DNA of 64,000 nucleotides from Natronoarchaeum philippinense (GTDB lineage Archaea; Halobacteriota; Halobacteria; Halobacteriales; Natronoarchaeaceae): NCBI RefSeq assembly GCF_900215575.1, contig NZ_OBEJ01000002.1, positions 186,001 to 250,000 on the forward strand. The letters run 5' to 3'. The notes beneath the pieces were generated by a model that ran no database searches, was not told the origin of the DNA, and saw only the letters and a list, made by a program, of their open reading frames with translations. This document shows, piece after piece, positions 1 through 64,000 of this stretch. A program made the position numbers and the translations under genes. Numbering within the stretch: the first letter of the stretch is position 1; every line of letters starts with the position of its first letter.

Positions 1-20
1 GAGAAAGGGCGTTGCGGTCC

Positions 21-833
21 CTATCTGTGGGCCGCCGCGTGCGAGAAGACGAACTCCCGGAGGAGCTTCCCGGCCAGCGTCGCGGCCTGCCCGTCGTCCC
101 GGTCGTTCACCTCGACCACGTCGAACGCGTCGGCGTGGGGTCCGACCTCGCGGACGACATCGCGCAACTCGCGGCTGTCTAGTCCGAACGGCTCGGTCGT
201 GCCCGTCCCGGGTGCGACGGCCGGATCGGCGGCGTCGATGTCGACGCTGAGGTACACCGACTGCTCGGCCAGCCGCTCCGGCGGCGTCCACGCAGCGACT
301 TCCTCGGGTGGAACCACCGTCACGTCGTCGCGCTCGGCGCGGTCCCACTCGGCCTCGCTTCCCGTGCGCGCGCCCAGCACGAACGCCTCGTCGGCGACAT
401 CGAGCGCGTGGCTGGTGACGGTCGCGTGACTCAACTCGTTGCCGTCGTAAGCCTCGCGAAGATCGAGATGGGCGTCCAGACAGACGAACGCGTCGGGCTC
501 GACCGCGCGGACGCCGGCGATCGAGACGGTGTGCTCGCCGCCCACTACGAGCGGGACGGCGTCGTCCCAGACGATATCCGTGACAACGCCCTCCAGATAG
601 TCGAGGTACTCGGCGGCGTCGTCCCACGCGCGGACGTCGCCGTGGTCGTGCACGAAAAGCTCAGAGAAGTGCGCGTCCGTCCGTCGGTCGTAGTCGTCGA
701 AGGTGCGGGCGAACCGGCGAATCCGGTCCGGCCCGAATCTGGTGCCGGGCTGGAACGTCGTCGAGACGTCCAGCGGCGCGCCGGCGAGGACGTAGTCAGC
801 CTCGTCGCGGGCGGCGCCGGCACCGGGAAACAT
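21..833 (-). CDS. speB: Agmatinase / ureohydrolase family protein
   Basis: A 270-residue arginase/agmatinase-fold enzyme. The metal-binding motifs are visible: GGEHTVS, DAHLDLR and SVDIDAADP followed by APGTGTTEP. The family hydrolyses agmatine or a related guanidino substrate with a Mn2+ pair. Its ATG overlaps the stop codon of the upstream aIF5A gene, so the two are co-transcribed. In haloarchaea this pairing is known, and an agmatinase-like enzyme is required for maturation of the aIF5A lysine, so that is the likely role rather than simple polyamine catabolism. Host chromosomal gene. Confidence 0.93.
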   Translation of the reverse strand: MFPGAGAARDEADYVLAGAPLDVSTTFQPGTRFGPDRIRRFARTFDDYDRRTDAHFSELFVHDHGDVRAWDDAAEYLDYLEGVVTDIVWDDAVPLVVGGEHTVSIAGVRAVEPDAFVCLDAHLDLREAYDGNELSHATVTSHALDVADEAFVLGARTGSEAEWDRAERDDVTVVPPEEVAAWTPPERLAEQSVYLSVDIDAADPAVAPGTGTTEPFGLDSRELRDVVREVGPHADAFDVVEVNDRDDGQAATLAGKLLREFVFSHAAAHR

Positions 834-1216
834 CAGTCCTGCAGAATCTTGCGCTGCTCTTCCATCTCGAGGTACTCGATGTCGTCGTCGGGCGAGAGGT
901 CGACGTCACCGGGCGTCTTGATGGAGATCGTCTCGTAGGTTTCGAGGTCCATGACCTGCGCGACCGTGTCGCTCTCGACACTGACGACTTGGCCCTGCTT
1001 TCGGTTGACGATCGGGACCCAGATCTTGGCGTCCACAGGCTGGGAAAGGCTGCGCTTCTGGTCGTCGAAGACGCCCTTGCCCTCGATACGGGCCTTCGCG
1101 CTGCCGTGCTTGCCGGGCTTGGCCGTGCTGTAGGCGGTGATCTTGCACGGTTCGTCGTCCATCATCACGTAGTTACCTTCCTGAAGATCTCGCACTTCCT
1201 TCTGCTCTTTCGCCAT
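833..1216 (-). CDS. eif5A: Translation initiation factor aIF5A
   Basis: A 127-residue aIF5A. The loop [11 protein letters not shown] carries the lysine that becomes deoxyhypusine or hypusine, and the KOW-like N-terminal and OB-fold C-terminal domains have the expected length. The ATG at 1216 gives [11 protein letters not shown], the usual haloarchaeal start; longer in-frame extensions run into promoter sequence. The factor helps ribosomes through difficult peptide bonds. First gene of a two-gene operon with the agmatinase downstream. Confidence 0.96.
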
Positions 1217-1355
1217 ACCAGCGGTGTAATATCCGCGGGTGTATAAACGGTTTGGAAACGCTGAGTGACGGATTTCGGGCACTTCGGGCCGTTTTCGGCC
1301 GGTTCGCAGGTTGGCGAGCGCACCCCTCAAGTGGCTGTCGAACCAACGGTCGGGC

Positions 1356-1805
1356 ATGTCCGACGATCAGGAACCGGCCGAGAACATCAGCGGTGGCGCG
1401 GCCCGCGGCGGTCGTGCTGCGGCGTTCGAACCGGGCGACGCCGACACCCGCGCCGAGGCCGTCGTCGACCGGCTCGGCGAGCTGTACTGGCAGAAAGCCT
1501 ACGGCGGACGCGACGCCTTTGAGTGTCTCGTCCGGACGATCCTGAGCCAGAACACCAGCGACGTGGCGAGCCAGCCCGCTCACGACGCGCTGATGGAGCG
1601 GTACGCGCCTGCCGAGAACGCCGAAACCGGCAAAGACGCCGCGCCGACGCCGGACGCCGCCGAGCGCAGCTCGTCGAGCCCTGCCTCGACTTCGTCTCGG
1701 CAGGACGCCGACCTCGCCGCGGCGCTCGTGGCCGCCGACCGCGAGGAGCTCGCAGAGACGATCCGGCCCGCGGGATTGTACAACCAGAAGCCCTCAGTAA
1801 AGTAA
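1356..1805 (+). pseudogene. nth: Host endonuclease III, 5' fragment interrupted by the element
   Basis: This is the N-terminal part of the chromosomal base-excision-repair glycosylase/AP lyase. The family signature FECLVRTILSQNTSD is present. Host sequence runs to the att core at 1779-1789, encoding LYNQK. The frame then enters the element and stops after P-S-V-K. The helix-hairpin-helix, the catalytic Lys and Asp and the iron-sulfur cysteines are all missing here and lie 52.6 kb away at 54407-54889. The fragment should therefore be inactive. An insert of about 40 residues rich in Ala, Ser and Asp precedes the break. Confidence 0.93.
1779..1789 (+). repeat. attL core (11-bp direct repeat)
   Basis: TACAACCAGAA, identical to 54407-54417. 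It lies inside nth and encodes the Tyr-Asn-Gln-Lys of the protein. Left-flanking DNA is host nth; right-flanking DNA is element. Confidence 0.88.
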
Positions 1806-1848
1806 AGAAACATTATTTACGCCAGCGCATCAGCTTTCCGCCGCAGCG

Positions 1849-2472
1849 ATGGCGGAAACAACCCAAGTGAACGTCAAAGTCCCAGTCTCGATGAAACAGG
1901 ACTGGGAGAAGTACATCGAGGAACACGAGGAAGCCACATCGCTATCCCACCTGATCCGACTGTCGGTGCAGCGCGAGGTCAGTGGCGAGCGCGGGTCGAA
2001 CGTCGACATCGACCCCGAGGACGTTGAACTCGACGTCGACGTTGATTTCACGCAGTTGGAATCGAAGATCGATAACATCGACTCGAAGTTGGACGAGCTG
2101 CGGAGCGCGGTACACTCCCTTGAGGCCGCCGAGTTGACCGACACGGAAGATGTGCAGGAGATTGCGGACAAGATATACGACACGATGCCGCGTCGATCGG
2201 CGGAGACGGAGAGCAGAGAGCGCGACCTTTCGCCGCGCGAAATTGCGAGAATGAAGATTATCGATGACGTTGAGATGCGGATGGATCGCGGACAGTCCCT
2301 GAAGGACTTCGCGGAGCAAGAGAACTTCTACGGGCTGGTTGAGGCGTACAAATTGTACTTCGAGACAGACGACTACACGATGCAACGCGCCTTGGAACGC
2401 GTGCAGGAATACAGCAGCCGCGTTCACGTCGTGGACGATCTCGAATACACGGTTGTCTTCGAACAGGAGTGA
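1849..2472 (+). CDS. Ribbon-helix-helix-like protein upstream of the integrase
   Basis: A 207-residue protein. Its first 45 residues (TTQVNVKVPVSMKQDWEKYI, then SLSHLIRLSVQREV) match the beta-strand plus two-helix layout of ribbon-helix-helix DNA-binding domains. A short coiled-coil-like stretch (LESKIDNIDSKLDELRSAV) follows, then an acidic helical C-terminus. A TATA-like ATTATTTA lies about 30 bp before the ATG. It ends 7 bp before the integrase start, so the two form one transcription unit. Inference: it controls integrase expression or acts as a recombination directionality factor. The family is small-domain and function is not proved by sequence. Confidence 0.75.
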   Translation: MAETTQVNVKVPVSMKQDWEKYIEEHEEATSLSHLIRLSVQREVSGERGSNVDIDPEDVELDVDVDFTQLESKIDNIDSKLDELRSAVHSLEAAELTDTEDVQEIADKIYDTMPRRSAETESRERDLSPREIARMKIIDDVEMRMDRGQSLKDFAEQENFYGLVEAYKLYFETDDYTMQRALERVQEYSSRVHVVDDLEYTVVFEQE

Positions 2473-2479
2473 TCCACCT

Positions 2480-3496
2480 ATGAAGAACGTCACACGGGAC
2501 AAGTTCGATCACAAGATCAACTACGAGTTCTGCGTCGCGCACCGAAACAAGGTCGAAGAGGGCACCCTGACGGGGTATCGATGGACGGTCAAGAGCTTCC
2601 TTGAGCACATCGAGGGGGAGGGAGTTGACCTTGAAAACATCGACTGGACGGACATCGACTCGTTCATCGATTCGATGGTCGAGGAGTACTCGCAGTCCAC
2701 AACGAAGACAAGGTACAACCACCTCAGGTCGTTCATCAAGTGGCTGCGTGCCCGGAAGGGGTACTACACCGACTCCGAGCAGCTACCCATCGACTCACGC
2801 CATCTCGAAATCAAGGAGTACATCGACAGAGGGGAGACAAAAAAGGGGAACGAGGCATCATCAAAGGAAGGAGTCGTCTTCGTTGAGGCGGGCGAGTACG
2901 AGTTGCTGAAGGAAAACGTGCCGGCGCCGAAATTCAGAAACGAGTTGATTCTGAAAATGCTGTGGCATCTCGGCCTTCGGCGGATGGAAGTGACCGAGAT
3001 GCAGATCACGCCGGAGATGCCGCACAAGGACGAGTACGGCAACATCGACTTCGGTGACAACGAGATCACCGTCCCGGATGTCAAGGGTGGCGGACGTGAG
3101 CTTTGGTTCCGTGACTCGCTGGCCGCGCCGCTGCGGCGGTGGATCGAGTCGGAGCGTCAGGCCGTCTACTACGCCGACGAATCCCAGTACCTGTTCCCAT
3201 CGCGGAACAGCGAGCAACTCACCCCAAAGCGGGTCACGTCGATGGTCGATCAGGCCGCGCAGAACGCTGGAATACAGTCCACGGTCTATGTCGATGCCAA
3301 CGGCAACGAGCGACGGCGGATCACACCACACGCTCTCCGACACGGATATGGCGTCAGACACGTGCGGAACGGTACTGACGTGCGGACTCTCCAGCAGCTA
3401 ATGGGGCATCACGACATCAGCGTCACGCAACACTACCTACAGTTTAAAACAGAGGCGAGAAAGCGAGCACAGCACCGGAACGCACCCGAAGTGTAG
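2480..3496 (+). CDS. int: Tyrosine recombinase (element integrase)
   Basis: A 338-residue XerC/D-type integrase with an N-terminal SAM-like core-binding domain (about residues 1-90) and a C-terminal catalytic domain. Catalytic residues are visible: Arg in LGLRRMEVTEM (about 165), the HALRHGYGVRH box (about 283), GHHDISVTQ and the nucleophilic Tyr in HYLQF (about 317). The ATG at 2480 gives a normal length; upstream in-frame codons overlap the preceding gene. Its place 690 bp inside attL marks it as the enzyme that inserted the element into nth. Unlike the split SSV-type integrases, its own gene is not interrupted by attachment. Confidence 0.92.
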   Translation: MKNVTRDKFDHKINYEFCVAHRNKVEEGTLTGYRWTVKSFLEHIEGEGVDLENIDWTDIDSFIDSMVEEYSQSTTKTRYNHLRSFIKWLRARKGYYTDSEQLPIDSRHLEIKEYIDRGETKKGNEASSKEGVVFVEAGEYELLKENVPAPKFRNELILKMLWHLGLRRMEVTEMQITPEMPHKDEYGNIDFGDNEITVPDVKGGGRELWFRDSLAAPLRRWIESERQAVYYADESQYLFPSRNSEQLTPKRVTSMVDQAAQNAGIQSTVYVDANGNERRRITPHALRHGYGVRHVRNGTDVRTLQQLMGHHDISVTQHYLQFKTEARKRAQHRNAPEV

Positions 3497-3549
3497 TCAT
3501 TAGTCGTTTGTCTAATCGGTGTACGTCTACGCCTGCGACCTTGACAAGT

Positions 3550-4143
3550 TTATACCCGCTCAAGCCAGTCCGCCGCGCCCTGCATCTGATAGTCCCCACC
3601 GTCTGGCGTCGCGGTTAGACTCGCTTCCTCAACCACGTCCTCGTAATACCTCTCCGTCACGCTGAGATGCTCGAATCCATCCACATCGACGTGGATGTTG
3701 AGCGTCCCCATATCACCATCATCCGAGCTGATGTGGGTCTTCGTCTCCACCTCGCCACGAACCTCACGCCGAACCTCACTATCATTCGATGCCGCATCCA
3801 CGTCACCGAGCAGACCAGTCACAACCCCGCGTACCAGTACCTCGTCGCCTTCCTCAACGTCCTGCAGCACCTCGTACACGTCCTCGGGATTCCAAACCGT
3901 CGATCGCACGTCCACGTCCGCAACCCTGCCGATCACGTCCCCGTCATCCTCGACTCGATGACCGCCGAACACGCTTCGTAGCGTGATGAGCTTTTCACTG
4001 CGGAACGGCACGTCCAGCGCCATCATTCCATCTTCGGGGAACACGTCACGGATCACTCCCGAGAACTCGCTGCCGTCTTCCAGTTCGATGTCCGTGACAT
4101 CTCCGCGGTCGGCACTCCCAAGTTCAGAGACGTTCACCGACAT
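3550..4143 (-). CDS. Unrecognised acidic protein with N-terminal small beta-barrel
   Basis: A 197-residue protein converging on the integrase gene. Residues 14-60 (GDVTDIELEDGSEFSGVIRD, then LITLRSVFGG) have the spacing of an Sm-like or similar small barrel. A second barrel-like repeat follows (EEGDEVLVRGVVTGLLGDV). The C-terminus contains TLNIHVDVDGFEHLSV. The GDxVxΦELxxGxxFxGxV pattern recurs in the element protein at 45656-46033. No catalytic motif was seen. Function unknown; nucleic-acid or protein binding is a reasonable guess. Confidence 0.7.
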   Translation of the reverse strand: MSVNVSELGSADRGDVTDIELEDGSEFSGVIRDVFPEDGMMALDVPFRSEKLITLRSVFGGHRVEDDGDVIGRVADVDVRSTVWNPEDVYEVLQDVEEGDEVLVRGVVTGLLGDVDAASNDSEVRREVRGEVETKTHISSDDGDMGTLNIHVDVDGFEHLSVTERYYEDVVEEASLTATPDGGDYQMQGAADWLERV

Positions 4144-4243
4144 AACGGGCGGTGATATGGCGTCATCCCAGTTAAAAGTGAATCAACCGACAACTAGGGA
4201 GCGCAGCCACCCCAAAGCGCCGCCGAAGCGGCCCGGGGCGAAT

Positions 4244-4414
4244 CTACGCGGTTACGGGACTGGCCTCGCAACCGTGATCTTGTTCCCACGTCTCAACAGG
4301 GCCAACAGGATCACCTACGTAAACGAACTGACAAACACAGGACAGCACTTCCCGCCCGTCCAACTCACCGCGAACAACGCGAGCGTGACAGTCCGAGCAG
4401 ACGAGATCAGTCAT
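4244..4414 (-). CDS. Zinc-ribbon microprotein (56 aa)
   Basis: A short frame reading MTDLVCSDCHARVV and ending SPVTA. CSDC followed by CVC about 22 residues later gives a zinc-ribbon-like four-cysteine (knuckle) layout. A TATAA element (within TTTATAA) lies about 35 bp before the ATG on the same strand, supporting expression. Haloarchaeal elements carry many such one-knuckle proteins, often DNA- or protein-binding. The gene sits beside the putative origin region and reads away from it. Confidence 0.55.
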   Translation of the reverse strand: MTDLVCSDCHARVVRGELDGREVLSCVCQFVYVGDPVGPVETWEQDHGCEASPVTA

Positions 4415-5308
4415 CTCCTCACTTAAAAATGGGAGAGAGACAGTTATAAACCTCCCGGCTGAACGACATTTACCCCCGTTTCGTCTATTTCAAGTATGAT
4501 CTAACAATACGGTTAACAAGCGATTCCACCGCTGCCACTGGCTGACAACGTCGAGATCGGTGGAATCGGATTTGACTCCCGAGATCGTGTATGAGGCGTG
4601 GAAGGTGGCGGTGGTTTGGAGAGAGAAGGCGTTGTCAAACCCCTTAACAAGCGAACATCGACGTTTGAGGCGGGTGAAAACGCCGAGGAAGACATTTCCG
4701 TTCGTCGACTTCAAGACCGTGTGTGAGACGTGGAGAGTAGGGGTGGCGTGCGAGTCGTCGCCGCAGGCAAGGGATGTTCACTCTGACTGCTCAGTCTAAC
4801 TTTCCTCTCATTGAAAGTACAATGGAGAGGAACGGTTGGACTAGTGTTCACGGACGAAAGTGTTATTAACCTTACACACTTACTCTATCCCGAGAGGTTG
4901 TTCAAAAGCGAAGGGAAGGAAACAACGTCCCTTCCCGAGCGAGGCGCGAGGGCACCCCACCTTTCGACTCTCACACACGGTTTGAAAATCGATTTCTTAA
5001 TCCCGATATTTCTCGGTCGAGAGTGTCTGAACTGCCGGGGAACGCTTGTAAAGTGATCTAACAAGCGTCGTGAATCCGGGCCAGTCCCGTCCACCCCGGT
5101 ACTCTCTGCACTTCACACGCGGTTTTGTGACGAAAGGTTGAAACCGCCGATTCTGGTATTGATAGGGTCTAAATCGACGGAAATTGCTTGTTAAACGATT
5201 TGCCAAATTTAACTCGAAATAGACGAAATAACGCGAATCATAATCTGTTAAATCTGTCAAATCTTGGTAGGTCTTATAACCAAGGCGACATTAAAACCTA
5301 TTGCCGAA
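4415..5308. other. Gene-free, AT-rich, repeat-rich region; candidate replication origin
   Basis: No convincing gene lies in about 890 bp. A roughly 34-bp repeat occurs four times: twice forward (4581-4614, 4713-4746; core GTGTGTGAGACGTGGA) and twice inverted (4953-4984, 5092-5126). A TTAACAAGCG-like 10-mer occurs five times: forward at 4513, 4644 and 5058, inverted at 5043 and 5186. CGCTTGT and ACAAGCG at 5043-5067 form a hairpin, as do GGGAAGG and CCTTCCC near 4914-4936. The last 130 bp are very AT-rich. Iterons, an AT-rich tract and inverted repeats are the ingredients of a plasmid origin, but no recognisable Rep gene is adjacent. Confidence 0.55.
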
Positions 5309-6184
5309 ATGGGAAGTGGACTCAACGTCCCGGTCAACGACGACGACAGGAAGGAGCGACTCGAAGAATTGTTGGCCGCATCAAGTACGAGCACAAACAC
5401 CGACTTCGGCCGCCATCTCATCGACGCGGCTCACGAGATCTGGGAGCAGTCCGACGCCGAAGATCCCATCGAGGCTCTTCGAGATGCGGACGTGGATGGT
5501 GACGGTGGCATCGACTACGATCCCAACGAGCGCCGCTCAGAGAAGCTCGATGTAGAGACGATCCGGCGCATCCTTGACGAGCGCACCGAGCCAGCGATCA
5601 ACCCGCTTCACATCCCCGATGGCGCCGCCAACGAGCTGTACAACCTTGACGAGCGCATCGATCTGTGTATGGCGGCGGCCCGAGCGAAGTACGAGACGTT
5701 CGGGCGGGCGAGTGCGGAAACCATCGTAGTCCGCGTGCTTGGCCGGGGAAGCAACGATTACTACATCGACCCCGACCGTGCTGACGTTCCGGGAGAGATG
5801 GTTAACCGCGGGTTCAGCGAGCCACGACTGCCGACGGTTGAGCAGGATAAGGCGACGTACACGTCGTCTTCGGCGTATCTTCGGACGTGGGTTTCGCTGG
5901 TGAATCAGGTGTTGGAGTTGGACTTGGGTGATCTTAGTGACATCCAACTCGCCCGGTACTTCGGCGAGTCGGGGCAGAGTGCCGTTGAGATTCTCATCGA
6001 GCAGGGTGAGCGACTCTTGATTCTTCGTGATGGCTCGGAGGATATGATCCGTGACCTTATCGAGTCGCTGGAGCAGTTCAAGCGGGAGGTGGATGAGGAG
6101 GCGTTCAAGCGTGCGCAGGAACAGGCCAGTCGTGAGTACGAGAGTGCTGCTTCCCGTCTCGAAGTTGAGGAGGCCGAGGAGTAG
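5309..6184 (+). CDS. Unrecognised 291-aa protein
   Basis: A well-formed haloarchaeal gene of unknown family. The ATG at 5309 is preferred over an upstream TTG because TTATAA lies about 30 bp before it, consistent with a leaderless or nearly leaderless transcript. No catalytic or metal-binding motif is evident. The middle (SETIVVRVLGRGSNDYYIDPDR) and the C-terminal helical region, which is Glu/Gln-rich (FKREVDEEAFKRAQEQASRE), look like a compact domain followed by a coiled coil. It is the first gene downstream of the iteron-like region, so a role in element replication or maintenance is possible but unsupported by homology. Confidence 0.6.
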   Translation: MGSGLNVPVNDDDRKERLEELLAASSTSTNTDFGRHLIDAAHEIWEQSDAEDPIEALRDADVDGDGGIDYDPNERRSEKLDVETIRRILDERTEPAINPLHIPDGAANELYNLDERIDLCMAAARAKYETFGRASAETIVVRVLGRGSNDYYIDPDRADVPGEMVNRGFSEPRLPTVEQDKATYTSSSAYLRTWVSLVNQVLELDLGDLSDIQLARYFGESGQSAVEILIEQGERLLILRDGSEDMIRDLIESLEQFKREVDEEAFKRAQEQASREYESAASRLEVEEAEE

Positions 6185-6526
6185 GCCGTTTGAAACGCTT
6201 CTAACGTTCCGCACGTCTCTCACGTTCTGCACATCCGAAACCACGACTGGCTCGTTCGCGTGCGTCCGCACCTCGCCGCACATACAGAACGGAGCAGCGA
6301 CTTCTTCCTGCTCTGTGGCCAACTTACCGTGCCCGTCGTTGGTAACCGATCTGCGCGTCCAGCAGCCGCCCAGACGAGACGATCTGAGACTTGCGCGTGT
6401 GCATAATGCACGGCCGCAGGAGAGTGTTTTCCGCGCGGCGGCACACGCCGTGACGTCCGCTGCTCGACCTGTCGTTGATAAGTGGGCCACCAGTTGTTAT
6501 GAGTCTCCTTCACGTGTTCGTCAGTA
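6185..6526. other. Gene-free stretch with one TCGTTGGTAAC motif
   Basis: No gene is supported in this 340-bp gap. It holds one copy of the element-wide motif (6336-6346) and GC-rich inverted segments near 6427-6460. The downstream gene at 6527 is preceded by ordinary sequence with no clear TATA box. Confidence 0.5.
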
Positions 6527-7429
6527 ATGCGCGACGGCATCACTCCTGCAGAAGGCCCGTTTGAATCGGGCGATATTGTCCATATATCACCCACCGTGGA
6601 TGTGGATGGCCGTCCCCATCGCTACGCGTGCGAGGTCGAAGAAGTTCACTCGGGAGACAGTCTTGATGAGCACACCTACAGCGTGCGTTCCGTGGTGCAG
6701 GAGCGGACGTTGCGTCCTCGGTTCGGACACTACGACCTGATCCCTTCGCCCCGTGGCTACGAGAACATCGACGCTCTCCTCGGCAGCCGTCACGTCGACG
6801 GCGAGCGACTCCTCGGCAAGTTCAAGCGCCCGGATCTAGAGAAGATCAATGCCTGCCTGTCGGTGGTCGACCCCGACGAAGACCCGACGAAGGACTGGTT
6901 GAATGAGTTGGAGAAGAATGATGTTGACCGCATCAACTCGATTTTCGCCGAGCTGATCCTGCTCTACCATCTTCGGACGGCCTACGGGCGAGATCAGGTG
7001 GTGATGAATGCTCGCATCGATGGCAAGGGGTCGAAGGACTTCGACCTGCGTGTGCTGACCGAGGAGGACGACGTGTGGATTGAGGTCATGAAGCCGGATT
7101 ACGCGGCCAGTCTGCCCGACGAGGTTGGGTTCATCAGCGGTGATAAGACGGGGAACTCCATCGACAACAAGCTGAAGAAGAAATTCGAGGACGCACGTGA
7201 TCACGCGCCGGATGGCGCCGTGCTGGTTCTCGCCGCGTACCTCGAGGAGCAGATTACGCAGGGACTGGAGATCAGTCAATGGTTGGACGAGGACTACTAC
7301 GATGTCGGGGAGTTCTGTGATGGTTGGCTGACTTACACGCACCTGACTGAAACAGAGATCGGGTATCAGTCCTTCACAGAAGCCGGTGAGCGATGTCGGA
7401 CTCTGTTTGACCGGATGGTTGCGGAGTGA
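6527..7429 (+). CDS. Unrecognised protein with possible nuclease-like core
   Basis: A 300-residue protein. The N-terminus (FESGDIVHISPTVDVDGRP to HYDLIPSP) resembles an SH3-like barrel, and a similar barrel ends the protein at 21595-22476. The middle contains a helix (FAELILLYHLRTAYG) followed by KDFDLRVL and WIEVMKP. This spacing recalls PD-(D/E)XK nucleases, but the last motif is E-x-x-K rather than E-x-K, so the match is weak. Treat as unknown, with a possible DNA-binding or nuclease role. Confidence 0.55.
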   Translation: MRDGITPAEGPFESGDIVHISPTVDVDGRPHRYACEVEEVHSGDSLDEHTYSVRSVVQERTLRPRFGHYDLIPSPRGYENIDALLGSRHVDGERLLGKFKRPDLEKINACLSVVDPDEDPTKDWLNELEKNDVDRINSIFAELILLYHLRTAYGRDQVVMNARIDGKGSKDFDLRVLTEEDDVWIEVMKPDYAASLPDEVGFISGDKTGNSIDNKLKKKFEDARDHAPDGAVLVLAAYLEEQITQGLEISQWLDEDYYDVGEFCDGWLTYTHLTETEIGYQSFTEAGERCRTLFDRMVAE

Positions 7430-7432
7430 GAC

Positions 7433-7903
7433 CTATATCCCCAGCTCGGTTATCCCGGCGGCGATGAACGCGGCACCGTAGTTCTCCCCGTTGATGCGCC
7501 GGCGGACGATGGCGCCTTCCGGCAGACAGTCGTGAATGGTGAACTCGTCGGTGCTGTATCGGCCCTTCCCATTCAGCGCCCTGACGCCTCCTTCGAGGAT
7601 CACTGGAGTGAGCGTGGTTTCGCGCCCTTGCTCGTCACTCGGCCCTGTCGGTGCTTCGAGGTCGCTGAAGTCCTTGTAGTAGTCCGGGACGGCGATCTTG
7701 CCCCGGGAGTGCCCTTCGATGAAGTCGTCGACGCGGTTTGGCGGTGACGTGACCAGTCCGATGGTGCGTGGCTTGTCGGTGGCCTCGGTCTCTCCCTCGG
7801 TGTTCATTCTGACTGTCAGCGCAGGCGTGAGATTGTCCAGCGTTGTCGGTTCTGACCAGTCGATGTTGTCGTGGGGCAGTTCATCGTTCCACGCGGTGTG
7901 CAT
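7433..7903 (-). CDS. Five-copy element protein family, member 1 (divergent)
   Basis: A 156-residue protein related to the four genes at 32736, 34214, 34927 and 35585. Shared blocks are W-x-DELPH near the start, IGLVTSPPNRVDDFIEGHSRG, IAVPDYYKDF, RALNGKGRYSTDEFTIHDCLPEG and a final AAFIAAG. It is the most diverged copy, and the only one on this strand and away from the 32-36 kb cluster. No cysteine pair or catalytic residue is conserved apart from the DC of the FTΦ(Y/H)DCL block. The family is not one I recognise. Confidence 0.7.
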   Translation of the reverse strand: MHTAWNDELPHDNIDWSEPTTLDNLTPALTVRMNTEGETEATDKPRTIGLVTSPPNRVDDFIEGHSRGKIAVPDYYKDFSDLEAPTGPSDEQGRETTLTPVILEGGVRALNGKGRYSTDEFTIHDCLPEGAIVRRRINGENYGAAFIAAGITELGI

Positions 7904-8214
7904 ATCCGGGTGCTGTTACGCGTTTTTGATAGGTGCTGTGCTCCCCCCGGTCGTTGGTAAGTCCTTCGCGGGGTGCTGACCCCTTTCATCACGGGGCCCT
8001 TCGGCCCGAGACTTTCACTTCGATAACGGGGTGTTCCCCGGCTCGCGAACCCGCTGTGATCCCACCCGGGGGATGTCCTATTGGGCTTCTAGTCGATTCC
8101 GCCGCTGGCCGCAAATCCCCCGGCAATAATCCCGTATATTTGTGGCCATAGCCGGCAGTTGCCGGATGTTCTGCCGAGTGATTTATTCACCGTCGTGAGT
8201 GAGTTATTAATGTA
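7904..8214. other. Gene-free stretch with motif copy, hairpin and promoter
   Basis: No gene supported. It contains TCGTTGGTAA at 7951-7960, a GGGCC-CTTC-GGCCC hairpin near 7994-8007, and a TATA-like TGATTTATTC about 30 bp before the GTG at 8215. Confidence 0.5.
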
Positions 8215-8985
8215 GTGCGTGCTACATATTCTGAGCCAGAGAGGTGCGATGATCTCAGTCAGATGGTGCTGTCTGCGCTGCACAAGCGGGGTCGAGCCAG
8301 CACCTCGCAGTTGAGGAGAATGACCGGCGGCGACAGCAGTAGCATCAGGTATCGCATCGACGAGTACCTGTCCCCCGCGGGACTCGTCCGCGAGGTTGAC
8401 CGCAAGGAACACGCCGGCAACGACGTGCGCGTGTTTGAGTTGACGAACGAGGGGCAAATGTACGTCAGCGATATGTGGAGTGACCTGACCCACTACGCAC
8501 GCCGCCACGAGGTGCTTGACGCCGCCGAGGAGACGCACGACCGTCTTGATCTTCTTCACGACCGCATCGATGATTTCGAGCGGCGACTGGACGAGATGGA
8601 CGAGGACATCGAGGGCATAGCGGACGAGCTGTTCAGCGAGTGGCAGCAGTTCCGGGGCGGGATGGAGGGCAACTTCTCACAGTTGCGCGAGCAGGTCGCC
8701 TCGATGGTGGATCAGTTGGAGGCCGAGCAACGCGAGCGCGAGAAGCTCGAAGAACGAGTGGACGAGTTGGAGCAGTTGGTGGGGAGCGAGACCGATATGA
8801 CCACGCGCCGCGACGAGACGCTCGTTGAGGCTGTCGTTCGGAACCGCCGACTCGTTGAGGAGGCGTGGGCACGCGTGATGGAATTCGAGATAGAGACCGG
8901 CGTGGCGAACTACCTCAGCGTGGGGAAGGCGAAGGAACTCGTATCGGCGTACGGCCCAGACGATTTACGGGACTGGCGGCGGTGA
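8215..8985 (+). CDS. Winged-helix DNA-binding protein with long coiled coil
   Basis: A 256-residue protein. Residues 15-85 form a winged helix (VLSALHKRGRASTSQLRRMTG, SSIRYRIDEYL, a wing with VRVFELTNEG). It is followed by about 90 residues of coiled coil (LDLLHDRIDDFERRLDEMDED to REKLEERVDELEQLV) and a short C-terminal domain. The GTG start is supported by an upstream TATA-like box spaced for a leaderless transcript. Such wHTH-plus-coiled-coil proteins are common on haloarchaeal plasmids. Regulation, or DNA partition by filament-like self-association, are the likely options. Confidence 0.7.
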   Translation: MRATYSEPERCDDLSQMVLSALHKRGRASTSQLRRMTGGDSSSIRYRIDEYLSPAGLVREVDRKEHAGNDVRVFELTNEGQMYVSDMWSDLTHYARRHEVLDAAEETHDRLDLLHDRIDDFERRLDEMDEDIEGIADELFSEWQQFRGGMEGNFSQLREQVASMVDQLEAEQREREKLEERVDELEQLVGSETDMTTRRDETLVEAVVRNRRLVEEAWARVMEFEIETGVANYLSVGKAKELVSAYGPDDLRDWRR

Positions 8986-8989
8986 TGGT

Positions 8990-9847
8990 TCAATTGACTT
9001 CTTGAAACAGCGTGATGGCTTCTGCCTTGAACCGGTTGTACAGCCTTCTCTCGTCCCATTCATCCGCCTCGTGGATACGGTAGTCGTTGCGCCCCGCACG
9101 GACGATCACGGCGCTGTCGATGTCGAGCGAGTCGAGTTGATGCAAGGCAACTGTCTGCATTTTCGAGGCGTTGGTAACTCTTTTTGAGGTCTTGATCTCA
9201 ACGAGAATCACTTCCTCGGTGTCAGGATGTAGGAGCAGCAGGTCAATTCGACCGGCATAACCGGCCTCGCCGTGCTCGCGTTCCTTGTTGAGGAAGTTAG
9301 TTGTCTCAGGGTGTTCACACCTGATGACCTGTATTTTCGCGGCCGCGTACGTCTCGGCATCGATCAGGTTGCAAAGCGCGTCCTTGACCCGGGACGTGAT
9401 GTCGCGGGCATCCGACTGGGCTTGCTTGGCGAGATCGTCGAAGATGAATCGGTCGGGGTAGTAGTCCTTGAGCGTGGAGACCACCTCGACCTCTGTGCCG
9501 GTGTTGGGGTCGAGAAGTTGGGCTTTGATGTCGTCTCGCTTGTGGGTGGATCGGTAGTCGTCTTCCAGACTCTCCTGCAGGTTCAAGTGTGCGGTGCGTC
9601 CGACCAGTCCCGCGTATTCCCGGACGTGTTCCGGGTTCTCGACGCTCCGGTCGTAGTTTTCCAGCGGGAACAGAGGTTCGTGCAGTTCTCCCTCTATGGG
9701 GTGGTTGAAAGGCACTCTCTGCACGATCTCGTTGACGCTGGGGTAGTATGTCTCGCCCCGCTTGAAGCACCATACACCGTCTTTCTGGACTGCCCGGAGG
9801 TCGGAATCCGGAAAGTTCACCTCGTGGTGGAACTCAACGCTGGCCAT
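8990..9847 (-). CDS. PD-(D/E)XK nuclease, RecB/Cas4-like
   Basis: A 285-residue protein. The C-terminal half has the nuclease core: AGYAGRIDLLLLHPDTEEVILVE contains the GxxD of motif II, followed by VEIKTSKRV (E-x-K of motif III), then SKMQTVALHQL, the RecB-family motif with Gln and Tyr/His. The N-terminus (YYPSVNEIVQRVPF) resembles the start of PDDEXK_1 proteins. No four-cysteine iron-sulfur set of Cas4 is present and no CRISPR is nearby. ATG 9847 is chosen because TGATATATTG lies about 26 bp upstream. Probable DNA exonuclease for element recombination or defence. Confidence 0.72.
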   Translation of the reverse strand: MASVEFHHEVNFPDSDLRAVQKDGVWCFKRGETYYPSVNEIVQRVPFNHPIEGELHEPLFPLENYDRSVENPEHVREYAGLVGRTAHLNLQESLEDDYRSTHKRDDIKAQLLDPNTGTEVEVVSTLKDYYPDRFIFDDLAKQAQSDARDITSRVKDALCNLIDAETYAAAKIQVIRCEHPETTNFLNKEREHGEAGYAGRIDLLLLHPDTEEVILVEIKTSKRVTNASKMQTVALHQLDSLDIDSAVIVRAGRNDYRIHEADEWDERRLYNRFKAEAITLFQEVN

Positions 9848-9916
9848 ATCCCGTGGAACGCCCCGGGACAATATATCAGTTTTCCGAACAGACTTCGCCC
9901 CCACACACTTGGTACT

Positions 9917-10120
9917 TCAGGTCTCCACGGTTTGGAGATGACCATCGCGGGTCTCGATTTCCACGGTTTGCTCGCCCCGGGTGTCGATTTTGACCGTGGT
10001 TTCATTCGCCCGGGCTTGGATTTGGACGTTGACACCGTTGGCCCCGACCGAAAGGATTTCGAGGTCATCGTCAGCGTATCGTCCGCCGTTGGTGATTCGG
10101 TTGTAGGGGTCGAAGAACAT
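9917..10120 (-). CDS. Small unrecognised protein (67 aa)
   Basis: A short gene beginning MFFDPYNRITNGGRY and continuing in alternating beta-type sequence (VNVQIQARANETTVKIDTRG). TATTTAA lies about 28 bp upstream of the ATG, fitting a leaderless transcript. No motif was recognised. It lies upstream of the nuclease gene on the same strand, and each has its own promoter. Confidence 0.5.
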   Translation of the reverse strand: MFFDPYNRITNGGRYADDDLEILSVGANGVNVQIQARANETTVKIDTRGEQTVEIETRDGHLQTVET

Positions 10121-10207
10121 CTCGGACTCGAGTGCTCTCCTCGCTGGTTAAATACGTGTGCCCCGGAGGCTGCCCGGGCGTCAATATCACTCGAGTAGGC
10201 GTGTGCA

Positions 10208-10837
10208 TCACGAGCGGAACATTGCTTCGACACCATCACCGGTATCGGCGTTCTCCTCATCCTGACAGGGACAAGTCAGCGAATCGGCGAGCAAGTCGAG
10301 AACGTCGTGCCGCCGGTTGCAGTTCCCACACCTGACCTTGAGTTGAACGCTGGCCGAGGGTTCATCGATCTCGACTTCGCCTTCCCGGGCAAGACGTTCA
10401 AGCGACCCCTCAATGACGTTGGCAAATCGTGTTCGCATCTTCTTGATCTGTTGGAGATCGCGCTCCGGGTCAGGGGAGTAGTCGCGGCTAGTGTCGGCGT
10501 TGAGGCACGATTTCAGGTGCTTCAACACGGTTCGATAGGAGACGAAATCCGACGTAACCTGTTCGACATCCACGCCCGCGTCTCTCAGTTCGAGCTTCGC
10601 CTTGTCTTGAGCGGAGTCCATCACTTCATCATCGGTCAACAACCTGTGGTAGTTCTCTTCCTCGCCATCCAGAACAGTCATTCCAGCCCGCTCCATCGCT
10701 CGCCGAAGCAGTTGTTGGTTGATCCACGTCTCCAACCTTCTCACACCCACGTCACCGGTCTCGTAGCGATGGCAGAGTCGCTCGTCAAGGTTGTACAGGT
10801 CGTACTCGTCCCGGACTCGATCAACCTTGCAGGTCAT
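10208..10837 (-). CDS. RdfA-like protein (rod-determining factor family)
   Basis: A 209-residue protein with the pattern of the haloarchaeal RdfA family: start CKVDRVRDEYDLYNLDERL, then LETWINQQLLRRAMERAGM, LLTDDEV, a linker and SDFVSYRTVLKHLKSCL. Near the C-terminus CGNCNRRHDVLDLL and CPC supply a zinc knuckle. In Haloferax volcanii the chromosomal member is required for rod-shaped cells; paralogues are common on plasmids. Here the role is unknown and may be regulatory. The family call rests on remembered sequence pattern. Confidence 0.65.
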   Translation of the reverse strand: MTCKVDRVRDEYDLYNLDERLCHRYETGDVGVRRLETWINQQLLRRAMERAGMTVLDGEEENYHRLLTDDEVMDSAQDKAKLELRDAGVDVEQVTSDFVSYRTVLKHLKSCLNADTSRDYSPDPERDLQQIKKMRTRFANVIEGSLERLAREGEVEIDEPSASVQLKVRCGNCNRRHDVLDLLADSLTCPCQDEENADTGDGVEAMFRS

Positions 10838-10919
10838 TTCGGCCCCCAGTCAGCATCTCACTTACTTCAAGGCTGCACGTCTGCTGCACACTCATCGGTG
10901 GTGATCCTGTTCGAACCGA

Positions 10920-11750
10920 GTGAAAAAGAACACCGCTTCGCGGGGAAAGGGCAGCATCTGTCTTGACGTTGAAGGGCTTCAGATTCCAATCTACAACAAG
11001 CAGATGAATCGAGCTGAGACAGCTCCCTTGGTCGGTTGTTCAATCGTCTGTGGTGAATATATGCGTGCGAATGGTATTTTCTTCCGTGTAGAAGATCAAA
11101 CATTCCTCGTTACGGCCCGTCATAATGCTCTGCCCACATCTAGGGAAAATATACGATCTGGGGCGATTTCTCTTGACTTCAAAACGGAAGAGTTCCGCCC
11201 AGTTATCGACGTTTACTTGCGGTCGTCCGGAGGACTCGACGTGGAGCGTATTGACATCAGGGACGTTGATGGCGTGAAACAGTCACCTGAAATCGATGTT
11301 ATCGGTATCCCGTTTGATCCCGACCCAGCCGAGTACGGGTACCACGTGTGGGAACAGGATGACGTGGTCTCTCCCGTGGGATCGGCGGAGATGCTGGATA
11401 TTATCGGATTCGATGGGGCTGCATTCCCCAGTAGCGATAGAGAGTACGATGTGGAAATGTACCGCGACGAAATTGGCAGACCCGTTATGCTCCCTGTGGA
11501 AAACGAAATGTTGGAACAGGATAATCTATCGAGAACCGGATTGATGGCAATTGCTGCAGACGAGGAATTCGTGGGAGCTGACGAGGATTACAACGGGTTG
11601 AGTGGGGCACCTGTGCTCGGAAATGGGTTAATGGGCATTCACTCTCTGAACTGGGAACCTCCAAAAGAAGCCCTCGAAGAAACTGGTGAAGAGGAATTTA
11701 TGTTTCTCATATACTCGCGTGCAGAAATATTGCCGGAGTTACTGGCGTGA
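10920..11750 (+). CDS. Trypsin-like serine protease domain protein
   Basis: A 276-residue protein if the GTG at 10920 is used; the ATG at 11004 is an equally possible start. The chymotrypsin-fold triad can be placed: His in FLVTARHNAL, Asp in PEIDVIGIPF, Ser in GLSGAPVLGNG. There is no signal peptide or membrane segment, so it is probably cytoplasmic. Codon and base use are more AT-rich than in neighbours, suggesting recent acquisition. Lone cytoplasmic trypsin-like domains occur as effectors in several prokaryotic defence systems, but no partner sensor is adjacent, so the role is open. Confidence 0.72.
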   Translation: MKKNTASRGKGSICLDVEGLQIPIYNKQMNRAETAPLVGCSIVCGEYMRANGIFFRVEDQTFLVTARHNALPTSRENIRSGAISLDFKTEEFRPVIDVYLRSSGGLDVERIDIRDVDGVKQSPEIDVIGIPFDPDPAEYGYHVWEQDDVVSPVGSAEMLDIIGFDGAAFPSSDREYDVEMYRDEIGRPVMLPVENEMLEQDNLSRTGLMAIAADEEFVGADEDYNGLSGAPVLGNGLMGIHSLNWEPPKEALEETGEEEFMFLIYSRAEILPELLA

Positions 11751-11882
11751 TCGTCTGGATTTACTGATAACTGACGCTGAAACTGAGGCTTCCAGCATCG
11801 AGACCCTGAACTGTCCGTTGATTACGATGGTGAACTGCCTCGGAGTCAAGCCCGCAAGGCACTCGACCTGTCCGCCCGTGGA

Positions 11883-13769
11883 CTAGTTGTCGTGTCGGGT
11901 CAAGCAGTACGGTAATCCAACGACTTCAACGGCTTCGACGTCCGGAGCCTTGATCACTGCCTGCCCTTTCCCGAACTTCGGAATGTCACGGCTGTAGCCC
12001 CGCGGCACCGAAGGCACATCCTCAACGACCTCCTCACGCAGATGGAGAAACACGTTCGTGTTGGTCTGTTTCAGGATGTCTCCGTCGATGTCCTCGGGAT
12101 TCTGCGTGATCATCATCAACCCGAGCTTGTCCTTGCGGCCCTGCTTGGCCGCCTCCCGTGCCCGCCCGACGATGTAGGCCTCTCGGACGTTGTCCGGACT
12201 CGAGAAGTAGTTGTGCGCCTCGTCGACCGCCACGAGCATCGGCGTGCGCTTGACCGCCGAATCGACATCGAAGTCGTCGATCTTGTTCTCGATGATGTAC
12301 GAGAGGATCGACAGCACGACGAGGTACTCCTTCTCGCCGCGAAGGTGGCTCGTCGGGATGACCGTGACCTGCCCCTCTCGGAAGAGCTGGTCACTGACCT
12401 CGGGAAACGGATTCGTCCCCGTGTCGAACACGTCGAAGTAATCGGCCTGCTTGGTGCGCCGCCAGACGGCTTCCCACGTTCCGTCGCCGATGCTGTTCCG
12501 GTCGCGGAGTGGACTGTTCGAATCGTCGTGCTCACCGAGGAACTCGATGAAGTCCTTGTACCGGGGATCGACGACCGACCGTGAGGGCCAATCGTCGTTC
12601 TCGTCATCGAAACAGCTGAAGTACGCGTCGATGCAGTCGGTGATGGCTCCCTGCGTGACGTCCGACATCTGATCGAACGGCATCAGCAGGCGCGGCTCGT
12701 CCTGCACGACCGAGAACGGAATGGTGAGTTGCTGGCTTTCGTCTGTCGATGGACTCCGGGTGCGATCGACCTCGGGGATGAACACCTCCAAGTCGTCGAC
12801 GCCATCGAACTCGATATTCTGTCGGCGGAGCTTCCGGCGTTGATCGTCGGTCAGCTCCGGATTGTCGTCGCGCATCTCCCAGTACTCGTTCTCGGGGTCG
12901 AAGACGACGACGTTGAGACGACTGCGCTCCATCTCGCCCTCCCCGACATCGACGGGATACCGCTTGCCGCTGACGAACTGCCGAAGCAGATTCTTCGTGA
13001 AATGGGTCTTGCCGGCGCCGGTCGATCCTGCGACGAGCGTGTGTCTGAACACCGCCGGCTCACCGTCTTCGATCTCGCTGGTATCGGGATCGATGCCGGG
13101 ATTCTGAATGTAGTAGGGGAATTCCTCGCCGTCGATCTCCATCGCATCGCCACCCACGGAGAGGTAGCCCGCGAAGATCCCCTCCTTCGGGATGTTGAGT
13201 CCGGTGCGGAGATAATCGTCATCTCGTGAGAGGCTGACCGGCGTGTTCGGCTTCGGAATGCGGTTGACGACACCGCGCTCAAGCTCGTCTCCCTGTTGAC
13301 GGAGGATAGCGATGGGCTCGAGTTCGGCCACGAGGACGAACTCCGATTCGTCCAGTTCGCGCTCGCGGCTGATCTGATTGTGTGTATCCGACTTGTCGTC
13401 GAGTTCGGTGTACGGCTCGTACCGGAGGCCATCGATGACGGAGAACAGCTCGTCGTCGCTGCTCGGATAGGGGATCTGAACGTAATCCCCGACACGCACA
13501 GCATCCCGATGATCGGTTGTCACGAACGCGTTGACGTTGTATTCGCTGCGGGTGACGTGAATTTCCTCACTCGCGAGGACGTGACCGATCTCGCCCTCGT
13601 CTGCGTCCGTCGTCGCGCTTGACACGGATGCCTCCGGAATTGCAGTATCCGACCCGTCGTCTATCTCCGTATCGCTCTGGTCGTCTGCCCCGACATCGCT
13701 TGCCTGTTCAGATGTCTGTTCGCCTTCGATCGGATCGTTTTCGAGCACGTCGTCTACGTTATCGGTCAT
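11883..13769 (-). CDS. herA: HerA-family DNA translocase ATPase
   Basis: A 628-residue HerA/FtsK-superfamily hexameric ATPase, last gene of the mre11-rad50-nurA-herA operon. The N-terminus is acidic, followed by a HAS-barrel region (IGHVLASEEIHVTRSEYNVNA). Walker A is GSTGAGKTHFTKNLL (about 248), Walker B MLVAVDEAHNYF (about 510), with a sensor-like MMITQNPEDID after it. The ATG overlaps the nurA stop (ATGA). HerA pumps duplex DNA to the NurA nuclease, in concert with Mre11-Rad50 end processing. A copy on a mobile element suggests a defence or element-processing role rather than housekeeping repair. Confidence 0.9.
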   Translation of the reverse strand: MTDNVDDVLENDPIEGEQTSEQASDVGADDQSDTEIDDGSDTAIPEASVSSATTDADEGEIGHVLASEEIHVTRSEYNVNAFVTTDHRDAVRVGDYVQIPYPSSDDELFSVIDGLRYEPYTELDDKSDTHNQISRERELDESEFVLVAELEPIAILRQQGDELERGVVNRIPKPNTPVSLSRDDDYLRTGLNIPKEGIFAGYLSVGGDAMEIDGEEFPYYIQNPGIDPDTSEIEDGEPAVFRHTLVAGSTGAGKTHFTKNLLRQFVSGKRYPVDVGEGEMERSRLNVVVFDPENEYWEMRDDNPELTDDQRRKLRRQNIEFDGVDDLEVFIPEVDRTRSPSTDESQQLTIPFSVVQDEPRLLMPFDQMSDVTQGAITDCIDAYFSCFDDENDDWPSRSVVDPRYKDFIEFLGEHDDSNSPLRDRNSIGDGTWEAVWRRTKQADYFDVFDTGTNPFPEVSDQLFREGQVTVIPTSHLRGEKEYLVVLSILSYIIENKIDDFDVDSAVKRTPMLVAVDEAHNYFSSPDNVREAYIVGRAREAAKQGRKDKLGLMMITQNPEDIDGDILKQTNTNVFLHLREEVVEDVPSVPRGYSRDIPKFGKGQAVIKAPDVEAVEVVGLPYCLTRHDN

Positions 13770-15046
13770 AGTTCGGGATCCTCCTCGATGTCGCTCCAGC
13801 GGCCATCCCAATTGTGGTCGTACGAGTATTCCGTGCGCTCGATCATATCGCGTATCGTGTCTCTGTTCTCCCGGCTGATGCGGGCGAGCCGGTCAGCCCG
13901 GTGAATCGCACGGGGCACGCCGCGCCGTTGAGCGATCTCCTTGAGCGCCTTCAGCCGCATCTGCTCGCGCATATCCTCGTCCTTTACCATCAGATACGGC
14001 GCCTCGATGCGCAGCAGGTCACCCGTCTTCGGCAGTCGCACGTAGCAAAACGCCCGCCGATACGCCTCGGCGTCACCGTGTCGTCCCCGGCCCGATATCG
14101 GTTCCAAGGCCTCGACGTGCTGTCCTTGAATCTCGCGAGACTGTTGCACGAACCACGAGGTGTAGGTGAGGTACTCCAAGTCGTCGAACCGCAGCACCTC
14201 GGACATAAACTGGTGGTCGCGCGTCCACGGCACGCTCACCAGTCGCCCACTGTCGTCACGGATATTGTGGCTGGCAATCTTCTCCCGGAGCGACGACAGC
14301 AACTGCGACAGGGATGACGTCTTCACGATGCCGATCACGGGCTGGTCGCGCTCGTACTGCCGGTCGATCACCTCGATATAGTTGCCGACGATGTCGGCGG
14401 GCACGTCCCACGAGCCCGCCGGCGAGCGGCCGCCGGTGTAGTCCAGCAATAACCAGTAGACGATTCCCAGCGGCAAAACGGCACCATCGAGAAAGAGCGG
14501 GCCGTCGACGCTCTCGACCGAGGCGAGCGCCTGCCGACTCTCGCTCATCCGCTGTGCAACGGACGCAACCGACTTTCCGATGTTTCGCGGTTCCTTGGCC
14601 GGCTGCGGGAAGGGGATCAGCTCTGCTGTCACATTATCGCCATCGAAGGTTTGGGCGTGCAGCGTACTGTCATCGTCATCGAAGTATGCGACGCCCGTGA
14701 TGTGTCCGGTACGCTCGATCTCGCCGCCGTCATCATTCCCCGCGACAGCAGTCTTCGCATACGCGGTGTCGACGACGAGCCCATTATTGTACTCGATGGG
14801 GCGAGTCGTGCCGGCGTCGACCCCATATGTAGCTCCCGCCCACGGGTCGTCGCTCCACGTTCCGAGTTCATCGATGCGCGTCCGCCAGTACTGCGGCTCT
14901 CCGATGGCCTCGACGTGTCCGCCCTCGCGAGCAAGTAATTCGAACAGCTGGCGGGCGTGATCGGCCTGCGAGGTCGGCTCACGCGGCACGGCCTGATCGA
15001 CCGCCTCGAACATCTCTCGCACGATGCCGAGCGATTCCGAGTCCAT
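13766..15046 (-). CDS. nurA: NurA-domain nuclease
   Basis: A 426-residue protein with NurA features: YGVDAGTTRPIEY (metal Asp), GPLFLDGAVLPLGI (second Asp), VIGIVKTSS (Lys), and the C-terminal RVEAPYL-like RIEAPYLMVKDEDM followed by VPRAIHRADRLARIS. NurA is a toroidal 5'-3' exonuclease/endonuclease that works only with HerA. Here it lies directly between rad50 (stop at 15049) and herA (4-bp overlap). The extra N-terminal 100 residues are acidic. ATG 15046 is chosen because it follows the rad50 stop by two bases. Confidence 0.85.
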   Translation of the reverse strand: MDSESLGIVREMFEAVDQAVPREPTSQADHARQLFELLAREGGHVEAIGEPQYWRTRIDELGTWSDDPWAGATYGVDAGTTRPIEYNNGLVVDTAYAKTAVAGNDDGGEIERTGHITGVAYFDDDDSTLHAQTFDGDNVTAELIPFPQPAKEPRNIGKSVASVAQRMSESRQALASVESVDGPLFLDGAVLPLGIVYWLLLDYTGGRSPAGSWDVPADIVGNYIEVIDRQYERDQPVIGIVKTSSLSQLLSSLREKIASHNIRDDSGRLVSVPWTRDHQFMSEVLRFDDLEYLTYTSWFVQQSREIQGQHVEALEPISGRGRHGDAEAYRRAFCYVRLPKTGDLLRIEAPYLMVKDEDMREQMRLKALKEIAQRRGVPRAIHRADRLARISRENRDTIRDMIERTEYSYDHNWDGRWSDIEEDPEL

Positions 15047-15048
15047 CG

Positions 15049-18000
15049 TTAGTCCGCCCCCGCCGTGTTCATCGTCACTCGGCTGGTGTTTGTCGTCTCG
15101 TCGATCTCGACGCGGCACGCGTGGTCGGCGCCGTGGATGAGCGTTTCGTCGTGGGAGACGACGATGACCTGCGGCACGTCCCAGTCGCGAATGCGGTCGA
15201 GCATCTCCTCGAGCTGATCGACGTGCCCCTCATCGAGGAACGTCGTCGGCTCGTCGAGGATGAACGGCGGGAGCCGCCCGCGGTCGCCGCCCTCCAGCTC
15301 GGCGATGAGCTTGTAGATGCCCGCGCGAAGCGCGAGGTTGACGATGGCCCGCTCGCCGCCGCTGGCGTTGCTCGGATCCTCGGTCATCCCGTCATCGCGC
15401 AGGAGCTGGATGTCGTAATCGTAACTGTTGCTGCGCTCGTCGTAGGTTTCGCTGATGACCACGCGCTGGTAACTGCTGTTGCGGTAGATCTCTTGGAAGA
15501 TGTCGTTCGTGTACTCGTTGATGTAGGCGAGGTACTCCTCGCGGAGTTCCGACTTGACCGTCTCGTAGACGGAGATGGTTTCGTCCAACTCGTCGTGGAC
15601 TTCCCTCGCCCACTCGGTCTTGCGCTCGTACGTGTCGATCTTCTCCTTCAGGTCACGCAGATTTGACAGCTCATTCCGCAACTCCGCACGCTCGTCGCGG
15701 AGCGTCTGCACTCGCTCCTGTAACTCGTCGCGCGTTTGCTCGCGCTCCTCGATCTTGTCCTCGACCTCCTCGAGCTTCTCTTCCAACTCCTCAATATCGG
15801 TGTCACCGAGTCGTTCCGTGAGGTCGTCACGCTCGTCGCGAAGCGTGGCGAGCTGCTCGTTGAGATTCTCGATGGTTTCGCGGTAATGCTCGATATCCTG
15901 CTGCTCGTTCGCTCGCTCGGATTCTCGGTCGTCGATCTGCTCGTAGAGATCGTTGATCTCCGCCACCGTCTCCTTCGTCTCTTCGAGGTCAGCAACGTGT
16001 TCCGCGGCCTCTTCGAGAGATCCTTCGCGCTCGGCAACGGTCTCCTTCTGTTGGTCGATATCTGCTTCCAACTCCTCGATGCGCTCCTCCACGTCCTCGA
16101 TCTCGCTTTCCACGGTCTCGCGGTCGTCCTCGAGGTCTTCTATCTCCGACTTGATGTCCTCAACCTGTTCGCGCTTCTGTTCGACGCGCTCGAAGCGATT
16201 GGCGAGCGTCTCGCCGGTCTCGATTTCCTCGACCACCTCATCGCGGTCGGTCTGGAGTCCGTCGATTTCGTCTTCGAGATCGTCGATCTCTGCCTCAAGG
16301 CCGTCGATAGTGTCCTCGTGGCTCTCCAACTCCTCTTCAAGATCGGCGATTTCCTCTTCCAGCTCGGATTCTCGCTCCCGAAGCTCGTCGAGATTCTCCT
16401 TCGCTGCTTTCACCTCGTCGTTCCGGAATTCGATGAGGTCGAGAACGTCGTCGCGTAGCGCATCTATTTCGTCGCGCGTTTGTTCCAGCGACTCGCGCTC
16501 GCTTCGAGCGGCCTCCAACTTCCGGGTGATCTCGTCCAACTCGGATTCGATCTCCGCAACTTCGTCCTCGATATGGGTCTCATCGACCGGCTGCTTGCAG
16601 CGGGGACACTTGCTTTCCTCCTCAAGCTCGCGCAATTCGTCCAAGTCCGCGTTGCGTTGCTCTCGTTGCTGTTCAAGCGCGGCGATTCGGTTGTCAATCT
16701 CGTTGTACTCCTCGCTCACGTCTGCACGCAGGTCTGGCAACCGCTCGTTGGCCGCCGTCTCCAACTCATCGGCCGCGAGGTCGATGTCGTGTTCCGTCGC
16801 GCGGGATTCGAGCGACGAGAACCGCGACTCGAACTCGTCGACAACCTCGTCGACGCGCTCTTCGGCGTCCTCTATGTCGGCCTGCAGCGCGTCCAGATCG
16901 CTCTGTCGCTCCTTTAGCTCCTGCTCGCTCTGCTGGGACTGCTCGCGCTCCTCCTCCAGATCGCTCTGTCGCTCGTCGAGAGTGGTCTCTCGTTGGGCCA
17001 ACGTGGTCTCGATGTCGTTGCGCTCGTCCTCGAGGTGGTCGATTCGCGCCTCAACGTCCTCGATGGTCGAGGCGTCCACGTCGGCCGTTGATTCTGGCCC
17101 CGGGAGAAACTCGACTGCCAACTCATCCCGATCGTCGATGGCATCGTTGAGTTCGTCCTCCGCCTCGTCAAGATCGGTCTGGCGACCCCCGATTTCGGCC
17201 GCGATGTCGTCGCGCTCGTCACGCAGTTCCGATAGCTCGTCCTTCGCATCTGTCAACTTCTGTTCGAGGTCGTCGAGTTCATCTTGAGCCTGCTCCAGCG
17301 CATTCTCCCGGTCGTTTGCCTCGACCGAGGCGTCCTGCAGTTCATCCTGCACGGTATCGAGCGCATCAGCTGCGGCGTCCGCTGTGCTGGCGTCGTAATC
17401 AACGGAATCCGCGAGTTCCTCGATCTCGTCTTCCAGCTCGTCGATTTCGTCGTTCAGCTCCTCGATGCGCTCCTCGCACTCCTCGATTTGGCGTTGCTTG
17501 CGGTTGCGCTCCTCGGTGGTCTCCTCGATCTGCTCCTCTTTCTCGGCCTTCTTTTCGGCCACCTCCTCGTAGGAGTCGATGTCCGCTTCGACCTCGGCCC
17601 GCGCGTCTCGGAGCTCATCGAGGTAGTCCTCCACGTCGTCGATCTTCCCCTCGACATCACGAATTTCCTCGTCCTTTGCTGCGATTGCCTCCTCGAAGTC
17701 CTCCTCATCGCGGTCGAAGTCCTCATTGAGTTCCGAGCGGCGCTCGTCCGCGCTGTCGCTGTTGCGGGTCTGGACGCGTCCCGCGCCACGCCGCGCCATT
17801 TTCATTCGCTCGATGTATTCGTCGATCTCGTCAAGGCCGAGCAGCCCGTCAATCATCTCGGCGCGGTCGCTCGCCTCGATGAGACGATCGATCTCACCCT
17901 GCTTGACGTACACCGAACTGGCGAAGTCCTCCTCGTCCATACCGAGGATGCGAGATATCTCGCTGCGGACGTCCCGGATGCCCGACACCGGACTGGACAG

Positions 18001-18321
18001 GGATGCCGATGTCAGCGTGGCGTCGTTCGGCGTGCTGGTGGTGTAGATCTCCCACTCGACGGTGTACTCCGTGCCGGCAACCTCGAAGGTGAGTTCGACG
18101 ACGCCCTTGTCCTCGCCGCGGCGGACGAACTCATCGAGCGCGAAATTGTTGGTGCCGACGTTCCGAATCTCGGAAAGGAACAGGCCGCCGAACACGCCCA
18201 TCAGAAGTGAGGTCTTGCCTGCGCCGTTCTCCCCGTGGATGAGGATGGTGCCTTCGGGGAAGTCAACTGTCTGATCGGCGTAGCTGCGGATGTTCTGGAG
18301 ATGCAGTTGCTTGATTTTCAT
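15049..18321 (-). CDS. rad50: Rad50-like SMC ATPase
   Basis: A 1090-residue Rad50, longer than typical archaeal copies because of an extended coiled coil. Walker A is GENGAGKTSLL (about 32), the zinc hook is CPRCKQPV (about 572), the ABC signature is NASGGERAIVNLALR (about 990), and Walker B with D-loop is FILDEPTTFLDEGH (about 1023). Two long Glu/Arg-rich coiled coils flank the hook. The ATG overlaps the mre11 stop (ATGA), so a stoichiometric complex is likely. The antisense strand contains long serine-rich open frames that are by-products of the repeated coiled-coil codons. Confidence 0.95.
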   Translation of the reverse strand: MKIKQLHLQNIRSYADQTVDFPEGTILIHGENGAGKTSLLMGVFGGLFLSEIRNVGTNNFALDEFVRRGEDKGVVELTFEVAGTEYTVEWEIYTTSTPNDATLTSASLSSPVSGIRDVRSEISRILGMDEEDFASSVYVKQGEIDRLIEASDRAEMIDGLLGLDEIDEYIERMKMARRGAGRVQTRNSDSADERRSELNEDFDRDEEDFEEAIAAKDEEIRDVEGKIDDVEDYLDELRDARAEVEADIDSYEEVAEKKAEKEEQIEETTEERNRKQRQIEECEERIEELNDEIDELEDEIEELADSVDYDASTADAAADALDTVQDELQDASVEANDRENALEQAQDELDDLEQKLTDAKDELSELRDERDDIAAEIGGRQTDLDEAEDELNDAIDDRDELAVEFLPGPESTADVDASTIEDVEARIDHLEDERNDIETTLAQRETTLDERQSDLEEEREQSQQSEQELKERQSDLDALQADIEDAEERVDEVVDEFESRFSSLESRATEHDIDLAADELETAANERLPDLRADVSEEYNEIDNRIAALEQQREQRNADLDELRELEEESKCPRCKQPVDETHIEDEVAEIESELDEITRKLEAARSERESLEQTRDEIDALRDDVLDLIEFRNDEVKAAKENLDELRERESELEEEIADLEEELESHEDTIDGLEAEIDDLEDEIDGLQTDRDEVVEEIETGETLANRFERVEQKREQVEDIKSEIEDLEDDRETVESEIEDVEERIEELEADIDQQKETVAEREGSLEEAAEHVADLEETKETVAEINDLYEQIDDRESERANEQQDIEHYRETIENLNEQLATLRDERDDLTERLGDTDIEELEEKLEEVEDKIEEREQTRDELQERVQTLRDERAELRNELSNLRDLKEKIDTYERKTEWAREVHDELDETISVYETVKSELREEYLAYINEYTNDIFQEIYRNSSYQRVVISETYDERSNSYDYDIQLLRDDGMTEDPSNASGGERAIVNLALRAGIYKLIAELEGGDRGRLPPFILDEPTTFLDEGHVDQLEEMLDRIRDWDVPQVIVVSHDETLIHGADHACRVEIDETTNTSRVTMNTAGAD

Positions 18322-19484
18322 TCGTCTGTCACCTCCGTTGGAGTCGCTTCGGCAGCCTCATCGAACGCCTCGGCCTGTGCGTCCATCACCATCTCCTCGA
18401 CCTCGTCGTCGAAGCCCGATGGAGCCACGCCCTCGGTGCGCACGCGCTCGTCGATCTGGGCGGCGATGTCGCTGAGATCCTTCTCTGCGAGCTTCTCCTC
18501 GATTCGCCTGTCCTTGTTCTGCACGTCGCCGCTCGGGCCGTCCGAGGTGTCGATTTCGGGGCCGCCCCGCTCGTCATCGACGCAACAGACCGCCGCACCG
18601 CGATCCATAACGATCCCGCGAACGTCGCTCGAGGTGACCGAATTCGACTCCCCGACCACGGTGACGAGAACGACCTTTTTCTCGACAACGTGGCGATCGA
18701 TCTCGTCCTCCGCGTGACCGTAGCTATCATCCTCGGTGAAGTTGATCGTGATCGTCTCGAAATCCCGCGTGTCCAGTTCTTTCTGCCGACGCGTCAGCTC
18801 ACCGTTCTCGATTTCGAGGAGACTGACGCTTCGAGACGCATCCTCGTCCACCGCGCACCGTTCCGTCGACCCGGCGTACCAGACTGTCGTTCCCCGTTCG
18901 ACAGTCCCGACGGACTCGTGATAATCGCCGAGCGCAAGCGCATCGAGGTCGAGATTCAAGCGGTCGAGCACGTCCTCGAGGGGATGTTCGGCCTGAATCT
19001 CCGGAACCGGGGGCTGGAGGAGTTGATGCATACAGAGAATCGTGAAGACGTCCTCCGGAGGCGAATCAAGTGTGAAGTCCTCGGCGTGCCACGCCGGCCG
19101 TGTCACGGCGTCGATGCCGTAGATGGCCACCTCGTCGTTGATGAGAGTTGGAGACGTGTCGAGACGCTCCGCCGCTCCGGTCTTGCGGATGAGATCGAGG
19201 TATTGGTCGTCCATCTTGCGCTCGTGATTGCCGACGATGCCGTAGAAGGGGATGTCGGCGGCGTCGAGCGACTGGAGGATGTCGATGCAGCGGTTCAGGT
19301 CTGGCAATCGGGGATCCCGCGTGTCGAAGAGGTCTCCCGTGTGGATGACGGCGTCGACATCTTGGTCGATGGCGTATTCGATGGCCTGCTCGAATGCGTC
19401 CGCGAAGTCCTCTCGGCGTGTATCGCTCCCGTACTGGCGGTTCCCGAGGTGAGTGTCGCTGACGTGGAGGAGCCGTGTAGTCAT
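18318..19484 (-). CDS. mre11: Mre11-like nuclease
   Basis: A 388-residue calcineurin-like phosphoesterase with all Mre11 motifs: HVSDTHLGNRQYG, HTGDLFDTRDPR, YGIVGNHERKMDD, CMHQLLQPP and ALGDYHES; the last is GDxH as in other haloarchaea. The C-terminal third is acidic and probably binds Rad50. First gene of the four-gene operon, with promoter DNA shared with the divergent Kiwa genes. Mre11 cuts DNA ends and hairpins with Rad50. The operon probably duplicates functions the host already has. Confidence 0.93.
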   Translation of the reverse strand: MTTRLLHVSDTHLGNRQYGSDTRREDFADAFEQAIEYAIDQDVDAVIHTGDLFDTRDPRLPDLNRCIDILQSLDAADIPFYGIVGNHERKMDDQYLDLIRKTGAAERLDTSPTLINDEVAIYGIDAVTRPAWHAEDFTLDSPPEDVFTILCMHQLLQPPVPEIQAEHPLEDVLDRLNLDLDALALGDYHESVGTVERGTTVWYAGSTERCAVDEDASRSVSLLEIENGELTRRQKELDTRDFETITINFTEDDSYGHAEDEIDRHVVEKKVVLVTVVGESNSVTSSDVRGIVMDRGAAVCCVDDERGGPEIDTSDGPSGDVQNKDRRIEEKLAEKDLSDIAAQIDERVRTEGVAPSGFDDEVEEMVMDAQAEAFDEAAEATPTEVTDE

Positions 19485-19705
19485 ACGATATCGAATGTGG
19501 TGGTGGATGACAGATAAGTCTGGGTCAACCGACGTGAAAGTGAAATATTAGAGGATAGTTGCCTACTAAGGATTGTAAACACCACCCACAGAACGGTAAA
19601 GGGGCCCCACAAGACACTCATTAGGGACGATAGACACTTTGAAGAGTACACAAGCGAAATTATAGCCCCTGAATCGCTCCCCGGTTTCAGGTGTGAACTT
19701 CACTG

Positions 19706-20296
19706 ATGACGACCAATAAGGGTGGATTGAAAGATTGGGCGAAGTGGCTGCTCTTCTTTAGTTCCTACTTTCCGCTCTACGTCATCATCGCCGTCAAGAC
19801 CCGGACGTCGAACTTTGACTTCCTCCTCTTCCAGACGCCCGTGTACCACCTTGCCGGGTACAAGCTCTCGCTGGTCTCGGCCCTCTTTCTGGTCTTCGGG
19901 CTGTTCGTTCTCGCCTTTCTCTACGTGGTTGTCCGATTCAAGCGAGCGGAGAACGGGCAACCCAAAGAAGTCGGCGAGCCGGCTGAGCGGAACGAGCTGA
20001 TCATCACGTACATCCTCGTCCACGTGGTTCCGTTCGCCTTCATTAACTACTCGAAGACCCTGAACCTTCTCGCATTCATCTTTCTCTTCCTCTCCATCGG
20101 GATCATCCAAGTTCGGTCGTCGTACCTCTATGTCAACCCCATCCTGTCGGCGATGAGGTACGACCTGTACGAGATAGAGGACGCCGACACGCGAGGGCAG
20201 ATGTTGCTGGTCAAAACCTACGAACACGCCAACTCCGAGGAGACGACGGTCACAGCAGTGGAGTTAAGTAATGATGTCTACATAACGACCAGTTGA
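19706..20296 (+). CDS. kwaA: Kiwa defence membrane protein KwaA
   Basis: A 196-residue membrane protein with four predicted helices: LLFFSSYFPLYVIIAV, LVSALFLVFGLFVLAFLYVVV, ITYILVHVVPFAFINY and LLAFIFLFLSIGIIQV. The SYLYVNPILSAMRYDLYEI block matches the conserved NPxL segment that follows the last helix in KwaA. Its stop overlaps the ATG of the next gene (TGATG), and that gene has the KwaB pattern, so the pair is a two-gene Kiwa system. KwaA senses phage infection at the membrane. A TATA-like AATTATAG lies about 40 bp upstream. Confidence 0.8.
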   Translation: MTTNKGGLKDWAKWLLFFSSYFPLYVIIAVKTRTSNFDFLLFQTPVYHLAGYKLSLVSALFLVFGLFVLAFLYVVVRFKRAENGQPKEVGEPAERNELIITYILVHVVPFAFINYSKTLNLLAFIFLFLSIGIIQVRSSYLYVNPILSAMRYDLYEIEDADTRGQMLLVKTYEHANSEETTVTAVELSNDVYITTS

Positions 20297-21345
20297 TGGG
20301 CGCCACGGAGGAAGTAGAAGAGCCAATTGACGTTGGGGAGAAATTAGAGGAAGTCGTCGATTTCGTTCAGGGAGTTAACGAGGATAACGACCCGTACGAC
20401 CTCATCGTGGCGAGGGAAGGCGAAGAGGATGAAGACGACGAGAACAACCACACAGTCTACGAGTTCAAACGCGCGAAGACCGTCGGCGATCTCCCCGAGA
20501 GACTGGGAAACTTCGCCGAGGACAAGATCGAGACCAAGCAGCAAGCGGTGGCCGACGAGTCGAAGGAAGCCGTCGAGTACGCCGCGGCCAACATCTCCAA
20601 TCAGTCCGACTACGTGCAACACGTCCTTGCCGATGATGTCCCCCGATTCGAGCAGTACCAAGACCTGCTGACGACCGACGACTTCGAGCAGACCGACTAC
20701 ATCAATGAGGACGGTGAAGGCCCGGAGTTCCAAGTCATTCTCATTCGCGATGGAACGGAAGACCGAGCCCTCGTCTTCCAAGACATCACCCGGCGCGAGA
20801 TTCTCGGCAGGGATGATAAAATTCGGTTCTGGTCGACGGATGACCACTACACGGACGTAGACAAGACCATCGTTGAGGTTCCGAACCGAATCGATGCCGT
20901 GTACTACGACGGCCACATCTTCATTTTCGACCAGCGGCGTTTCGAGAAGATTTTCGATTATATGGACGAGTTCAACGAGGTCGCCGAGGACACCGTTGAG
21001 GAGATCGTTGACAGCGATGTTCCCATTCACACCGATGACGTGTTCCTTGACGCGGTCACCTCCTATCCGAACGCGACCCGTATCTTCTACGCTGTGCGCG
21101 AGCGGGCGCTTTGGGAGCACGAGGATGTCGATATGAATACTTTCGACTACATCGTTGACGAGTTCGACCTCTCCATCGACATCGAGGAGCGGGATGGTGA
21201 AGAGGGAATCGTGCTGGAAGACAAGCGAAATGTCTGGGAAGTCATCCACCTCTACAACGACGACCACCTGAGTTCTCCGATAACCGAAGTCGGATATCAG
21301 GTCGAAGGGAAGGACGCCCGAACCGAAGAGGTCGGTGAAGAGTAA
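20296..21345 (+). CDS. kwaB: Kiwa defence effector KwaB (DUF4868)
   Basis: A 349-residue protein. Family landmarks are the central IDAVYYDGHIFIFDQRRFEKIF block and the C-terminal HLYNDDHLSSPITEVGYQVEGK block, both hallmarks of DUF4868/KwaB. The N-terminus is very acidic. KwaB binds DNA and, with KwaA, blocks phage late transcription and replication in bacteria. The gene overlaps kwaA by one base. Divergent from the mre11-rad50 operon, it forms part of the 12-31 kb defence island. Confidence 0.8.
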   Translation: MGATEEVEEPIDVGEKLEEVVDFVQGVNEDNDPYDLIVAREGEEDEDDENNHTVYEFKRAKTVGDLPERLGNFAEDKIETKQQAVADESKEAVEYAAANISNQSDYVQHVLADDVPRFEQYQDLLTTDDFEQTDYINEDGEGPEFQVILIRDGTEDRALVFQDITRREILGRDDKIRFWSTDDHYTDVDKTIVEVPNRIDAVYYDGHIFIFDQRRFEKIFDYMDEFNEVAEDTVEEIVDSDVPIHTDDVFLDAVTSYPNATRIFYAVRERALWEHEDVDMNTFDYIVDEFDLSIDIEERDGEEGIVLEDKRNVWEVIHLYNDDHLSSPITEVGYQVEGKDARTEEVGEE

Positions 21346-21366
21346 ACTACTCCGGCCAGCCGGATC

Positions 21367-21594
21367 TCAAGCAGAGAAGTTCGTGTATACGCTTCGCACG
21401 TCGTACTCGATGTTGCAGTTGTCCCCGGGGAAGTCGTGGCGGGTAGTGTAGACCTGTTCGGACTCGCGCTCCAGTTCGTCGGCTCGGATGCCGAGTTCGG
21501 TGTTGCAGGAGTAGTAGGCGATGTCATCGAGAAGGGTGTTTATCAGGCGTTTGAGTTCGTCCCCTCTACTGGCTGAACCGGCGGTATTGTCAAG
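21367..21594 (-). pseudogene. Possible lost C-terminal extension after an in-frame stop
   Basis: Directly after the TAA that ends the gene at 21595-22476, the same frame stays open for 75 codons with haloarchaeal codon use and sensible sequence (GDELKRLINTLLDDIAYYS, IRADELERESEQVYTTRHDF). It has no ATG and no early GTG. It could be the tail of a longer ancestral protein cut by a nonsense mutation, readthrough, or a fragment of another gene. Confidence 0.4.
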
Positions 21595-22476
21595 TTAGCT
21601 GCGGGAGGCTGGTACGAGGTCTCGGTGTCTGAACCACACGTCGATTTCTTCGCCGTCCGACTCGATACGGTAGCTGTAGGAGTCGAGTTCTCGCTCGGTT
21701 TCCTCTCCAAGTGAATCCTCGAGGACATCAGCGATCTTTCCGACCGTCCCGTGGTGATGCGAGTCCGAATCGTCCGGGCCAAGGTAGACCTCTACCCTAT
21801 CGCCCACCTCGTAAGGTTCGTCCGCTGGCTGGGGAACGTCTTGACTGTCACCCACGATGTCGCGGGCAAGTTCCTGTAGGCTGGTGTCCTTGTTTTCCCA
21901 TCGAACCTCTTTCGGGACTACTTTGGTAAAAAGTCGCTTTCGTCGCCTCGTGAGTGTTTTCAGCTTCCCGATGCCGAACATCCTGTTCAACGTGTGGATG
22001 TTTTCCGCTTCCTGCATCGCGTGGGCCGGGTAGGTGGGGTGATTCTCGGTGTACGTTATTGGGGTCACGTCCTCTTCCAGTAGTTCTTCCATCCTTTCGA
22101 AGCGGCTGTCATCGTTCCACGGGACGAGTTCGTGTCCGTTGTATCCGTCAGTCTCGTACCGCCCGCGGTCAATTGCATCTTTCTTCGTGCTGAATGCGAC
22201 GATGGCCCTCCATCCCCACTCTCCGTCCTCGTAGGAAAGCAGGAGGTCTACCTCTTCCATTCCCACGTCTTGACCGTGCCACGTCCCGAGGTAATCCACA
22301 GCGATTCCGACGGGGTGGCTATCCGTTTCCAGCGTGATGATGGTGGGCCAACCGCCGTCGGTCTCGTCGTGAATCTCGATGTTGTCTCCGTGGAGTTGAA
22401 GCATCGAGTTGGCCAGTACTGTGTTCTGCGGGACTTCCGTTCCAATCGGGAGAGGTATCGAACCGTCGAAATCCAT
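21595..22476 (-). CDS. Unrecognised protein with C-terminal SH3-like barrel
   Basis: A 293-residue protein, last gene of the restriction operon that runs XamI-like, endonuclease-like, this gene. The N-terminal half is unrecognised (HELVPWNDDSRFERMEELLEE region). The C-terminal 75 residues (YEVGDRVEVYLGPDDSD to IDVWFRHRDLVPAS) look like an SH3/Tudor-like barrel, and a related barrel begins the protein at 6527-7429. It starts 6 bp after the endonuclease-like gene, so it probably works with it, for example in DNA binding or regulation. The frame continues past the stop (see 21367-21594). Confidence 0.6.
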   Translation of the reverse strand: MDFDGSIPLPIGTEVPQNTVLANSMLQLHGDNIEIHDETDGGWPTIITLETDSHPVGIAVDYLGTWHGQDVGMEEVDLLLSYEDGEWGWRAIVAFSTKKDAIDRGRYETDGYNGHELVPWNDDSRFERMEELLEEDVTPITYTENHPTYPAHAMQEAENIHTLNRMFGIGKLKTLTRRRKRLFTKVVPKEVRWENKDTSLQELARDIVGDSQDVPQPADEPYEVGDRVEVYLGPDDSDSHHHGTVGKIADVLEDSLGEETERELDSYSYRIESDGEEIDVWFRHRDLVPASRS

Positions 22477-22482
22477 CTTCTG

Positions 22483-23316
22483 TCACTTGTACTCCGTGAA
22501 GGGGCGTTCAAGCGAAAGCTTTCCGCCAGCGAAGAATGCTGAATCGTGGTCGGCGTCCATCTGCCCGGATCTAGACCAACTGAACTCGCATTCCTCGATT
22601 CCATCCCCTGCGCTTCTGACAACGGATGGTTCTTCCTCAAAAGTTCCAAGCAGCTCCGAGTAAGGAAAGTTCTCAACCTTGGCCTGCAATCCGTCCTTCC
22701 AGATCACAGGAATGGTGTCGTGTTCGAACCCGGGGACGGATGCAGAGCCGTTCCGCGCCTCCTCGGCGTGATCCTCGTAGGCGGCGAATGGAATGATGTA
22801 CCCACGATCGAAGAACAGTTGACAGACGAAGATCGGGACGTCGTACTGGTCTCGCCACGACTGGAGTCGGGGGAAGTCCTCGTCCTTCACGTACGCGGAC
22901 AGGGAACTGTTGTATTGCCGTTCTCCGATGTGGAACTTGCTCGACTCGGCTTCGAGAGCCATCTCCGCTGCGTCGATGGCTTCCGACCGCTCCAGTTCCG
23001 GCAGAATTGATGCTCTCTCGTCGGGGTCTCCCGCGATGTAGTTCTCCACGAGTTCGCGGGCATCACCGGCGAGTCCTCGAAAGTCCTCTTCCTCGTAGAC
23101 GAGCACGTCGGGCCGCTTCATCTCCTCGACGCCGGGTTCCTTCACCTCGTCGAGTTCGTCCTTCGTGTCGAGTGCGTCGCCCCGAGAGACGCCGTACTGG
23201 AAGGCGAACAGACCGTCCTGTCGCTCTATTGTCTCCATCAGAACGGTCTCCGCCCACTCGCCCCGGGCGAACTTGTGGGAGAAGTCCTCGCCGCGTGGAA
23301 TGTCTCCGATGTCCAT
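22483..23316 (-). CDS. Restriction endonuclease-like protein, possibly AccI family
   Basis: A 277-residue protein. The start has GEWAETVLME; then MKRPDVLVYEEED and AAEMALEAESSKFH give a plausible PD...ExExxK active site. It is followed by LSAYVKDEDFPRLQSW and VPIFVCQLFFDRGYIIPF, an arrangement I associate with AccI-like type II enzymes. It lies in one operon behind a XamI-like endonuclease and near an adenine methylase. AccI (GTMKAC) and XamI (GTCGAC) sites overlap, so one methylase could protect against both. The AccI assignment is from memory and uncertain; nuclease fold is more secure. Confidence 0.55.
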   Translation of the reverse strand: MDIGDIPRGEDFSHKFARGEWAETVLMETIERQDGLFAFQYGVSRGDALDTKDELDEVKEPGVEEMKRPDVLVYEEEDFRGLAGDARELVENYIAGDPDERASILPELERSEAIDAAEMALEAESSKFHIGERQYNSSLSAYVKDEDFPRLQSWRDQYDVPIFVCQLFFDRGYIIPFAAYEDHAEEARNGSASVPGFEHDTIPVIWKDGLQAKVENFPYSELLGTFEEEPSVVRSAGDGIEECEFSWSRSGQMDADHDSAFFAGGKLSLERPFTEYK

Positions 23317-23356
23317 ACCTGTACGTGACAGAGGCAGGATATCAGCGTTCCGCCAG

Positions 23357-24262
23357 TTACGAGAAGTAGCTGTGGAGGGTGTCGAGGCGGTGTTCCCAGA
23401 AGATGGTGATGTTGTCGTTGACGAGAGTATCGATCTGACTCTCTGGAATCCAGCCGGAGAGTGCCGCGCCCACGTCGGCGTCGGGGTAGGTACTTCGCCA
23501 GTCGGACTCCTTGTTGCGAATCTCCTTGATCCGCTTGTAGGAGTCGATTTTGACGCCTATCGCCTTTGCCTCGATGAAGACGAGACCGCCGTCGCGTTTG
23601 CGGGCCACGAAGTCGGCCTTCTGGTTGTCTCCCCCGCTGACGGCTACCTTGGTCTCCGGGACGAACGATCCAGTTGGAATGTCGTCCTTGGATTCGAGGA
23701 CGGACGACCGGCTCACTTTTTCGAGACCGGCTTCCATCATCGTCTCGGCCACCTTCTCTTCCTGCACGTCCTTTCGCCAGTTTCGGTAGCGGGTCTTCGC
23801 CTCGGACTGGGCGATTATGTCGCAGACCCACTCCCGGGACTGCTCCAGCTCGTAGTCCTCGTCCTGCACGTTCTCGTGCAGCCAAGGCACCTTTCGCTCG
23901 TCCAGATTGCGCTCCACGAAGTCGGCCATCTGCTCCGCGGTGTTCGTGTTCGGCGTGGTGGGGTTGTCCTTCTCGTAGGAGTCCGTGGAGTTGATGCCGG
24001 ACATTTGACCGAACTTCATCTGCGAGATGGGTGGTTTGACGAGGTAGCGCAGAACCTTCACCACGTTCGGGTTGTCTCGGATGACGGAGGGGCCGAAGTT
24101 GCGGAAGTTGTTGGTGCGCTCGGCCGCGTAGTCGAACAGTTCCTTGTGATCCTCGAACTCCTGCTCGTAGAAGTCTCGGATTGCGTCTAAGAAGATTTCT
24201 TCCTCGAATTGCTGGCTTTCCTGAACGACATCCTCTATGGATTCCTGAGACGAGAGCTGCAT
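23357..24262 (-). CDS. XamI-like type II restriction endonuclease, copy A
   Basis: A 301-residue protein. Conserved blocks are NNFRNFGPSVIRDNPNVVKVLRYL, EAKTRYRNWRKD and the PD-(D/E)XK core KADFVARKRDG...VFIEAKAIG (about 212-232). It ends IFWEHRLDTLHSYF. It is clearly homologous along its whole length to the protein at 26572-27474, which lies on the other side of the methylase. The family pattern fits XamI-like enzymes, which cut GTCGAC. The start at 24262 is chosen from a TATA-like ATAAAAAGATAT about 30 bp upstream. Divergent from the methylase gene, allowing ordered expression. Confidence 0.72.
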   Translation of the reverse strand: MQLSSQESIEDVVQESQQFEEEIFLDAIRDFYEQEFEDHKELFDYAAERTNNFRNFGPSVIRDNPNVVKVLRYLVKPPISQMKFGQMSGINSTDSYEKDNPTTPNTNTAEQMADFVERNLDERKVPWLHENVQDEDYELEQSREWVCDIIAQSEAKTRYRNWRKDVQEEKVAETMMEAGLEKVSRSSVLESKDDIPTGSFVPETKVAVSGGDNQKADFVARKRDGGLVFIEAKAIGVKIDSYKRIKEIRNKESDWRSTYPDADVGAALSGWIPESQIDTLVNDNITIFWEHRLDTLHSYFS

Positions 24263-24416
24263 ACTGACAGGATACATGCTGGGTTGATATCTTTTTATGT
24301 GAGGACTGACGTCGTCGGCGCCGAGACGATGCAGTCAGATAGATACATACAGGATGAGGCGGAACATCGGAGCAACGTGATCCTTTACGCTTTGAATCCT
24401 GTTGGAGGGCGATATT

Positions 24417-26570
24417 ATGAGTAGGTCTGGCACCGTCGAGCAGGTCATCTCCGACGTGGCCGAGTCCATCGAGGATGACGTTGAATCGGTGGATGGGTTC
24501 GATGAATGGGTTGAGGCGCACGGTCTCGGGCGCACCGACTCCGCGGAGGAGATCGTCGCTCGACAGGCGGCCTTTCACGTTTCTCTTGTCTCCACGCTCC
24601 ACGAGTCGTATCGGAATGAAGGAGTTGAGCTGCCGTCGCTTGACGCCGAGAATTACCGGGAAAGTGTTTCCGAGGCTCGTGCTGAGACTAGAGATGAGTC
24701 CTTCGAACCGTACTTCCTGTCCGAGGTTGCCGATCTTTTCTCCAAGGACGATCTCTCTCGCCTGATTGAGACCCGGGAACAGTTTCTCTCCGCCGACGAT
24801 CCGGCTGAGTCCATCGGGCACGTTCACGAGTCGCTCGTCCCGCGAAAGGATCGGCACAAGCTCGGTCAATTCCGAACGCCGCCCGTTATCTCGGACTTGA
24901 TGGCCAAGTGGGTTGTCCGGGACGGCTCTGATCTGGTTCTCGATCCGGGCATCGGTGCGGCGGCTCTCTCAACGAGCGCGTACGCGGCGAAGAAGAGACG
25001 TGAGAACGAGTCAGAGTTGGACGAGATGTTTGGCGTGGACGTGAGCGAGTTGTCCGTTCTGATGGGCACGACTGCGCTCCGACTCTCTAACGGTGGCGGG
25101 AGTCCGAACCTGCAGACACACGACTTCATCGATCTCCAGCCCGACGAGGTTGACAAGGTGGATGCGGTCATCTCGAATCCGCCGTACACGCGACATCACG
25201 AGTTCGATGAGGACGTGAAGGCCGAGATGAACCGACAGATGGAGAACGAGGCCGACCGCTCCATCTCCACCCTTTCTCCACTCTACGCCTACTTCTACAT
25301 CCACGCCACCCAGTTCCTCGCCAACGACGGGAGGGCGACGTTCATCACGCCGTCCGAGTTCCTCGAGACGAAGTACGGTGAGGACTTGAAGGCGTTCCTG
25401 CTGGACAACTTCCACATCCGCGGATTCGTGCTGTACGACCGGGAGGCGGACTCGCAGTTCGACGAGGCACTCACCACCTCGTTCATCAGCTTCCTCGAGC
25501 GAAAGACTGCTGACGAGGACGACGACGAGGAGTTGACCAAGTTCGTCCGCGTGGACGAGTGGCCGGGACAGGACGCGGTTCTCGACGCTGTTGACGATGG
25601 AACGGAGGGTGAGACTGACTGGGGGTTCGTGAACACGGTTCGACAGTCCGATCTGGAGCCAGAGGACAAGTGGGACGATCTGCTTGACCCGCTCGACATC
25701 GGTGACGACGAGCAACTCGTCCCGTTCTCCGAGATTGGTGAGGTGAACCGAGGCATCGCCACCGGGAAGAACGACTACTTCTGCCTGAGCGAAGATGAAC
25801 TGTCCGGCTCTGCGGGCGAGTACAAGTGGGACATCGAAGACCGGTGGCTGTCACCGCTCATCCGAAACGCACGGGCCGTTCCCAACTTCGATTACCGTGA
25901 GGAGGATTGGGAGCGGCAACGCAACGAGGGCGAGGAGGTGTGGATTCTCTACCACCTCGATGAGTTGGAGTGGGTGCCGCAACTTCACCCGGACTCAGAT
26001 GATGGGGAAGACAGCCAGAACGCTCGCATCAGCGACTTCGGTGCAGCTTCCGAGGAGGACGAGGAAGACCTGCCGAGCATTGTGGAGTATCTGAAGTACG
26101 GGATGGAGGAGTTGGAGGTTCACGACGGGTATCTGGCGAGTAACCGCGAGCCGTGGTACGTCTTCGACCGCCGCGATCCCGCACCCATTCTCTACACGTA
26201 TATGAGCCGCTCCCGGGGACGATTCGTGCGCAACCGCACCGACGCGCGAAATCTCACCAATCTGCACTGCGTCTACCTTGACGTGGAGTTGGCGGAGAAG
26301 GAGATCGATGCGCTTCTGGCCTACCTGAACAGTCCGTTTGCCGACGAGATCGTGAAGCGGCACGGACGGACGTACAGCACGGGGATGGACAAAGTGGAGC
26401 CGAACGAGTTGGAGGGCGTGCCGGTCATCGATCCCCGGACGCTTGACTCCGAGACCGTTGACCGGCTGGCCGGACTGTTCGATGACCTCTGTGAGGCCAG
26501 TCGAAACGGTGGTGAAGAAGAGGTTCTTGACCAGTTGACCGCCGCGCTTGACGACATCCTCGACGTGTGA
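24417..26570 (+). CDS. N6-adenine DNA methyltransferase (Eco57I/TaqI type)
   Basis: A 717-residue methyltransferase with motif I LVLDPGIGAAAL, motif II DEMFGVDVSEL and motif IV ISNPPYTRHHEF (about 253), marking an N6-adenine amino-methylase of the gamma class. The C-terminal 350 residues form the target-recognition part (HLDELEWVPQ, YSTGMDKVEPNEL). No N-terminal nuclease core is visible, so it is a separate methylase rather than a type IIG fusion. A GGAGG ribosome-binding site 8 bp before ATG 24417 decides the start, which is rare in this mostly leaderless genome. It protects DNA against the flanking XamI-like enzymes. Confidence 0.88.
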   Translation: MSRSGTVEQVISDVAESIEDDVESVDGFDEWVEAHGLGRTDSAEEIVARQAAFHVSLVSTLHESYRNEGVELPSLDAENYRESVSEARAETRDESFEPYFLSEVADLFSKDDLSRLIETREQFLSADDPAESIGHVHESLVPRKDRHKLGQFRTPPVISDLMAKWVVRDGSDLVLDPGIGAAALSTSAYAAKKRRENESELDEMFGVDVSELSVLMGTTALRLSNGGGSPNLQTHDFIDLQPDEVDKVDAVISNPPYTRHHEFDEDVKAEMNRQMENEADRSISTLSPLYAYFYIHATQFLANDGRATFITPSEFLETKYGEDLKAFLLDNFHIRGFVLYDREADSQFDEALTTSFISFLERKTADEDDDEELTKFVRVDEWPGQDAVLDAVDDGTEGETDWGFVNTVRQSDLEPEDKWDDLLDPLDIGDDEQLVPFSEIGEVNRGIATGKNDYFCLSEDELSGSAGEYKWDIEDRWLSPLIRNARAVPNFDYREEDWERQRNEGEEVWILYHLDELEWVPQLHPDSDDGEDSQNARISDFGAASEEDEEDLPSIVEYLKYGMEELEVHDGYLASNREPWYVFDRRDPAPILYTYMSRSRGRFVRNRTDARNLTNLHCVYLDVELAEKEIDALLAYLNSPFADEIVKRHGRTYSTGMDKVEPNELEGVPVIDPRTLDSETVDRLAGLFDDLCEASRNGGEEEVLDQLTAALDDILDV

Positions 26571-26571
26571 T

Positions 26572-27474
26572 TCAGGCCTCGAGGAAGTCCGAAAGTCCGT
26601 CCAACTCGTGATCCCAGAACACGGTGATGCCAACCTCTTCGAGCCGCTCCACGTCGTCCGTGTCTATCACTCCGCCAATCACGGCGACAATCTCTGAGTC
26701 AGGCCTGCCGTCCGTCCAGTCGTTGTAGTCGTCGATCATCTCCTTGCGGCGCTTGTGGAAGTTGATCTCGGTGCCGCTCATCTTCGCTTCCACGAGGAAC
26801 AGATCGCTGTCCCGGTTGCGGATGGCGAAATCGGCCTCCTTCCCCTCGACGCTCAACTCCAGCACGTACTCCCCGGGGCCGATCTCATCCACGTCGTCCA
26901 CGTTCACCTTCTCGAAGCCGGCCTCGAAGAGTTCGTCGTTGATGGCGTCGTGCTGGATGGTGGCCCGCCAGTTTCGGTACTCCGTGTTCGCCTCGGACGT
27001 TGCGATATTGTAGGCGATGGCCGTCTGGAGCTTCTTCACGAGAGTTTCCTCGTCGTATTCGTGGTACTCCATCTGCTCCACTTCGAGCCACGGCAACAGG
27101 GTCTCGTTCCGAAATTCTTCGAACGTGCCGATGATCTTCTCTGCGGTGTTCGGCTGCGGCGTCGTGTCGTCCTCGTAGTCCTCATACTTTCGGAGAGTCT
27201 GATCGCCTACATCACAGTACTCGCTGAACTTGTCGCGGCTCAGAATCGGTTCGGTCAGGTAGCGCAGAATGCGGACGGTGATGGGATTCTCTCGGACGAA
27301 GTCGATGTCGACGTCTCTGAAATTGTTGGACGCCTCGGCCAGCTCTCTGAACACTTCCTCGGTGGCTTGGAAAATCTCTCGCTGGAATTCGCCGCACTTC
27401 TTCACGTACCGCTCTTTCTCCTGCTCACGACTTTCCTCGGCCAGCTCTTCCAGCGTCTTATCCGATACACTCAT
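26572..27474 (-). CDS. XamI-like type II restriction endonuclease, copy B
   Basis: A 300-residue paralogue of the protein at 23357-24262. Shared blocks are NNFRDVDIDFVRENPITVRILRYL, TPQPNTAEKI, ANTEYRNWRATIQHD, the core EADFAIRNRDS...LFLVEAKMSG (about 213-230) and the ending VFWDHELDGLSDFL. The nuclease motif is intact. It converges on the methylase with one base between the stops. Two diverged but intact copies around one methylase suggest a heterodimer, or two enzymes sharing a site or differing in one base. Confidence 0.72.
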   Translation of the reverse strand: MSVSDKTLEELAEESREQEKERYVKKCGEFQREIFQATEEVFRELAEASNNFRDVDIDFVRENPITVRILRYLTEPILSRDKFSEYCDVGDQTLRKYEDYEDDTTPQPNTAEKIIGTFEEFRNETLLPWLEVEQMEYHEYDEETLVKKLQTAIAYNIATSEANTEYRNWRATIQHDAINDELFEAGFEKVNVDDVDEIGPGEYVLELSVEGKEADFAIRNRDSDLFLVEAKMSGTEINFHKRRKEMIDDYNDWTDGRPDSEIVAVIGGVIDTDDVERLEEVGITVFWDHELDGLSDFLEA

Positions 27475-27581
27475 CCGAAATATCCCTCTTTTCACTCGCT
27501 TCGAGACCCCTGCTGTAAAACGCACTGGTGTCATCGCGGCGAGACACAAGCATCAAGAGTCGACAGGCTTATCAGGGAAGT

Positions 27582-28013
27582 ATGAGCGCAGAGACAGAGT
27601 TTGCCGGAACGGTGACCCGCGGCGAAATCGAAGGTGAAGACGACGATCTCGTGGCCGTCGCACCCTCTCGGAAGGAGGGTGTGGAGTTCATCCGGGAGAA
27701 CAACGCTTGGGGATTCGTTCGGATGAACCGCGAGCCGGAGTACGTGGCCATCTACATCAGCGAGGACGTCCAGCAGGTGAAGTACATCGGCAAGGTTCGG
27801 GAGATTGTTGATGCCGACGAGGCGGAGTTGGCCCGTCCGGTGGAGGAGTACGAGGGGTATGACTCTGGGAAGAAGGTGCTGTTCTTTGAGGAAGACTCCG
27901 TCTACGAGTTGGAAGACCCGATTCCGTACGAGAACCGCGTCGTGTTCCCGCCCTTCAACTACACGACGCTGGGCGAGTTCAAGTCCGCCGAGTCAACCGA
28001 CGGTCTGTTTTAG
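27582..28013 (+). CDS. Small PUA/EVE-like protein
   Basis: A 143-residue protein. After an acidic start it reads VAVAPSRKEGVEFIRENNAW, EPEYVAIYISEDVQQVKYIGKV, KKVLFFEEDSVYEL and PIPYENRVVFPPFNY. The IYISxxxxxVKYIGKV pattern resembles PUA-like barrels (EVE/ASCH superfamily), which bind modified bases or RNA. It follows the restriction cluster and converges with the TBP gene, overlapping it by 21 bp. A role in recognising modified DNA is possible. The assignment is by pattern only. Confidence 0.5.
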   Translation: MSAETEFAGTVTRGEIEGEDDDLVAVAPSRKEGVEFIRENNAWGFVRMNREPEYVAIYISEDVQQVKYIGKVREIVDADEAELARPVEEYEGYDSGKKVLFFEEDSVYELEDPIPYENRVVFPPFNYTTLGEFKSAESTDGLF

Positions 28014-28535
28014 CCGCTCGGTCACTTTCTCGAATCCTTTGGTGGCGGTCTCTACGTCCGATGAACCGGTGATAACCACCTTTCCACTTCCAAAGATGAG
28101 GAACACGCAGTCGATGTCTGGCGGGCGGTAGACGACACCCGGGAACTGCTCCGGTTCGTACTCGGTCTTCTCGAGTCCAAGCGCGATAACGAGCGTGTTC
28201 AGGTCAATCTGCTCTTCCAAGTCGCCGGTGAGAACGACGTTCTTGATGGCGAACGTTGCCGTGACCTCGATGCCGAGGTCTTCGAGCGCGGCCACCATCC
28301 AGTCCTTCATTTCCTCGGTTTCCTCGATGCTGTCGGCGCCCGTGATGTGGTAGCTGCCGGAGCGAAAAAGCGTCGCCATCGGGCCGCCTTCCTCGCGCCG
28401 CAGGTAAACGACGCGGTGCGAGTAGCTCTCGCTGGAGAGCTTGGCCACGGCGGCATCGATGTCTTCAGCAACTGCGGGAATGTCGATCTCCCGACCGAGC
28501 TTGCCCGCCGCGACGACGTTCACTATCTCCGGCAT
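27993..28535 (-). CDS. tbp: TATA-box-binding protein paralogue
   Basis: A 180-residue archaeal TBP made of the two saddle repeats: first IVNVVAAGKLGREIDIPAVAEDI with SGSYHITGADSIEE, second IKNVVLTGDLEEQIDLNTL with FPGVVYRP and FGSGKVVITGSSDVE. Length is normal. Several positions normally fixed differ (for example DCVFLIFGSGK, and HRVVYLRREEGGP in repeat one), so it is a divergent paralogue. Haloarchaea use multiple TBPs to select promoters. One carried by the element could redirect host RNA polymerase to element genes. Confidence 0.9.
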   Translation of the reverse strand: MPEIVNVVAAGKLGREIDIPAVAEDIDAAVAKLSSESYSHRVVYLRREEGGPMATLFRSGSYHITGADSIEETEEMKDWMVAALEDLGIEVTATFAIKNVVLTGDLEEQIDLNTLVIALGLEKTEYEPEQFPGVVYRPPDIDCVFLIFGSGKVVITGSSDVETATKGFEKVTERLKQTVG

Positions 28536-28540
28536 TAGCT

Positions 28541-28657
28541 ATGAGTAGCAATTGTATCGCGTCGGTTTTAATTGGCCTCATTATGCTCGGGGTCTGGTTC
28601 GGAGTGAAATTCTTGGGATTATTCGTCTTCGGTAAGGTCTACCAGCAGCATTTCTGA
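28541..28657 (+). CDS. Possible single-span membrane microprotein (38 aa)
   Basis: A short frame starting MSSNCIASVLIGLIMLGVW and ending KVYQQHF. About 25 residues form one hydrophobic helix. It starts 5 bp from the TBP gene start on the other strand and its end overlaps the 3' end of the gene at 28619-28951 by 39 bp. No ribosome-binding site is obvious. Reported because hydrophobic runs this long are unusual by chance in GC-rich DNA. Confidence 0.35.
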   Translation: MSSNCIASVLIGLIMLGVWFGVKFLGLFVFGKVYQQHF

Positions 28658-28951
28658 ATCGGAGTCCCACCAGCACGGGTACCGTCCTTCACCCACGTCC
28701 CTTCCGATTCTTCTCACTACCGAGTGAGCGTTGATGCGAATTCGCTCGTCGTCCAGAATGTTCACGCGGTATCGTCCCGGCGGGTCTGCTTCTTCGTTGC
28801 GGAATTTGATTCCCATTACCGTGACTGGCCGCGTCTCGAAATCCATCATAATCTGTGCAGAGGCTTCACTCAACTCGATACTTGAAGGAAGCTCTTGTCT
28901 GATCGACTTGTGGAAACGGATAGACCTTGAACTGATGGAGGCCGTGTTCAT
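28619..28951 (-). CDS. Small unrecognised protein (110 aa)
   Basis: A 110-residue beta-rich protein (RPVTVMGIKFRNE, GRYRVNILDDERIRINAHSVV, CWWDSDSEMLLVDLTEDE). GGAGG lies about 12 bp before the ATG. No known motif was seen. AT content is higher than in neighbours. It lies between the tbp paralogue and the PUA/EVE-like gene at 29002. Confidence 0.5.
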   Translation of the reverse strand: MNTASISSRSIRFHKSIRQELPSSIELSEASAQIMMDFETRPVTVMGIKFRNEEADPPGRYRVNILDDERIRINAHSVVRRIGRDVGEGRYPCWWDSDSEMLLVDLTEDE

Positions 28952-29001
28952 ACTACGGTTCTCACCCTCCTATTGTGCGCAGCAGTTGCTGTTTGAGAAA
29001 T

Positions 29002-29436
29002 TCAAGGGTAGTCGATGATGACCTGCCCTTCGTTCTTTAATTGCCCTTCCAAGTAGATTCCGTTGACCTCGCTGAACTTCTGAGCGTACTGCGTGATTTC
29101 TGCCGGTGGGTCTTTCTTCTCCAGCCAGTCGTCCAAGTCAAGGGAGTACACGGTCTCCACCCAGTCGATCTCCACCTGCCAGTTGATGCCACCGATGTGA
29201 CTCCAAGCGTTCGGCTCGATGTTCTCTTGTGCGTCGGAGACGGCGACGAACGGGCCGAGGAGGAATCCGTGTCTGTCGCTGTCCTTTCGCATCATCCGGT
29301 GGAGGAGGAGCTTGTCGTTCTCCTCGACAGCGAGCGGTTCACCCTCACCGGTGGTTTTCTCGTGGTTGCCAAACAGGCGGCGGATCATACATTCCCGTTC
29401 GGTGTCCCACGTGCAGGTGAACTTCCACAGGGTCAT
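29002..29436 (-). CDS. Possible EVE/YTH-like (PUA-fold) protein
   Basis: A 144-residue protein starting MTLWKFTCTWDTEREC. The pattern KLLLHRMMRKDSDRHGFLLGPF, then AVSD and GGINWQVEIDWVETVY, resembles the PUA-like barrel of the EVE/YTH class. There a strand with Trp is followed by a damaged- or modified-base pocket, but the key residues cannot be fixed by eye. Such proteins often sit in restriction or defence islands. Its context beside restriction genes fits. Function otherwise unknown. Confidence 0.42.
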   Translation of the reverse strand: MTLWKFTCTWDTERECMIRRLFGNHEKTTGEGEPLAVEENDKLLLHRMMRKDSDRHGFLLGPFVAVSDAQENIEPNAWSHIGGINWQVEIDWVETVYSLDLDDWLEKKDPPAEITQYAQKFSEVNGIYLEGQLKNEGQVIIDYP

Positions 29437-29591
29437 TAAGTCGACTTGCGGATCAAAGCACAATAACGATTGCTGCGAGTCGGCGGCGTGGGGAGCATAC
29501 GACTGCTATTGGGCCGACACAGCCGCACCGCCAAGGGCGAATTTTGGATGAGCGGTTTATAACGTATCTGTGTGACTTCCGACCAACGACG

Positions 29592-30482
29592 TCAGTCTGC
29601 GAAGTCGCCAATCTCGGTCTGCTCCAGTTCGGCCTGCACGTCCTCAACGAACTCGTCCACCTTCCGCTGGAGTGCTTGCAAGGATTTCGAGACGGCCTTC
29701 CACTCATCCTTGTTCCCAGCCTGTACCTTCTCGATGTGTTCGTTCAGTCCCTTCTGCTGGTACTTGTTGATGACCTTCTCGGTGTGAGCGCGGAGTTCCT
29801 TCTTCATCTCCTCGTCAAGATCAACCCACAGAGGGTGCGCGTCCTCAAGCAGGTCATCGACGTCGAACGTGTCCTGTTCAAGGGCGACGTGGACGGTCGA
29901 TTGGAGGATGGAGATGGTGAACTGCTGGTAGTCGTCATCGCTCGTTCCCACGTCGAACGGGAAGTAGTCCGTCGGAAGTCGCCGCGTTCCCGTCCGGATC
30001 GGAAACTGCGCCTGCAGTTCATCGAGGTTGAACTCGTAGTCCTCGAGGGTGCGGATGGTGAACTGCTTGGCGTCCTCGTCAAAGTGGACGACCGCGAAGT
30101 CATTCTCGGGGAGGAACGGGTTAACCGAGAGATCGGCGAAGGACGAGTAGGCGAACTCGGCGTCGTAGTCCTCGTTGGCCTCGGCGGACGAGACGACGCC
30201 ACGCGTGAGCAGGAACTCGGGCGAGTGGTGGATGGCCTCGTACTTCTCGTTCTGCTCCTCTTTCAGAGTCTTCGACTTGCAGTCGATGACGATGGAGTGG
30301 TTGTGGCCGCGGCTGGTGAGAATCAGGTCAGGGTTCACCGCGTCCCCGTCATGGAAGAAGTGGGGATCAATGATGTCGACGGTGTAGCCGAGGCGCCGGA
30401 GCGCGTCGGGGAACGTCCTGTCGATCTGGCAGAGGGCGATCCAAGCGTTGATCTGCTGAGTGTGATCGGAGACGTTTTGCAT
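29592..30482 (-). CDS. PD-(D/E)XK nuclease-like protein of a two-gene unit
   Basis: A 296-residue protein starting MQNVSDHTQQINAWIAL. The N-terminal third has AVNPDLILTSRGHNHSIVIDCKSKTL, a good PD...DxK nuclease core with motif III as D-C-K. The C-terminal half is helical (KKELRAHTEKVINKYQQKGL, LQALQRKVDEFVEDVQAELE). Its ATG overlaps the stop of the preceding gene (ATGA), so the two proteins are made together. Probable nuclease effector of a defence unit; no family recognised. Confidence 0.62.
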   Translation of the reverse strand: MQNVSDHTQQINAWIALCQIDRTFPDALRRLGYTVDIIDPHFFHDGDAVNPDLILTSRGHNHSIVIDCKSKTLKEEQNEKYEAIHHSPEFLLTRGVVSSAEANEDYDAEFAYSSFADLSVNPFLPENDFAVVHFDEDAKQFTIRTLEDYEFNLDELQAQFPIRTGTRRLPTDYFPFDVGTSDDDYQQFTISILQSTVHVALEQDTFDVDDLLEDAHPLWVDLDEEMKKELRAHTEKVINKYQQKGLNEHIEKVQAGNKDEWKAVSKSLQALQRKVDEFVEDVQAELEQTEIGDFAD

Positions 30483-31576
30483 CACTCCAGCACCTCCATC
30501 ACGGCGTTCGAGTCGTAGTGGCGTTGGAGGTTGGCGTAGATTCGCAGGGCCGTGTTCCCGCACGCCTCCTCATCGAGGTAGAGGCGAATCCACTCCGGGC
30601 AAATCTCCATCGTGTACTTGTCGTTGTTGTGGAGATCGATCCCCTTCACCTTCCAGTACTGGTCGTCCAACTTCGTCTTCGCACCCCACAGGCGGAGCGG
30701 GTTCTTCGAGGTGATGATGTTCTCGATGAACTCCCGGACGTCCTCAATTTCGTTATCCAATTCGATGACGAGTGGCGTGCCGTCGATTCCGGTGCCGTGT
30801 TCCTTCGACTCGTAGGATATGCGGTGATGTTCCTCGATCCGTTGGAGGAGATCAGCGTACCGGTTCTTGATCTCGTCCACCGTGTCGATGTGGAGTTGAA
30901 TGGAGTCGCCGCCCGACGTGGTGAAGCGACCGTTGTGGGTGACGCGCTCCAAGACGAACGAGCCACCGATCTCGCGCTTGATGCCGACCGCCGAGAGGGA
31001 GAGGAAGGAGGACAGCTCCTCTTGACTGTCGAGGATATCGAACAGGGTGCTGGTTCCACGACCGCTGCTCTGGACGGAGAGGTCTCCGAAATCGAGCCTG
31101 TCCTCGATGTAGTCCGAGGAGAACACCTCGTCGGCCTCGTAGCTGACGCCAACGTCGCGGAACTCGCCCATCTCCATAATGTCGCGCTGTTGCTCGACGG
31201 GCATCCACGTGTAATCAAGGCCGTTGCGGACGCCGCTCACCATATCCTTCACGACCGCCTTCGCATCGTCCGACTCCTCGAGGGTGTAGAGCGTCCAAAA
31301 TCGCGAGTCGCTGGAGTCGAGGAAGAAGGTGTGTTTGTTGCCGTTGCGGCGGATGACGAGTTCGTGGAGATCAAAGTCCACTTCGCGTGCCTCGGCGATG
31401 TCCACTCGCTCCCGGAGTTGCTCGGGGGTGACGTTCGACTCGATGAGGAACGTCTTGAGCATCGTCTGTCCGGGCTGCAATTCCTGATCGTCCACCAGCT
31501 CGTCGTACGTGCCCTCGATGGTGTACTCGAGGTGCTCGAAAAGGTCACGTCGGCTTTGGATGCTGGTGGTGGACAT
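30482..31576 (-). CDS. Unrecognised 364-aa partner of the nuclease-like protein
   Basis: A 364-residue protein, first gene of the two-gene unit with the nuclease at 29592-30482. Visible features are an N-terminal helical domain (SRRDLFEHLEYTIEGTYDELV), an internal WTLYTLEESDDAKAVVKDMVSGV block, and LRLWGAKTKLDDQYWKVKGIDLHNND near the C-terminus. No ATPase, helicase or metal motif was found. A sensor or DNA-binding role beside a nuclease is an inference. The NYN-domain gene is divergent from it across 240 bp. Confidence 0.55.
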   Translation of the reverse strand: MSTTSIQSRRDLFEHLEYTIEGTYDELVDDQELQPGQTMLKTFLIESNVTPEQLRERVDIAEAREVDFDLHELVIRRNGNKHTFFLDSSDSRFWTLYTLEESDDAKAVVKDMVSGVRNGLDYTWMPVEQQRDIMEMGEFRDVGVSYEADEVFSSDYIEDRLDFGDLSVQSSGRGTSTLFDILDSQEELSSFLSLSAVGIKREIGGSFVLERVTHNGRFTTSGGDSIQLHIDTVDEIKNRYADLLQRIEEHHRISYESKEHGTGIDGTPLVIELDNEIEDVREFIENIITSKNPLRLWGAKTKLDDQYWKVKGIDLHNNDKYTMEICPEWIRLYLDEEACGNTALRIYANLQRHYDSNAVMEVLE

Positions 31577-31818
31577 TCTTCCGAGGTTCTTGTTCCGATT
31601 TAGTGGTTCGTGTGCCCAGTATGTTAATAATTACCAGATCGGGGTGAAAGTGGTTTCTCGTCGCGTGATCCGAGATTCTGACAGGAGGGTCTTATTCGTG
31701 ATGGTGTTATTGAGGGGGTGGTGGAATGAGTGCGTGGCCGTCTGTATGGGGCCGCCACGCCACCTCAGACGCTCTCTATTACCTTTAATAAGTATGGGAT
31801 ATGAGAAAGTGAATAGGA

Positions 31819-32301
31819 ATGTCGAGAGGGATGGCGTTCATTGACGCTCGGAATCTGATGAACGGTGCTCACAACGAGTTCGGCGCCAAGATGGATTTCG
31901 TGGAGGCTGTCGAGAAGGTGGCCGGTGACGATCTCGTCCGCACTTACTTCTTCGACAGCTTCGATCCCGACGACAAGCCGAACGGGTGGTACCACTCGCT
32001 CCGAATGCAGGGATTCCGGGTCGTTGACAAACCCACGCGCGAGCGCGACACCGGGATGACCTCGAAGGGCATTGATATCGGGATAGCGACGAAGATGGTG
32101 GGACAGGCCTATCGTGACTCATACGATGTGGCGTACCTGTTCACCGGTGACAGCGACTTCGAGTTGGCGGTGAGGGAGGTGCAGGAGGCGGGGAAGCGCG
32201 TCGTCGTCTCACAGTTCGATCACACCGCAGCGTCGCGATTGGAGGCCGCCGCGGACGAGTTCGTGGACTTGGAGGAGTACGGGGAGGAGTTGAAGAAGTG
32301 A
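31819..32301 (+). CDS. NYN-domain (LabA/PIN-like) ribonuclease-like protein
   Basis: A 160-residue NYN protein. The acidic active-site set is present: AFIDARNLMNGA (first Asp), SKGIDIGIATKMVGQA (second) and LFTGDSDFELAVREVQ (third pair). It is a single domain without a C-terminal OST-HTH/LOTUS extension. The fold is that of PIN nucleases and acts on RNA in known cases. Leaderless-type promoter (CTTTAATAAG about 30 bp upstream). Divergent from the nuclease/partner pair, with which it may form a three-gene system. Confidence 0.82.
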   Translation: MSRGMAFIDARNLMNGAHNEFGAKMDFVEAVEKVAGDDLVRTYFFDSFDPDDKPNGWYHSLRMQGFRVVDKPTRERDTGMTSKGIDIGIATKMVGQAYRDSYDVAYLFTGDSDFELAVREVQEAGKRVVVSQFDHTAASRLEAAADEFVDLEEYGEELKK

Positions 32302-32735
32302 CTGAGCAGGGTTGGAATGTGGGAGTAGTATGTGCGGACGTGGCCACATCCCCATCGTCTCATTCATCGCGCCGTTACACGCGATGAATGGCGTCGGATG
32401 GAGCGAGTGCAGCGTCGGGATCGCGTTGTCCCGCACGCCCGCGTAGCAGTATACAGTCGTTGCTTGATTCCCCACGTTGAAGTATTTTTCCGAGTCAGTC
32501 TTTCGGCCGACAAGGACAGTCCACGAAGTAGCCAATCCCGTTCTCTTGCCGCTTGGCCTGCTTTTTGCTGCGACGCTCATCTGTAGAAGCGAATCCCCGT
32601 GGTTTTGACCTTCTCTGCTCACAGGTGTCAGTTCGTCACTTGGGCGACTCTGCTGTCGGTTGCCCGTAGGTAGTGACTGCTACAGATGAGCGTTTCTGAA
32701 AGTCAAAGTGAATCGATGCTGATCTGCTGACGTGC
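32302..32735. other. Gene-free stretch with a perfect 11-bp inverted repeat
   Basis: No supported gene. CATTCATCGCG (32361-32371) and its exact complement (32380-32390) flank an 8-base loop. Near 32690-32735 is a promoter-type block (TTTCTGAAA, TCAAAGT) that is repeated before the gene at 34214. A minus-strand open frame at 32440-32620 looks partly protein-like but has no consistent start. Confidence 0.45.
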
Positions 32736-33212
32736 ATGTCGGACGCTATCGAGCGACTGCAATCGAACTGGTCGGAGGAGCTGCCGCACGGAGTGATGGA
32801 GTGGGAAGGGAACGTCAACGAGGTGGCCGGTCTGGAAACCCTGCCGAATCGATCCGGGGACGTGGACGGAATGCAGCTGGGGGTGCCATCCACGGGAAAC
32901 TTGGGTCTCGTTCTGTCGTCGCCGGAGAGGGTGGACGAGTACGTGGAAACGCACGCGGATGGAAACATCGACGTGCCGCAGTACTACTCTGGGTTCCCGG
33001 AGCGCGACGACCTTTTTGTGGAGCGGGGTGGGGATGGTCTTCGATCGGATGTGGTTGAGGCGGGCATTCGGGTGTTGAACGGTGGTGGCAGGTACGATGA
33101 ATCTGAGTTTACCTTGTACGACTGTTTGCAGAGTGATGACGTGATGCCCTGTCCGCTCGTCAGAGGGGGTCACGGGTGCGTGCTTCTCACGCCGGCGCTG
33201 AAACCGGAGTGA
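32736..33212 (+). CDS. Five-copy element protein family, member 2
   Basis: A 158-residue member that best shows the family consensus: ERLQSNWSEELPHGVMEW, LGLVLSSPERVDEYVETHADG, IDVPQYYSGFPERD, GIRVLNGGGRYDESEFTLYDCL, then MPCPLVR and CVLLTPAL. Acidic, no signal peptide, no membrane helix. The order suggests one alpha/beta domain with a conserved Tyr-Tyr in the middle and Asp-Cys near the end. It shares a promoter block with the copy at 34214. Unknown function. Confidence 0.75.
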   Translation: MSDAIERLQSNWSEELPHGVMEWEGNVNEVAGLETLPNRSGDVDGMQLGVPSTGNLGLVLSSPERVDEYVETHADGNIDVPQYYSGFPERDDLFVERGGDGLRSDVVEAGIRVLNGGGRYDESEFTLYDCLQSDDVMPCPLVRGGHGCVLLTPALKPE

Positions 33213-33381
33213 TTCTACACGTCGAGGAATGGGTGCGGCTGGTGTCCGCTGTTCTTGACGATTCGGCGGGCGTTGAGGCGCATCTTGCGGCTTGACGTAC
33301 GAAATCCTTGCATTCTGCACTGCGGACGAGTTCGGACAACACGTGCCGGAGTGACATCTAACAGGCTGGAATGCGGTACTG

Positions 33382-33837
33382 ATGTGTATGAGGCATCAGC
33401 TGGACGACGCCGGACGCATCGTCTTGGCTGACGATCTGGCCAGCAGCTGTATAATCACTGGAGAGCACTTGTCGGGCGGAGACATCCACTTCCGCATATG
33501 GCTGCATTCCGAGGAATGGGATGCTCCGGTGTTTGCCGATATATCGGCGGAGCGGGTGCAGGACTGCATTTCGAGGTTGCGTTCCGGCGGCGAATTTGAT
33601 CACTGGGCGCGTTGGACGGAGAGCGGTGGGAGGGGGATCGAGTGTCCGATATGTTTGGAGGACAGGTACACTGCGGGAGAGCAGCACGTGATGACTGAGG
33701 TGTGTCAGCATCCGGCGGCAGAGTTGCGGGCCGTGGATTCGTCGCCGTTCCTGCACGCTGGCTGCGTGGATGATTTCTGCGACGTGCTGGAGTCGGTGTT
33801 TGACCAGTATCCGAAAGTGATGCTCGAGTTCGTGTGA
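33382..33837 (+). CDS. Cys/His-rich protein, possible RING-like zinc domain
   Basis: A 151-residue protein lying among the five-copy family genes but not homologous to them. The C-terminal half has CPICLED, then CQHPAAE, then FLHAGCVDDFCDVL; this C-x2-C, C-x-H, H-x2-C, C series could bind one or two zinc ions as in RING or treble-clef domains. The N-terminus (MRHQLDDAGRIVLADDLA) is unremarkable. DNA- or protein-binding is likely; enzymatic activity is not implied. Confidence 0.6.
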   Translation: MCMRHQLDDAGRIVLADDLASSCIITGEHLSGGDIHFRIWLHSEEWDAPVFADISAERVQDCISRLRSGGEFDHWARWTESGGRGIECPICLEDRYTAGEQHVMTEVCQHPAAELRAVDSSPFLHAGCVDDFCDVLESVFDQYPKVMLEFV

Positions 33838-34213
33838 GTGCAAGCGGTGTGGTGGTTCGGCGTTGCGCGGAATCTCCTACTGTCTCGTGGTAGTACGGAT
33901 TTTCAGCCGTGTGGCTCAACTATGATCCAGACGCGGAGGCGTCAGGTCAGCAGACGTTTGACGGGTTTTGACTTCCTTCGGGCGTTCGTGTTTTACCGGC
34001 CGGGGGCGGAGTTCCGAGCGATACAGACACGCTTGCCGCTGTGTTGAGAGCCGAGCAACGGTAACGTTGGCATCTGATCCACTTGTGAGGGGATGGGCGG
34101 AGAATGGAGCGTGTGACACTTCCCGCCCACGACCGACTCGCCGCGCCACCCACATAGTGGCTTCCAATTTTCTGAAAATCAAAGTCATTCGCCGTGCAAG
34201 TCCCGGAACGTGC
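33838..34213. other. Gene-free stretch before family member 3
   Basis: No gene is supported in this 376-bp gap. The last 60 bp (TTTTCTGAAA, TCAAAGTCATTCG, then GTGCATGTCGGACG) repeat the upstream region of the gene at 32736. Confidence 0.45.
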
Positions 34214-34732
34214 ATGTCGGACGACGCCATCGAGCGACTGCACCAGAATTGGTCGGAGGAATTGCCTCGGGGATGGATGGACTGGCGAACGGATCAAGTA
34301 GGAGATATGGACGTTCTCGTGTCGCGACGTGGGAGTGTTCCCCATGTGGACACGCGAGGTGCGGTGCTCGCAGAGGTGCTGGGAATCGTCGTCTCTCCAT
34401 CCTCTGCCGTGGATCGATACGTCGACGAACACGCTGACGGGACGCTTGACATCCCGCAGTACTACTCCCGATTCCCTGAACGCGGTGATGAACCCGTCCA
34501 CTCGGTCGAAAACTCCAGTCTGTGGTCAGCCTGCGTTGAGGGGGCGCTCCGACTCCTGAACGGCAACGGTCAATACGCCCGTGACGAGTTCACGTTGTAC
34601 GATTGCCTTGACGACAGCAATCCGATGCCATGCCCGATGCTGCGTGATGATGTTGGCTGCGTACTCATCGCCCCCGCCCTGAGTACGGATACGGATCACA
34701 ATCTAACCGGGTCAAATTCAGCGGTCGACTGA
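34214..34732 (+). CDS. Five-copy element protein family, member 3
   Basis: A 172-residue member: ERLHQNWSEELPRGWMDW, LGIVVSPSSAVDRYVDEHADG, LDIPQYYSRFPERGD, ALRLLNGNGQYARDEFTLYDCL, PMPCPMLRDDVGCVLIAPAL. It has a slightly longer C-terminal tail than its siblings. The start ATGTCGGACG and upstream 60 bp match those of the copy at 32736, while the two later copies share a different leader. Confidence 0.75.
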   Translation: MSDDAIERLHQNWSEELPRGWMDWRTDQVGDMDVLVSRRGSVPHVDTRGAVLAEVLGIVVSPSSAVDRYVDEHADGTLDIPQYYSRFPERGDEPVHSVENSSLWSACVEGALRLLNGNGQYARDEFTLYDCLDDSNPMPCPMLRDDVGCVLIAPALSTDTDHNLTGSNSAVD

Positions 34733-34763
34733 CGGCGCGGTCAAAAACCGCGCGTCCGGTGGC

Positions 34764-34926
34764 ACCCTCCCAAAGGTGCGAAGACATGAGCAGCTGAGTT
34801 CGCCTCCTCGGGACGAACTCACCTCGTTGGTAACGGAGGTTGCAATAAAAAGGCCGGCACGGCAGCCCTCTGGCGAGATCGATCACTAGCCTGCGTTCTA
34901 AGTCGCTCGAAGTCGCACAGGCGGGT
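34764..34926 (+). repeat. Duplicated leader, copy 1
   Basis: About 165 bp, strongly similar to 35415-35584: CACCCTCCCAAAGGTGCGA, GACGAACTCACCTCGTTGG, AAAAAGGCCGGCACGG and CTCGAAGTCGCACAG are shared in order. It directly precedes a member of the five-copy family and contains the TCGTTGGTAAC motif. Probable promoter/leader duplicated with the gene. Its first part (GCACCCTCCCAAAGG) recurs at about 47914 without a family gene. Confidence 0.75.
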
Positions 34927-35406
34927 ATGAGCGTCGTTGAGCGACTGCAATCGAATTGGTTGGACGAATTGCCCCGGGGACAGTTGAACTGGAAAGATGA
35001 GACACGGACAGTCCTTGGACTCGAGATCATCGTCAGCGGTTACGAGGCACCGGAACACGTCGACCGAGGTGGATTTCTGCCGGGAATTTTTGGCCTCGTT
35101 GTTTCCCCGCGGGAGACGGTGGAGACGTATGTTGAGGATCACGCAGATGGAACGATCGATATACCGCAGTACTACTCGGATTTTCCAGAGGGAGACTCGA
35201 TGCGGGTCAATCTATACGAGCGGGGCGGGGATGCAGTTCGTGCCGCTCCGCTCGAGTCGGCAATCAGGGAGCTGAACGGCAGCGGGCGGTACCGCAAGTC
35301 TGAATTCACGCTGTATGACTGTCTTGGCGGGGACGCCAAACCGTGCCCAATTGTACGTGAAAATGTTGGATGCATCCTGCTGGCCCCGATGTTGGGGCCA
35401 GAATAG
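34927..35406 (+). CDS. Five-copy element protein family, member 4
   Basis: A 159-residue member: ERLQSNWLDELPRGQLNW, FGLVVSPRETVETYVEDHADG, IDIPQYYSDFPEGD, AIRELNGSGRYRKSEFTLYDCL, KPCPIVRENVGCILLAPML. The start ATGAGCGTCGTTGAGCG follows the duplicated leader. Tandem with the next copy. Confidence 0.75.
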   Translation: MSVVERLQSNWLDELPRGQLNWKDETRTVLGLEIIVSGYEAPEHVDRGGFLPGIFGLVVSPRETVETYVEDHADGTIDIPQYYSDFPEGDSMRVNLYERGGDAVRAAPLESAIRELNGSGRYRKSEFTLYDCLGGDAKPCPIVRENVGCILLAPMLGPE

Positions 35407-35414
35407 CCGCGTTG

Positions 35415-35584
35415 GTCACCCTCCCAAAGGTGCGAGGAAACGAGGTGAGCAGCGAGTCCGTCTGCCCAAGACGAACTCACCTCGTTGGTTACGGAGGTTG
35501 GAACAAAAAGGCCGGCACGGTAGCCCGCTGCCGAGACTTCTCACGAGCCCGCGTTCTAAGTCACTCGAAGTCGCACAGACGGGT
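35415..35584 (+). repeat. Duplicated leader, copy 2
   Basis: Near-duplicate of 34764-34926 in front of the last family member. The motif here reads CTCGTTGGTTACGG, one base different from copy 1. Confidence 0.75.
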
Positions 35585-36073
35585 ATGACTGTCGTTGAGC
35601 GACTGCAATCGAACTGGTCGGACGAATTGCCACACGGCGTGATGGAGTGGCAGGACGAGACGAACACCGTGATCGAGCTGGAGATTCTGCCGAACCGTCC
35701 CGTCGAACCGGACGGGATGCGCCTGACGGACGAGTCGGCGAAGGGCGCCATCGGCCTCGTCGTCTCGCCGCCGACGAAGGTCGACGAGTACGTGGACGTG
35801 CTTGCGGACGACACCGTTGACATCCCCGAGTACTACTCGCGATTCCCAGATAACCGGGAACCGATGATCCAGCACGGCGACGACGCTTTATTCTCGGAGT
35901 GGGTGGAGGCGGCCGTTCGCGTTCTCAACGGTGGCGGCAGATACGACGAGTCCGAGTTCACCCTGTACGATTGTTTGGTGGACGATCCGCAGCCCTGCCT
36001 GTTGCTCCGCGAGAGGGTGGGCGCCGTTCTGCTCGCGCCAGCCGATTTGTCTCCCGAGGTGAAAGGGCTCTAA
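35585..36073 (+). CDS. Five-copy element protein family, member 5
   Basis: A 162-residue member: ERLQSNWSDELPHGVMEW (identical in the last part to the copy at 32736), IGLVVSPPTKVDEYVDVLADD, VDIPEYYSRFPD, AVRVLNGGGRYDESEFTLYDCL, QPCLLLRERVGAVLLAP. The mix of similarities (N-terminus like member 2, leader like member 4) points to recombination among copies. Confidence 0.75.
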   Translation: MTVVERLQSNWSDELPHGVMEWQDETNTVIELEILPNRPVEPDGMRLTDESAKGAIGLVVSPPTKVDEYVDVLADDTVDIPEYYSRFPDNREPMIQHGDDALFSEWVEAAVRVLNGGGRYDESEFTLYDCLVDDPQPCLLLRERVGAVLLAPADLSPEVKGL

Positions 36074-36138
36074 ATTGAGCAGGCTTTCTATTATCATAAA
36101 GCAAATAAATTCCTGTTTTCGGCACCAAATACCGCTTG

Positions 36139-36606
36139 ATGGCGGATGGATTCGAGAGCGTGGATGAAGCGCTCGAGGCGTTGAAAGACGGCGAGACAAC
36201 GGCCTCGAAAGTGAGAGAACAGTACGGACACGTCGACGGCATCGAGCGCAGCATCTCTGTTGCACTCGCCAAGCGAAATCAGGATATGACTCAGGAGGTG
36301 TTTGAAGACTCGTTCTCCGCCGAGTTCTCCCTTGATAGGGAGTGGCCCACTCTGACCGAGGCGCGGGAAATGAACTGGCCGCCAAATTGGGACGCCGCAG
36401 ACCGCTTGACGTCCGTGGTCTACGGGCTTCGACAGCCTCGGGAGACGGAGTGGATCGCGGAGCGTGCCGACGTGGATGTTGGCCGTGCGGAAGAGGTCTT
36501 GGAGGGGTTCGACTGGGTGTCATCCCTCAACGACGGGGAACGGTGGTATCCGTGCAGCATCGAGGAGCGCGACGAGTACCGCGACAAGAGGTGGTCTAAA
36601 CGCTGA
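36139..36606 (+). CDS. Regulator-like protein sharing a domain with 46193-46399
   Basis: A 155-residue protein. The N-terminal 60 residues (VDEALEALKDGETTASKVREQ, HVDGIERSISVALAKRNQD) are strongly similar to the small protein at 46193-46399. The C-terminal half has a winged-helix look (RLTSVVYGLRQPRETEWIAERADVDVGRAEEVL...WVSSLNDGERWYP) and ends EERDEYRDKRW, similar to the DERDYRKKRW start of the microprotein at 47084. Two-domain DNA-binding protein is the best guess. The ATG at 36139 is used; a TTG precedes it. Confidence 0.6.
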   Translation: MADGFESVDEALEALKDGETTASKVREQYGHVDGIERSISVALAKRNQDMTQEVFEDSFSAEFSLDREWPTLTEAREMNWPPNWDAADRLTSVVYGLRQPRETEWIAERADVDVGRAEEVLEGFDWVSSLNDGERWYPCSIEERDEYRDKRWSKR

Positions 36607-36615
36607 TTCCGGCGA

Positions 36616-36667
36616 GTTTTCATTCAAGACGTGGGGTGTGTCTATAGACACTCCCGTCGTTGGTAAC
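36616..36667 (+). repeat. 24-bp dispersed repeat with palindrome and TCGTTGGTAAC
   Basis: A 24-bp block (36616-36639, beginning GTTTTCATTCAAGAC) is identical to 39332-39355. It is followed by the perfect palindrome GTGTCTATAGACAC (36638-36651) and TCGTTGGTAAC (36657-36667). At 39332 the palindrome is absent and the motif follows after 5 bp. Confidence 0.8.
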
Positions 36668-36688
36668 GTTCCACAGGAAAGGAAGGGG

Positions 36689-36820
36689 TCAGTCTTCGTC
36701 TTCTCCGACCTCGCCGCGGGCAGCTTTTCCAGCCGCCTCGACCATTTCCTCTACTGTGTCCAAATCCACATCTGCTTCTTCGGCGATCTCCTCTGCCGTC
36801 ATCACGTGTTCACGGGGCAT
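36689..36820 (-). CDS. HTH-like microprotein (43 aa)
   Basis: A short frame starting MPREHVMTAEEIAEEADVDL and ending GEVGEDED. The AEEIAEEADVDLDTVEEMV part fits a helix-turn-helix core. Codon use is typical. No TATA box is evident; the 24-bp repeat lies past its 3' end. Confidence 0.5.
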   Translation of the reverse strand: MPREHVMTAEEIAEEADVDLDTVEEMVEAAGKAARGEVGEDED

Positions 36821-36923
36821 TTTAGGCGAAAGTTCGGGTTCGTTCAGTAAAAGTCACACCCGGATGCGGGGTGGGGCTGCTGGGCCGGCGTTTAAATGCA
36901 ATTACGGTCGACCGCGGGGTGCT

Positions 36924-37271
36924 ATGCCCGAAGACGATAGTAACGACAACGACGGTGAGGAGATGGACGTGGTTGACCCGGAGGAGGTCGATCACGCGCT
37001 CGACCGTCTGGGCCAGAAGCGACTGGCGATCGATCTGCTGGCCGCACAGCGAGACATCGCGGAATCGCTGGTGGGTGTGCCTGTGTGCGAAGATCAGGAG
37101 GAGATGGTGTTTGGCGTGTTGCACGATCTTGAGGAGGCTGCGGAAGCGGTGTGGCCCGACGATGATATGCCCGATGTCGGTGAGATTGCAGAGGGCGACT
37201 GGGACGACGATGAAGGAGAGAACGTTGAAGACGAGGCAGAGAACGAAGAGGAAGAAGACGGGGAGGAGTAA
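36924..37271 (+). CDS. Small acidic protein (115 aa)
   Basis: The protein has a helical middle (VDHALDRLGQKRLAIDLLAAQRDIAESLVG) and a very acidic tail of nearly 50 residues (DDDEGENVEDEAENEEEEDGEE). ATG 36924 begins MPEDDSND; the frame is open further upstream but lacks a good start. Possibly an antitoxin-like or chaperone-like partner; no family recognised. Confidence 0.5.
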   Translation: MPEDDSNDNDGEEMDVVDPEEVDHALDRLGQKRLAIDLLAAQRDIAESLVGVPVCEDQEEMVFGVLHDLEEAAEAVWPDDDMPDVGEIAEGDWDDDEGENVEDEAENEEEEDGEE

Positions 37272-37490
37272 ACCCCCGTTGTATCTGCGGGATGCTCGCA
37301 TCCTACCACTTGCGTCCCGCAGTTGACCTCTGTGTCGGATGCTGTGGTCGGTTGGTTCAAGGCCGTGTTCCGCGGCCTGCCTGACGAGCAGGCATCGTAC
37401 AGTTGCATCTCTTTTCTTATATGTATCTCGCAGATTGGGGTACACCAAACCGTCACACAAACCTAAGTGACAGGCACCAAGACAACTGGT

Positions 37491-37703
37491 ATGGTGTTCG
37501 CAAGCGCCCTCAAAGAGAACCTCTACGACCTGTGGATGTGCTGGGAGTGTGGCACCGTCCGTGCCATCGAAATCTCCGAGAGAAACGCCAACGCTCCGAT
37601 CCGCGACCAGAAACTCGAAGACCACGGACTGGAGTGTCCCGCGTGTGGAAACAAGGGTGCCGAGAAAATTGTCCCGGAAGAAGACGTGCCGAACTGGGAT
37701 TAA
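37491..37703 (+). CDS. Small zinc-ribbon protein
   Basis: A 70-residue protein with CWECGTV and CPACGNKG, 37 residues apart, forming one zinc ribbon. ATG 37491 (MVFASALKENLYDLW) is preferred; an earlier ATG at 37467 adds eight residues. Haloarchaeal zinc ribbons of this size bind DNA or proteins. Ends 14 bp before the convergent recombinase gene. Confidence 0.6.
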   Translation: MVFASALKENLYDLWMCWECGTVRAIEISERNANAPIRDQKLEDHGLECPACGNKGAEKIVPEEDVPNWD

Positions 37704-37716
37704 CACTACGGCGTGA

Positions 37717-38343
37717 TCAACTCAGGCCGACGCGCTTGATCTCGTCCGCGACCACATCGTCGGAGGGCGTCTTGATGTAGTCCTCCATGGCTCCGAGTGA
37801 CGACCAGCCGCCGATGGCCATCACGGTGTGTGGGTTCATCTCCTTCCGCACGAGTCGATCCTGCGCGAAGAACCGACGGAGGTCGTGAGCGGACAGCTTC
37901 TCCCAGTCCGCACTCCGACCCGGGACATCATCGCCCCGGGCGGCCATCTCGTCACCAAGCTCGTGAACGATGTCTCGGACGCGGCTCTTAGTGACGCCGA
38001 GAAGCAACTCGTCTTCCTCAACGTCCAGCTTGTGCCGATTCTCCAGCAACTCCACGTACGCGTCCTGTGGGATGTGGGCGTCGCGGAGCTTCCCACCGCT
38101 TCCGGTGGTATCCTTCCCCGCCTCTTCGTGGACGCGGAGCCAGTACAGACCGTCGTCGGCGTACATGTCTTCGGGTCGGACGGCTGCCATCTCCTGCGCT
38201 CGAAGTCCGACTGAGCCGCCGAGCAGCGCGACGGCGTGATGCTTGTGTGATCTGTCCTCTGCAACGTCGCATAGGGCCTCGTACTCTTCGGGCTTCAGCC
38301 AGAGCTTGTATTCGGAGTCTCCGGCTGTGGACTTGACTCGCAT
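37717..38343 (-). CDS. Short tyrosine recombinase (catalytic domain only)
   Basis: A 208-residue protein with the integrase catalytic residues: Arg in VGLRAQEMAAV, Lys in GGKLRDAHIP, H-x-x-R in SAHDLRRFFAQ, then GGWSSLGAMEDYI with the nucleophilic Tyr. It lacks the N-terminal core-binding domain found in the integrase at 2480. Such short recombinases are common in haloarchaeal elements, where they may resolve dimers or invert DNA. No clear recombination sites were seen beside it. Confidence 0.8.
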   Translation of the reverse strand: MRVKSTAGDSEYKLWLKPEEYEALCDVAEDRSHKHHAVALLGGSVGLRAQEMAAVRPEDMYADDGLYWLRVHEEAGKDTTGSGGKLRDAHIPQDAYVELLENRHKLDVEEDELLLGVTKSRVRDIVHELGDEMAARGDDVPGRSADWEKLSAHDLRRFFAQDRLVRKEMNPHTVMAIGGWSSLGAMEDYIKTPSDDVVADEIKRVGLS

Positions 38344-38586
38344 CGACGTGACGAAAGTATGAGTTTCCGGCAGATAAGTGCCGGCCGGCTGGGGGTGTTC
38401 GGTTCGTCGGCTGTGTTGAGACGGCTGATTTTGCGGGATAGAGCGGTTCGGGCTGATTCGAGGTGCCGATAATTACGAGAAATCGTCACCAGCCCTCGCT
38501 GCTGAACCGAACAGGGGTGGGGTTGCTCTCGACGTGAGCCGCTCGACGAACAGAACTCGTTGGTAAGTCGCCCAACCCAGCCGCAC

Positions 38587-38781
38587 CTACTCGTTGCTGG
38601 AGGGATGATGATTGGCTGGGCTTCCGCGCTGAACGTCGCCCGCATCGATGTGGTCTCGCCGCCGACAGTCGTCGCAGGCCACGCTGATACCACCCGGGAC
38701 GCTCAGGGAGATCGTCACGTCACCACTCCCACAGGATGGGCACGACAACCACACAGAGAGGAGTTCGACAACGGACTCCAT
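38587..38781 (-). CDS. Small zinc-ribbon protein (64 aa)
   Basis: CPSCGSGDVTISL followed by VACDDCRRR gives a four-cysteine ribbon. The ATG follows the stop of the next upstream gene (38782-39276) immediately, so both are in one operon. The C-terminal 20 residues are unstructured. Confidence 0.55.
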   Translation of the reverse strand: MESVVELLSVWLSCPSCGSGDVTISLSVPGGISVACDDCRRRDHIDAGDVQRGSPANHHPSSNE

Positions 38782-39276
38782 CTACTCGCCCTCGATCTCG
38801 TCAAGCAACTCGCGCAACTCCTGTCGCTTCTGTTCAGTCAACCACTCCATCTCTTCATCCAACTCCTCTCTCGCAAGGTGATGCGAGTGAGCGACGAGCG
38901 TGTTGACCGATGCGAGGTAGTTCTGCATCGATTTCTTCCGCTCCATCTCATCGTCAGCGTTCTCGTATTCGAAGAGATTGCGACGGAGGATTTCCAACGT
39001 CAGGCCGAGATCATGGTCGTGGTCGAGGTTATCATCATCGGGCATATCTTGAGGATGTCCGCTACTCCCTGATATATGCCGGCCTCGATCCCATCCATCC
39101 CACGCCTCAAGTGAATCCTCTGCGCGATCGAGCCCTTCGAGCGCGTGGGCTGCGTCGATGCTGGCGGAGAGGGGAGGGCCTCGCCCGCTGTCGCCCTCTT
39201 CGAGCACTTCTTCCAGCACGTCGCGCAGAACTGGAATGCACTCCCTCGCCCGGTCGGTTTTCGACTTTTCGCTCAT
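38782..39276 (-). CDS. Unrecognised helical acidic protein
   Basis: A 164-residue protein starting MSEKSKTDRARECIPVL. It is helical throughout, with an Asp/His-rich middle (MPDDDNLDHDHDLGL) and a coiled-coil end (AREELDEEMEWLTEQKRQEL). ATG 39276 fits a TATA-like CTATTATAGG about 45 bp upstream; the longer frame to 39339 would run through that promoter. Operon with the zinc-ribbon gene downstream. Confidence 0.55.
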   Translation of the reverse strand: MSEKSKTDRARECIPVLRDVLEEVLEEGDSGRGPPLSASIDAAHALEGLDRAEDSLEAWDGWDRGRHISGSSGHPQDMPDDDNLDHDHDLGLTLEILRRNLFEYENADDEMERKKSMQNYLASVNTLVAHSHHLAREELDEEMEWLTEQKRQELRELLDEIEGE

Positions 39277-39616
39277 ACCGATTGCATCGGCATATTGGAC
39301 TCTAAATGTTGGCTTTCCTATAATAGAATGTGTTTTCATTCAAGACGTGGGGTGTTGCGCTCGTTGGTAACGTCCAATCAAACACCGCACAACAATCTAG
39401 GGTGTCATAAAACGATTCACACACCTCAGTAGCTTCCCGAAAACCGGTGTCTGAGAGGTGGGAAATATTGCCGCTATTCAGAAGCAGCAACAGGAGTCCT
39501 CTTGACCGGTATCAGAAAACCATGCCAACCGTTCTATGACAGCCTAACCGCACAACAATCATCTACCCCGGGCCGCAATTGGGTGACAAGCGACCCCACT
39601 CCCTCACGTATCAACC
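39277..39616. other. Divergent intergenic region with 24-bp repeat and motif
   Basis: Holds the second copy of the 24-bp repeat (39332-39355) and TCGTTGGTAAC at 39361-39371. It separates divergent genes at 39276 and 39617. No gene seen. Confidence 0.6.
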
Positions 39617-40663
39617 ATGGAAGAAGTGATCACGGAGGAACTCATCGAGCAGGCCATTTCGAACCCGGACAACCAGAGCCCTGCCGACCTGACGGACAAG
39701 ACCGTTGTCTACTTTGACCAGAAGGTGTGGGGTGAGATCAGGGACGCAAAGGTCAACGCCGATTCCGACCACACTTCACTTGACGAACTCGCCCAGCGTT
39801 CCGTCAACGAGGCCGACTTCGTTTACCCGTTCTCGCTGGAGAACATCATCGAGACCAGCGCGGCATCGGATGTGGAGTTCAAGGCCGACGTGTACGATAT
39901 GATGATGGACTTGTCGAGGAATCACTCGATCAGGAACTATCCCTATGTCTTCGACCATGAGGCGAGAAGTTACATCTGTGAGCGACACAACCTGCTCCCC
40001 GAGCTGGACTCCAAGTCGTACGTGTTCGGCAAGGGGACGGCACACGCCGCCGGCGAGTGGAAGATAGAGTCCGAGAAAGGTGTGCCCGAGGAGGTGATGG
40101 ATGAGTTCATCAAGGTCATCAGGGATGAGGAGGTGAATCGGAGACTGCTTCACGCCCGGTTGACCGAAGACGCGCCCGAGGTAACTCCAGAGCACAAGCG
40201 GGAGTACGAAGACCGGTATCGTGAGAAAGTCCAAGAGGTCGGTGAGGAGTTGGAACTGGAGGATCTAGAGGAGAGAAGCCTGTACCTGTCCGATGTGTTC
40301 ATCGACACGCTGATGCCGAGGGTCAGAGGATACTGCCGCGATCTGGGCCTGAACCCGCTTTGGCCGATATTGTACGATCCCCGTCAGCTGTCCTTTGAGG
40401 CGTTTTTCAGACGGTTCCCCGCGTTCTACACTTACTCGACTCTGCACTTCGCCGTGGACGCACACACGGATAGGGAGCCCGAGTTCAACGACGTGCTGGA
40501 CATCAGTCAACTGGCCGTGGCAGCACCGTACGCCGACATCGTCGTGACCGAGCAGTTCTTCGCCGGGATGCTGCACAGGTTCGATGTTGGAGATGCCTTC
40601 GACACGGAGATATACCAAGACGTAGACGCCTTCAGACAGTTCTTGGAGGAGACTCTTGATTGA
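39617..40663 (+). CDS. PIN-like nuclease-fold protein
   Basis: A 348-residue protein. KTVVYFDQKVWGEI at the start, YPFSLENIIETSA after it, and the C-terminal LDISQLAVAAPYADIVVTEQFFAGML give the acidic positions of PIN-like domains (D, E, D, D). The central 150 residues are a helical insertion. There is no adjacent antitoxin, so a stand-alone RNA- or DNA-cleaving defence protein is possible. The pattern resembles large PIN-like proteins from defence islands but I cannot name the family. Confidence 0.6.
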   Translation: MEEVITEELIEQAISNPDNQSPADLTDKTVVYFDQKVWGEIRDAKVNADSDHTSLDELAQRSVNEADFVYPFSLENIIETSAASDVEFKADVYDMMMDLSRNHSIRNYPYVFDHEARSYICERHNLLPELDSKSYVFGKGTAHAAGEWKIESEKGVPEEVMDEFIKVIRDEEVNRRLLHARLTEDAPEVTPEHKREYEDRYREKVQEVGEELELEDLEERSLYLSDVFIDTLMPRVRGYCRDLGLNPLWPILYDPRQLSFEAFFRRFPAFYTYSTLHFAVDAHTDREPEFNDVLDISQLAVAAPYADIVVTEQFFAGMLHRFDVGDAFDTEIYQDVDAFRQFLEETLD

Positions 40664-40990
40664 CCTCGAAACAGCTCGTTGGTGAGGAACCGGTTTTGAG
40701 GCAGAATAACCGGGGGTATTCCAGAACATCAGCCGCTCCTCGACAGAATAGCGGCGAGTGATTGAAATAGGTGAAAATCAGCTCTCGGATGCGTCGAGGA
40801 TCAATCTCCTCAACGACGTCTCAACATCCCTATCCAACTCCTCGATCAATCCGAATAGATTGTCCACTATCACCTACATCACTCAACAACCACACCCGAG
40901 TCGTCCGCTCACCCGTTACAGGAGAGGAAAATATCTGAAAAACAGATCAGCAATCCTACCGTGAAATAGTCTCGTCGACCGTGACCCTAA
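40664..40990. other. Gene-free stretch with a variant motif
   Basis: TCGTTGGTGAGGAACC occurs at about 40677. A minus-strand frame of 29 codons (40778-40867, VDNLFGLIEELDRDVETSL) preceded by TAGGTGAT could be a tiny gene but is too short to support. Otherwise nothing is seen. Confidence 0.4.
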
Positions 40991-41455
40991 TTAACGCAAT
41001 TGTGCCGCCACGTCTTCTACCGCGCTTTTAACCGCCTTCTCTTCCATACCCGGCCGTAATAGCACTCGCCCCGAAGCATCTCGTTGCTTGCCGTTCTTGT
41101 GTCCACTCACTCTCACCTTTGCCTTCGGCAGAAATGATGTCCGCCGTTTTACTTCGAACTCACCATCCCTGAACGAGGCATCGATAGTTAGCTTTCTGAA
41201 CAGAAAGGGACTATTGTAGGTGAGGTTGAGCACTTCGAATCCGACATCGTACTCCCGAGCCAAATTCTGTGCCTGTTCGCTGGCCTCCTCTCGGGCAGAT
41301 TCAATAGAGGTGAAGGAAGTGCCAATCCCTTCTGCAACGTTTCCCTCTCGGTCGCGTGCCGTTGCCTTCACGATGTACGGTCGCTTTTCGTGTACGTAGA
41401 CGGTGTTTTCGATCTCGACCTGCTCGTGATTAGATACGTTCTCGTGTTGGGCCAT
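40991..41455 (-). CDS. Unrecognised small protein sharing an operator with the lipoprotein
   Basis: A 154-residue protein with a regular beta-sheet pattern (NTVYVHEKRPYIVKATARD, VLNLTYNSPFLFRKLTIDASF, SFLPKAKVRVSGHKNG). No signal peptide. Its upstream region (41483-41522) repeats the sequence upstream of the lipoprotein gene, including GTAATTAATGGG and ACCTGTTCAC, so the two genes are probably co-regulated by the HTH protein at 42940. Confidence 0.6.
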   Translation of the reverse strand: MAQHENVSNHEQVEIENTVYVHEKRPYIVKATARDREGNVAEGIGTSFTSIESAREEASEQAQNLAREYDVGFEVLNLTYNSPFLFRKLTIDASFRDGEFEVKRRTSFLPKAKVRVSGHKNGKQRDASGRVLLRPGMEEKAVKSAVEDVAAQLR

Positions 41456-41552
41456 TTCAGCCGATACCTCGGCAAGAACAGCAGAGTAATTAATGGGCTT
41501 AACACCTGTTCACTTGTTGAACGAATGAGGATCAGAAAGTATCTAATTCAGC

Positions 41553-42857
41553 TCAGGCTGGCCCGTACACGGTAAGGTCGTCACCCAACGTGTACAGACG
41601 GTTGCCGACAACTGTTGGAATGCCGCCATCGGTATTCGTTATTTGACCTTTCTGTTGTCCGTCTTCGGTGCTCATCACACTAATAGTCGCATTACCGAGA
41701 TCGACATACAGCGATTCGTCCCCAATCGCCACAGGCACCCTCGAAAACGAAAGTGTCGAAATTTGATTTGTCAGAGGTGCTTCCCACTGTTTTGAGCCGT
41801 CGGAAGCTGAGTATGCGAGAATGCCTTGAGGTCGAACAAGGTAGACAGAAGAATCATCTGCAAGCGTTGCTCTAACCGCTGTTCCGTTGTAAATATCGGT
41901 ATTGCTCCATCGCAACTCTCCCGCATTCAGGTCGTACGCGAATAGCCCATCTGATACCGCGTGAAGGTACAGCATATCTCCGACTGCTGCGATGTTTGTC
42001 TTGTACACCTCAAGTGAGGAGACGCCAAGAGAGAGTGTTGCTTCCCTCGACAAGTCATCGATGTTTAATACCGTAGATGGGGAGCCATAGGTGATGAGTC
42101 GATTACCGACTATCGTGCCGGACAAATCTGTATATATCGAGGTGCTTTCGCCCGTGATGGTCTTTTCATCAACGACACTACCCTCTCGAATGTCGAAAGC
42201 TAAGATTGTCGCTTCAGAGCTTGAGATGGCTTGACTTCGGTAATACAGTCTTTGGCCGTCAAAGACTGGTATCTCGGTTGCTTCTGAAGGTGCATTGTAT
42301 AGGAACTGCCGGCTGCCATCTGTGGTGGACAGACCGATTATTCGACCTTGTTTGGCGCCGACGAGTGTTTCTTCGCTGGCGGGATACAGGTCGTAATTGA
42401 GATTGCGCTCCCAGAGTTTGTTTCCTGCGCCATCGAAACTTCGCATCCGCGGCCCTTTCCCCGAGATGTGACCGCTGACTGTCGTTTGACCGTTATGGAT
42501 CACCACCGATTGCGGATTGCCATACGAACCAACATTCCCCGTCCACAACTCGGTCGCGTTTGAACCGGGGCCGCTGTAGTCGGCAGTATACTTGTCCGAA
42601 CTCCCGTCAAGGTGACTGGGGATGAGCCCGATATCATTCTGATAGGGGCCCGATGGCGCATCCGAGCCTTCAGTGGTCGCATTAGTCTCGGACGAGGGCG
42701 TTTCCGTCGAATTTTCCTCGGAGCCGGGCGAACTCGTCTGCGGGCTATTGCCTTGGCCACCTGTAGATGAACAACCGGCGAGCCCTGCGAGGCTGGCTGC
42801 CATTGCAGAAAGAACTGTCCGTCGATACCAGCGCCGTTGCTGCGTGTCTTCCGACAT
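41553..42857 (-). CDS. Tat-exported lipoprotein with PQQ-like beta-propeller
   Basis: A 434-residue protein. The start has a twin-arginine motif (WYRRTVLSAMAASLAGLAGC) with a lipobox Cys at about 29, then a Ser/Thr/Glu-rich linker of 60 residues typical of haloarchaeal surface lipoproteins. The rest is a PQQ-like repeat propeller (GNKLWERNLNYDL, LFAYDLNAGELRWSN, LAYSASDGSKQWEAPL). It is exported folded and anchored outside the membrane. Substrate unknown; PQQ-like propellers often only scaffold interactions. Regulated by the palindromic operator upstream. Confidence 0.85.
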   Translation of the reverse strand: MSEDTQQRRWYRRTVLSAMAASLAGLAGCSSTGGQGNSPQTSSPGSEENSTETPSSETNATTEGSDAPSGPYQNDIGLIPSHLDGSSDKYTADYSGPGSNATELWTGNVGSYGNPQSVVIHNGQTTVSGHISGKGPRMRSFDGAGNKLWERNLNYDLYPASEETLVGAKQGRIIGLSTTDGSRQFLYNAPSEATEIPVFDGQRLYYRSQAISSSEATILAFDIREGSVVDEKTITGESTSIYTDLSGTIVGNRLITYGSPSTVLNIDDLSREATLSLGVSSLEVYKTNIAAVGDMLYLHAVSDGLFAYDLNAGELRWSNTDIYNGTAVRATLADDSSVYLVRPQGILAYSASDGSKQWEAPLTNQISTLSFSRVPVAIGDESLYVDLGNATISVMSTEDGQQKGQITNTDGGIPTVVGNRLYTLGDDLTVYGPA

Positions 42858-42885
42858 ATCGTTCCAAAAGCGGGGGCGACTCCGA

Positions 42886-42928
42886 GAGTAATTAATGGGT
42901 CTAACACCTGTTCACGGCGTGAACAGGT
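42886..42928 (-). promoter_or_regulatory. Palindromic operator and promoter of the lipoprotein gene
   Basis: ACCTGTTCAC (42906-42915), three bases, and its exact complement (42919-42928) form a 23-bp palindrome just upstream of the TATA-like TTAATTAC (minus strand), about 50 bp before the lipoprotein ATG. The same TATA region and the left half-site recur at 41483-41522 before the gene at 40991-41455, with a degraded right half. The adjacent HTH gene probably encodes the cognate regulator. Confidence 0.75.
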
Positions 42929-42939
42929 CACGTGTGCCG

Positions 42940-43758
42940 TCAAGAGGATTTTGACTCCGGAGCTTCCTCGGGGACGTACTCTGCCAACGGCTCGGCAGCC
43001 ACGAAGTAGTCCCTAAATACGGCTTCTGCCCAGCGGATCGCCGGCTGTGATTCTGCCTCGAAATGACCGAGATACTCTGATTGTTCCCCGTGAACGAGCA
43101 AATACACGATCCCGTCCGCTGGAGATGGCCCCTCATCAGCGACGTACATTCCATACGGAATCGATTCACACACGCGAATGTCAGCGTAGTCGCTTTCGAC
43201 CAGATTCACCATCCAGTCGATATGGCGGTTTACGAGCGACTCCATCACGTGCTTCTCGAGGACGAGATCGAGTTGCAACTCCTCTTTTTCCACGCTCTGG
43301 TCGTAGATGGTCTGCGCGAACTTCGTGCTGTTGTCGGCAACGCCAAGTCCACAGAGACGGTCAGCGTCTTTGATCCGTCTGATAGCCTTCTCCACATTCG
43401 CTTCCATCGACGGCGGTTGTACCGGAACTGCCTCCGCATCGCGGAAGAACACGGGATCAAGAGGCGCCTCGTCCGGAAAGTGCTCAATCAACCGATTTCC
43501 GGATTCAATCGTCTCGGTGGCGGCTGTTGCTCCTCTCACTGCGTCCAGTATGAGTTCCCCCTCTCGGGTGACCTCGTATGTGCCGTTCTGTTTTTCCACC
43601 AACCCTGCCTCGTCAAGTTCTTCGGTCGCTCGATGGACTGTCGGACGCGAGTCCCCAACTGAGTCCACGAGATCGCTGCGCCGCTGAGGTTGTGTAGCGA
43701 GCTGTTCCAGATATTCCTGCCGCTGAAGAACGAGTTCAACGACATCCGCATTCCCCAT
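42940..43758 (-). CDS. Winged-helix transcriptional regulator, FilR1-like
   Basis: A 272-residue regulator. Residues 5-75 are a winged helix (LATQPQRRSDLVDSVGDSRP, TVHRATEELDEAGLVEKQNG, YEVTREGELIL). The C-terminal 180 residues match the ligand-binding part of haloarchaeal FilR1-type proteins (EANVEKAIRRIKDADRLCGLGVA, YGMYVADEGPS, VYLLVHGEQSEYLGHFEAE). It ends just before the 23-bp palindrome that controls the lipoprotein gene, in the same orientation. Likely autonomous regulator of the pair at 40991-42857. Confidence 0.8.
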   Translation of the reverse strand: MGNADVVELVLQRQEYLEQLATQPQRRSDLVDSVGDSRPTVHRATEELDEAGLVEKQNGTYEVTREGELILDAVRGATAATETIESGNRLIEHFPDEAPLDPVFFRDAEAVPVQPPSMEANVEKAIRRIKDADRLCGLGVADNSTKFAQTIYDQSVEKEELQLDLVLEKHVMESLVNRHIDWMVNLVESDYADIRVCESIPYGMYVADEGPSPADGIVYLLVHGEQSEYLGHFEAESQPAIRWAEAVFRDYFVAAEPLAEYVPEEAPESKSS

Positions 43759-44040
43759 CGTTGTACTGTTTTATACGTGGAATTCACAAAAAAGTGCTCT
43801 GATGTATAAGATTGCTAATTTCGTCCGTATTAATTTCACTTGACTGACTTCGTCTAGAGCTGGTGTAAGCGGGATTGGAGACGTGTACAGAACCGTCTAC
43901 TCCTCACAGCAGAAACGATGTGACGACGCTTCGAGAACACGAGGTGCCGCTCAATGCGGTCAAGGTGTTCTCCGTCGAAAATACGTTGGTGAGTAACCGG
44001 CTCAACGAGCACGGCGAGAGCAGGAGAGGTCGCGTGTTGT

Positions 44041-44922
44041 TCATCGAAGTAGCGTCTCGCCGTCGAGTTGCATCTCATCGTGTGCGATCGGATCACCGGT
44101 CTGCACGGCGTCAAGCATCTCGTTCACCGCATCTGGCCTGTTCTCCTCGGGAACGTTCGCGATCACGTTGATGAACAGCCACGCCATCCCATCAACCTTG
44201 TCCTCCAAGTGGTACGCGCTTGAGGAGATCGCACCGCGGCTCACGTCATCGAGTTGCTCGGCCATCTCGGCGTGCGAGTCGATGCCGTGCAGGTAACAGG
44301 CCATAATCTCCGACTCTCTGGTTCCGATCGGGCTGTTCTCGTCGATCACCTCCGCCAACTCGTCGATGCTTCGCCTCGGTTGTTCCCCGATCTCCTGCGG
44401 GTCTTGTCCCTCGAGCAGCAGGTCGATGTCGCTCGCATCCAGTTCCCTTGCACGCCACGCAACGCGGGCGGCCTCGCCACTTTCGTCCACTTCATCGAAG
44501 ACGGCGACGAACTCCTCCAACTCGGGATACAGCCACGAATCATTCAGTTTGGCGGCCCTGCTCCACACGCCGCGGGATTCGAGAAATCGCTTCGCTCGCC
44601 GTCGCCCGATGGGAATGAATCGTTCCTCGGGCGGTTCCTCCGCGTAGTAAACCGTCTGCTCGGTCACCTCCGCCTGCACTCGCTTGACCCTCTCTCGCTC
44701 CAGCTCGGAGCAGAACGTCACCTCCCATCCCTCGCTCTCCGCCACCTCGACCGCCGCCTCCGGAGCGTCGTCCTCGATGGCCAAGAGGAACGGCTCGTCT
44801 GCGGCCTCCCAACATCGATACGTCTCCATCTCGTCGGCCTCGTCGGGGACGTCAGTCGCAACCAGCACGTGGTCGTGGTCTTTGTCGCTCGATACCTCGT
44901 TCAACTCGAACTCTGTGAACAC
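44041..44922 (-). CDS. Unrecognised protein with HTH-like C-terminal region
   Basis: A 293-residue protein. The start is GTG at 44922, leaderless, because TATTTAT lies about 26 bp upstream; a TTG two codons earlier is the alternative. The C-terminal third (GTRESEIMACYLHGIDSHAEMAEQLDDVSRGAISSSAYHLEDK) resembles the sigma4-like/LuxR-type HTH used in many small regulators. The N-terminal part includes an EDDAPEAAVEVAESEGWEVTF block. Probably a DNA-binding regulator. Confidence 0.5.
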   Translation of the reverse strand: MFTEFELNEVSSDKDHDHVLVATDVPDEADEMETYRCWEAADEPFLLAIEDDAPEAAVEVAESEGWEVTFCSELERERVKRVQAEVTEQTVYYAEEPPEERFIPIGRRRAKRFLESRGVWSRAAKLNDSWLYPELEEFVAVFDEVDESGEAARVAWRARELDASDIDLLLEGQDPQEIGEQPRRSIDELAEVIDENSPIGTRESEIMACYLHGIDSHAEMAEQLDDVSRGAISSSAYHLEDKVDGMAWLFINVIANVPEENRPDAVNEMLDAVQTGDPIAHDEMQLDGETLLR

Positions 44923-45038
44923 CTCCAACAGATATTATGTTATCTGACAATAAATATCATTTCGTGGTGGCGTGACGAGGGATCAGACGACGATGGGATG
45001 TCTCGGAATCCCGGACGGTACGGTGGTTTTCCGCCCAT

Positions 45039-45413
45039 CTATTCGATGTCGAAGCGGTCGGAGACCTGATCGGCAAACTCGCCCTCTTCCACGTCAAGGT
45101 AACCGACCTGCCGTCCCTCAACATACACGTGGCCCTCAAAGTCGTACAGTTCGATCTCGCAATCTCCCAGCGTAAAGCAGACCCCCGGAGAGCGGCCCCA
45201 CGACTCCTCGGTGGGGTACTTCGCGCTTCGCCACTCCACGTCCTCCACACATTCGTCAACCCACTCCTCAACGCGATCCGGCTCGTCGTGAGCGCACTCG
45301 ATAAGCCACGCCACGGGCGGCGTATCGTCTGGCACATCTCGTGATGCACGTTCCACGACCGAGTCGACAGCGAGCGCAAGCGAAGCCATCGCTTTCTGAT
45401 GTGCTGTGTCCAT
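45039..45413 (-). CDS. Unrecognised small acidic protein (124 aa)
   Basis: The protein starts MDTAHQKAMASLALAVDSVV at ATG 45413; further upstream in-frame codons lie in probable promoter sequence. The C-terminal half is beta-rich (GVCFTLGDCEIELYDFEGHV, YVEGRQVGYLDVEEG). No motif was recognised. Confidence 0.5.
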   Translation of the reverse strand: MDTAHQKAMASLALAVDSVVERASRDVPDDTPPVAWLIECAHDEPDRVEEWVDECVEDVEWRSAKYPTEESWGRSPGVCFTLGDCEIELYDFEGHVYVEGRQVGYLDVEEGEFADQVSDRFDIE

Positions 45414-45655
45414 ATCCGTGGCTATCGTGGTGGGACTGATAAGAACAGCGTCAGAACAGGCGACAGTCCCATGGCATCTCAAAACACCACTTACAGGGCT
45501 ATCTGAACTTCTTGAGCGTGACCCTCAACATCGACGACCGATTCGACTTGGCTTCCTGAAACGATACGAGGCAACCGCGAGGAGGCGTGGCGACAGTTGG
45601 AGCGATCTTTCGACCGACCTGTCTCAAACGCGCGAAAAAGAAAGGGGGTTGGCAG

Positions 45656-46033
45656 TCAGTCGATGCGCTCGATCTCGTCAACGACGCCGAGCGTCTCGTA
45701 CGGTGCCCTACCCTTCTCCTCGTCGTACTCCGGCTGGTGCGACACCGTTGCGTTTGTCCATCCAGACCGCTTCCGGTAGGCCGAGACCGGCACCGAGTGG
45801 TACACGGTGTCGATGCGCTTGGCAGTGTCCTCGTCGATGGCGACGGTGACTGTGACCTCGCGGTGATGCTTCGGTCTCACGTGAAGCATCACATCCGTGC
45901 ATTCAACGACGCCATCGAACTCGATTCCGTTCTTCAACTCGACGCGAACTTCGTCTCCATCTTCCAACGACGCTAGCGTGTTAATGACATCTGGTACTGC
46001 CACTGCACTAGGTATTAGGCACTGGAGTGACAT
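45656..46033 (-). CDS. Small barrel-like protein (125 aa)
   Basis: The core LEDGDEVRVELKNGIEFDGVVECT followed by VTVTVAIDEDT fits an Sm-like or similar small barrel, and the same signature opens the protein at 3550-4143. The start may be ATG 46033 or the GTG at 46003. A basic Tyr-rich C-terminus (SAYRKRSGW) follows. Nucleic-acid binding is a guess. Confidence 0.55.
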   Translation of the reverse strand: MSLQCLIPSAVAVPDVINTLASLEDGDEVRVELKNGIEFDGVVECTDVMLHVRPKHHREVTVTVAIDEDTAKRIDTVYHSVPVSAYRKRSGWTNATVSHQPEYDEEKGRAPYETLGVVDEIERID

Positions 46034-46192
46034 AACCCCGTTGTCTCGGAACCCGTCGATTTCACGGTTTTCGACGCCTGTACTCTACTCGACTCGTTTC
46101 TCGTCTCGTTTTATCGACTTGTTCTCGACACCTCAGGTACACGAGTACCGGCGTTTTCTCAGGTACCAAGGTACCAAGGGTTTCGCCTAGAG

Positions 46193-46399
46193 TCAGTTTA
46201 TGGAGAAGTCGGCCTGCCATTCGTCCTCGAAGTCCTCGTCCGCATCCTGCTCCCGTTTGGCGAGCGCGACTGAGATGGATCGCTCGATTCCGTCGATGTG
46301 CGAGTACTTCTCCAGCACCTCGTCTGGTTCGGCCTCGCCGCGCTTGATTTTGTCCAGCGCGTTTCGCACCTCGTTCACGTCCGGTTGTACGTCACGCAT
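46193..46399 (-). CDS. Small protein related to the N-terminus of 36139-36606
   Basis: A 68-residue protein (MRDVQPDVNEVRNALDKIKRG...HIDGIERSISVALAKREQD) equivalent to only the first domain of the protein at 36139. Start 46399 fits a TATA-like box about 40 bp upstream; a longer start at 46462 is possible. The 14-residue block DGIERSISVALAKR is identical in both. Divergent promoter shared with the HTH gene at 46473. Confidence 0.58.
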   Translation of the reverse strand: MRDVQPDVNEVRNALDKIKRGEAEPDEVLEKYSHIDGIERSISVALAKREQDADEDFEDEWQADFSIN

Positions 46400-46472
46400 C
46401 CCTTTGAAAAACCGCTTTCCAGAGTCTGAAAGCCGGGATACTAATTTCCCGCCCGGGTGCATACCTGCGTGC

Positions 46473-46784
46473 GTGAACAGCGAGGACATCCGCCTGCTCC
46501 AGCAACTACTCGCCAACCGCCACGGTTCGCTGACGCTGACGGAACTGTCGGCCCGCAACCGGGAGGATGAGGCCACGCTTGCGGAGCATCTTGACGGTTT
46601 GCGAGAGAACGGTCTTGTGACGACGCTTGGAGACTCGGGGAAGTACTACACGGTCACCGAGTGTGGGATACAGGTGTTGAAGCAGATCGGGCATTACGAG
46701 CAGATCGGCATCCTGCACGATATGTACTCGGCGGCGGAGACGGACGTGGGGGCTGGAGACCGGCCGCGGCCGGAGTGGCTGTAG
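46473..46784 (+). CDS. Winged-helix DNA-binding protein (103 aa)
   Basis: A GTG-start, leaderless gene with TATA-like TACTAATTT about 27 bp upstream. The protein is one winged helix: DIRLLQQLLANRHGSLTLTEL, NREDEATLAEHLDGLRENGLV, TTLGDSGKYYTVTECG, and a short helical tail. A typical small element regulator. It overlaps nothing and is followed 2 bp later by the next gene, so a two-gene operon. Confidence 0.68.
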   Translation: MNSEDIRLLQQLLANRHGSLTLTELSARNREDEATLAEHLDGLRENGLVTTLGDSGKYYTVTECGIQVLKQIGHYEQIGILHDMYSAAETDVGAGDRPRPEWL

Positions 46785-46786
46785 CC

Positions 46787-47083
46787 GTGCCCGAAGACAA
46801 GGTGAGAAAGGTTGGTCTCGCTCTCCGTGTTGGTAGCAGGGCGAGCGTGGAGGAGGTGGCCGAGGAACACGAGGTAAGTGAGACAGACGTCCGCGATGCG
46901 GTGGAGTGGGCTGCCGAACATCCTGCCGAGGTGCGGGAGATCATCGAGGAGCGTGCGGAGTCGCTCGCCGACTTGGAGCGGGAGTACCCCGACGGGGTTG
47001 ATCCACCCCGGGAACAGTCCGCGGCGGATTACAGGGAGCGGCAACTCGACGCGCTTGACGCGATTGTCGAGCAATTCGAGTAG
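46787..47083 (+). CDS. HTH-like small protein (98 aa)
   Basis: A GTG start two bases after the preceding stop. The sequence KVGLALRVGSRASVEEVAEEHEVSETDVRDAVEWAAEHP is a helix-turn-helix-like domain with a DUF433-type feel, followed by a helical tail (LADLEREYPDGVDPP). Operon with the upstream winged-helix gene. Probably antitoxin-like or regulatory; no toxin is evident. Confidence 0.58.
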   Translation: MPEDKVRKVGLALRVGSRASVEEVAEEHEVSETDVRDAVEWAAEHPAEVREIIEERAESLADLEREYPDGVDPPREQSAADYRERQLDALDAIVEQFE

Positions 47084-47212
47084 TCACTCGCCGTTCAACA
47101 GTCTCTCCACCCACTCCGAGAAGTCGCCGCTCTCGTTGACGCACTCGTCTAGATCCACAACCGCACCCCCGCGTGCGTGCCATCGTTTCTTTCGGTAGTC
47201 GCGCTCGTCCAT
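47084..47212 (-). CDS. Microprotein (42 aa)
   Basis: A short frame reading MDERDYRKKRWHARGGAVVD and ending WVERLLNGE. It abuts the convergent gene at 47083 without overlap. The start resembles the EERDEYRDKRW end of the protein at 36139. Codon use is normal. Confidence 0.45.
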   Translation of the reverse strand: MDERDYRKKRWHARGGAVVDLDECVNESGDFSEWVERLLNGE

Positions 47213-47269
47213 ACCCGAATCTCTCCCACTATCGACTTGAAAATGTACTTTGGAAAGAGAGAAAGTCTG

Positions 47270-47743
47270 CTACTCGATGCCCAATAGTTCGTCTGCGTTC
47301 CTCCAGTCAGTAATGTCACCCCACCTGTCAACCGCTTCATCGACTGGAACCTCGTCAGTCCAGTCAAATTCGAGATCATCGACGTCGGTTTTCATAACGC
47401 CGACGCGGACGCTCCACTCCCGCTCGTCGTCGCAGCGGAAGTCGTACGTGAAACTGGCCAATCGTGCCTCGTACTCCTCCTCCGTCATAATCTCGTAACT
47501 GCTGGCGAACGCGGCCTCGATCTCGTCCTCGTAGTCGCGGTAAGGACAGTGAGGGGAGCGTGCGCCGACGGCGACGAGCAGGCCAGCGAGACCCGGCGGG
47601 TGCGGGCTTCTGCCGGTGCGGCTTTCCAGTCGCTCGATGATGTCGTGGACGTGGGTGAGCACGATGCGGGGGTAGCCATCCCTCTGTCTCCATACCAGCA
47701 CCTCGTCGTCATCGTCTGCAAATCTCATCTTTGTCTTTGTTCC
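47270..47743 (-). CDS. Unrecognised acidic protein
   Basis: A 157-residue protein from ATG 47743 (MGTKTKMRFADDDDEV; ATG 47728 is also possible). Visible blocks are EVLVWRQRDGYPRIVLTHVHDIIERLESR, CPYRDYEDEIEAAFA and a C-terminal FDWTDEVPVDEAVDRWGDI. Not recognised. Upstream DNA has AT-rich promoter-like sequence. Confidence 0.5.
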   Translation of the reverse strand, partial: GTKTKMRFADDDDEVLVWRQRDGYPRIVLTHVHDIIERLESRTGRSPHPPGLAGLLVAVGARSPHCPYRDYEDEIEAAFASSYEIMTEEEYEARLASFTYDFRCDDEREWSVRVGVMKTDVDDLEFDWTDEVPVDEAVDRWGDITDWRNADELLGIE

Positions 47744-48032
47744 CATTCTCTGCATTTGATAGTTGGTGCGTGGCCCAGAAAAGAGCACTGTCTCGGGGTG
47801 TGGCGGTAGAGATCAAAGTTTGAAGTGGATGGTATTGAGGTATATTCATCGAATTGACTAGGTGTTTGAGGAATGAAGGACGCGAGGAAACGAAAGACGT
47901 GAGCAGCGTCGGTGGCACCCTCCCAAAGGAGCCAGCCTTGCTACGCCCCGGTCGTCGGGACGCACCTCATACTCGGGGTTGATTTGTATTAAACGCCGGC
48001 GTGCAGCCGGCTGCAGAAGGTCAGCAAAAAAG

Positions 48033-48236
48033 TCACTTGTCGTTGGCCAACTCGTAGAGTCCGGTGTTGACCTTCTCCACCAGACCAGCCAGTCGCAGCT
48101 CCTTCAGATGGTGCTGGACGGCGTGCTTGCTGTCGATGCTGGTGTTCTCCTTGATGTGGTTCGGCGTCGCTCTGCCTTCTCGAAGGACTTCGATCACTTC
48201 TTCCTGTGTCGGAGTGGGTTTCTGTTCTGCACTCAT
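48033..48236 (-). CDS. Small winged-helix repressor-like protein (67 aa)
   Basis: One complete winged helix: TQEEVIEVLREGRATPNHIKE, IDSKHAVQHHLKELRLAGLV, and a wing VNTGLYELAND. This is the size and form of PhiH1-type repressors of haloarchaeal phages and plasmids. It is divergent from the small-gene array at 48.4-51.6 kb and is the best candidate to control it. The intergenic sequence holds GTGGTACGTTATAGTGCCAC, a possible operator. Confidence 0.72.
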   Translation of the reverse strand: MSAEQKPTPTQEEVIEVLREGRATPNHIKENTSIDSKHAVQHHLKELRLAGLVEKVNTGLYELANDK

Positions 48237-48237
48237 A

Positions 48238-48265
48238 TACGTGTAGTGGTACGTTATAGTGCCAC
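48238..48265. promoter_or_regulatory. Possible operator of the 67-aa repressor-like gene
   Basis: AGTGGTACGTTATAGTGCCACTTAG contains the interrupted inverted pair GTGG...CCAC around TACGTTATAGTG, directly upstream of the ATG at 48236. TTATAG could be the TATA element. Confidence 0.4.
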
Positions 48266-48827
48266 TTAGTGGTTCTGAGTATCCGACTACAAACGACCTC
48301 TAACACCCACTTAGTACGTTTGCTTTACTTTGTGGTGCTACCCCGTAACCCTTTTGTGTCAGATGGAGCAAGAATAGAGTGAACAGAAAAAGAGAGCAAA
48401 CGAGGTGACACACGATATGGGACTCGGATGTTTTGGAGGTGATTTGGCGCACAAACCAACGATGGAATGAGCCAGCGAGCGTGGTAGTACCCCACCGCCG
48501 CACCCGGATGATTGGAAAGACGGGCGCGAAACGGAGGTGAAAAGCCCGCAATGCCTTCCTCGGGCAACCGAGGTGCGTTGCGGGTCAAGGCGACTACAAG
48601 GGCGCTGAAACCACGATGGACGGCACTCAGTTCCCGTACGGCCCGGCTCCGCCGGGAAGCAAGCCCGGGAACGCACGCACGAGAGCCGTGACCGACTCGG
48701 CGAACGTGCGTGCGCACTATGTTGGTTTACTCAGCCCGGCGGCCGCGAGGCCGCGCGGGTAGGCAGGCTGGTGCCTCACCCTCGTGGTGAGTCGCGCGTT
48801 CGATTCCCCGGCTGCCCCTGTTGCTCT

Positions 48828-48836
48828 GGAGGTGAT
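48828..48836 (+). promoter_or_regulatory. Leader module F: GGAGGTGAT, 34 nt from the start
   Basis: A 9-base complement of the 16S rRNA 3' end, placed 34 nt before the ATG at 48871, far beyond the normal 5-10 nt. It is preceded by the tRNA-like hairpin module 48732-48816. Similar sites precede five more genes (49212, 49646, 50172, 50626, 51247) and one lies at 48435 with no gene behind it. Confidence 0.7.
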
Positions 48837-48870
48837 CTAGACGTTCTGCGACACTAACTACCATTCAACT

Positions 48871-49116
48871 ATGTCCGACACACGATCCGAATTCGACACG
48901 CTCGAAGACCTGTTCGCTGATGACCGAACAATGCTGCTTTCCGCCGATGTTCACCTGCTGGAGGAATCACACATCGACAACCGTCCTGCAATCGAGATTG
49001 AAACCAACTCCCCGTCCCTCGTCACACCAGACGAGGACTTCGAGGAGTTCATCAAGGAGTATGGATGTGTTTCCATCCCCGACTTCGGGAACACCTACAT
49101 CGTAGTCGATGGATAG
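48871..49116 (+). CDS. Small acidic array protein 1 (81 aa)
   Basis: First gene of the array. MSDTRSEFDTLEDLFADD start; beta-type end (YGCVSIPDFGNTYIVVDG). No motif. Downstream of leader module F. Unknown function. Confidence 0.6.
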   Translation: MSDTRSEFDTLEDLFADDRTMLLSADVHLLEESHIDNRPAIEIETNSPSLVTPDEDFEEFIKEYGCVSIPDFGNTYIVVDG

Positions 49117-49147
49117 GATGAGATTGTAGCGTTGTAAACAAGACCGC

Positions 49148-49220
49148 CCGCTGAACGTATTCCGGCGTCACAACCGGCAGCGGCATCAGACTCGGCTGTT
49201 CTGCGGCGACTGGAGGTGAT
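49148..49220 (+). promoter_or_regulatory. Leader module A: hairpin plus GGAGGTGAT
   Basis: CCGCTG (49148) pairs with CAGCGG (49178), enclosing GAACGT and a CCGG/CCGG inner stem. GACTCGG and GGAGGTGAT (49212-49220) follow, 17 nt before ATG 49238. Confidence 0.65.
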
Positions 49221-49237
49221 CAAATCTACTGCAAACT

Positions 49238-49561
49238 ATGTCTGACAACAACAGCACTTCCGACACGGAAAGCACAGACATCGAAGAGATGTACGACGCC
49301 TTGAACGAGGCGGACGTTGGAGATGTCGTTGATCTTGAATTGATGAACCAGCACGGCGAGCAAACTGGAGGTGGGGTTTTCCGCATCGACGAGAAAGTAC
49401 ACGAGTTCGGTGACGGAAAGATCATCTGCCGCAACGACGTTGACGATAGAGTTCACCTAATTCTCGAAGAAGTAGAATACACATCTGGAGCGCCGATATT
49501 CATCGAGGAAAAGGGAGAGAATTGGTTCTCGTATGCGTCGGTTTATGCCATCTACGACTGA
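49238..49561 (+). CDS. Small acidic array protein 2 (107 aa)
   Basis: MSDNNSTSDTESTD start, then EADVGDVVDLELMNQHGEQTGG, a short barrel-like pattern also seen in other array proteins, and ILEEVEYTSGAPIFIEEKGE. No catalytic residue. Preceded by leader module A; the coding body differs from its neighbours. Confidence 0.6.
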   Translation: MSDNNSTSDTESTDIEEMYDALNEADVGDVVDLELMNQHGEQTGGGVFRIDEKVHEFGDGKIICRNDVDDRVHLILEEVEYTSGAPIFIEEKGENWFSYASVYAIYD

Positions 49562-49586
49562 CCCGTTCGATTGACCGCCCCATCTT

Positions 49587-49654
49587 GCCCGCTGACGTTC
49601 GACTCGGTTCACAACCGGGAGCGGGGCTACGACTCGGATGCTTCTGGAGGTGAT
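49587..49654 (+). promoter_or_regulatory. Leader module B: hairpin plus GGAGGTGAT
   Basis: GCCCGCT (49587) pairs with AGCGGGGC (49620), enclosing GACGTTCGACT and a perfect CGGTT-CAC-AACCG inner hairpin. GACTCGGATG and GGAGGTGAT (49646-49654) follow, 28 nt before ATG 49683. Confidence 0.7.
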
Positions 49655-49682
49655 GTGCTGGAAGACAATCTACCGACAAACT

Positions 49683-50081
49683 ATGTCCGACAACATCGAC
49701 ATCACGGTCAAGAGCAGAGAGTACAGACAGTACAACAATAACACGTCCCGCTACGAGGTCTTGGTCTTGGACGTTTCCGCCGCGGACGTTGAATACGAGT
49801 CAGACGAGATCGAGATGCCGATCAGCGGCGTCGAGCACGCCAACTACCTCGGCACGCACGACTTCGAGCGGGTGTTCGTGAAAAACGGACGACTGTGGGC
49901 GGAGACGGTTGACAAAGAAGTCGACGTCGACGGAGACGAGATGCTGTGGGTGTACTGCTACCTCGTGCAGGAGGACGACGGCACCGTCGCGTGGGAGATC
50001 GACGACGCGAAGGCTCCCGAACCAAGTGACGAGTGGCCGGAGGAAGCCATTCACGGCGAGACGATCTGGACGCGGGACTGA
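49683..50081 (+). CDS. Small acidic array protein 3 (132 aa)
   Basis: MSDNIDITVKSREYRQYNNN start; VLVLDVSAADVEYESDEIEM, ISGVEHANYLGTHDFERVFV and LWVYCYLVQEDDGTVAWEID follow. Beta-rich; no known motif. Preceded by leader module B. Confidence 0.6.
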   Translation: MSDNIDITVKSREYRQYNNNTSRYEVLVLDVSAADVEYESDEIEMPISGVEHANYLGTHDFERVFVKNGRLWAETVDKEVDVDGDEMLWVYCYLVQEDDGTVAWEIDDAKAPEPSDEWPEEAIHGETIWTRD

Positions 50082-50103
50082 CGTTCAACTTTCACCACGG
50101 CCA

Positions 50104-50180
50104 GCCGCGCGAACGTTGACTCGCCTCACAGGCGGGGCGCGGCCTCGACTTGGATGTCAGTAGACGACTCTGGAGGTGAT
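50104..50180 (+). promoter_or_regulatory. Leader module C: perfect two-stem hairpin plus GGAGGTGAT
   Basis: GCCGCGC (50104-50110) pairs perfectly with GCGCGGC (50137-50143). Inside are GAACGTTGA and a perfect CGCCT-CAC-AGGCG hairpin. GGAGGTGAT (50172-50180) lies 16 nt before ATG 50197. The stretch TTGGATGTCAGTAG is shared with module E. Confidence 0.75.
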
Positions 50181-50196
50181 ACACAATCACGAAACT

Positions 50197-50526
50197 ATGA
50201 CCCGACAATACACGGACACCGAGTCAGCATCGATCACGACAGACGCAGAGCTTTCACGCGATCTCGCCGACTTCGTGAAGACGCGAAACATCAGCGACGC
50301 GGAGACAGTCATCACGGTTGGAGACGGGGATGAGGCTTACTGCATCATCTCGGTCTACGGCGGCGAGTCATCCGCAGTCGTGCTGTACGACTACGTTGCC
50401 GGTGCCGGCGTTGGGGATGTGGCGTACTGCGCTGATGTGGGCGAGGTTTACGAGGGCCTACAGCGGCTCCTGAACCACGATGAAACGGCGACGGTAGAAG
50501 AGGACATCACGGGGTTGCTCGACTAA
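50197..50526 (+). CDS. Small acidic array protein 4 (109 aa)
   Basis: MTRQYTDTESASITTDAELS start, the one array gene without MSDN. The body (AETVITVGDGDEAYCIISVYGG, VVLYDYVAGAGVGDVAYCADV) looks like an alpha/beta domain. No motif recognised. Preceded by leader module C. Confidence 0.6.
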   Translation: MTRQYTDTESASITTDAELSRDLADFVKTRNISDAETVITVGDGDEAYCIISVYGGESSAVVLYDYVAGAGVGDVAYCADVGEVYEGLQRLLNHDETATVEEDITGLLD

Positions 50527-50552
50527 CTCACGACCCCTTTCCTCGCGGCCAA

Positions 50553-50634
50553 CCGCGCGAACGTTCTTGACTCGGGTGCAAGACCCGGGGCGCGGCCTCA
50601 CGAGTCAGATGCCTGCCGACGGTCTGGAGGTGAT
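50553..50634 (+). promoter_or_regulatory. Leader module D: hairpin plus GGAGGTGAT
   Basis: CCGCGC (50553) pairs with GCGCGG (50590). Inside are GAACGTTCTTGACT and CGGGT-GCAAG-ACCCG. GGAGGTGAT (50626-50634) lies 17 nt before ATG 50652. Confidence 0.72.
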
Positions 50635-50651
50635 ACTACTATCGACAAACT

Positions 50652-51140
50652 ATGTCCGACAACAACATCGACATCGAGAGCGAGAACAGCATCCAACCGA
50701 CGCTGCTCGAAGAAGGCGACGAGATTCGCATCGAGAGCATACCCACCGACGAGGAAGTCGTGACGACGGTGAGCAGCGTTGAACACGCCCGCGACGAGCA
50801 GAAGCTCACCACCGTCCACCTCGAAGATATCGACCGGCGGCTGTTCCACGATGATGAGTGGCGGTGCGAACACGTCGAGTGCCGCGTTCGGCGCACCGGT
50901 CTGCCAACCACTGAGGAAATCATCGAATCCCTGAAGAGCAGCGAGCGACAGCCGGATGAAGCCGACGAGTACGTCGCCATCGAGGGCGACATAGAAGCCT
51001 ATCACGAGGCCGCCGACGGCCGCGTGATTCTGCGCTACGTCCTGCAGATGGGTTGGGATATGGACGGCTCCCACGAGGGCGAGATGCTCGCCGACGAGGA
51101 GGTGCAGGAGATGACGCCCCACGGCGTGACCGGCGATTGA
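50652..51140 (+). CDS. Small acidic array protein 5 (162 aa)
   Basis: MSDNNIDIESENS start, then EEGDEIRIESIPTDEEVVTTV and EDIDRRLFHDDEWRCEHVECRVRRTG. This stretch is homologous to the next array gene (EDGDVLHIE... DKRLFHENRSEKW... VTRVHGG). A second domain of about 70 residues follows (YVAIEGDIEAYHEAADGRVIL). Preceded by leader module D. Confidence 0.62.
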   Translation: MSDNNIDIESENSIQPTLLEEGDEIRIESIPTDEEVVTTVSSVEHARDEQKLTTVHLEDIDRRLFHDDEWRCEHVECRVRRTGLPTTEEIIESLKSSERQPDEADEYVAIEGDIEAYHEAADGRVILRYVLQMGWDMDGSHEGEMLADEEVQEMTPHGVTGD

Positions 51141-51160
51141 GAACCACGACCGCTTTCTCA

Positions 51161-51255
51161 CAGGCCAGCCGCGCTCGGCGCCACCCTTGCGGGTGCGGCG
51201 GTTCGACTCCACCGGCGGCCCTCGACTTGGATGTCAGTAGGCGACTGGAGGTGAT
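51161..51255 (+). promoter_or_regulatory. Leader module E: tRNA-like hairpins plus GGAGGTGAT
   Basis: Outer pairing CAGCCGC with GCGGCC, a CACCC-TTGC-GGGTG arm (51182-51195) and a T-arm-like CGGCGGTTCGACTCCACCG with one mismatch. GGAGGTGAT (51247-51255) lies 22 nt before ATG 51278. The arms mimic tRNA but there is no D-arm or anticodon arm of the right size. Confidence 0.6.
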
Positions 51256-51277
51256 CCAATCAATCCACTGTAAAAAT

Positions 51278-51577
51278 ATGTCCGACAACACATCTGATTC
51301 CGATCCGGACAGTATCGACATAGAAGCCATCGAAGACGGCGATGTGCTGCACATCGAGAACAAGGTTGGCGACGAGGAGGAAATGTTGCAAGTGGAGTAC
51401 TGCGGGCACGAGATGGTTTGGCTGGAGAACGACAAGCGGCTGTTCCACGAGAACAGGAGTGAGAAGTGGACGTACGAGGGCATCGCCGCGAAAGTGACTC
51501 GGGTACACGGGGGGAGCGAAAGCCCGGAGAGCGACTTGACCGACGATGGCTGCGACACGCCGTCGGATAGCAGATGA
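51278..51577 (+). CDS. Small acidic array protein 6 (99 aa)
   Basis: MSDNTSDSDPDSID start, then EDGDVLHIENKVGDEEEMLQV, NDKRLFHENRSEKWTYEGIAAKV. Homologous to the first domain of array protein 5, so a tandem duplication. Its stop overlaps the start of the zinc-ribbon gene. Preceded by leader module E. Confidence 0.62.
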   Translation: MSDNTSDSDPDSIDIEAIEDGDVLHIENKVGDEEEMLQVEYCGHEMVWLENDKRLFHENRSEKWTYEGIAAKVTRVHGGSESPESDLTDDGCDTPSDSR

Positions 51578-51759
51578 CGATAGAGTACCTGTGCCCGCAG
51601 TGCTTCACCCGAGCCGTCACGGCAGACGTTCATCAATACGAGTGCGAGGCCTGCGGCCAGTCGTGGGACAGTCTCCGAGAGTTGGCGGAGACCAAACCGA
51701 AGACCGAGATGGAACAGCAGACCTTGGCCTCGGTAGCCAGTCCGGGAGATGCTGAATGA
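51574..51759 (+). CDS. Zinc-ribbon protein (61 aa)
   Basis: CPQCFTRAVTADVHQYECEACGQ is a complete zinc ribbon. Overlaps its neighbours on both sides by 4 bp, so translationally coupled in the array operon; it has no leader module of its own. Confidence 0.68.
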   Translation: MTIEYLCPQCFTRAVTADVHQYECEACGQSWDSLRELAETKPKTEMEQQTLASVASPGDAE

Positions 51760-52028
51760 CCTTCGAGGAGACGTGGATCGCAGGGAGCGACGAGGACAGG
51801 TTGATCGTGAAGACGAACCCACGACATCAGGACGTGCATCTATATGAGTTCCATCGCAGAGGAGAGGCTTGGGTGCCAAGCGGTGTTGTGACGGGACACG
51901 TCATCGAGTACGCGCGAAACAACGTTGAGGAACCCGTTTTGAATCGCCGTCTCGGCGATGGTCAGCTCCAGCTCTCGGACTTCTTGGAGAGCGTCGAGAG
52001 CCGCTCCGAGGTCATCGCCGTCGGCTGA
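51756..52028 (+). CDS. Small unrecognised protein (90 aa)
   Basis: MTFEETWIAGSDEDRLIVKT, HLYEFHRRGEAWVPSG and a helical end (LQLSDFLESVESRSEV). Overlaps the zinc-ribbon gene by 4 bp. Last gene of the coupled set. Confidence 0.6.
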   Translation: MTFEETWIAGSDEDRLIVKTNPRHQDVHLYEFHRRGEAWVPSGVVTGHVIEYARNNVEEPVLNRRLGDGQLQLSDFLESVESRSEVIAVG

Positions 52029-52144
52029 AGGCGGATACCAATTCTATTTCAGACAATACAGATTACCGCGCCATACAGCGTTTTTCTAGCGGGGTATCAG
52101 ACATTGCACTTTTCTGACCGACGGCCCAAGTATGACGTGCAGTC

Positions 52145-52459
52145 GTGGCAGAGACAGAAGACCAGTCCGAATCAGCCAGCGACATTAACCGAATAGGTTT
52201 GGCGGCGAGTTGGGAAGTCATCGACGATCTCGGAGAACTAGACGACCACGAGATGTACGGGTTGGGCATCGCCACCGGGTACCTGCAGTCCCGGTGGAGC
52301 AACCTCCGCCCCGACGACATTGAGCGGGTCTCCGACGAAGTCATCCGCGATCCCCTCCACATTCCTGAGGAGCCGAACGACGTGGAGCGCGAGTTCATCG
52401 AGCGACGTGACCTGCTCGCGGAGGCCATAGCAGACCTGAAGTTCGAGGGCAAACTCTGA
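52145..52459 (+). CDS. Small helical protein, duplicated pair member 1 (104 aa)
   Basis: GTG start. The C-terminal motif DPLHIPEEPNDVEREFIERRDLLA is echoed by DPEEWPDDLNEAERRFISHKQAELA in the next gene. The upstream 67 bp are also related (see 52511-52575), so gene and leader were duplicated together. Confidence 0.58.
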   Translation: MAETEDQSESASDINRIGLAASWEVIDDLGELDDHEMYGLGIATGYLQSRWSNLRPDDIERVSDEVIRDPLHIPEEPNDVEREFIERRDLLAEAIADLKFEGKL

Positions 52460-52510
52460 TGCCGCAGTTCACTTAACTTTCTCATAACAGTATTTCACGT
52501 TGCAGTACCG

Positions 52511-52575
52511 CGTCTTTCCGACGGGGTGTCAACCAGTGAACTTTTCCGGAAGCCGTTCCAAAATCCGATGCAGTC
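52511..52575 (+). repeat. Duplicated leader of the small GTG-start genes (second copy)
   Basis: Related to 52078-52144: GGGGTGTCA/GGGGTATCA, GAACTTTTCCGGA/GCACTTTTCTGAC and GATGCAGTCGTG/GTGCAGTCGTG occur in order, both ending at a GTG start codon. Confidence 0.55.
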
Positions 52576-52833
52576 GTGTCGAAGCAGTCTGCAGACGTGG
52601 ACTCGACTTGGATGCACGCAGACGAATTCCATCGGGAATCGCCAAGCGAAGAGCGACTCGCAGTCGCCCACGAGAATATCATCATCAAGTGGGCTGCCGA
52701 GCACCCCGAGTGGTTGGAAGAAGTCCGCCCGCGGATGCTCGAAGACCCGGAGGAGTGGCCGGACGATCTCAACGAGGCGGAGCGTCGCTTCATATCGCAC
52801 AAGCAGGCCGAGCTGGCCGGTGATGACGTGTGA
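52576..52833 (+). CDS. Small helical protein, duplicated pair member 2 (85 aa)
   Basis: GTG start (MSKQSADVDSTWMHADEFHR). Contains NIIIKWAAEHPEWLEEVRPRML and the shared DPxxxPxxxNxxERxFI block. Followed by a 4-bp overlap with the next gene. Confidence 0.58.
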   Translation: MSKQSADVDSTWMHADEFHRESPSEERLAVAHENIIIKWAAEHPEWLEEVRPRMLEDPEEWPDDLNEAERRFISHKQAELAGDDV

Positions 52834-53150
52834 TCCGGATCGACAGTCCGAGAAGACACGCGCACGGGCAGGCGCTCGGACAACTTGAGGAGAAAGAAGG
52901 CGAGCAAGTGGATGCGGATGACCCGCGCATCGACGAGATGCTGCAGGCTCCCGTCGAGGATGTTGAACTCCGCAGACACGAGCACGGCTCCGGCCACGTC
53001 CGCGGCGAACCGGCCCCGGGAGAGCAAGTCGCCGTCATCACCAACGAGGAGGGCATCCGCTGGTGGCTCACCGCTCGCAACATCGAGGACGAGGATGTTC
53101 CCGAACACGTCCGCCGCGCCGCCCTGCTGGCGTTGGACGCCGAGGATTAA
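52830..53150 (+). CDS. Small unrecognised protein (106 aa)
   Basis: GTG start overlapping the previous stop (GTGA). QLEEKEGEQVDADDPRIDEM, VEDVELRRHEHGSGHVRGEP, then GIRWWLTARNIEDEDVPEHVR. Translationally coupled to the upstream gene. No motif. Confidence 0.52.
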   Translation: MIRIDSPRRHAHGQALGQLEEKEGEQVDADDPRIDEMLQAPVEDVELRRHEHGSGHVRGEPAPGEQVAVITNEEGIRWWLTARNIEDEDVPEHVRRAALLALDAED

Positions 53151-53237
53151 GCCGCTTTCACCGTTTTCTTTCCACAGTTCACCGCAAACTGTCATACAAT
53201 GATCCTTTACACTTCACCTTCCAACACTTCAACAGGA

Positions 53238-53465
53238 ATGGTCGAGCCGGAGCTGGACAATTCGGTACTCGACGTCGAATCGGTAGAAAGTCTGAAAGCC
53301 GTCGACGTCGCCACGGACGCCGTTCTCGTCCACGCCGACAAATGCAACTCATCAAAATCTGCATACGAAATCAGGAGCGCGTGTCAACATCTCATAGAAG
53401 ATGACGGCGAACCTCGTCAAGATGATTCCCCGCTCGCCGTATCCGTTGTTAGAACGGCTGATTGA
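53238..53465 (+). CDS. Small unrecognised protein (75 aa)
   Basis: MVEPELDNSVLDVESVESLKAV, then VLVHADKCNSSKSAYEI and LAVSVVRTAD. CTTTACAC about 27 bp upstream fits a leaderless start. No homologue recognised. Confidence 0.42.
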   Translation: MVEPELDNSVLDVESVESLKAVDVATDAVLVHADKCNSSKSAYEIRSACQHLIEDDGEPRQDDSPLAVSVVRTAD

Positions 53466-53694
53466 GGACGCACAGAAAATCCATCAGCAACGACCCATAC
53501 TGCAAGAGACGCTCGCTACCGCTACGCGACCGAGGTGTGAGGGCCAACTAAAGACGAATGCTCGCGGTTGATGCGTTCCTCGTCCTCCTCGCTGAGAGCG
53601 TAATTGATCGTCATAGTGGCACGGTAGGCCGGCCGGCATCTAAGTGCTCCCAACCGCTCGTTGGCAATCGCGACTGCGAATCGGCGCATCGAAT

Positions 53695-54375
53695 ATGCTC
53701 GAATCCTCGAAATCGGATATGGAAGATCGCATCAGCGATATTCACGGCGCACTCGTTAACCTCCACGGCGAACCGGAGCCACCTCGGGATATGCATCCGG
53801 TTGACTCCGTGATCCACACGATACTAAGTCAGAACACGAGCGACGAGAACAGAGACAACGCGTGGGACGATCTTGTCTCCGAATTCGGACATAATTACGA
53901 GGCCATCGAGAACGCCGACCACGACGAACTGGCCGATGCCATCAGAACCGCCGGACTCGCCAATCAGAAGGCCTCGCGTATTCAGGATTCTCTCCGTACT
54001 ATCCGCGAACACACCGGCGGCGAATACTCTCTTGAGTTCATCAAGGAGATGGACGTGGACGAGGCGCAGTCGTGGTTGACGAATATCAAGGGAATCGGAG
54101 ACAAGACCGCCGGTATCATCTTGCTCTTCCGGTTCGGTATGGACTACTTCCCCGTCGACACGCACTGTGAGCGGTTGGCAAAGCGGTTCGGCTTGATCCC
54201 TGAAGACGCCAGCTACGCTCGTGCGCACGAGTTGCTCACTGAGCACGTGCCATCCGACATCAAGTACAGCTTCCACCGGCTGTTGATCGACCACGGCCGC
54301 GCCTACTGCACCGCCCGGGACGCGGACTGCAGCAACCCGGTGTGCGAGCAGTTCTGCGATTGCGAGTACTGCTGA
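53695..54375 (+). CDS. nth: Element-borne complete endonuclease III
   Basis: A 226-residue endonuclease III with everything the split host copy lost: VDSVIHTILSQNTSDENRDN, LANQKASRIQ, the helix-hairpin-helix IKGIGDKTAGIILLF with catalytic Lys, FPVDTHCERLAKRFGL with catalytic Asp, and the iron-sulfur set C-x6-C-x4-C-x5-C (CTARDADC...C...C). It removes oxidised pyrimidines and cuts abasic sites. It lies 31 bp from attR, in the orientation of the broken gene, and its codons for the att region differ from the 11-bp core, so the integrase should not re-target it. Sequence is clearly diverged from the host gene. Confidence 0.92.
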   Translation: MLESSKSDMEDRISDIHGALVNLHGEPEPPRDMHPVDSVIHTILSQNTSDENRDNAWDDLVSEFGHNYEAIENADHDELADAIRTAGLANQKASRIQDSLRTIREHTGGEYSLEFIKEMDVDEAQSWLTNIKGIGDKTAGIILLFRFGMDYFPVDTHCERLAKRFGLIPEDASYARAHELLTEHVPSDIKYSFHRLLIDHGRAYCTARDADCSNPVCEQFCDCEYC

Positions 54376-54406
54376 CGTGTATAGAATCTATTTACGCGAC
54401 TTTGTT

Positions 54407-54417
54407 TACAACCAGAA
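54407..54417 (+). repeat. attR core (11-bp direct repeat)
   Basis: TACAACCAGAA, identical to 1779-1789; left flank is element, right flank is host nth. Confidence 0.88.
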
Positions 54418-54889
54418 ATCGGAGGTCATCCAGACCGTCGCCGAGCGCGTGCTCGACGAGTACGGCTCGGCCGCGGCGTTCGACGACTTCGTCCGGGAGG
54501 ACGACCCGGAAACAGTTCGAGACGTACTCCTTGACTTCGGCGGCGTCGGGCCGAAGACAGCCGACTGCGTGTTACTGTTCGCGGGTGGACGCGAGGGTGT
54601 GTTTCCGGTCGATACCCACGTCCACCGGATCTACCGTCGCCTCGGCGTCGCGCCGCCGGACGCCGACCACGAGGGGGTTCGGGAGGTGGTCGAGCGCGAC
54701 GTGCCGCCGGAAAAGTGTGGGTTCGGACACACTGCGAGCATCCAGTTCGGCCGCGAGTACTGTTCGGCGCGCAAGCCCGCGTGTCTGGATGGGGCCGAGG
54801 AATGCCCGATGGCCGATCTGTGCGATCGGGTCGGTGTCGACGCCGACGCCGGGGCCGCCGTCGATCCGGCGGAAGCCAGCGAAAAGTAG
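54407..54889 (+). pseudogene. nth: Host endonuclease III, 3' fragment
   Basis: The remainder of the host gene: NQKSEVIQTVAERVLDEYG, FGGVGPKTADCVLLFAGG with the catalytic Lys, FPVDTHVHRIYRRLGV with the Asp, and the iron-sulfur cysteines CSARKPAC...C...C. No valid start remains, although the open frame extends 10 codons into the element (MYRIYLRDF). Joined to 1356-1789 it would recreate a full-length protein in frame. Confidence 0.93.
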
Positions 54890-54904
54890 GGAGAACCGCA
54901 GTCG

Positions 54905-56356
54905 TCAGTACGACTTCGCGAAGTACGCGACTTCGTGCGCCTCGTCCTCGCAGATCGCGCACTCGTCGGCCTCGGGCTCGACATCCCGGTCGAGCGGGCA
55001 CATCACGATCTCGGCGGCGATCTTCTCCTTGATCGCGGTCTCGCAGGCCTCGTCGCCACACCACGGCGCCTTGACGTAGCCGCGGTGCTGGCCGATCGTT
55101 CCGAGAATCTCCTCGGCGCTGTCGGCTTCTCGGATGTTCTCTTCGAGGTTTTGCTGGGCGGCCTCGTAGAGCTTGTCGTACACGTCGTCGAAGTGGTCTT
55201 CGACGGTGTCGGCGATCTCCGCGCGGTCCTCGACGATCGACTCGCCGTCGGGGCGGTGGACGATGGTGACTTCCTCGTCCTCGACCTCGTGAGGGCCGAT
55301 CTCGAAGCGCACCGGGACGCCGTTGAGCTCGTGTTCGTTGAACTTGAAGCCGGGATTGCGCTCGTCGCGGTCGTCGAGGTCGACGCTGACGCCGGCGTCT
55401 TCGAGGTCCTCGGCGATTCCCTCGGCGTATTCGAGCACCTCGTCTTTGGTGTCTTCCTGCCAGATCGGAACGATCGCAACCTGCGTGGGCGCCACCGTCG
55501 GCGGGACCACGAGTCCCTGCTCGTCGCTGTGAGTCATGATCAGCGCGCCGAGCGAGCGCCACGACAGTCCCCACGAGGTGGTGTGGGCGACTTCCTCCTC
55601 TTCGTCCTCGTCGGTGTAGGTGAGGTCGAACGCCTCGGCGAAGCTCGTCCCGAGGTAGTGGCTGGTCGCGCTCTGGACGGACTTGCCGTCGGGCATCAGC
55701 GCCTCGACGGTCGTCGTCGTGTGGGCGCCGGGGAACTTATCGTGGGACGGCTTCCGGCCGCGCATGACCGGGATCGCCAGCACGTCCTCGAAGAGCCGTT
55801 CGTACTGGTCGAGCCGGAGCATCGTCTCGTCCCACGCCTCGTCCTCGCTTTCGTGGGCGGTGTGGCCCTCCTGCCAGAGGAACTCCTTAGTGCGGAAGAA
55901 CGGCTTCGTCTCGGTGGCCTCCCACCGGACGACGCTACACCACTGGTTGAGTCGCAGCGGCAGGTCGCGGTGGCTGCGCACCCAGTCGGCCATAAAGGGC
56001 GCGATGATGCTCTCGCTGGTCGGGCGTACCGCCAGTCGCTCTTCGAGTTCGTCGTGGCCGCCTTGGGTCACCCACGCCACTTCGGGGTCGAACCCTTCGA
56101 CGATGTCTTTCTCCCGTTCGAGGAAGCTCTCGGGGATGAACATCGGGAAATAGGCGTTGTCGACGCCGGTGTCTTTGAACCAGCCGTCGAGGTTGTCCTG
56201 CAGCGCTTCCCAGAGGGCGTACCCCCGAGGCTTGGTCACGATGAAGCCGCCCATCGGCGCGTAGTCCGCCAGATCCGCTTTCTGTACGACTTCGGCGTAC
56301 CAGTCGCCTGTCGCGTACTCTTTGCTCTCCGTGATGCCGAGTTCTTGCTCGCTCAT
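54905..56356 (-). CDS. proS: Prolyl-tRNA synthetase
   Basis: A 483-residue archaeal/eukaryotic-type ProRS. Class II motifs are visible: SFLEREKDIVEGFDPEVAW and RPTSESIIAPFM (motif 1-2 region), FLWQEGHTAHES, and the motif 3-like VVPPTVAPTQVAI region; the C-terminal zinc-like end CPLDRDVEPEADECAICED and terminal Tyr are typical of this class. ATG 56356 (MSEQELGITES) is chosen over a long upstream extension. Charges tRNA-Pro. Host gene immediately beyond the broken nth, tail-to-tail with it. Confidence 0.95.
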   Translation of the reverse strand: MSEQELGITESKEYATGDWYAEVVQKADLADYAPMGGFIVTKPRGYALWEALQDNLDGWFKDTGVDNAYFPMFIPESFLEREKDIVEGFDPEVAWVTQGGHDELEERLAVRPTSESIIAPFMADWVRSHRDLPLRLNQWCSVVRWEATETKPFFRTKEFLWQEGHTAHESEDEAWDETMLRLDQYERLFEDVLAIPVMRGRKPSHDKFPGAHTTTTVEALMPDGKSVQSATSHYLGTSFAEAFDLTYTDEDEEEEVAHTTSWGLSWRSLGALIMTHSDEQGLVVPPTVAPTQVAIVPIWQEDTKDEVLEYAEGIAEDLEDAGVSVDLDDRDERNPGFKFNEHELNGVPVRFEIGPHEVEDEEVTIVHRPDGESIVEDRAEIADTVEDHFDDVYDKLYEAAQQNLEENIREADSAEEILGTIGQHRGYVKAPWCGDEACETAIKEKIAAEIVMCPLDRDVEPEADECAICEDEAHEVAYFAKSY

Positions 56357-56518
56357 GCTGTCCTGTTGTTCCACACGAGTTCGTCGGGGGTAATAGACGA
56401 ACCGATACTCTCGGAGCGCCGGGCGGCCTGCGGGCCGATGCCGCGTTGCTCGTGCCGCGTTGCTCGCGGCCACCGCGTCGGAAGAATGATACACGCGTGC
56501 GTTCTGGCTGTAACTAGT

Positions 56519-57688
56519 ATGGGCTCTGACGACGCGAACGGCCAGACTGACGCGGACGAGTTCCCCGGGAGGGCTACCGAGTCCGTGCTGGCCGCACTGA
56601 CCGAGCCCCGCCGTCAGTACGTTCTCTACTACCTTCGAGAGCGCGAGCGCGCGGACTTAGCGACGCTGTCGTGGGTCGTCGCCGGCTGGCTGGGTGCCGA
56701 CAGCGACGCTGGCGTGACATCCGGTGCGGACCACGATCGGCTCGAACTCGAACTCCATCACAATCACTTGCCCCACCTCGACGATATCGGACTGATCGAG
56801 TACGATCCGAACACCCACGATGTACGCCTCACCCAGCCTACGGAGCTGGTTGCCGATCTCCTCGACAGGATCGGCGGTCCCGAACCGTCGGCTGACTACG
56901 AACGCCGACCAGTAGCGGACGCTCGTACTAGCATGTCCTCTCTCAGGACGACCGACGGCATCGACTCGCTGCGCGACCTCGTCGAAGATGTCGAGCAAAC
57001 TGCGACGACGATCACCGTGTGCGCCCCCGACGCCAGCGAAGCGTTGCTGGACCAGTTCGTGACGCGAAACGTCGAGATCGAACACGAATCCCTCCCCGCG
57101 GTCGCCGACGGCGGGTTCGTTCTCGTCCAGCGCAACGGCGTCACGCTGGGAACGATCGGCCTCGACGTGCTCGAACGCGCCGCCACGTCACCGACCGCGC
57201 CGCCCGGCGAACGCAGCGACGAGGACTACAGACAGTTTCTCTCGTTGTTCCGGGACACCCAGTTTACCACCGCGTCCCGCGGGGAACTCCTCAAAACAGC
57301 CCGAGAGATCGAGGACCGGGCTTGGCGAACTGGAGAGGGACGGCTCCGGACCGGATTTCAGTCCTTGTCGGCCTATCAGGATCAGCTCTCGGTCTACCGT
57401 CGGCTCGGGACCGAGAGCGATCTCGATGTCCACGTGTACGGGCGCCCCGACTGGACGCCGCCGGCGATCGAGGGCGTCCGACTCCACGAGTCGACGGGCG
57501 CGGAGATCGGACTCGTCTGGTTCGTCGTCTTCCACGACGGCCGCGACGACGCCACGGCGTCCGGGCGATCGAACTCCTGTGCGCTGATCGCCGAGGAGCG
57601 CGCCCGCGACCAGTACTACGGCTTCTGGACGTACGATCCCGAATTGGTCGCCGCGATCGACGACTATCTCGCGTCGACGTACCGGTAG
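56519..57688 (+). CDS. DICT-domain sensory protein with N-terminal HTH-like domain
   Basis: A 389-residue protein. The first 110 residues resemble the haloarchaeal DUF7344 winged-helix (VLAALTEPRRQYVLYYLRERERADL, HLPHLDDIGLIEYDPNTHDVRLT). The C-terminal half is a DICT domain (LLKTAREIEDRAWRTGEGRL, VHVYGRPDW, IGLVWFVVFHDGRD, YYGFWTYDPELVAAIDDYL). Such proteins are thought to link signal sensing to transcription. Host gene divergent from proS. Confidence 0.8.
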   Translation: MGSDDANGQTDADEFPGRATESVLAALTEPRRQYVLYYLRERERADLATLSWVVAGWLGADSDAGVTSGADHDRLELELHHNHLPHLDDIGLIEYDPNTHDVRLTQPTELVADLLDRIGGPEPSADYERRPVADARTSMSSLRTTDGIDSLRDLVEDVEQTATTITVCAPDASEALLDQFVTRNVEIEHESLPAVADGGFVLVQRNGVTLGTIGLDVLERAATSPTAPPGERSDEDYRQFLSLFRDTQFTTASRGELLKTAREIEDRAWRTGEGRLRTGFQSLSAYQDQLSVYRRLGTESDLDVHVYGRPDWTPPAIEGVRLHESTGAEIGLVWFVVFHDGRDDATASGRSNSCALIAEERARDQYYGFWTYDPELVAAIDDYLASTYR

Positions 57689-57691
57689 CGC

Positions 57692-58192
57692 CTACCGTTC
57701 GGCACGCTCGACGGCGGCGTCGACCGCGAAGGGACTCGCCGTTTCCGTCCAGTTCCAGCCGGGCAGACGCGTCTGGAAGCCGGCCGCCAGCGCGGCGTCG
57801 AGATCGTCGAGTCCGGCCCCACCCACCTCTGGATGGTGCGTAATATCGGCGTAATGAAACGTCGCCTCGGCGAGCAGACCGAACGGCTGTGCGCCCGCGA
57901 TCGTACCCGCTAGCTGGCGCCCGAGCAACTCGTCGACGACGAATCCCGGATAGTCGTCCTCGACATCGAGATCCCGCAACAGTGCAACGAGCGCGGCGAC
58001 GTTGACCGCGCGGTCGCCGTCGGCGAACACGGCGTCGACCTCGGCGCGAAACTGATCGTACTCGACAGGGTCGACTTCTGTCTCGAACGCGGCCGAAAGC
58101 TCTGCCCGGACCTCGTTGAGCAACTCGACGACGGACTCTCGACCTCGGATCCACTCGTACTCCCGTTCGACGGTGGCTGGCGAGATGTGCAT
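57692..58192 (-). CDS. Conserved haloarchaeal protein (166 aa)
   Basis: Starts MHISPATVEREYEWIRGRES at 58192, with TTATAAAAG about 50 bp upstream; a longer frame exists but includes the promoter. Helical, acidic; unrecognised beyond being haloarchaeal. Convergent with the DICT gene (3-bp gap). Confidence 0.6.
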   Translation of the reverse strand: MHISPATVEREYEWIRGRESVVELLNEVRAELSAAFETEVDPVEYDQFRAEVDAVFADGDRAVNVAALVALLRDLDVEDDYPGFVVDELLGRQLAGTIAGAQPFGLLAEATFHYADITHHPEVGGAGLDDLDAALAAGFQTRLPGWNWTETASPFAVDAAVERAER

Positions 58193-58506
58193 GTACGGGC
58201 GATACTTGCGCGTTCCCTTACCCGTTATTGCGAAGGCTTTTATAACACGGAGCAAGTACGATCGGATAAGCGGGTTCTCCCTGGAATCCTCCCGCACGGG
58301 TCTGGACATTTCCCGGTCGAGACGAGACGAACCTGATACCGACAACTCAGTATGCGTACTCTCTGGCTTCCCGACGTCGCGCGGCGGACTCGTCGTGCCG
58401 CCCCGTTTGCCGTCGTTCCCGGAGTTTCTGCATCGTCGTCTCGTGACCGGCCCCGACGGGCCTGCATTCGACGGGGGGACACCACGCTACTGCGACGTTT
58501 CCACCT

Positions 58507-60429
58507 ATGAGTTCCGTTGACCAACAACTCGACGAGTTGCGTACAGAGATCAAAAGCGAGCTACCAAGCGACATTTCGGTTTCGGAGGTGAAATACGAGG
58601 GTCCTGAGCTGGTCGTCTACACGCGTGATCCGAAGGAATTCGCCCAGCAGGGCGATCTGATCCGACAGTTGGCCAGCAAACTCCGCAAGCGCATCACCGT
58701 CCGCCCGGATCCCGATGTTCTCGCGGAGCCGCGCGACGCACGCGAACAGATTCTCTCGGTGATTCCCGACGACGCCGGGGTTTCGGATCTCGATTTCCAC
58801 AAAGACACCGGCGAGGTCGTCATCGAGGCCGAAAAGCCCGGTATGGTGATCGGCCGACACGGATCGACGCTCCGAGAGATCACTAAAGAGGTCGGCTGGA
58901 CGCCCGAAGTCGTCCGGACGCCGCCGATCGAGTCCTCGACGGTCTCGAACGTCCGGAACTTCCTCAAGCAGGAACGCGACGAGCGCCGCGACGTGTTAGA
59001 GCGGGTCGGTCGTCAGATCCACCGCGAGGAGATGTCCGACGAGGAGTACGTCCGCATCACGACGCTTGGCTGCTGCCGTGAGGTCGGCCGCGCGGCCTTC
59101 GTCCTCTCGACGCCCGAGACGCGCATCCTCATCGACTGCGGTGACAAGCCCGGCGCGGAAGGCGAGGTGCCGTATCTGCAGGTGCCCGAAGCGCTCGGCG
59201 CTGGCGCGTCGAACCTCGACGCCGTCGTGCTGACCCACGCCCACCTCGACCACTCCGCGCTCCTCCCGCTGCTGTTCAAGTACGGCTACGACGGCCCGAT
59301 CTACACGACCGAGCCCACCCGCGACCTGATGGGCCTACTCCAACTCGACTACCTCGACGTTGCCGCCAAAGAGGGTCGGACGCCGCCCTACGACTCCGAG
59401 ATGGTCCGCGAAGCGATCAAACACACCATCCCGCTGGAGTACGGTGATGTCACCGACATCGCACCCGATGTCAAGCTCACACTGCACAACGCCGGCCACA
59501 TTCTCGGGTCAGCTGTCTCTCACTTCCACATCGGCGACGGTCTCTACAACGTCGCCTTTTCGGGCGACATCCACTACGACGACACGCGCCTGTTCAACGG
59601 CGCCGTCAACGACTTCCCGCGCGTCGAGACGCTCGTCCTCGAATCGACCTACGGCGGCCGCAACGACTACCAGACCGATCAGGACGACGCCGAGCAGAAC
59701 CTCAAGCGCGTCATCAAGGAGACCTACGAGAAGGGCGGCAAGGTGTTGATCCCGGCGTTCGCCGTCGGACGTTCTCAGGAGATGATGCTCGTCCTCGAAG
59801 AGGCGATGCGGAGCGGCGATATCCCCGAGATGCCGGTTCATCTCGACGGGATGATCTGGGAGGCGACTGCGATCCACACGACCTACCCCGAGTACCTGCG
59901 CGACGAGCTTCGTGATCGGATCTTCCACGACGACGAGAACCCGTTCCTCGCCGATCAGTTCAACCACATCGACGGCGGCGAGGAAGAGCGCCAGCAGGTC
60001 GCCGACGACGGCCCCTGTATCATCCTCTCGACCTCCGGGATGGTCACCGGCGGCCCGATCATGTCGTGGCTGCGCCATCTGGGCAGTGACGCCGACAGCA
60101 CCCTGACGTTCGTCGGCTATCAGGCACAGGGAACCCTCGGACGACGCATCCAGAACGGGTGGGACGAGATTCCGATCGACGACGACGACACCGGCCGGCA
60201 GTCGACCCTCTCGCTGAACATGGATGTCGAAACCGTCGAGGGCTTCTCCGGGCACGCCGACCGTCAGGGCCTCGAAAACTTCGTCAAGACGATGAACCCC
60301 CGACCGGAGAAGGTGCTCTGTGTCCACGGCGACGAGTCCTCGACGCAGGATCTCTCCTCGGCGCTGTACCACGACTACAACATGCGGACGTTCGCGCCCA
60401 AGAACCTCGAAACGTTCCGGTTCGTCTAA
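58507..60429 (+). CDS. Beta-CASP ribonuclease aCPSF1 (transcription termination factor)
   Basis: A 640-residue aCPSF1. The N-terminal KH domains include GMVIGRHGSTLREI. The metallo-beta-lactamase core has LTHAHLDHSALLP and GDIHYDD, and the beta-CASP part has TYGGRNDYQ, FAVGRSQEMM and STSGMVTGGP; the last motif FSGHADRQGL and the end VHGDE follow. It is the archaeal 3'-end-forming ribonuclease and general terminator. Start ATG 58507. Host core gene. Confidence 0.95.
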   Translation: MSSVDQQLDELRTEIKSELPSDISVSEVKYEGPELVVYTRDPKEFAQQGDLIRQLASKLRKRITVRPDPDVLAEPRDAREQILSVIPDDAGVSDLDFHKDTGEVVIEAEKPGMVIGRHGSTLREITKEVGWTPEVVRTPPIESSTVSNVRNFLKQERDERRDVLERVGRQIHREEMSDEEYVRITTLGCCREVGRAAFVLSTPETRILIDCGDKPGAEGEVPYLQVPEALGAGASNLDAVVLTHAHLDHSALLPLLFKYGYDGPIYTTEPTRDLMGLLQLDYLDVAAKEGRTPPYDSEMVREAIKHTIPLEYGDVTDIAPDVKLTLHNAGHILGSAVSHFHIGDGLYNVAFSGDIHYDDTRLFNGAVNDFPRVETLVLESTYGGRNDYQTDQDDAEQNLKRVIKETYEKGGKVLIPAFAVGRSQEMMLVLEEAMRSGDIPEMPVHLDGMIWEATAIHTTYPEYLRDELRDRIFHDDENPFLADQFNHIDGGEEERQQVADDGPCIILSTSGMVTGGPIMSWLRHLGSDADSTLTFVGYQAQGTLGRRIQNGWDEIPIDDDDTGRQSTLSLNMDVETVEGFSGHADRQGLENFVKTMNPRPEKVLCVHGDESSTQDLSSALYHDYNMRTFAPKNLETFRFV

Positions 60430-60647
60430 CGGCTTCGCGCACTCTTCGATCACGGGCGTCTCTCCTCCCAACCGAGAGTACGTTCTCGATCGGGCTGCCG
60501 GTGACACTCTCGAATCCGGCATCATTCACGTATGTATCGGTACATACCGGCCCGTTCACCACATATAAACGGCTTATGTGCTGTTTCGCGTGCGTCCTCA
60601 CGATGGGACAGCGGTCAGTACCGGTCACGGCCGATCAAGGTATCGAT

Positions 60648-61385
60648 ATGCCGGAACAAACGACAGACAGCGACTGGAGCCCCGAGCGAGCGTTTTCCGA
60701 CGCCGTCGAGCAGCGCCATCACCGGATCGACGCCGACGAGTGGCAAAACGTCTACGTGATCGGCGATATCCACGGTTGCCTGACCGAACTGAAGGCGCTC
60801 GTCGAACGGATCGACCCCGACCCGGACGAACTGCTCGCGTTTGTCGGCGACCTCGTTCGCAAGGGCCCCGACAGCGCCGGCGTCGTCGAGTACGTTCGGG
60901 ACCGACCCAACGCCGTGCCGGTACTCGGGAACAACGAAGCGAAGGTGCTGCGCGGCGACGCCGATCCCGGGCTCGACGACGAGCACGTCGACTACCTCGA
61001 AACGCTGCCCGCGGTCCTCTCGTGGGGCGACCACGCCGTCGTCCACGGCGGCGTCGATCCGTCCCGTCCGCTGTTCGAGCACGGCGTCGAGGATTTCCTG
61101 ACGATGCGGGCGCCGCTGGGCGACGGGTACGACGGCCCCTTCTGGTTCGAGCAGTACGAGCGCACGCCGCAGGTGTTCTTCGGCCACACCGTCCTCGACG
61201 CCCCGGTCGTAGGCGAGGGGGCGATCGGGCTCGACACCGGCTGTGTCTACGGCGGCGCGCTGACCGCCTACGACTGTGGCGCCGACGAGTTCGTCAGCGT
61301 CCCTGCGCGTGACACCTATCAGGAGCGCTCCCGGTCGAAGTTCGTCGACCCGTCGGAACACGACGTCGACGCCGGCGGACAGTAA
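60648..61385 (+). CDS. PPP-family serine/threonine phosphatase or Ap4A hydrolase-like
   Basis: A 245-residue metallophosphoesterase with the PPP signature: VIGDIHGCLTEL, FVGDLVRKGPDS, VLGNNEAKVL, AVVHGGVDPS and FFGHTVLDAP. PPP proteins dephosphorylate Ser/Thr or hydrolyse diadenosine tetraphosphate. It abuts ppk (stop TAA then ATG one base later), so both may be co-transcribed. Confidence 0.82.
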   Translation: MPEQTTDSDWSPERAFSDAVEQRHHRIDADEWQNVYVIGDIHGCLTELKALVERIDPDPDELLAFVGDLVRKGPDSAGVVEYVRDRPNAVPVLGNNEAKVLRGDADPGLDDEHVDYLETLPAVLSWGDHAVVHGGVDPSRPLFEHGVEDFLTMRAPLGDGYDGPFWFEQYERTPQVFFGHTVLDAPVVGEGAIGLDTGCVYGGALTAYDCGADEFVSVPARDTYQERSRSKFVDPSEHDVDAGGQ

Positions 61386-61386
61386 G

Positions 61387-63708
61387 ATGGCCCCTGACCA
61401 GTCATCGGCAGACGGCAGCGTCGCGGACGCCGACGCGGAGGATGCGCCGGACGACGGCGTCGCCGCCGAGCCCGAAGATGCCCAGCAGTTCGCACCCCCG
61501 CCACGCAACGTGGATGTCGATATCGATGTCGGCGACGACGCCGCGGCGTCCCCGGGATCGGGCGACGATTCGGCGTCCGATGACGGGCCGGCGGTCGATC
61601 TCGACGATCCCGAGTACTACCTCAACCGCGAGCTGAGCGAGCTCGAGTTCCAGCAGCGCGTCCTCCACGAGGCGCTCGACGACCGGAACCCGCTGCTGGA
61701 ACGGGTGAAGTTCCTCTCGATCGTCACCGAGAACCTAGACGAGTTCTTCCGAAAGCGCGTCGGCGGTCTCAAACAGCAGGTGGCCGCGGACGTCACCGAT
61801 CGGACGGCCGACGGCCGGACACCCGGCGAACAGTGGACGGAGGTTCTGGAGGCGAGTCGACCGCTCCTCGAACGCCAATCCGAGTGCTACCGTGAGGAAA
61901 TTCGTCCGGCGCTCGCGGACGAGGGGATCGAAATCCTCGATATCGAGGACCTCTCGCCCGGCGAGCGGACGCAGCTACGGGAGTACTTCGAGCGGTCGAT
62001 CCTGCCCGCGCTGACGCCGCTGACGTTCGACCCGGCCCATCCGTTCCCGTTTATCTCCAACCAGAGCCTCTCGCTGGCCGTGCTGACGCGGGAGTCGCCA
62101 GACGCCGACGTGACGTTCTCGCGCGTGAAGATCCCGCGCAATCAGTTGCGGTTCATCGATGTCGACGAGCTGGTCGACGGCGACGCGGGCGGCGAAACAC
62201 AGCGGTTCGTGCTGCTCGAAGAGCTGGTCCGCAACAACCTCGATCTCCTGTTTCCGGAGGTCGAGATCGTCGACGACGCGCTGTTCCGGGTGACGCGGAA
62301 CGCGGAGGTCCGGCGGGACGAGGAAGTCGCGGAGGACCTGCTGGAAATGGCCGAAGAGGTGATCGAGGAGCGGCGGTTCGCCACGGTCGTCCGACTCGAA
62401 ATCGAGAGCGACGTGCCGGCGGCGATCCTCGACATCCTCCGCGAGCAACTCGATCTCGAAGCGCGCGAGGTCTTCGAGATCGACGGCCCGCTCGACTTCC
62501 GCGACTTCGGGACGCTGCTGGATCTGGACCGTCCGGACCTGTCGGTCGATCGCTGGACGCCCCAGCCTCACCCGCGTCTCGACGATCCCGCGACCGACAT
62601 CTTCGAGGAGATCCGCCGGGACGACGTGCTCGTCCACCACCCGTATCACTCGTTTACCGGCACCGTCCAGCAGTTTCTCGAAGCCGCCGCGGAGGACCCC
62701 GACGTGCTGGCCATCAAGGCGTCGATCTACCGCACCGCCAGCGACTCGCAGGTGATCCAGACGCTGATCGACGCGGCGCGCAACGGCAAGCAGGTCGCCG
62801 TGATGGTCGAACTCAAGGCCCGTTTCGACGAGAAGAACAATCTGGAGTGGGCAAAGCGCCTCGAAGAGGAAGGCATCCACGTCGCCTACGGGACGATCGG
62901 CTACAAGACCCACACCAAGACCTCGCTGGTCGTCCGCCGCGAAGACGACGGCGTCCGTCTGTACTCCCACGTCGGCACCGGAAACTACCACTCCGAGACC
63001 GCAAAGCAGTACGAGGATCTCGGACTGCTCACCGCCGACAGGGATGTCGGCCACGATCTGGTTCGGCTGTTCAACTACTTCACCGGCCACGCGCGCCACG
63101 AGGACTACCGCACGATGCTCGTCGCGCCGGGCAACATGCGCCGCCAGTTCACCGACCTGATCCGCGCCGAGGCGGCGGCAGCCCGAAACGGCGAGGACGC
63201 CCGGATCGTCGCCAAGATGAACCGGCTGGAGGATCCCGAGATCGTCCGTGAGTTGTACGCAGCCTCGATGGCCGGCGTCGATATCGAGCTGATCGTCCGG
63301 GACATCTGTCGACTTCGCCCCGGCGTCGAGGGCGTCAGCGATCGGATCGACGTCTACAGCGTCGTTGGAAGATTCCTCGAACACTCCCGGATCTTCCGGT
63401 TCGAGAACGGCGGCGATCCGCGCTTTTTCGTCGGGTCGGCCGACTGGATGACTCGAAATCTCGACAACCGCGTCGAGACGATCGTCCCGATCGAGGATCC
63501 CGCGCTGCAGGCCGAACTCTCGACGGTGCTGGAGCTCCTGCTCGACGACAACCGTCGTCGATGGGTGATGCATTCGGACGGACGCTACGAACAGCTCGTG
63601 CCGGGCGACGACCAGTCTCGATCGACGCACCAACGACTGATGGAGCGAGCTCGTTCGGGACGCCACTGCGCGCGCCGCGTCAGTAGCGACGGGGGAGACG
63701 AGTCCTAA
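61387..63708 (+). CDS. ppk1: Polyphosphate kinase 1
   Basis: A 773-residue PPK1. After an acidic N-terminal extension of about 65 residues the family pattern begins (YYLNRELSELEFQQRVLHEAL, NLDEFFRKRVGGL). The catalytic part includes ASIYRTASDSQVIQTLIDAARNGKQV, YGTIGYKTHTKTSLVVRRED, YSHVGTGNYHSETAK (active-site His), and the ending RFFVGSADWMTRNLDNRVETI. Makes polyphosphate from ATP reversibly. Host gene. Confidence 0.93.
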   Translation: MAPDQSSADGSVADADAEDAPDDGVAAEPEDAQQFAPPPRNVDVDIDVGDDAAASPGSGDDSASDDGPAVDLDDPEYYLNRELSELEFQQRVLHEALDDRNPLLERVKFLSIVTENLDEFFRKRVGGLKQQVAADVTDRTADGRTPGEQWTEVLEASRPLLERQSECYREEIRPALADEGIEILDIEDLSPGERTQLREYFERSILPALTPLTFDPAHPFPFISNQSLSLAVLTRESPDADVTFSRVKIPRNQLRFIDVDELVDGDAGGETQRFVLLEELVRNNLDLLFPEVEIVDDALFRVTRNAEVRRDEEVAEDLLEMAEEVIEERRFATVVRLEIESDVPAAILDILREQLDLEAREVFEIDGPLDFRDFGTLLDLDRPDLSVDRWTPQPHPRLDDPATDIFEEIRRDDVLVHHPYHSFTGTVQQFLEAAAEDPDVLAIKASIYRTASDSQVIQTLIDAARNGKQVAVMVELKARFDEKNNLEWAKRLEEEGIHVAYGTIGYKTHTKTSLVVRREDDGVRLYSHVGTGNYHSETAKQYEDLGLLTADRDVGHDLVRLFNYFTGHARHEDYRTMLVAPGNMRRQFTDLIRAEAAAARNGEDARIVAKMNRLEDPEIVRELYAASMAGVDIELIVRDICRLRPGVEGVSDRIDVYSVVGRFLEHSRIFRFENGGDPRFFVGSADWMTRNLDNRVETIVPIEDPALQAELSTVLELLLDDNRRRWVMHSDGRYEQLVPGDDQSRSTHQRLMERARSGRHCARRVSSDGGDES

Positions 63709-63872
63709 CGCCATCGGATAGAATATCGGCCGGACGCCGAAGGGTAGCTCGCCACTGTCGTTCCGGTCCCGACTGTCGGCGTCGCCCCGCCGTGGCATCG
63801 TCTCGCAGCGGCTACGCTATCGAGCGTTTCAGTCGGGCGAAACGAGAGAATCGGTAACCCCGTGTCGAGACG

Positions 63873-64000
63873 TTACTCCGGCTTCAGCCCTTCGTCCTGC
63901 ACGCGCATGATCGCCTCGCCGTCGGCGAGGTTCGGTGCGTCGACCAGTTTGAACACGCGCTTGTTACCCTTGGACTTGCGGATGTAGACCCGGAACGTCG
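63873..64000 (-). CDS. Partial gene at the window edge, C-terminal end
   Basis: The last 41 codons read TFRVYIRKSKGNKRVFKLVD, ending RVQDEGLKPE. Codon use is normal. The protein cannot be named from this short piece; the start lies outside the window. Confidence 0.6.
   Translation of the reverse strand, partial: TFRVYIRKSKGNKRVFKLVDAPNLADGEAIMRVQDEGLKPE

Follow-up and report, generated by a model that had tools for sequence, protein, structure and literature searches.

A symmetric array of two-part repeats as a candidate orphan replication origin of a haloarchaeal element integrated in nth

INTRODUCTION

Haloarchaeal replication origins have been found mostly through the orc/cdc6 gene that adjoins them. 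Does an integrated element of Natronoarchaeum philippinense carry an origin that lacks that mark, as a small repeat array next to the gene for a candidate initiator? According to excerpts of the main survey, origins without an adjacent orc/cdc6 gene or classical ORBs are possible but hard to predict (PMC3528665). The array lies in a 64 000 bp stretch of the genome (the window), where the original prediction described a candidate origin with inverted iteron pairs. It sits on an island with restriction-modification, Kiwa-like and HerA-NurA-Rad50-Mre11-like genes, and the backbone to which it belongs is common to two families of the order.

RESULTS

The element and its integrase module

An element of ∼52.6 kb (53 kb when rounded) is integrated in the nth (endonuclease III) gene and splits it, leaving its 5′ part on the left-hand side and its 3′ part on the right-hand side. 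The acidic proteins, the TBP and RdfA genes and orc loci whose ORBs have a G-string suggest a halophilic archaeal host. The attachment core TACAACCAGAA occurs exactly twice in the window, both times on the plus strand, as attL inside the nth 5′ part (1779–1789) and as attR at the 3′ part (54407–54417). At the right end of the element lies an HhH-GPD (Nth-like) gene (53644–54375), possibly a replacement nth copy brought by the element.

The left end holds the integrase module. The companion of the integrase, a 207-aa protein (1849–2472, plus strand), reads by eye as ribbon-helix-helix (RHH) in its N-terminal part and then as coiled coil; it matched no Pfam family above cut-off, and relatives are present in 78 of 392 genomes. 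The tyrosine integrase follows (2480–3496, plus strand; Pfam Phage_integrase, 6e-23). Two genes on the minus strand come next, for a 197-aa protein with a possible OB fold (3550–4143; weak, below cut-off) and for a 56-aa CxxC/CxC (zinc-ribbon-like) protein with no Pfam match and a leaderless promoter (4244–4414; TATA 4444–4450).

Architecture of the dyad

Between the divergent genes 4244–4414 (minus strand) and 5309–6184 (plus strand), just inside the element (∼2.7 kb from att and 1 kb from the integrase stop), window positions 4479–5228 (∼750 bp) form one imperfect dyad. It consists of 17-bp outer inverted repeats, four ∼120-bp composite units, two forward and two inverted, and a hairpin at the centre. 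All four ∼34-bp repeats that had been described are present (forward at ∼4580–4613 and 4712–4745, inverted at ∼4957–4990 and 5100–5133), as are the five 10-mers with at most one mismatch to TTAACAAGCG (4513, 4644 and 5058 on the plus strand, 5043 and 5185 on the minus strand). The repeats are real and more ordered than the original prediction had them: the 10-mer box and the 34-mer belong together in a single two-part unit, and the natural borders of the array are those of the dyad. Each unit joins a TTAACAAGC-like box to a CGTGTGTGAG-type core with start-to-start spacings of 73, 74, 73 and 73 bp, which stay constant although the intervening sequence varies, and a G-rich stretch ends the cores. 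In the alignment of the four units 28 of 125 columns are invariant and mean pairwise identity is 0.51.

Reading from the left, the outer repeat TTTCGTCTATTTCAAGT (4479–4495, plus strand) is followed by unit U1 (4502–4625, plus strand; box 4513–4522, core from 4586), unit U2 (4633–4757, plus strand; box 4644–4653, core from 4718) and the central hairpin (4793–4842; 20-bp stem, 6-nt loop, DNA z −3.2). Then come the inverted units U3 (4940–5062, minus strand; box 5043–5052) and U4 (5086–5204, minus strand; box 5185–5194) and the right outer repeat TTTCGTCTATTTCGAGT (5212–5228, minus strand). The fifth box copy is an extra forward box, CTAACAAGCG (5058–5067, plus strand), outside the symmetry. No further copy of the outer repeats was found in the window at up to three mismatches, and the dyad is single-copy in its own genome.

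The stretch is gene-free, as had been claimed, in that only ORFs judged to be chance occur in the array. A 79-aa ORF across U1 and U2 was rejected as coding because the differences between the U1 and U2 cores are mostly amino-acid-changing and the inverted copies shift the frame. A reading as an RNA gene was rejected as well: Rfam gave no match at E ≤ 1 over 3500–6400, and the strong fold-back energy (RNA z −7.8) follows from the dyad itself and is therefore not counted.

Raw dyad scores misled in GC-rich coding DNA and were recomputed as z-scores. Local alignment of one arm to the other scores 91, compared with a mean of 24.7 (SD 3.5, maximum 39) for 200 dinucleotide shuffles. Leave-one-out profiles refind the omitted unit in every case (E 7e-9 for U1, 2.4e-8 for U2, 1.6e-6 for U3 and 9.2e-10 for U4), their best other match in the window being at E 0.1. 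With up to one mismatch the 10-mer occurs seven times in the window, five of them within the array (1.4 expected from window shuffling). The largest such 10-mer family in the array has five members, where shuffles reach six and other 861-bp stretches seven. The 10-mer is unremarkable as a stand-alone family and significant only within the composite unit.

Unstable DNA and divergent promoters

The original prediction called the whole stretch AT-rich. This holds for 5150–5300 (AT 0.64–0.68) and less so for 4800–4899 (0.56–0.58), and fails elsewhere in 4450–5149 (40–52% AT). The AT rise in the middle of the dyad is weak, and the strongest instability lies at its right edge. At lengths of 60, 100 and 150 bp alike, the stability minimum of the element falls within 5151–5300, adjoining the array, and the 100-bp minimum (5180–5279) is a candidate duplex unwinding element. 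This DNA doubles as the promoter of the 5309 gene, at the dyad edge rather than the centre. TATA elements at 4444–4450 (minus strand) and 5274–5279 (TTATAA, plus strand), each ∼33 nt before an ATG, stand just outside the 17-bp outer repeats.

A second copy in another family

The module at 1710–7996 is matched at 96.5% over 6.3 kb in a genome from another family of the same order (G394). There it contains the RHH, integrase, 3550, 4244, 5309, 6527 and 7433 genes and the dyad, with all reading frames intact, including the small 4244 gene. The integrase is listed as 100% identical, and the DNA of the 3550 gene is 99.5% identical. Further blocks matched between the window and G394 lie at 9.0–10.2 kb (70%), 21.6–22.5 kb, 29.6–31.8 kb and between 32.7 and 43.8 kb. 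In the compared G394 stretch the greater part of the remaining 8–29 kb has no counterpart, and this part includes a cassette of HerA-like, NurA-like, Rad50-like and Mre11-like genes (11883–19484, minus strand). Since the module is common to both while the cargo differs, the dyad belongs to the backbone of the element and the HerA-NurA-Rad50-Mre11-like genes to its cargo. One att core was found in G394, and the right end of this copy was not located.

Over 4440–5300 the two copies differ at 49 of 861 sites with zero indels. The differences are spread over the outer repeats (1/34), boxes (1/50), cores (8/136), rest of the dyad (27/530) and flanks (12/111), and fall on 2 of 112 sites in invariant unit columns versus 25 of 379 in the other columns (Fisher P 0.058). 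Judged by these counts the dyad, including the 34-bp cores as a whole, is not specially slow-evolving. At all four differences in unit columns 81–93, G394 has the base that most of the other copies carry; its left outer repeat is the perfect 17-bp partner of the right one. This direction of change, toward the consensus, is suggestive, the numbers being small; across all unit columns there is no trend toward the majority base. The exact box-spacer-core pattern occurs three times in G394, once in the genome of the window (G000) and zero times in the reversed control. The central 65 bp (4781–4845), with the hairpin, are identical, which is unremarkable, as the longest identical run (83 bp) has P 0.28. 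The stretch corresponding to the unstable DNA ranks only second or third in instability in G394.

The 5309 gene

The gene to the right of the array (5309–6184, plus strand) encodes a 291-aa protein of no known family, a candidate cognate DNA-binding protein or initiator. It gave no match in Pfam, PHROG, NCBIfam or PADLOC, the AlphaFold model had no usable fold (mean pLDDT 48), and a PDB search with the predicted structure gave no match below E 1.3. Relatives were confined to its own genome among 392 genomes of the order and to G394 (98%) among 146 genomes of that family; plasmids, viral contigs and genome contigs searched had none. A single match among 170 genomes of another family was rejected as chance, as it overlaps a glycosyltransferase-like ORF. 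These genome sets overlap one another. The protein is as narrowly distributed among the searched genomes as the dyad. Its position beside the dyad, its promoter within the unstable DNA, its retention together with the dyad and its equally narrow distribution make the 5309 product the closest candidate for an initiator.

Searches for further units, initiators and ORBs

The original prediction had named as evidence against itself the same repeats upstream of unrelated genes; no second full-length unit was found in 392 genomes of the order. Besides the four units, the unit profile hit 33 genomes with one weak partial match each (E 0.003–0.05; ∼20 expected), and these form no cluster. Searches with the dyad DNA gave only short matches outside the locus within the family (17–33 bases, E ≤ 1), only seven short matches at E 0.8 among plasmids, and none among phages. 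Scanning genome and viral contigs by integrase alignment gave no match, but G394 exists and was missed in this way, so absence from these scans means little.

It had also been claimed that no known Rep or Orc1/Cdc6 gene is adjacent, and Pfam indeed recognised no initiator, nor any other replication gene, among 59 scanned ORFs of the window. The same ORFs included no ParA, ParM or ParB family member and no relaxase above cut-off; DUF7845 had no Pfam match among them either, in a Pfam set that may lack a model for it. The nearest orc/cdc6 gene on the contig (C2), and the only one listed there, is ∼570 kb away, at 761965. A classical ORB origin was rejected on the scores of an ORB matrix built from 12 ORBs of four orc loci (G000 and a related genome, G246), which gives −4.9, 2.9, 1.9 and −8.4 for the four cores and 23.1 for the best site in the window. 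The unit profile had no match in 14 orc-locus stretches. The best site is a single strong ORB-like one at 36669–36690 (the next best in the window scores 15.0). G394 has an ORB-like site of 15.8 in the corresponding gap (L147:12026), where no second ORB and no orc gene was seen.

A sister element and other integrase loci

Of the elements of another kind, the closest is that of G246. It measures 16.9 kb, occupies the nth core site used in the window (2876 and 19766, L053/L054), and has a 62% integrase and a similar-looking small CxxC ORF in the position of the 4244–4414 gene. At the corresponding gene-poor place it has a dyad with a 35-bp inverted repeat (97%) whose left arm lies within a 480-aa ORF. 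Its GATTCCCAAA inverted iterons are unlike those of the window. They surround the least stable 100 bp of that element, and the region ranks first in instability at 100 bp, fourth at 60 bp and second at 150 bp. Separately, four 28-bp direct repeats that are ORB-like lie farther along, with no orc gene in the element; their core occurs in the 14 orc-locus stretches of G000 and G246 zero times exactly and once with a mismatch. These ORB-like repeats, four to five in one orientation, lie at L053:8031–8493, and another strong ORB-like site is at 9957.

Among 38 loci with the integrase module, five have a dyad at z of at least 18, the other 33 lying at or below 11.4. Four of the five are near the integrase (the window, G394, G246 and G369) and one is distant (L060). 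The layout appears typical of the nth-site elements seen (three of three, two of them orthologous) and not of the whole integrase class. The G369 dyad is unrelated: it is a fold-back of 900 bp next to the integrase (L063:13936–14833, RNA z −9.7), contains nested inverted repeats and a central hairpin, and is repeated in part 3.5 kb away. The L060 dyad, near 2700 and far from the integrase, has z 54.

DISCUSSION

In iteron origins a repeat-bound protein complex opens adjacent unstable DNA. Our leading reading, to which we give a little less than even chances, is that the dyad serves the element, once excised and circular, as an orphan origin of the iteron type, possibly one with a new initiator. 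The four two-part units would be bound by a sequence-specific protein, most probably the 5309 product; their spacing, fixed at about seven helical turns, suggests that one protein, or two that touch, sits across box and core. Their 2+2 inverted order points to a symmetric nucleoprotein complex that these proteins would assemble, and the position of the least stable DNA next to the array suggests that 5150–5300 would open for the host replication machinery. The symmetric array, the unstable DNA, backbone conservation together with the 291-aa gene and the analogous sister dyad speak for the original prediction of an origin, which we take to be partly supported. Against it speak the lack of a haloarchaeal-type ORB in the dyad and of a recognisable initiator or ParA among the scanned ORFs, and a layout that suits a bidirectional regulatory region as well. 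The origin reading is also weakened by cores that evolve no more slowly than the rest of the dyad, by unstable DNA that coincides with the 5309 promoter at the dyad edge and ranks lower in G394 and at two of three lengths in G246, and by the unusable fold model of the 291-aa protein; an integrated element, besides, has no need to replicate by itself.

The main rival is a bidirectional operator or enhancer, through which a regulator (the RHH protein, the zinc-ribbon protein or the product of 5309) would control two divergent leaderless promoters and coordinate excision or maintenance genes. It accounts for the symmetry nearly as well, and the outward TATA elements beside outer repeats that are unique in the window fit it. 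To our knowledge, however, archaeal operators are far smaller than a 750-bp array of four units with 73-bp internal spacing; no other gene of the element is preceded by a full copy, and the instability maximum and central hairpin are left unexplained, so we regard an operator as improbable, if a serious contender. The array could also act as a centromere-like site for partition, with its adaptor encoded by the neighbouring gene: the repeats are clustered, and the product of the small orphan gene next to them is predicted to form a long C-terminal helix. The lack of ParA, ParM and ParB families among the scanned window ORFs makes this quite unlikely.

A part in recombination or transfer, as accessory integrase or excisionase arm sites or an oriT, draws on the nearby integrase stop, the fold-back with its central hairpin and the G369 RHH-integrase element, whose 900-bp fold-back lies 0.1–1 kb from the integrase. 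We think it very unlikely, given the distance to att, the lack of a relaxase above the Pfam cut-off and a dyad near the integrase in so few of the scanned loci. Highly improbable, finally, is a decayed fold-back or MITE-like insertion without function: it has terminal inverted repeats and the fold-back energy on its side, but a single genome copy, no target duplication seen by eye, indel-free retention in G394 and unit cores at or nearer the consensus there against it.

Four described systems come closest to the locus. Bacterial theta-plasmid iteron origins have arrays of short direct repeats. They resemble the locus in joining a repeat array to adjacent unstable DNA and an adjacent orphan gene, but the units here are long, two-part and 2+2 inverted, and a known Rep family is absent. 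Haloarchaeal orc/cdc6-ORB origins (oriC1, oriC2 and plasmid origins), as excerpted in PMC3936714 and PMC3528665, resemble it in having inverted repeats in intergenic DNA beside a possible initiator gene, and perhaps in the AT-rich DNA near these repeats; the cores of the dyad also end G-rich. The dyad, in contrast, lacks a nearby orc/cdc6 gene, has low ORB-matrix scores and is built of two-part units with 73-bp spacing. Because two tested features of this class failed, we do not file the dyad there, though it may work alike; excerpts of PMC3936714 report that Cdc6 initiators supplied in trans act on haloarchaeal origins even when the initiator gene is left out of the clone. The Rep-Arvir/DUF7845 rolling-circle replicons of archaeal viruses and plasmids have one short hairpin where the locus has a large iteron dyad. 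In haloarchaeal integrative elements of that kind the integrase end matters for replication and the hairpin acts in cis, according to excerpts of PMC13107129. Replicating ICEs such as SXT/R391 (PMC4489591, in excerpt) are alike in that an integrated element may replicate when excised, but are bacterial and have relaxase/oriT and ParMRC-like functions, none of which was found in the window element. Titles and abstract openings, with most subscription papers outside this coverage and PMC8371274 included in part, describe no such element or two-part 2+2 array.

A bolder proposal, which we consider doubtful, is a new type of archaeal origin that is independent of Orc. Its four two-part iterons, 2+2 inverted around a hairpin, would be read by the 291-aa 5309 protein as a member of a new family of initiators. 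Islands with defence genes could then replicate once excised, and origin modules could be exchanged among elements that use one common att site.

Several other genes of the element may be recorded. A Rod-determining factor A (RdfA) family gene lies at 10208–10837 (Pfam 1e-55), and within 19706–21345 there is a KwaB-like gene preceded by one for a small hydrophobic protein, which could, as a guess, be a KwaA counterpart. Restriction-modification genes occupy 22483–27549 (XamI-like nucleases at 23357 and 26572, an AccI-like one at 22483 and an Eco57I-type methylase at 24402). An extra TATA-binding protein gene follows at 27993–28535 and has a 70% counterpart on the G246 element.

Follow-up and report, generated by a model that had tools for sequence, protein, structure and literature searches.

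Mre11, Rad50, HerA, and NurA constitute a textbook repair set, and in bacteria RecBCD degrades linear phage DNA. The operon encoding the four archaeal proteins is essential in Sulfolobus, and in S. islandicus its order is given as herA, mre11, rad50, nurA (PMC4351679). What HerA-NurA does is disputed between resection and antiviral defense; the T. kodakarensis pair cuts both strands, and an antiviral role has been proposed for it (PMC12977600). Non-CRISPR archaeal immunity is poorly mapped, and HerA, NurA, Mre11, and Rad50 do not appear in the main text of a 2026 survey of archaeal immunity (PMC12988326). Here we describe a haloarchaeal cassette encoding all four proteins that is an accessory, horizontally mobile, self-contained unit, separate from the housekeeping copies.

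The cassette lies in a 64,000-nucleotide stretch of the Natronoarchaeum philippinense genome, hereafter the window, with its four genes on the minus strand. The mre11 gene (18318-19484) encodes a 388-residue calcineurin-like nuclease that matches PF00149 (Metallophos, 5e-13) and Mre11 in the PDB, and an alignment with 45 homologues shows its metal-binding motifs to be intact. Rad50 (15049-18321; 1090 residues; PF13476, AAA_23, 9e-20) retains Walker A and B, the ABC signature, and a CPRC zinc hook. NurA (13766-15046; 426 residues; PF09376, 9e-13) begins at an ATG, a longer GTG-initiated frame being an unlikely alternative. Its conserved acidic residues are intact, and although its profile matched no PDB chain by sequence, a fold search with its AlphaFold model (pLDDT 90) returned NurA structures from T. 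kodakarensis, S. solfataricus, and others as the best matches. HerA (11883-13769; 628 residues; PF01935/PF09378, HerA/DUF87, 8e-13) carries a HAS barrel and intact Walker A and B motifs. With the four families together, their motifs intact, and the NurA fold recovered, the locus belongs to the archaeal Mre11-Rad50-NurA-HerA type.

An earlier note on this DNA, made from the sequence alone, had described one operon with overlapping stop and start codons. The single strand and the ATGA overlaps at the mre11/rad50 and nurA/herA junctions bear this out, but rad50 and nurA are separated by a 2-nt gap. Its remark that the order is that of thermophilic archaea is only roughly right; in S. islandicus herA comes first, whereas here it comes last (PMC4351679). 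Rad50 is indeed unusually long, at 1090 residues against 903 for the host's other copy.

The cassette sits within a low-GC island of ~51 kb (~2.3-53.5 kb), where the GC profile of the window drops to 0.53-0.62 from 0.63-0.66 on both sides. A tyrosine integrase gene (2339-3496, plus strand; PF00589, 9e-23) lies near the left edge, and a prolyl-tRNA synthetase gene lies just past the other end. Movement of the island as a whole is plausible and no more, because we found neither an att repeat of at least 15 bp between the first 5 kb and 50-64 kb of the window nor a tRNA. Divergent from the cassette are the Kiwa genes kwaA (19706-20296, plus strand; PADLOC KwaA, 3e-28) and kwaB (20293-21345, plus strand; Pfam KwaB, 3e-17). 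Pfam and PADLOC also identified a type II restriction-modification set comprising an AccI-like endonuclease (22483-23316), two XamI-like endonucleases (23357-24277 and 26572-27549), and an Eco57I-type methylase (24402-26570), so that the Kiwa and restriction neighbors named in the earlier note are as described. Just downstream of herA, RdfA (rod-determining factor A, 1e-55) adjoins a weakly Cas4-like protein at 8990-10837. We considered RdfA, the Cas4-like protein, and Kiwa as fixed partners and rejected them, as they are not conserved beside other cassettes.

We searched for NurA across a sample of 394 haloarchaeal species and read up to 20 kb around each cassette-type relative. NurA occurs in nearly all 394 species, and a separate group of relatives is found only sporadically. 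This group defines 47 cassette loci, 43 of which contain all four genes on one strand in the order mre11, rad50, nurA, herA, most of them with intergenic distances of roughly -4 to +2 nt. The gene-order survey that the earlier note suggested thus places the complete cassette in 43 species (11%) from seven families, plus one remnant. The other four loci are divided between contigs, truncated where a contig ends, interrupted, or reduced to remnants. Broken or remnant cassettes amount to about 7 of the 47 loci; reading frames are split in five, some perhaps through sequencing errors, another cassette is interrupted by ~9 kb, and a further one survives only as a remnant. In one genome (G296), two 20-kb copies that are 99.8% alike and bear damaged cassettes occupy the same chromosome (C1, ~1-21 kb and 3286-3306 kb).

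The closest named carrier is Natronosalvus hydrolyticus (69%), and others include Haloferax elongans, Haloferax massiliensis, and members of Halorubrum, Halovenus, Halorhabdus, Natrinema, Halosimplex, and Haloquadratum. In Haloferax alexandrinus, Halocatena salina, Natrinema, and Natribaculum the cassette is plasmid-borne. A phylum-wide profile search returned no cassette-like scores outside the haloarchaea, where matches score like the canonical copies; at seven non-haloarchaeal loci that we checked, HerA is 45-52% identical to canonical haloarchaeal HerA versus 30-33% to cassette HerA. One subclade (L087-L091) has a Rad50 without the CxxC zinc hook and a HerA Walker A of GSTDAGK or GATDAGK rather than GSTGAGK, sequence features that suggest a second cassette subtype.

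The possibility that the host lacked other mre11 and rad50 genes, raised in the earlier note, is excluded. A second Mre11-Rad50 pair is present at C2:751-753 kb, its Mre11 39% identical to the window copy. NurA and HerA also recur as a pair, at C1:1085-1088 kb. Canonical Mre11 and NurA likewise accompany the cassette in 36 of the 43 genomes; the remaining seven are without canonical copies. Canonical Mre11 and NurA were not detectable in family f8/genus g26, G363, and G021, some of which have the cassette only. The cassette occurs in only part of g26, a genus in which we found no canonical NurA. Several g26 genomes show no NurA match at all (E ≤ 1e-8), and the cassette is therefore no obligatory substitute in this genus. 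The Haloferax volcanii genome that we used as a control contains matches to the NurA Pfam family; a review states that HerA and NurA are absent from this species (PMC7776575).

Phylogeny separates the two kinds of copy and shows how differently they are inherited. Cassette Mre11 proteins form one group apart from the canonical copies (SH-aLRT 100), and their trees depart from the species grouping, so that the agreement with the species tree that would have refuted the earlier note's reading is absent: in matched genomes, the Mre11 tree requires 13 changes of family for cassette copies versus four for canonical ones, and the NurA tree 12 versus four. Mre11, NurA, and HerA diverge in step with one another, their distances being correlated (Mantel r 0.94-0.98). 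Purifying selection acts on each of the four genes, with dN/dS of 0.04-0.26 over eight pairs. Fifty pairs of cassettes are at least 75% identical in DNA. In most of these the homologous stretch runs from ~60-250 bp before mre11 to near the herA stop codon, the DNA beyond it being unrelated, and in a minority it reaches farther to one side. Some cassettes from different families are 90-95% identical in DNA. Present in 43 of 394 genomes and passed between families, the cassette does not behave as a core, vertically inherited repair locus. Two genomes assigned to different families (G003:C1 437600-457599 and G065:C1 38600-58599) carry the cassette in practically identical stretches exceeding 18 kb, the result either of a transfer that happened very recently or of contamination in one of the assemblies. 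A comparison of the 20 kb around one cassette (G375) with 53 genomes of its genus revealed no empty site with joined flanks, the matches being mainly multicopy and insertion element-like.

Around the cassettes, no other gene is conserved save an OLD-family ATPase-nuclease that follows herA by ~250 bp in four loci from different genera (L051, 13435-15351; L053, 13496-15412; L054, 3885-5804; L056, 9701-11617), where it is at least 91% identical. To compare surroundings, we took the two closest genes on either flank of the cassettes and did the same for canonical nurA-herA and mre11-rad50 loci. At E ≤ 1e-15, the genes flanking cassettes matched 138 PADLOC families and those flanking canonical loci eight, for the most part Cdc48-type ATPases and homing endonucleases or inteins; because these figures count families rather than proteins, carry no formal test, and come from related loci that are not fully independent, the comparison is supportive rather than statistical. 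Cassette neighbors include a full Avs2 (L058), DndC (L055), OLD (L051 and L054), a GajB-like helicase (L063), a PLD/SNF2-type helicase (L087), and the Kiwa and restriction-modification genes of the window, and Pfam adds Piwi, OLD-TOPRIM domains, and transposases. Such defense genes are hardly found next to canonical copies. The cassette is thus mobile, modular, and situated in defense islands, as expected of a candidate defense system; that of Halocatena salina is a counterexample, with sugar-transport neighbors and no defense genes. The gene set itself fits no system described in PADLOC, which returns only generic HerA and SMC-like profiles, nothing for NurA, and a marginal match for Mre11. 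Rad50 matches to LmuB, JetC, and PbeC were set aside as SMC/coiled-coil cross-matches.

The region upstream of mre11 links the cassette to the DNA damage response. An exact copy of the motif TTTCACTTTCA lies 50 nt ahead of the mre11 start codon (19535-19545, minus strand), and a TATA-like CTTAT, recognized by comparing upstream regions, lies 30-34 nt ahead of it (19514-19518, minus strand); a longer element, ACTTTCACGTCGGTT, opens with the 11-mer motif (19527-19541, minus strand). The same 11-mer, at the same spacing of ~50 nt, is the haloarchaeal UV-response motif of the UV-B-induced radA1 and top6B promoters (PMC2556686). In the host genome, exact TTTCACTTTCAC occurs at nine sites, three of which precede radA, top6B, and the cassette mre11, the identities of radA and top6B being read from their translations. 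It also precedes three small, related proteins of 86-108 residues with paired CxxC motifs (G000:C1:1011052, C1:1127769, and C9:34224; L253, L254, and L259), possibly an unstudied part of the damage response.

Most cassettes share the element ACTTTCACNNNGGT ~50 nt before mre11, shortly ahead of a TATA-like stretch. With up to two mismatches, the motif is found in 23 of 44 cassette promoters, versus 1.1 in shuffled sequences and one on the antisense strand. It is found in nine of 36 canonical mre11 promoters and in none of 38 canonical nurA promoters; in most cassettes, then, nurA and herA come, along with mre11-rad50, under an element absent from canonical nurA promoters. The divergent lineages L082-L091 are without it. 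The UV-type motif ties the cassette to the host DNA-damage regulon, and from its sequence and position we would expect the transcript to be induced.

We propose, with a probability of about 0.5, that the cassette is a mobile, damage-inducible, RecBCD-like end-degrading module that is mainly protective. DNA damage or infection would switch on the operon through the promoter element. Mre11-Rad50 would then locate, tether, and nick free or protein-blocked double-stranded ends, and a HerA hexamer would pump the duplex into NurA, which would degrade it much as RecBCD does. The chief benefit would be the removal of linear invading DNA, whether from haloviruses or from transformation or transfer, and the repair of host breaks might be aided as well. 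The analysis establishes gene content, motifs, selection, and genomic behavior; that the proteins form complexes, are induced, degrade DNA, and protect the cell is our inference. OLD and Gabija act upon inhibition of RecBCD (PMC12904381), and an OLD protein beside an end-processing module would fit this behavior. More tentatively, at somewhat less than even odds, we suggest that archaea exchange the cassette horizontally as an immune system that does the work of RecBCD and is wired into the host DNA-damage regulon; in some lineages, the OLD nuclease encoded downstream may serve as a back-up or guard.

The damage-response promoter suits repair at least as well as defense, and the earlier note's formula of defense rather than repair is for this reason too sharp, since the motif ties the cassette to the host damage regulon; what stands of it is the company of defense genes at many loci. 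The cassette could instead be a mobile, damage-inducible accessory repair module, a second end-resection set against breaks caused by UV or desiccation with no immune role. The presence of the UV-response motif also at radA, top6B, and canonical mre11 (PMC2556686), the strong purifying selection, and the seven genomes in which the cassette is the sole mre11/nurA set all speak for such a role. The sporadic distribution (43 of 394, with only part of g26 and several g26 genomes without detectable NurA), the roughly 7 of 47 loci that are broken or remnant, and the defense-gene neighbors weigh against it, and we favor defense while regarding accessory repair as the less likely reading.

Improbable, in our view, is that these are recombination or replication genes serving the DNA metabolism of one plasmid or virus, as phage gp46/47 do. 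Cassettes do reside on Haloferax, Halocatena, Natrinema, and Natribaculum plasmids, and the window's island has an integrase, but no element gene is conserved in the flanks and homology ends at the cassette; relatives of NurA were absent from phage records, and those of NurA and HerA from IMG/VR. That the host's own repair genes were recently duplicated or relocated would account for the same four protein families, but Mre11 is only 39% identical to the host copy, and canonical haloarchaeal HerA is 45-52% identical to HerA of a non-haloarchaeal family of the phylum and ~31-36% to cassette HerA. We give this explanation almost no weight, and the deep split in the tree rules out a recent duplication.

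A mobile mre11-rad50-nurA-herA cassette was not described in the full-text literature that we searched, which did not cover subscription papers or preprints. The parts are known; as far as we could check, how they are arranged, spread, and regulated is new. The cassette may be an unrecognized archaeal immune or emergency-repair module. In species that keep canonical copies, its role is open to clean deletion and transfer, a route that is impossible in Sulfolobus because the genes are essential there, and the UV-type motif offers a ready handle on a damage-inducible archaeal module.

Several described systems resemble the cassette in part. Like RecBCD/AddAB and SbcCD, it is proposed to degrade linear double-stranded DNA from its ends at the expense of ATP; its helicase-nuclease part is not homologous to that of RecBCD, however, and it is mobile whereas the bacterial sets are core. 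Wadjet and Lamassu also pair a Rad50-like ATPase with a nuclease, and Rad50 matches the LmuB and JetC profiles, largely through coiled coils, but the cassette lacks JetABD and other Lamassu genes and has true Mre11, NurA, and HerA. HerA-SIR2 and HerA-DUF4297 likewise join a HerA translocase to a catalytic partner in mobile defense islands, whereas the partner here is NurA plus the whole of Mre11-Rad50. Cassette HerA matches bacterial defense HerA chains weakly and no more clearly than does canonical HerA, which hits the same chains. The repair operons of Sulfolobus and Pyrococcus/Thermococcus share with the cassette the same four families in one operon, intact motifs, and the NurA fold. The cassette differs from these in having herA last, beside nurA, where S. 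islandicus has it first, and in being an extra copy that is mobile, sporadic, located in defense islands, and preceded by a UV-response motif.
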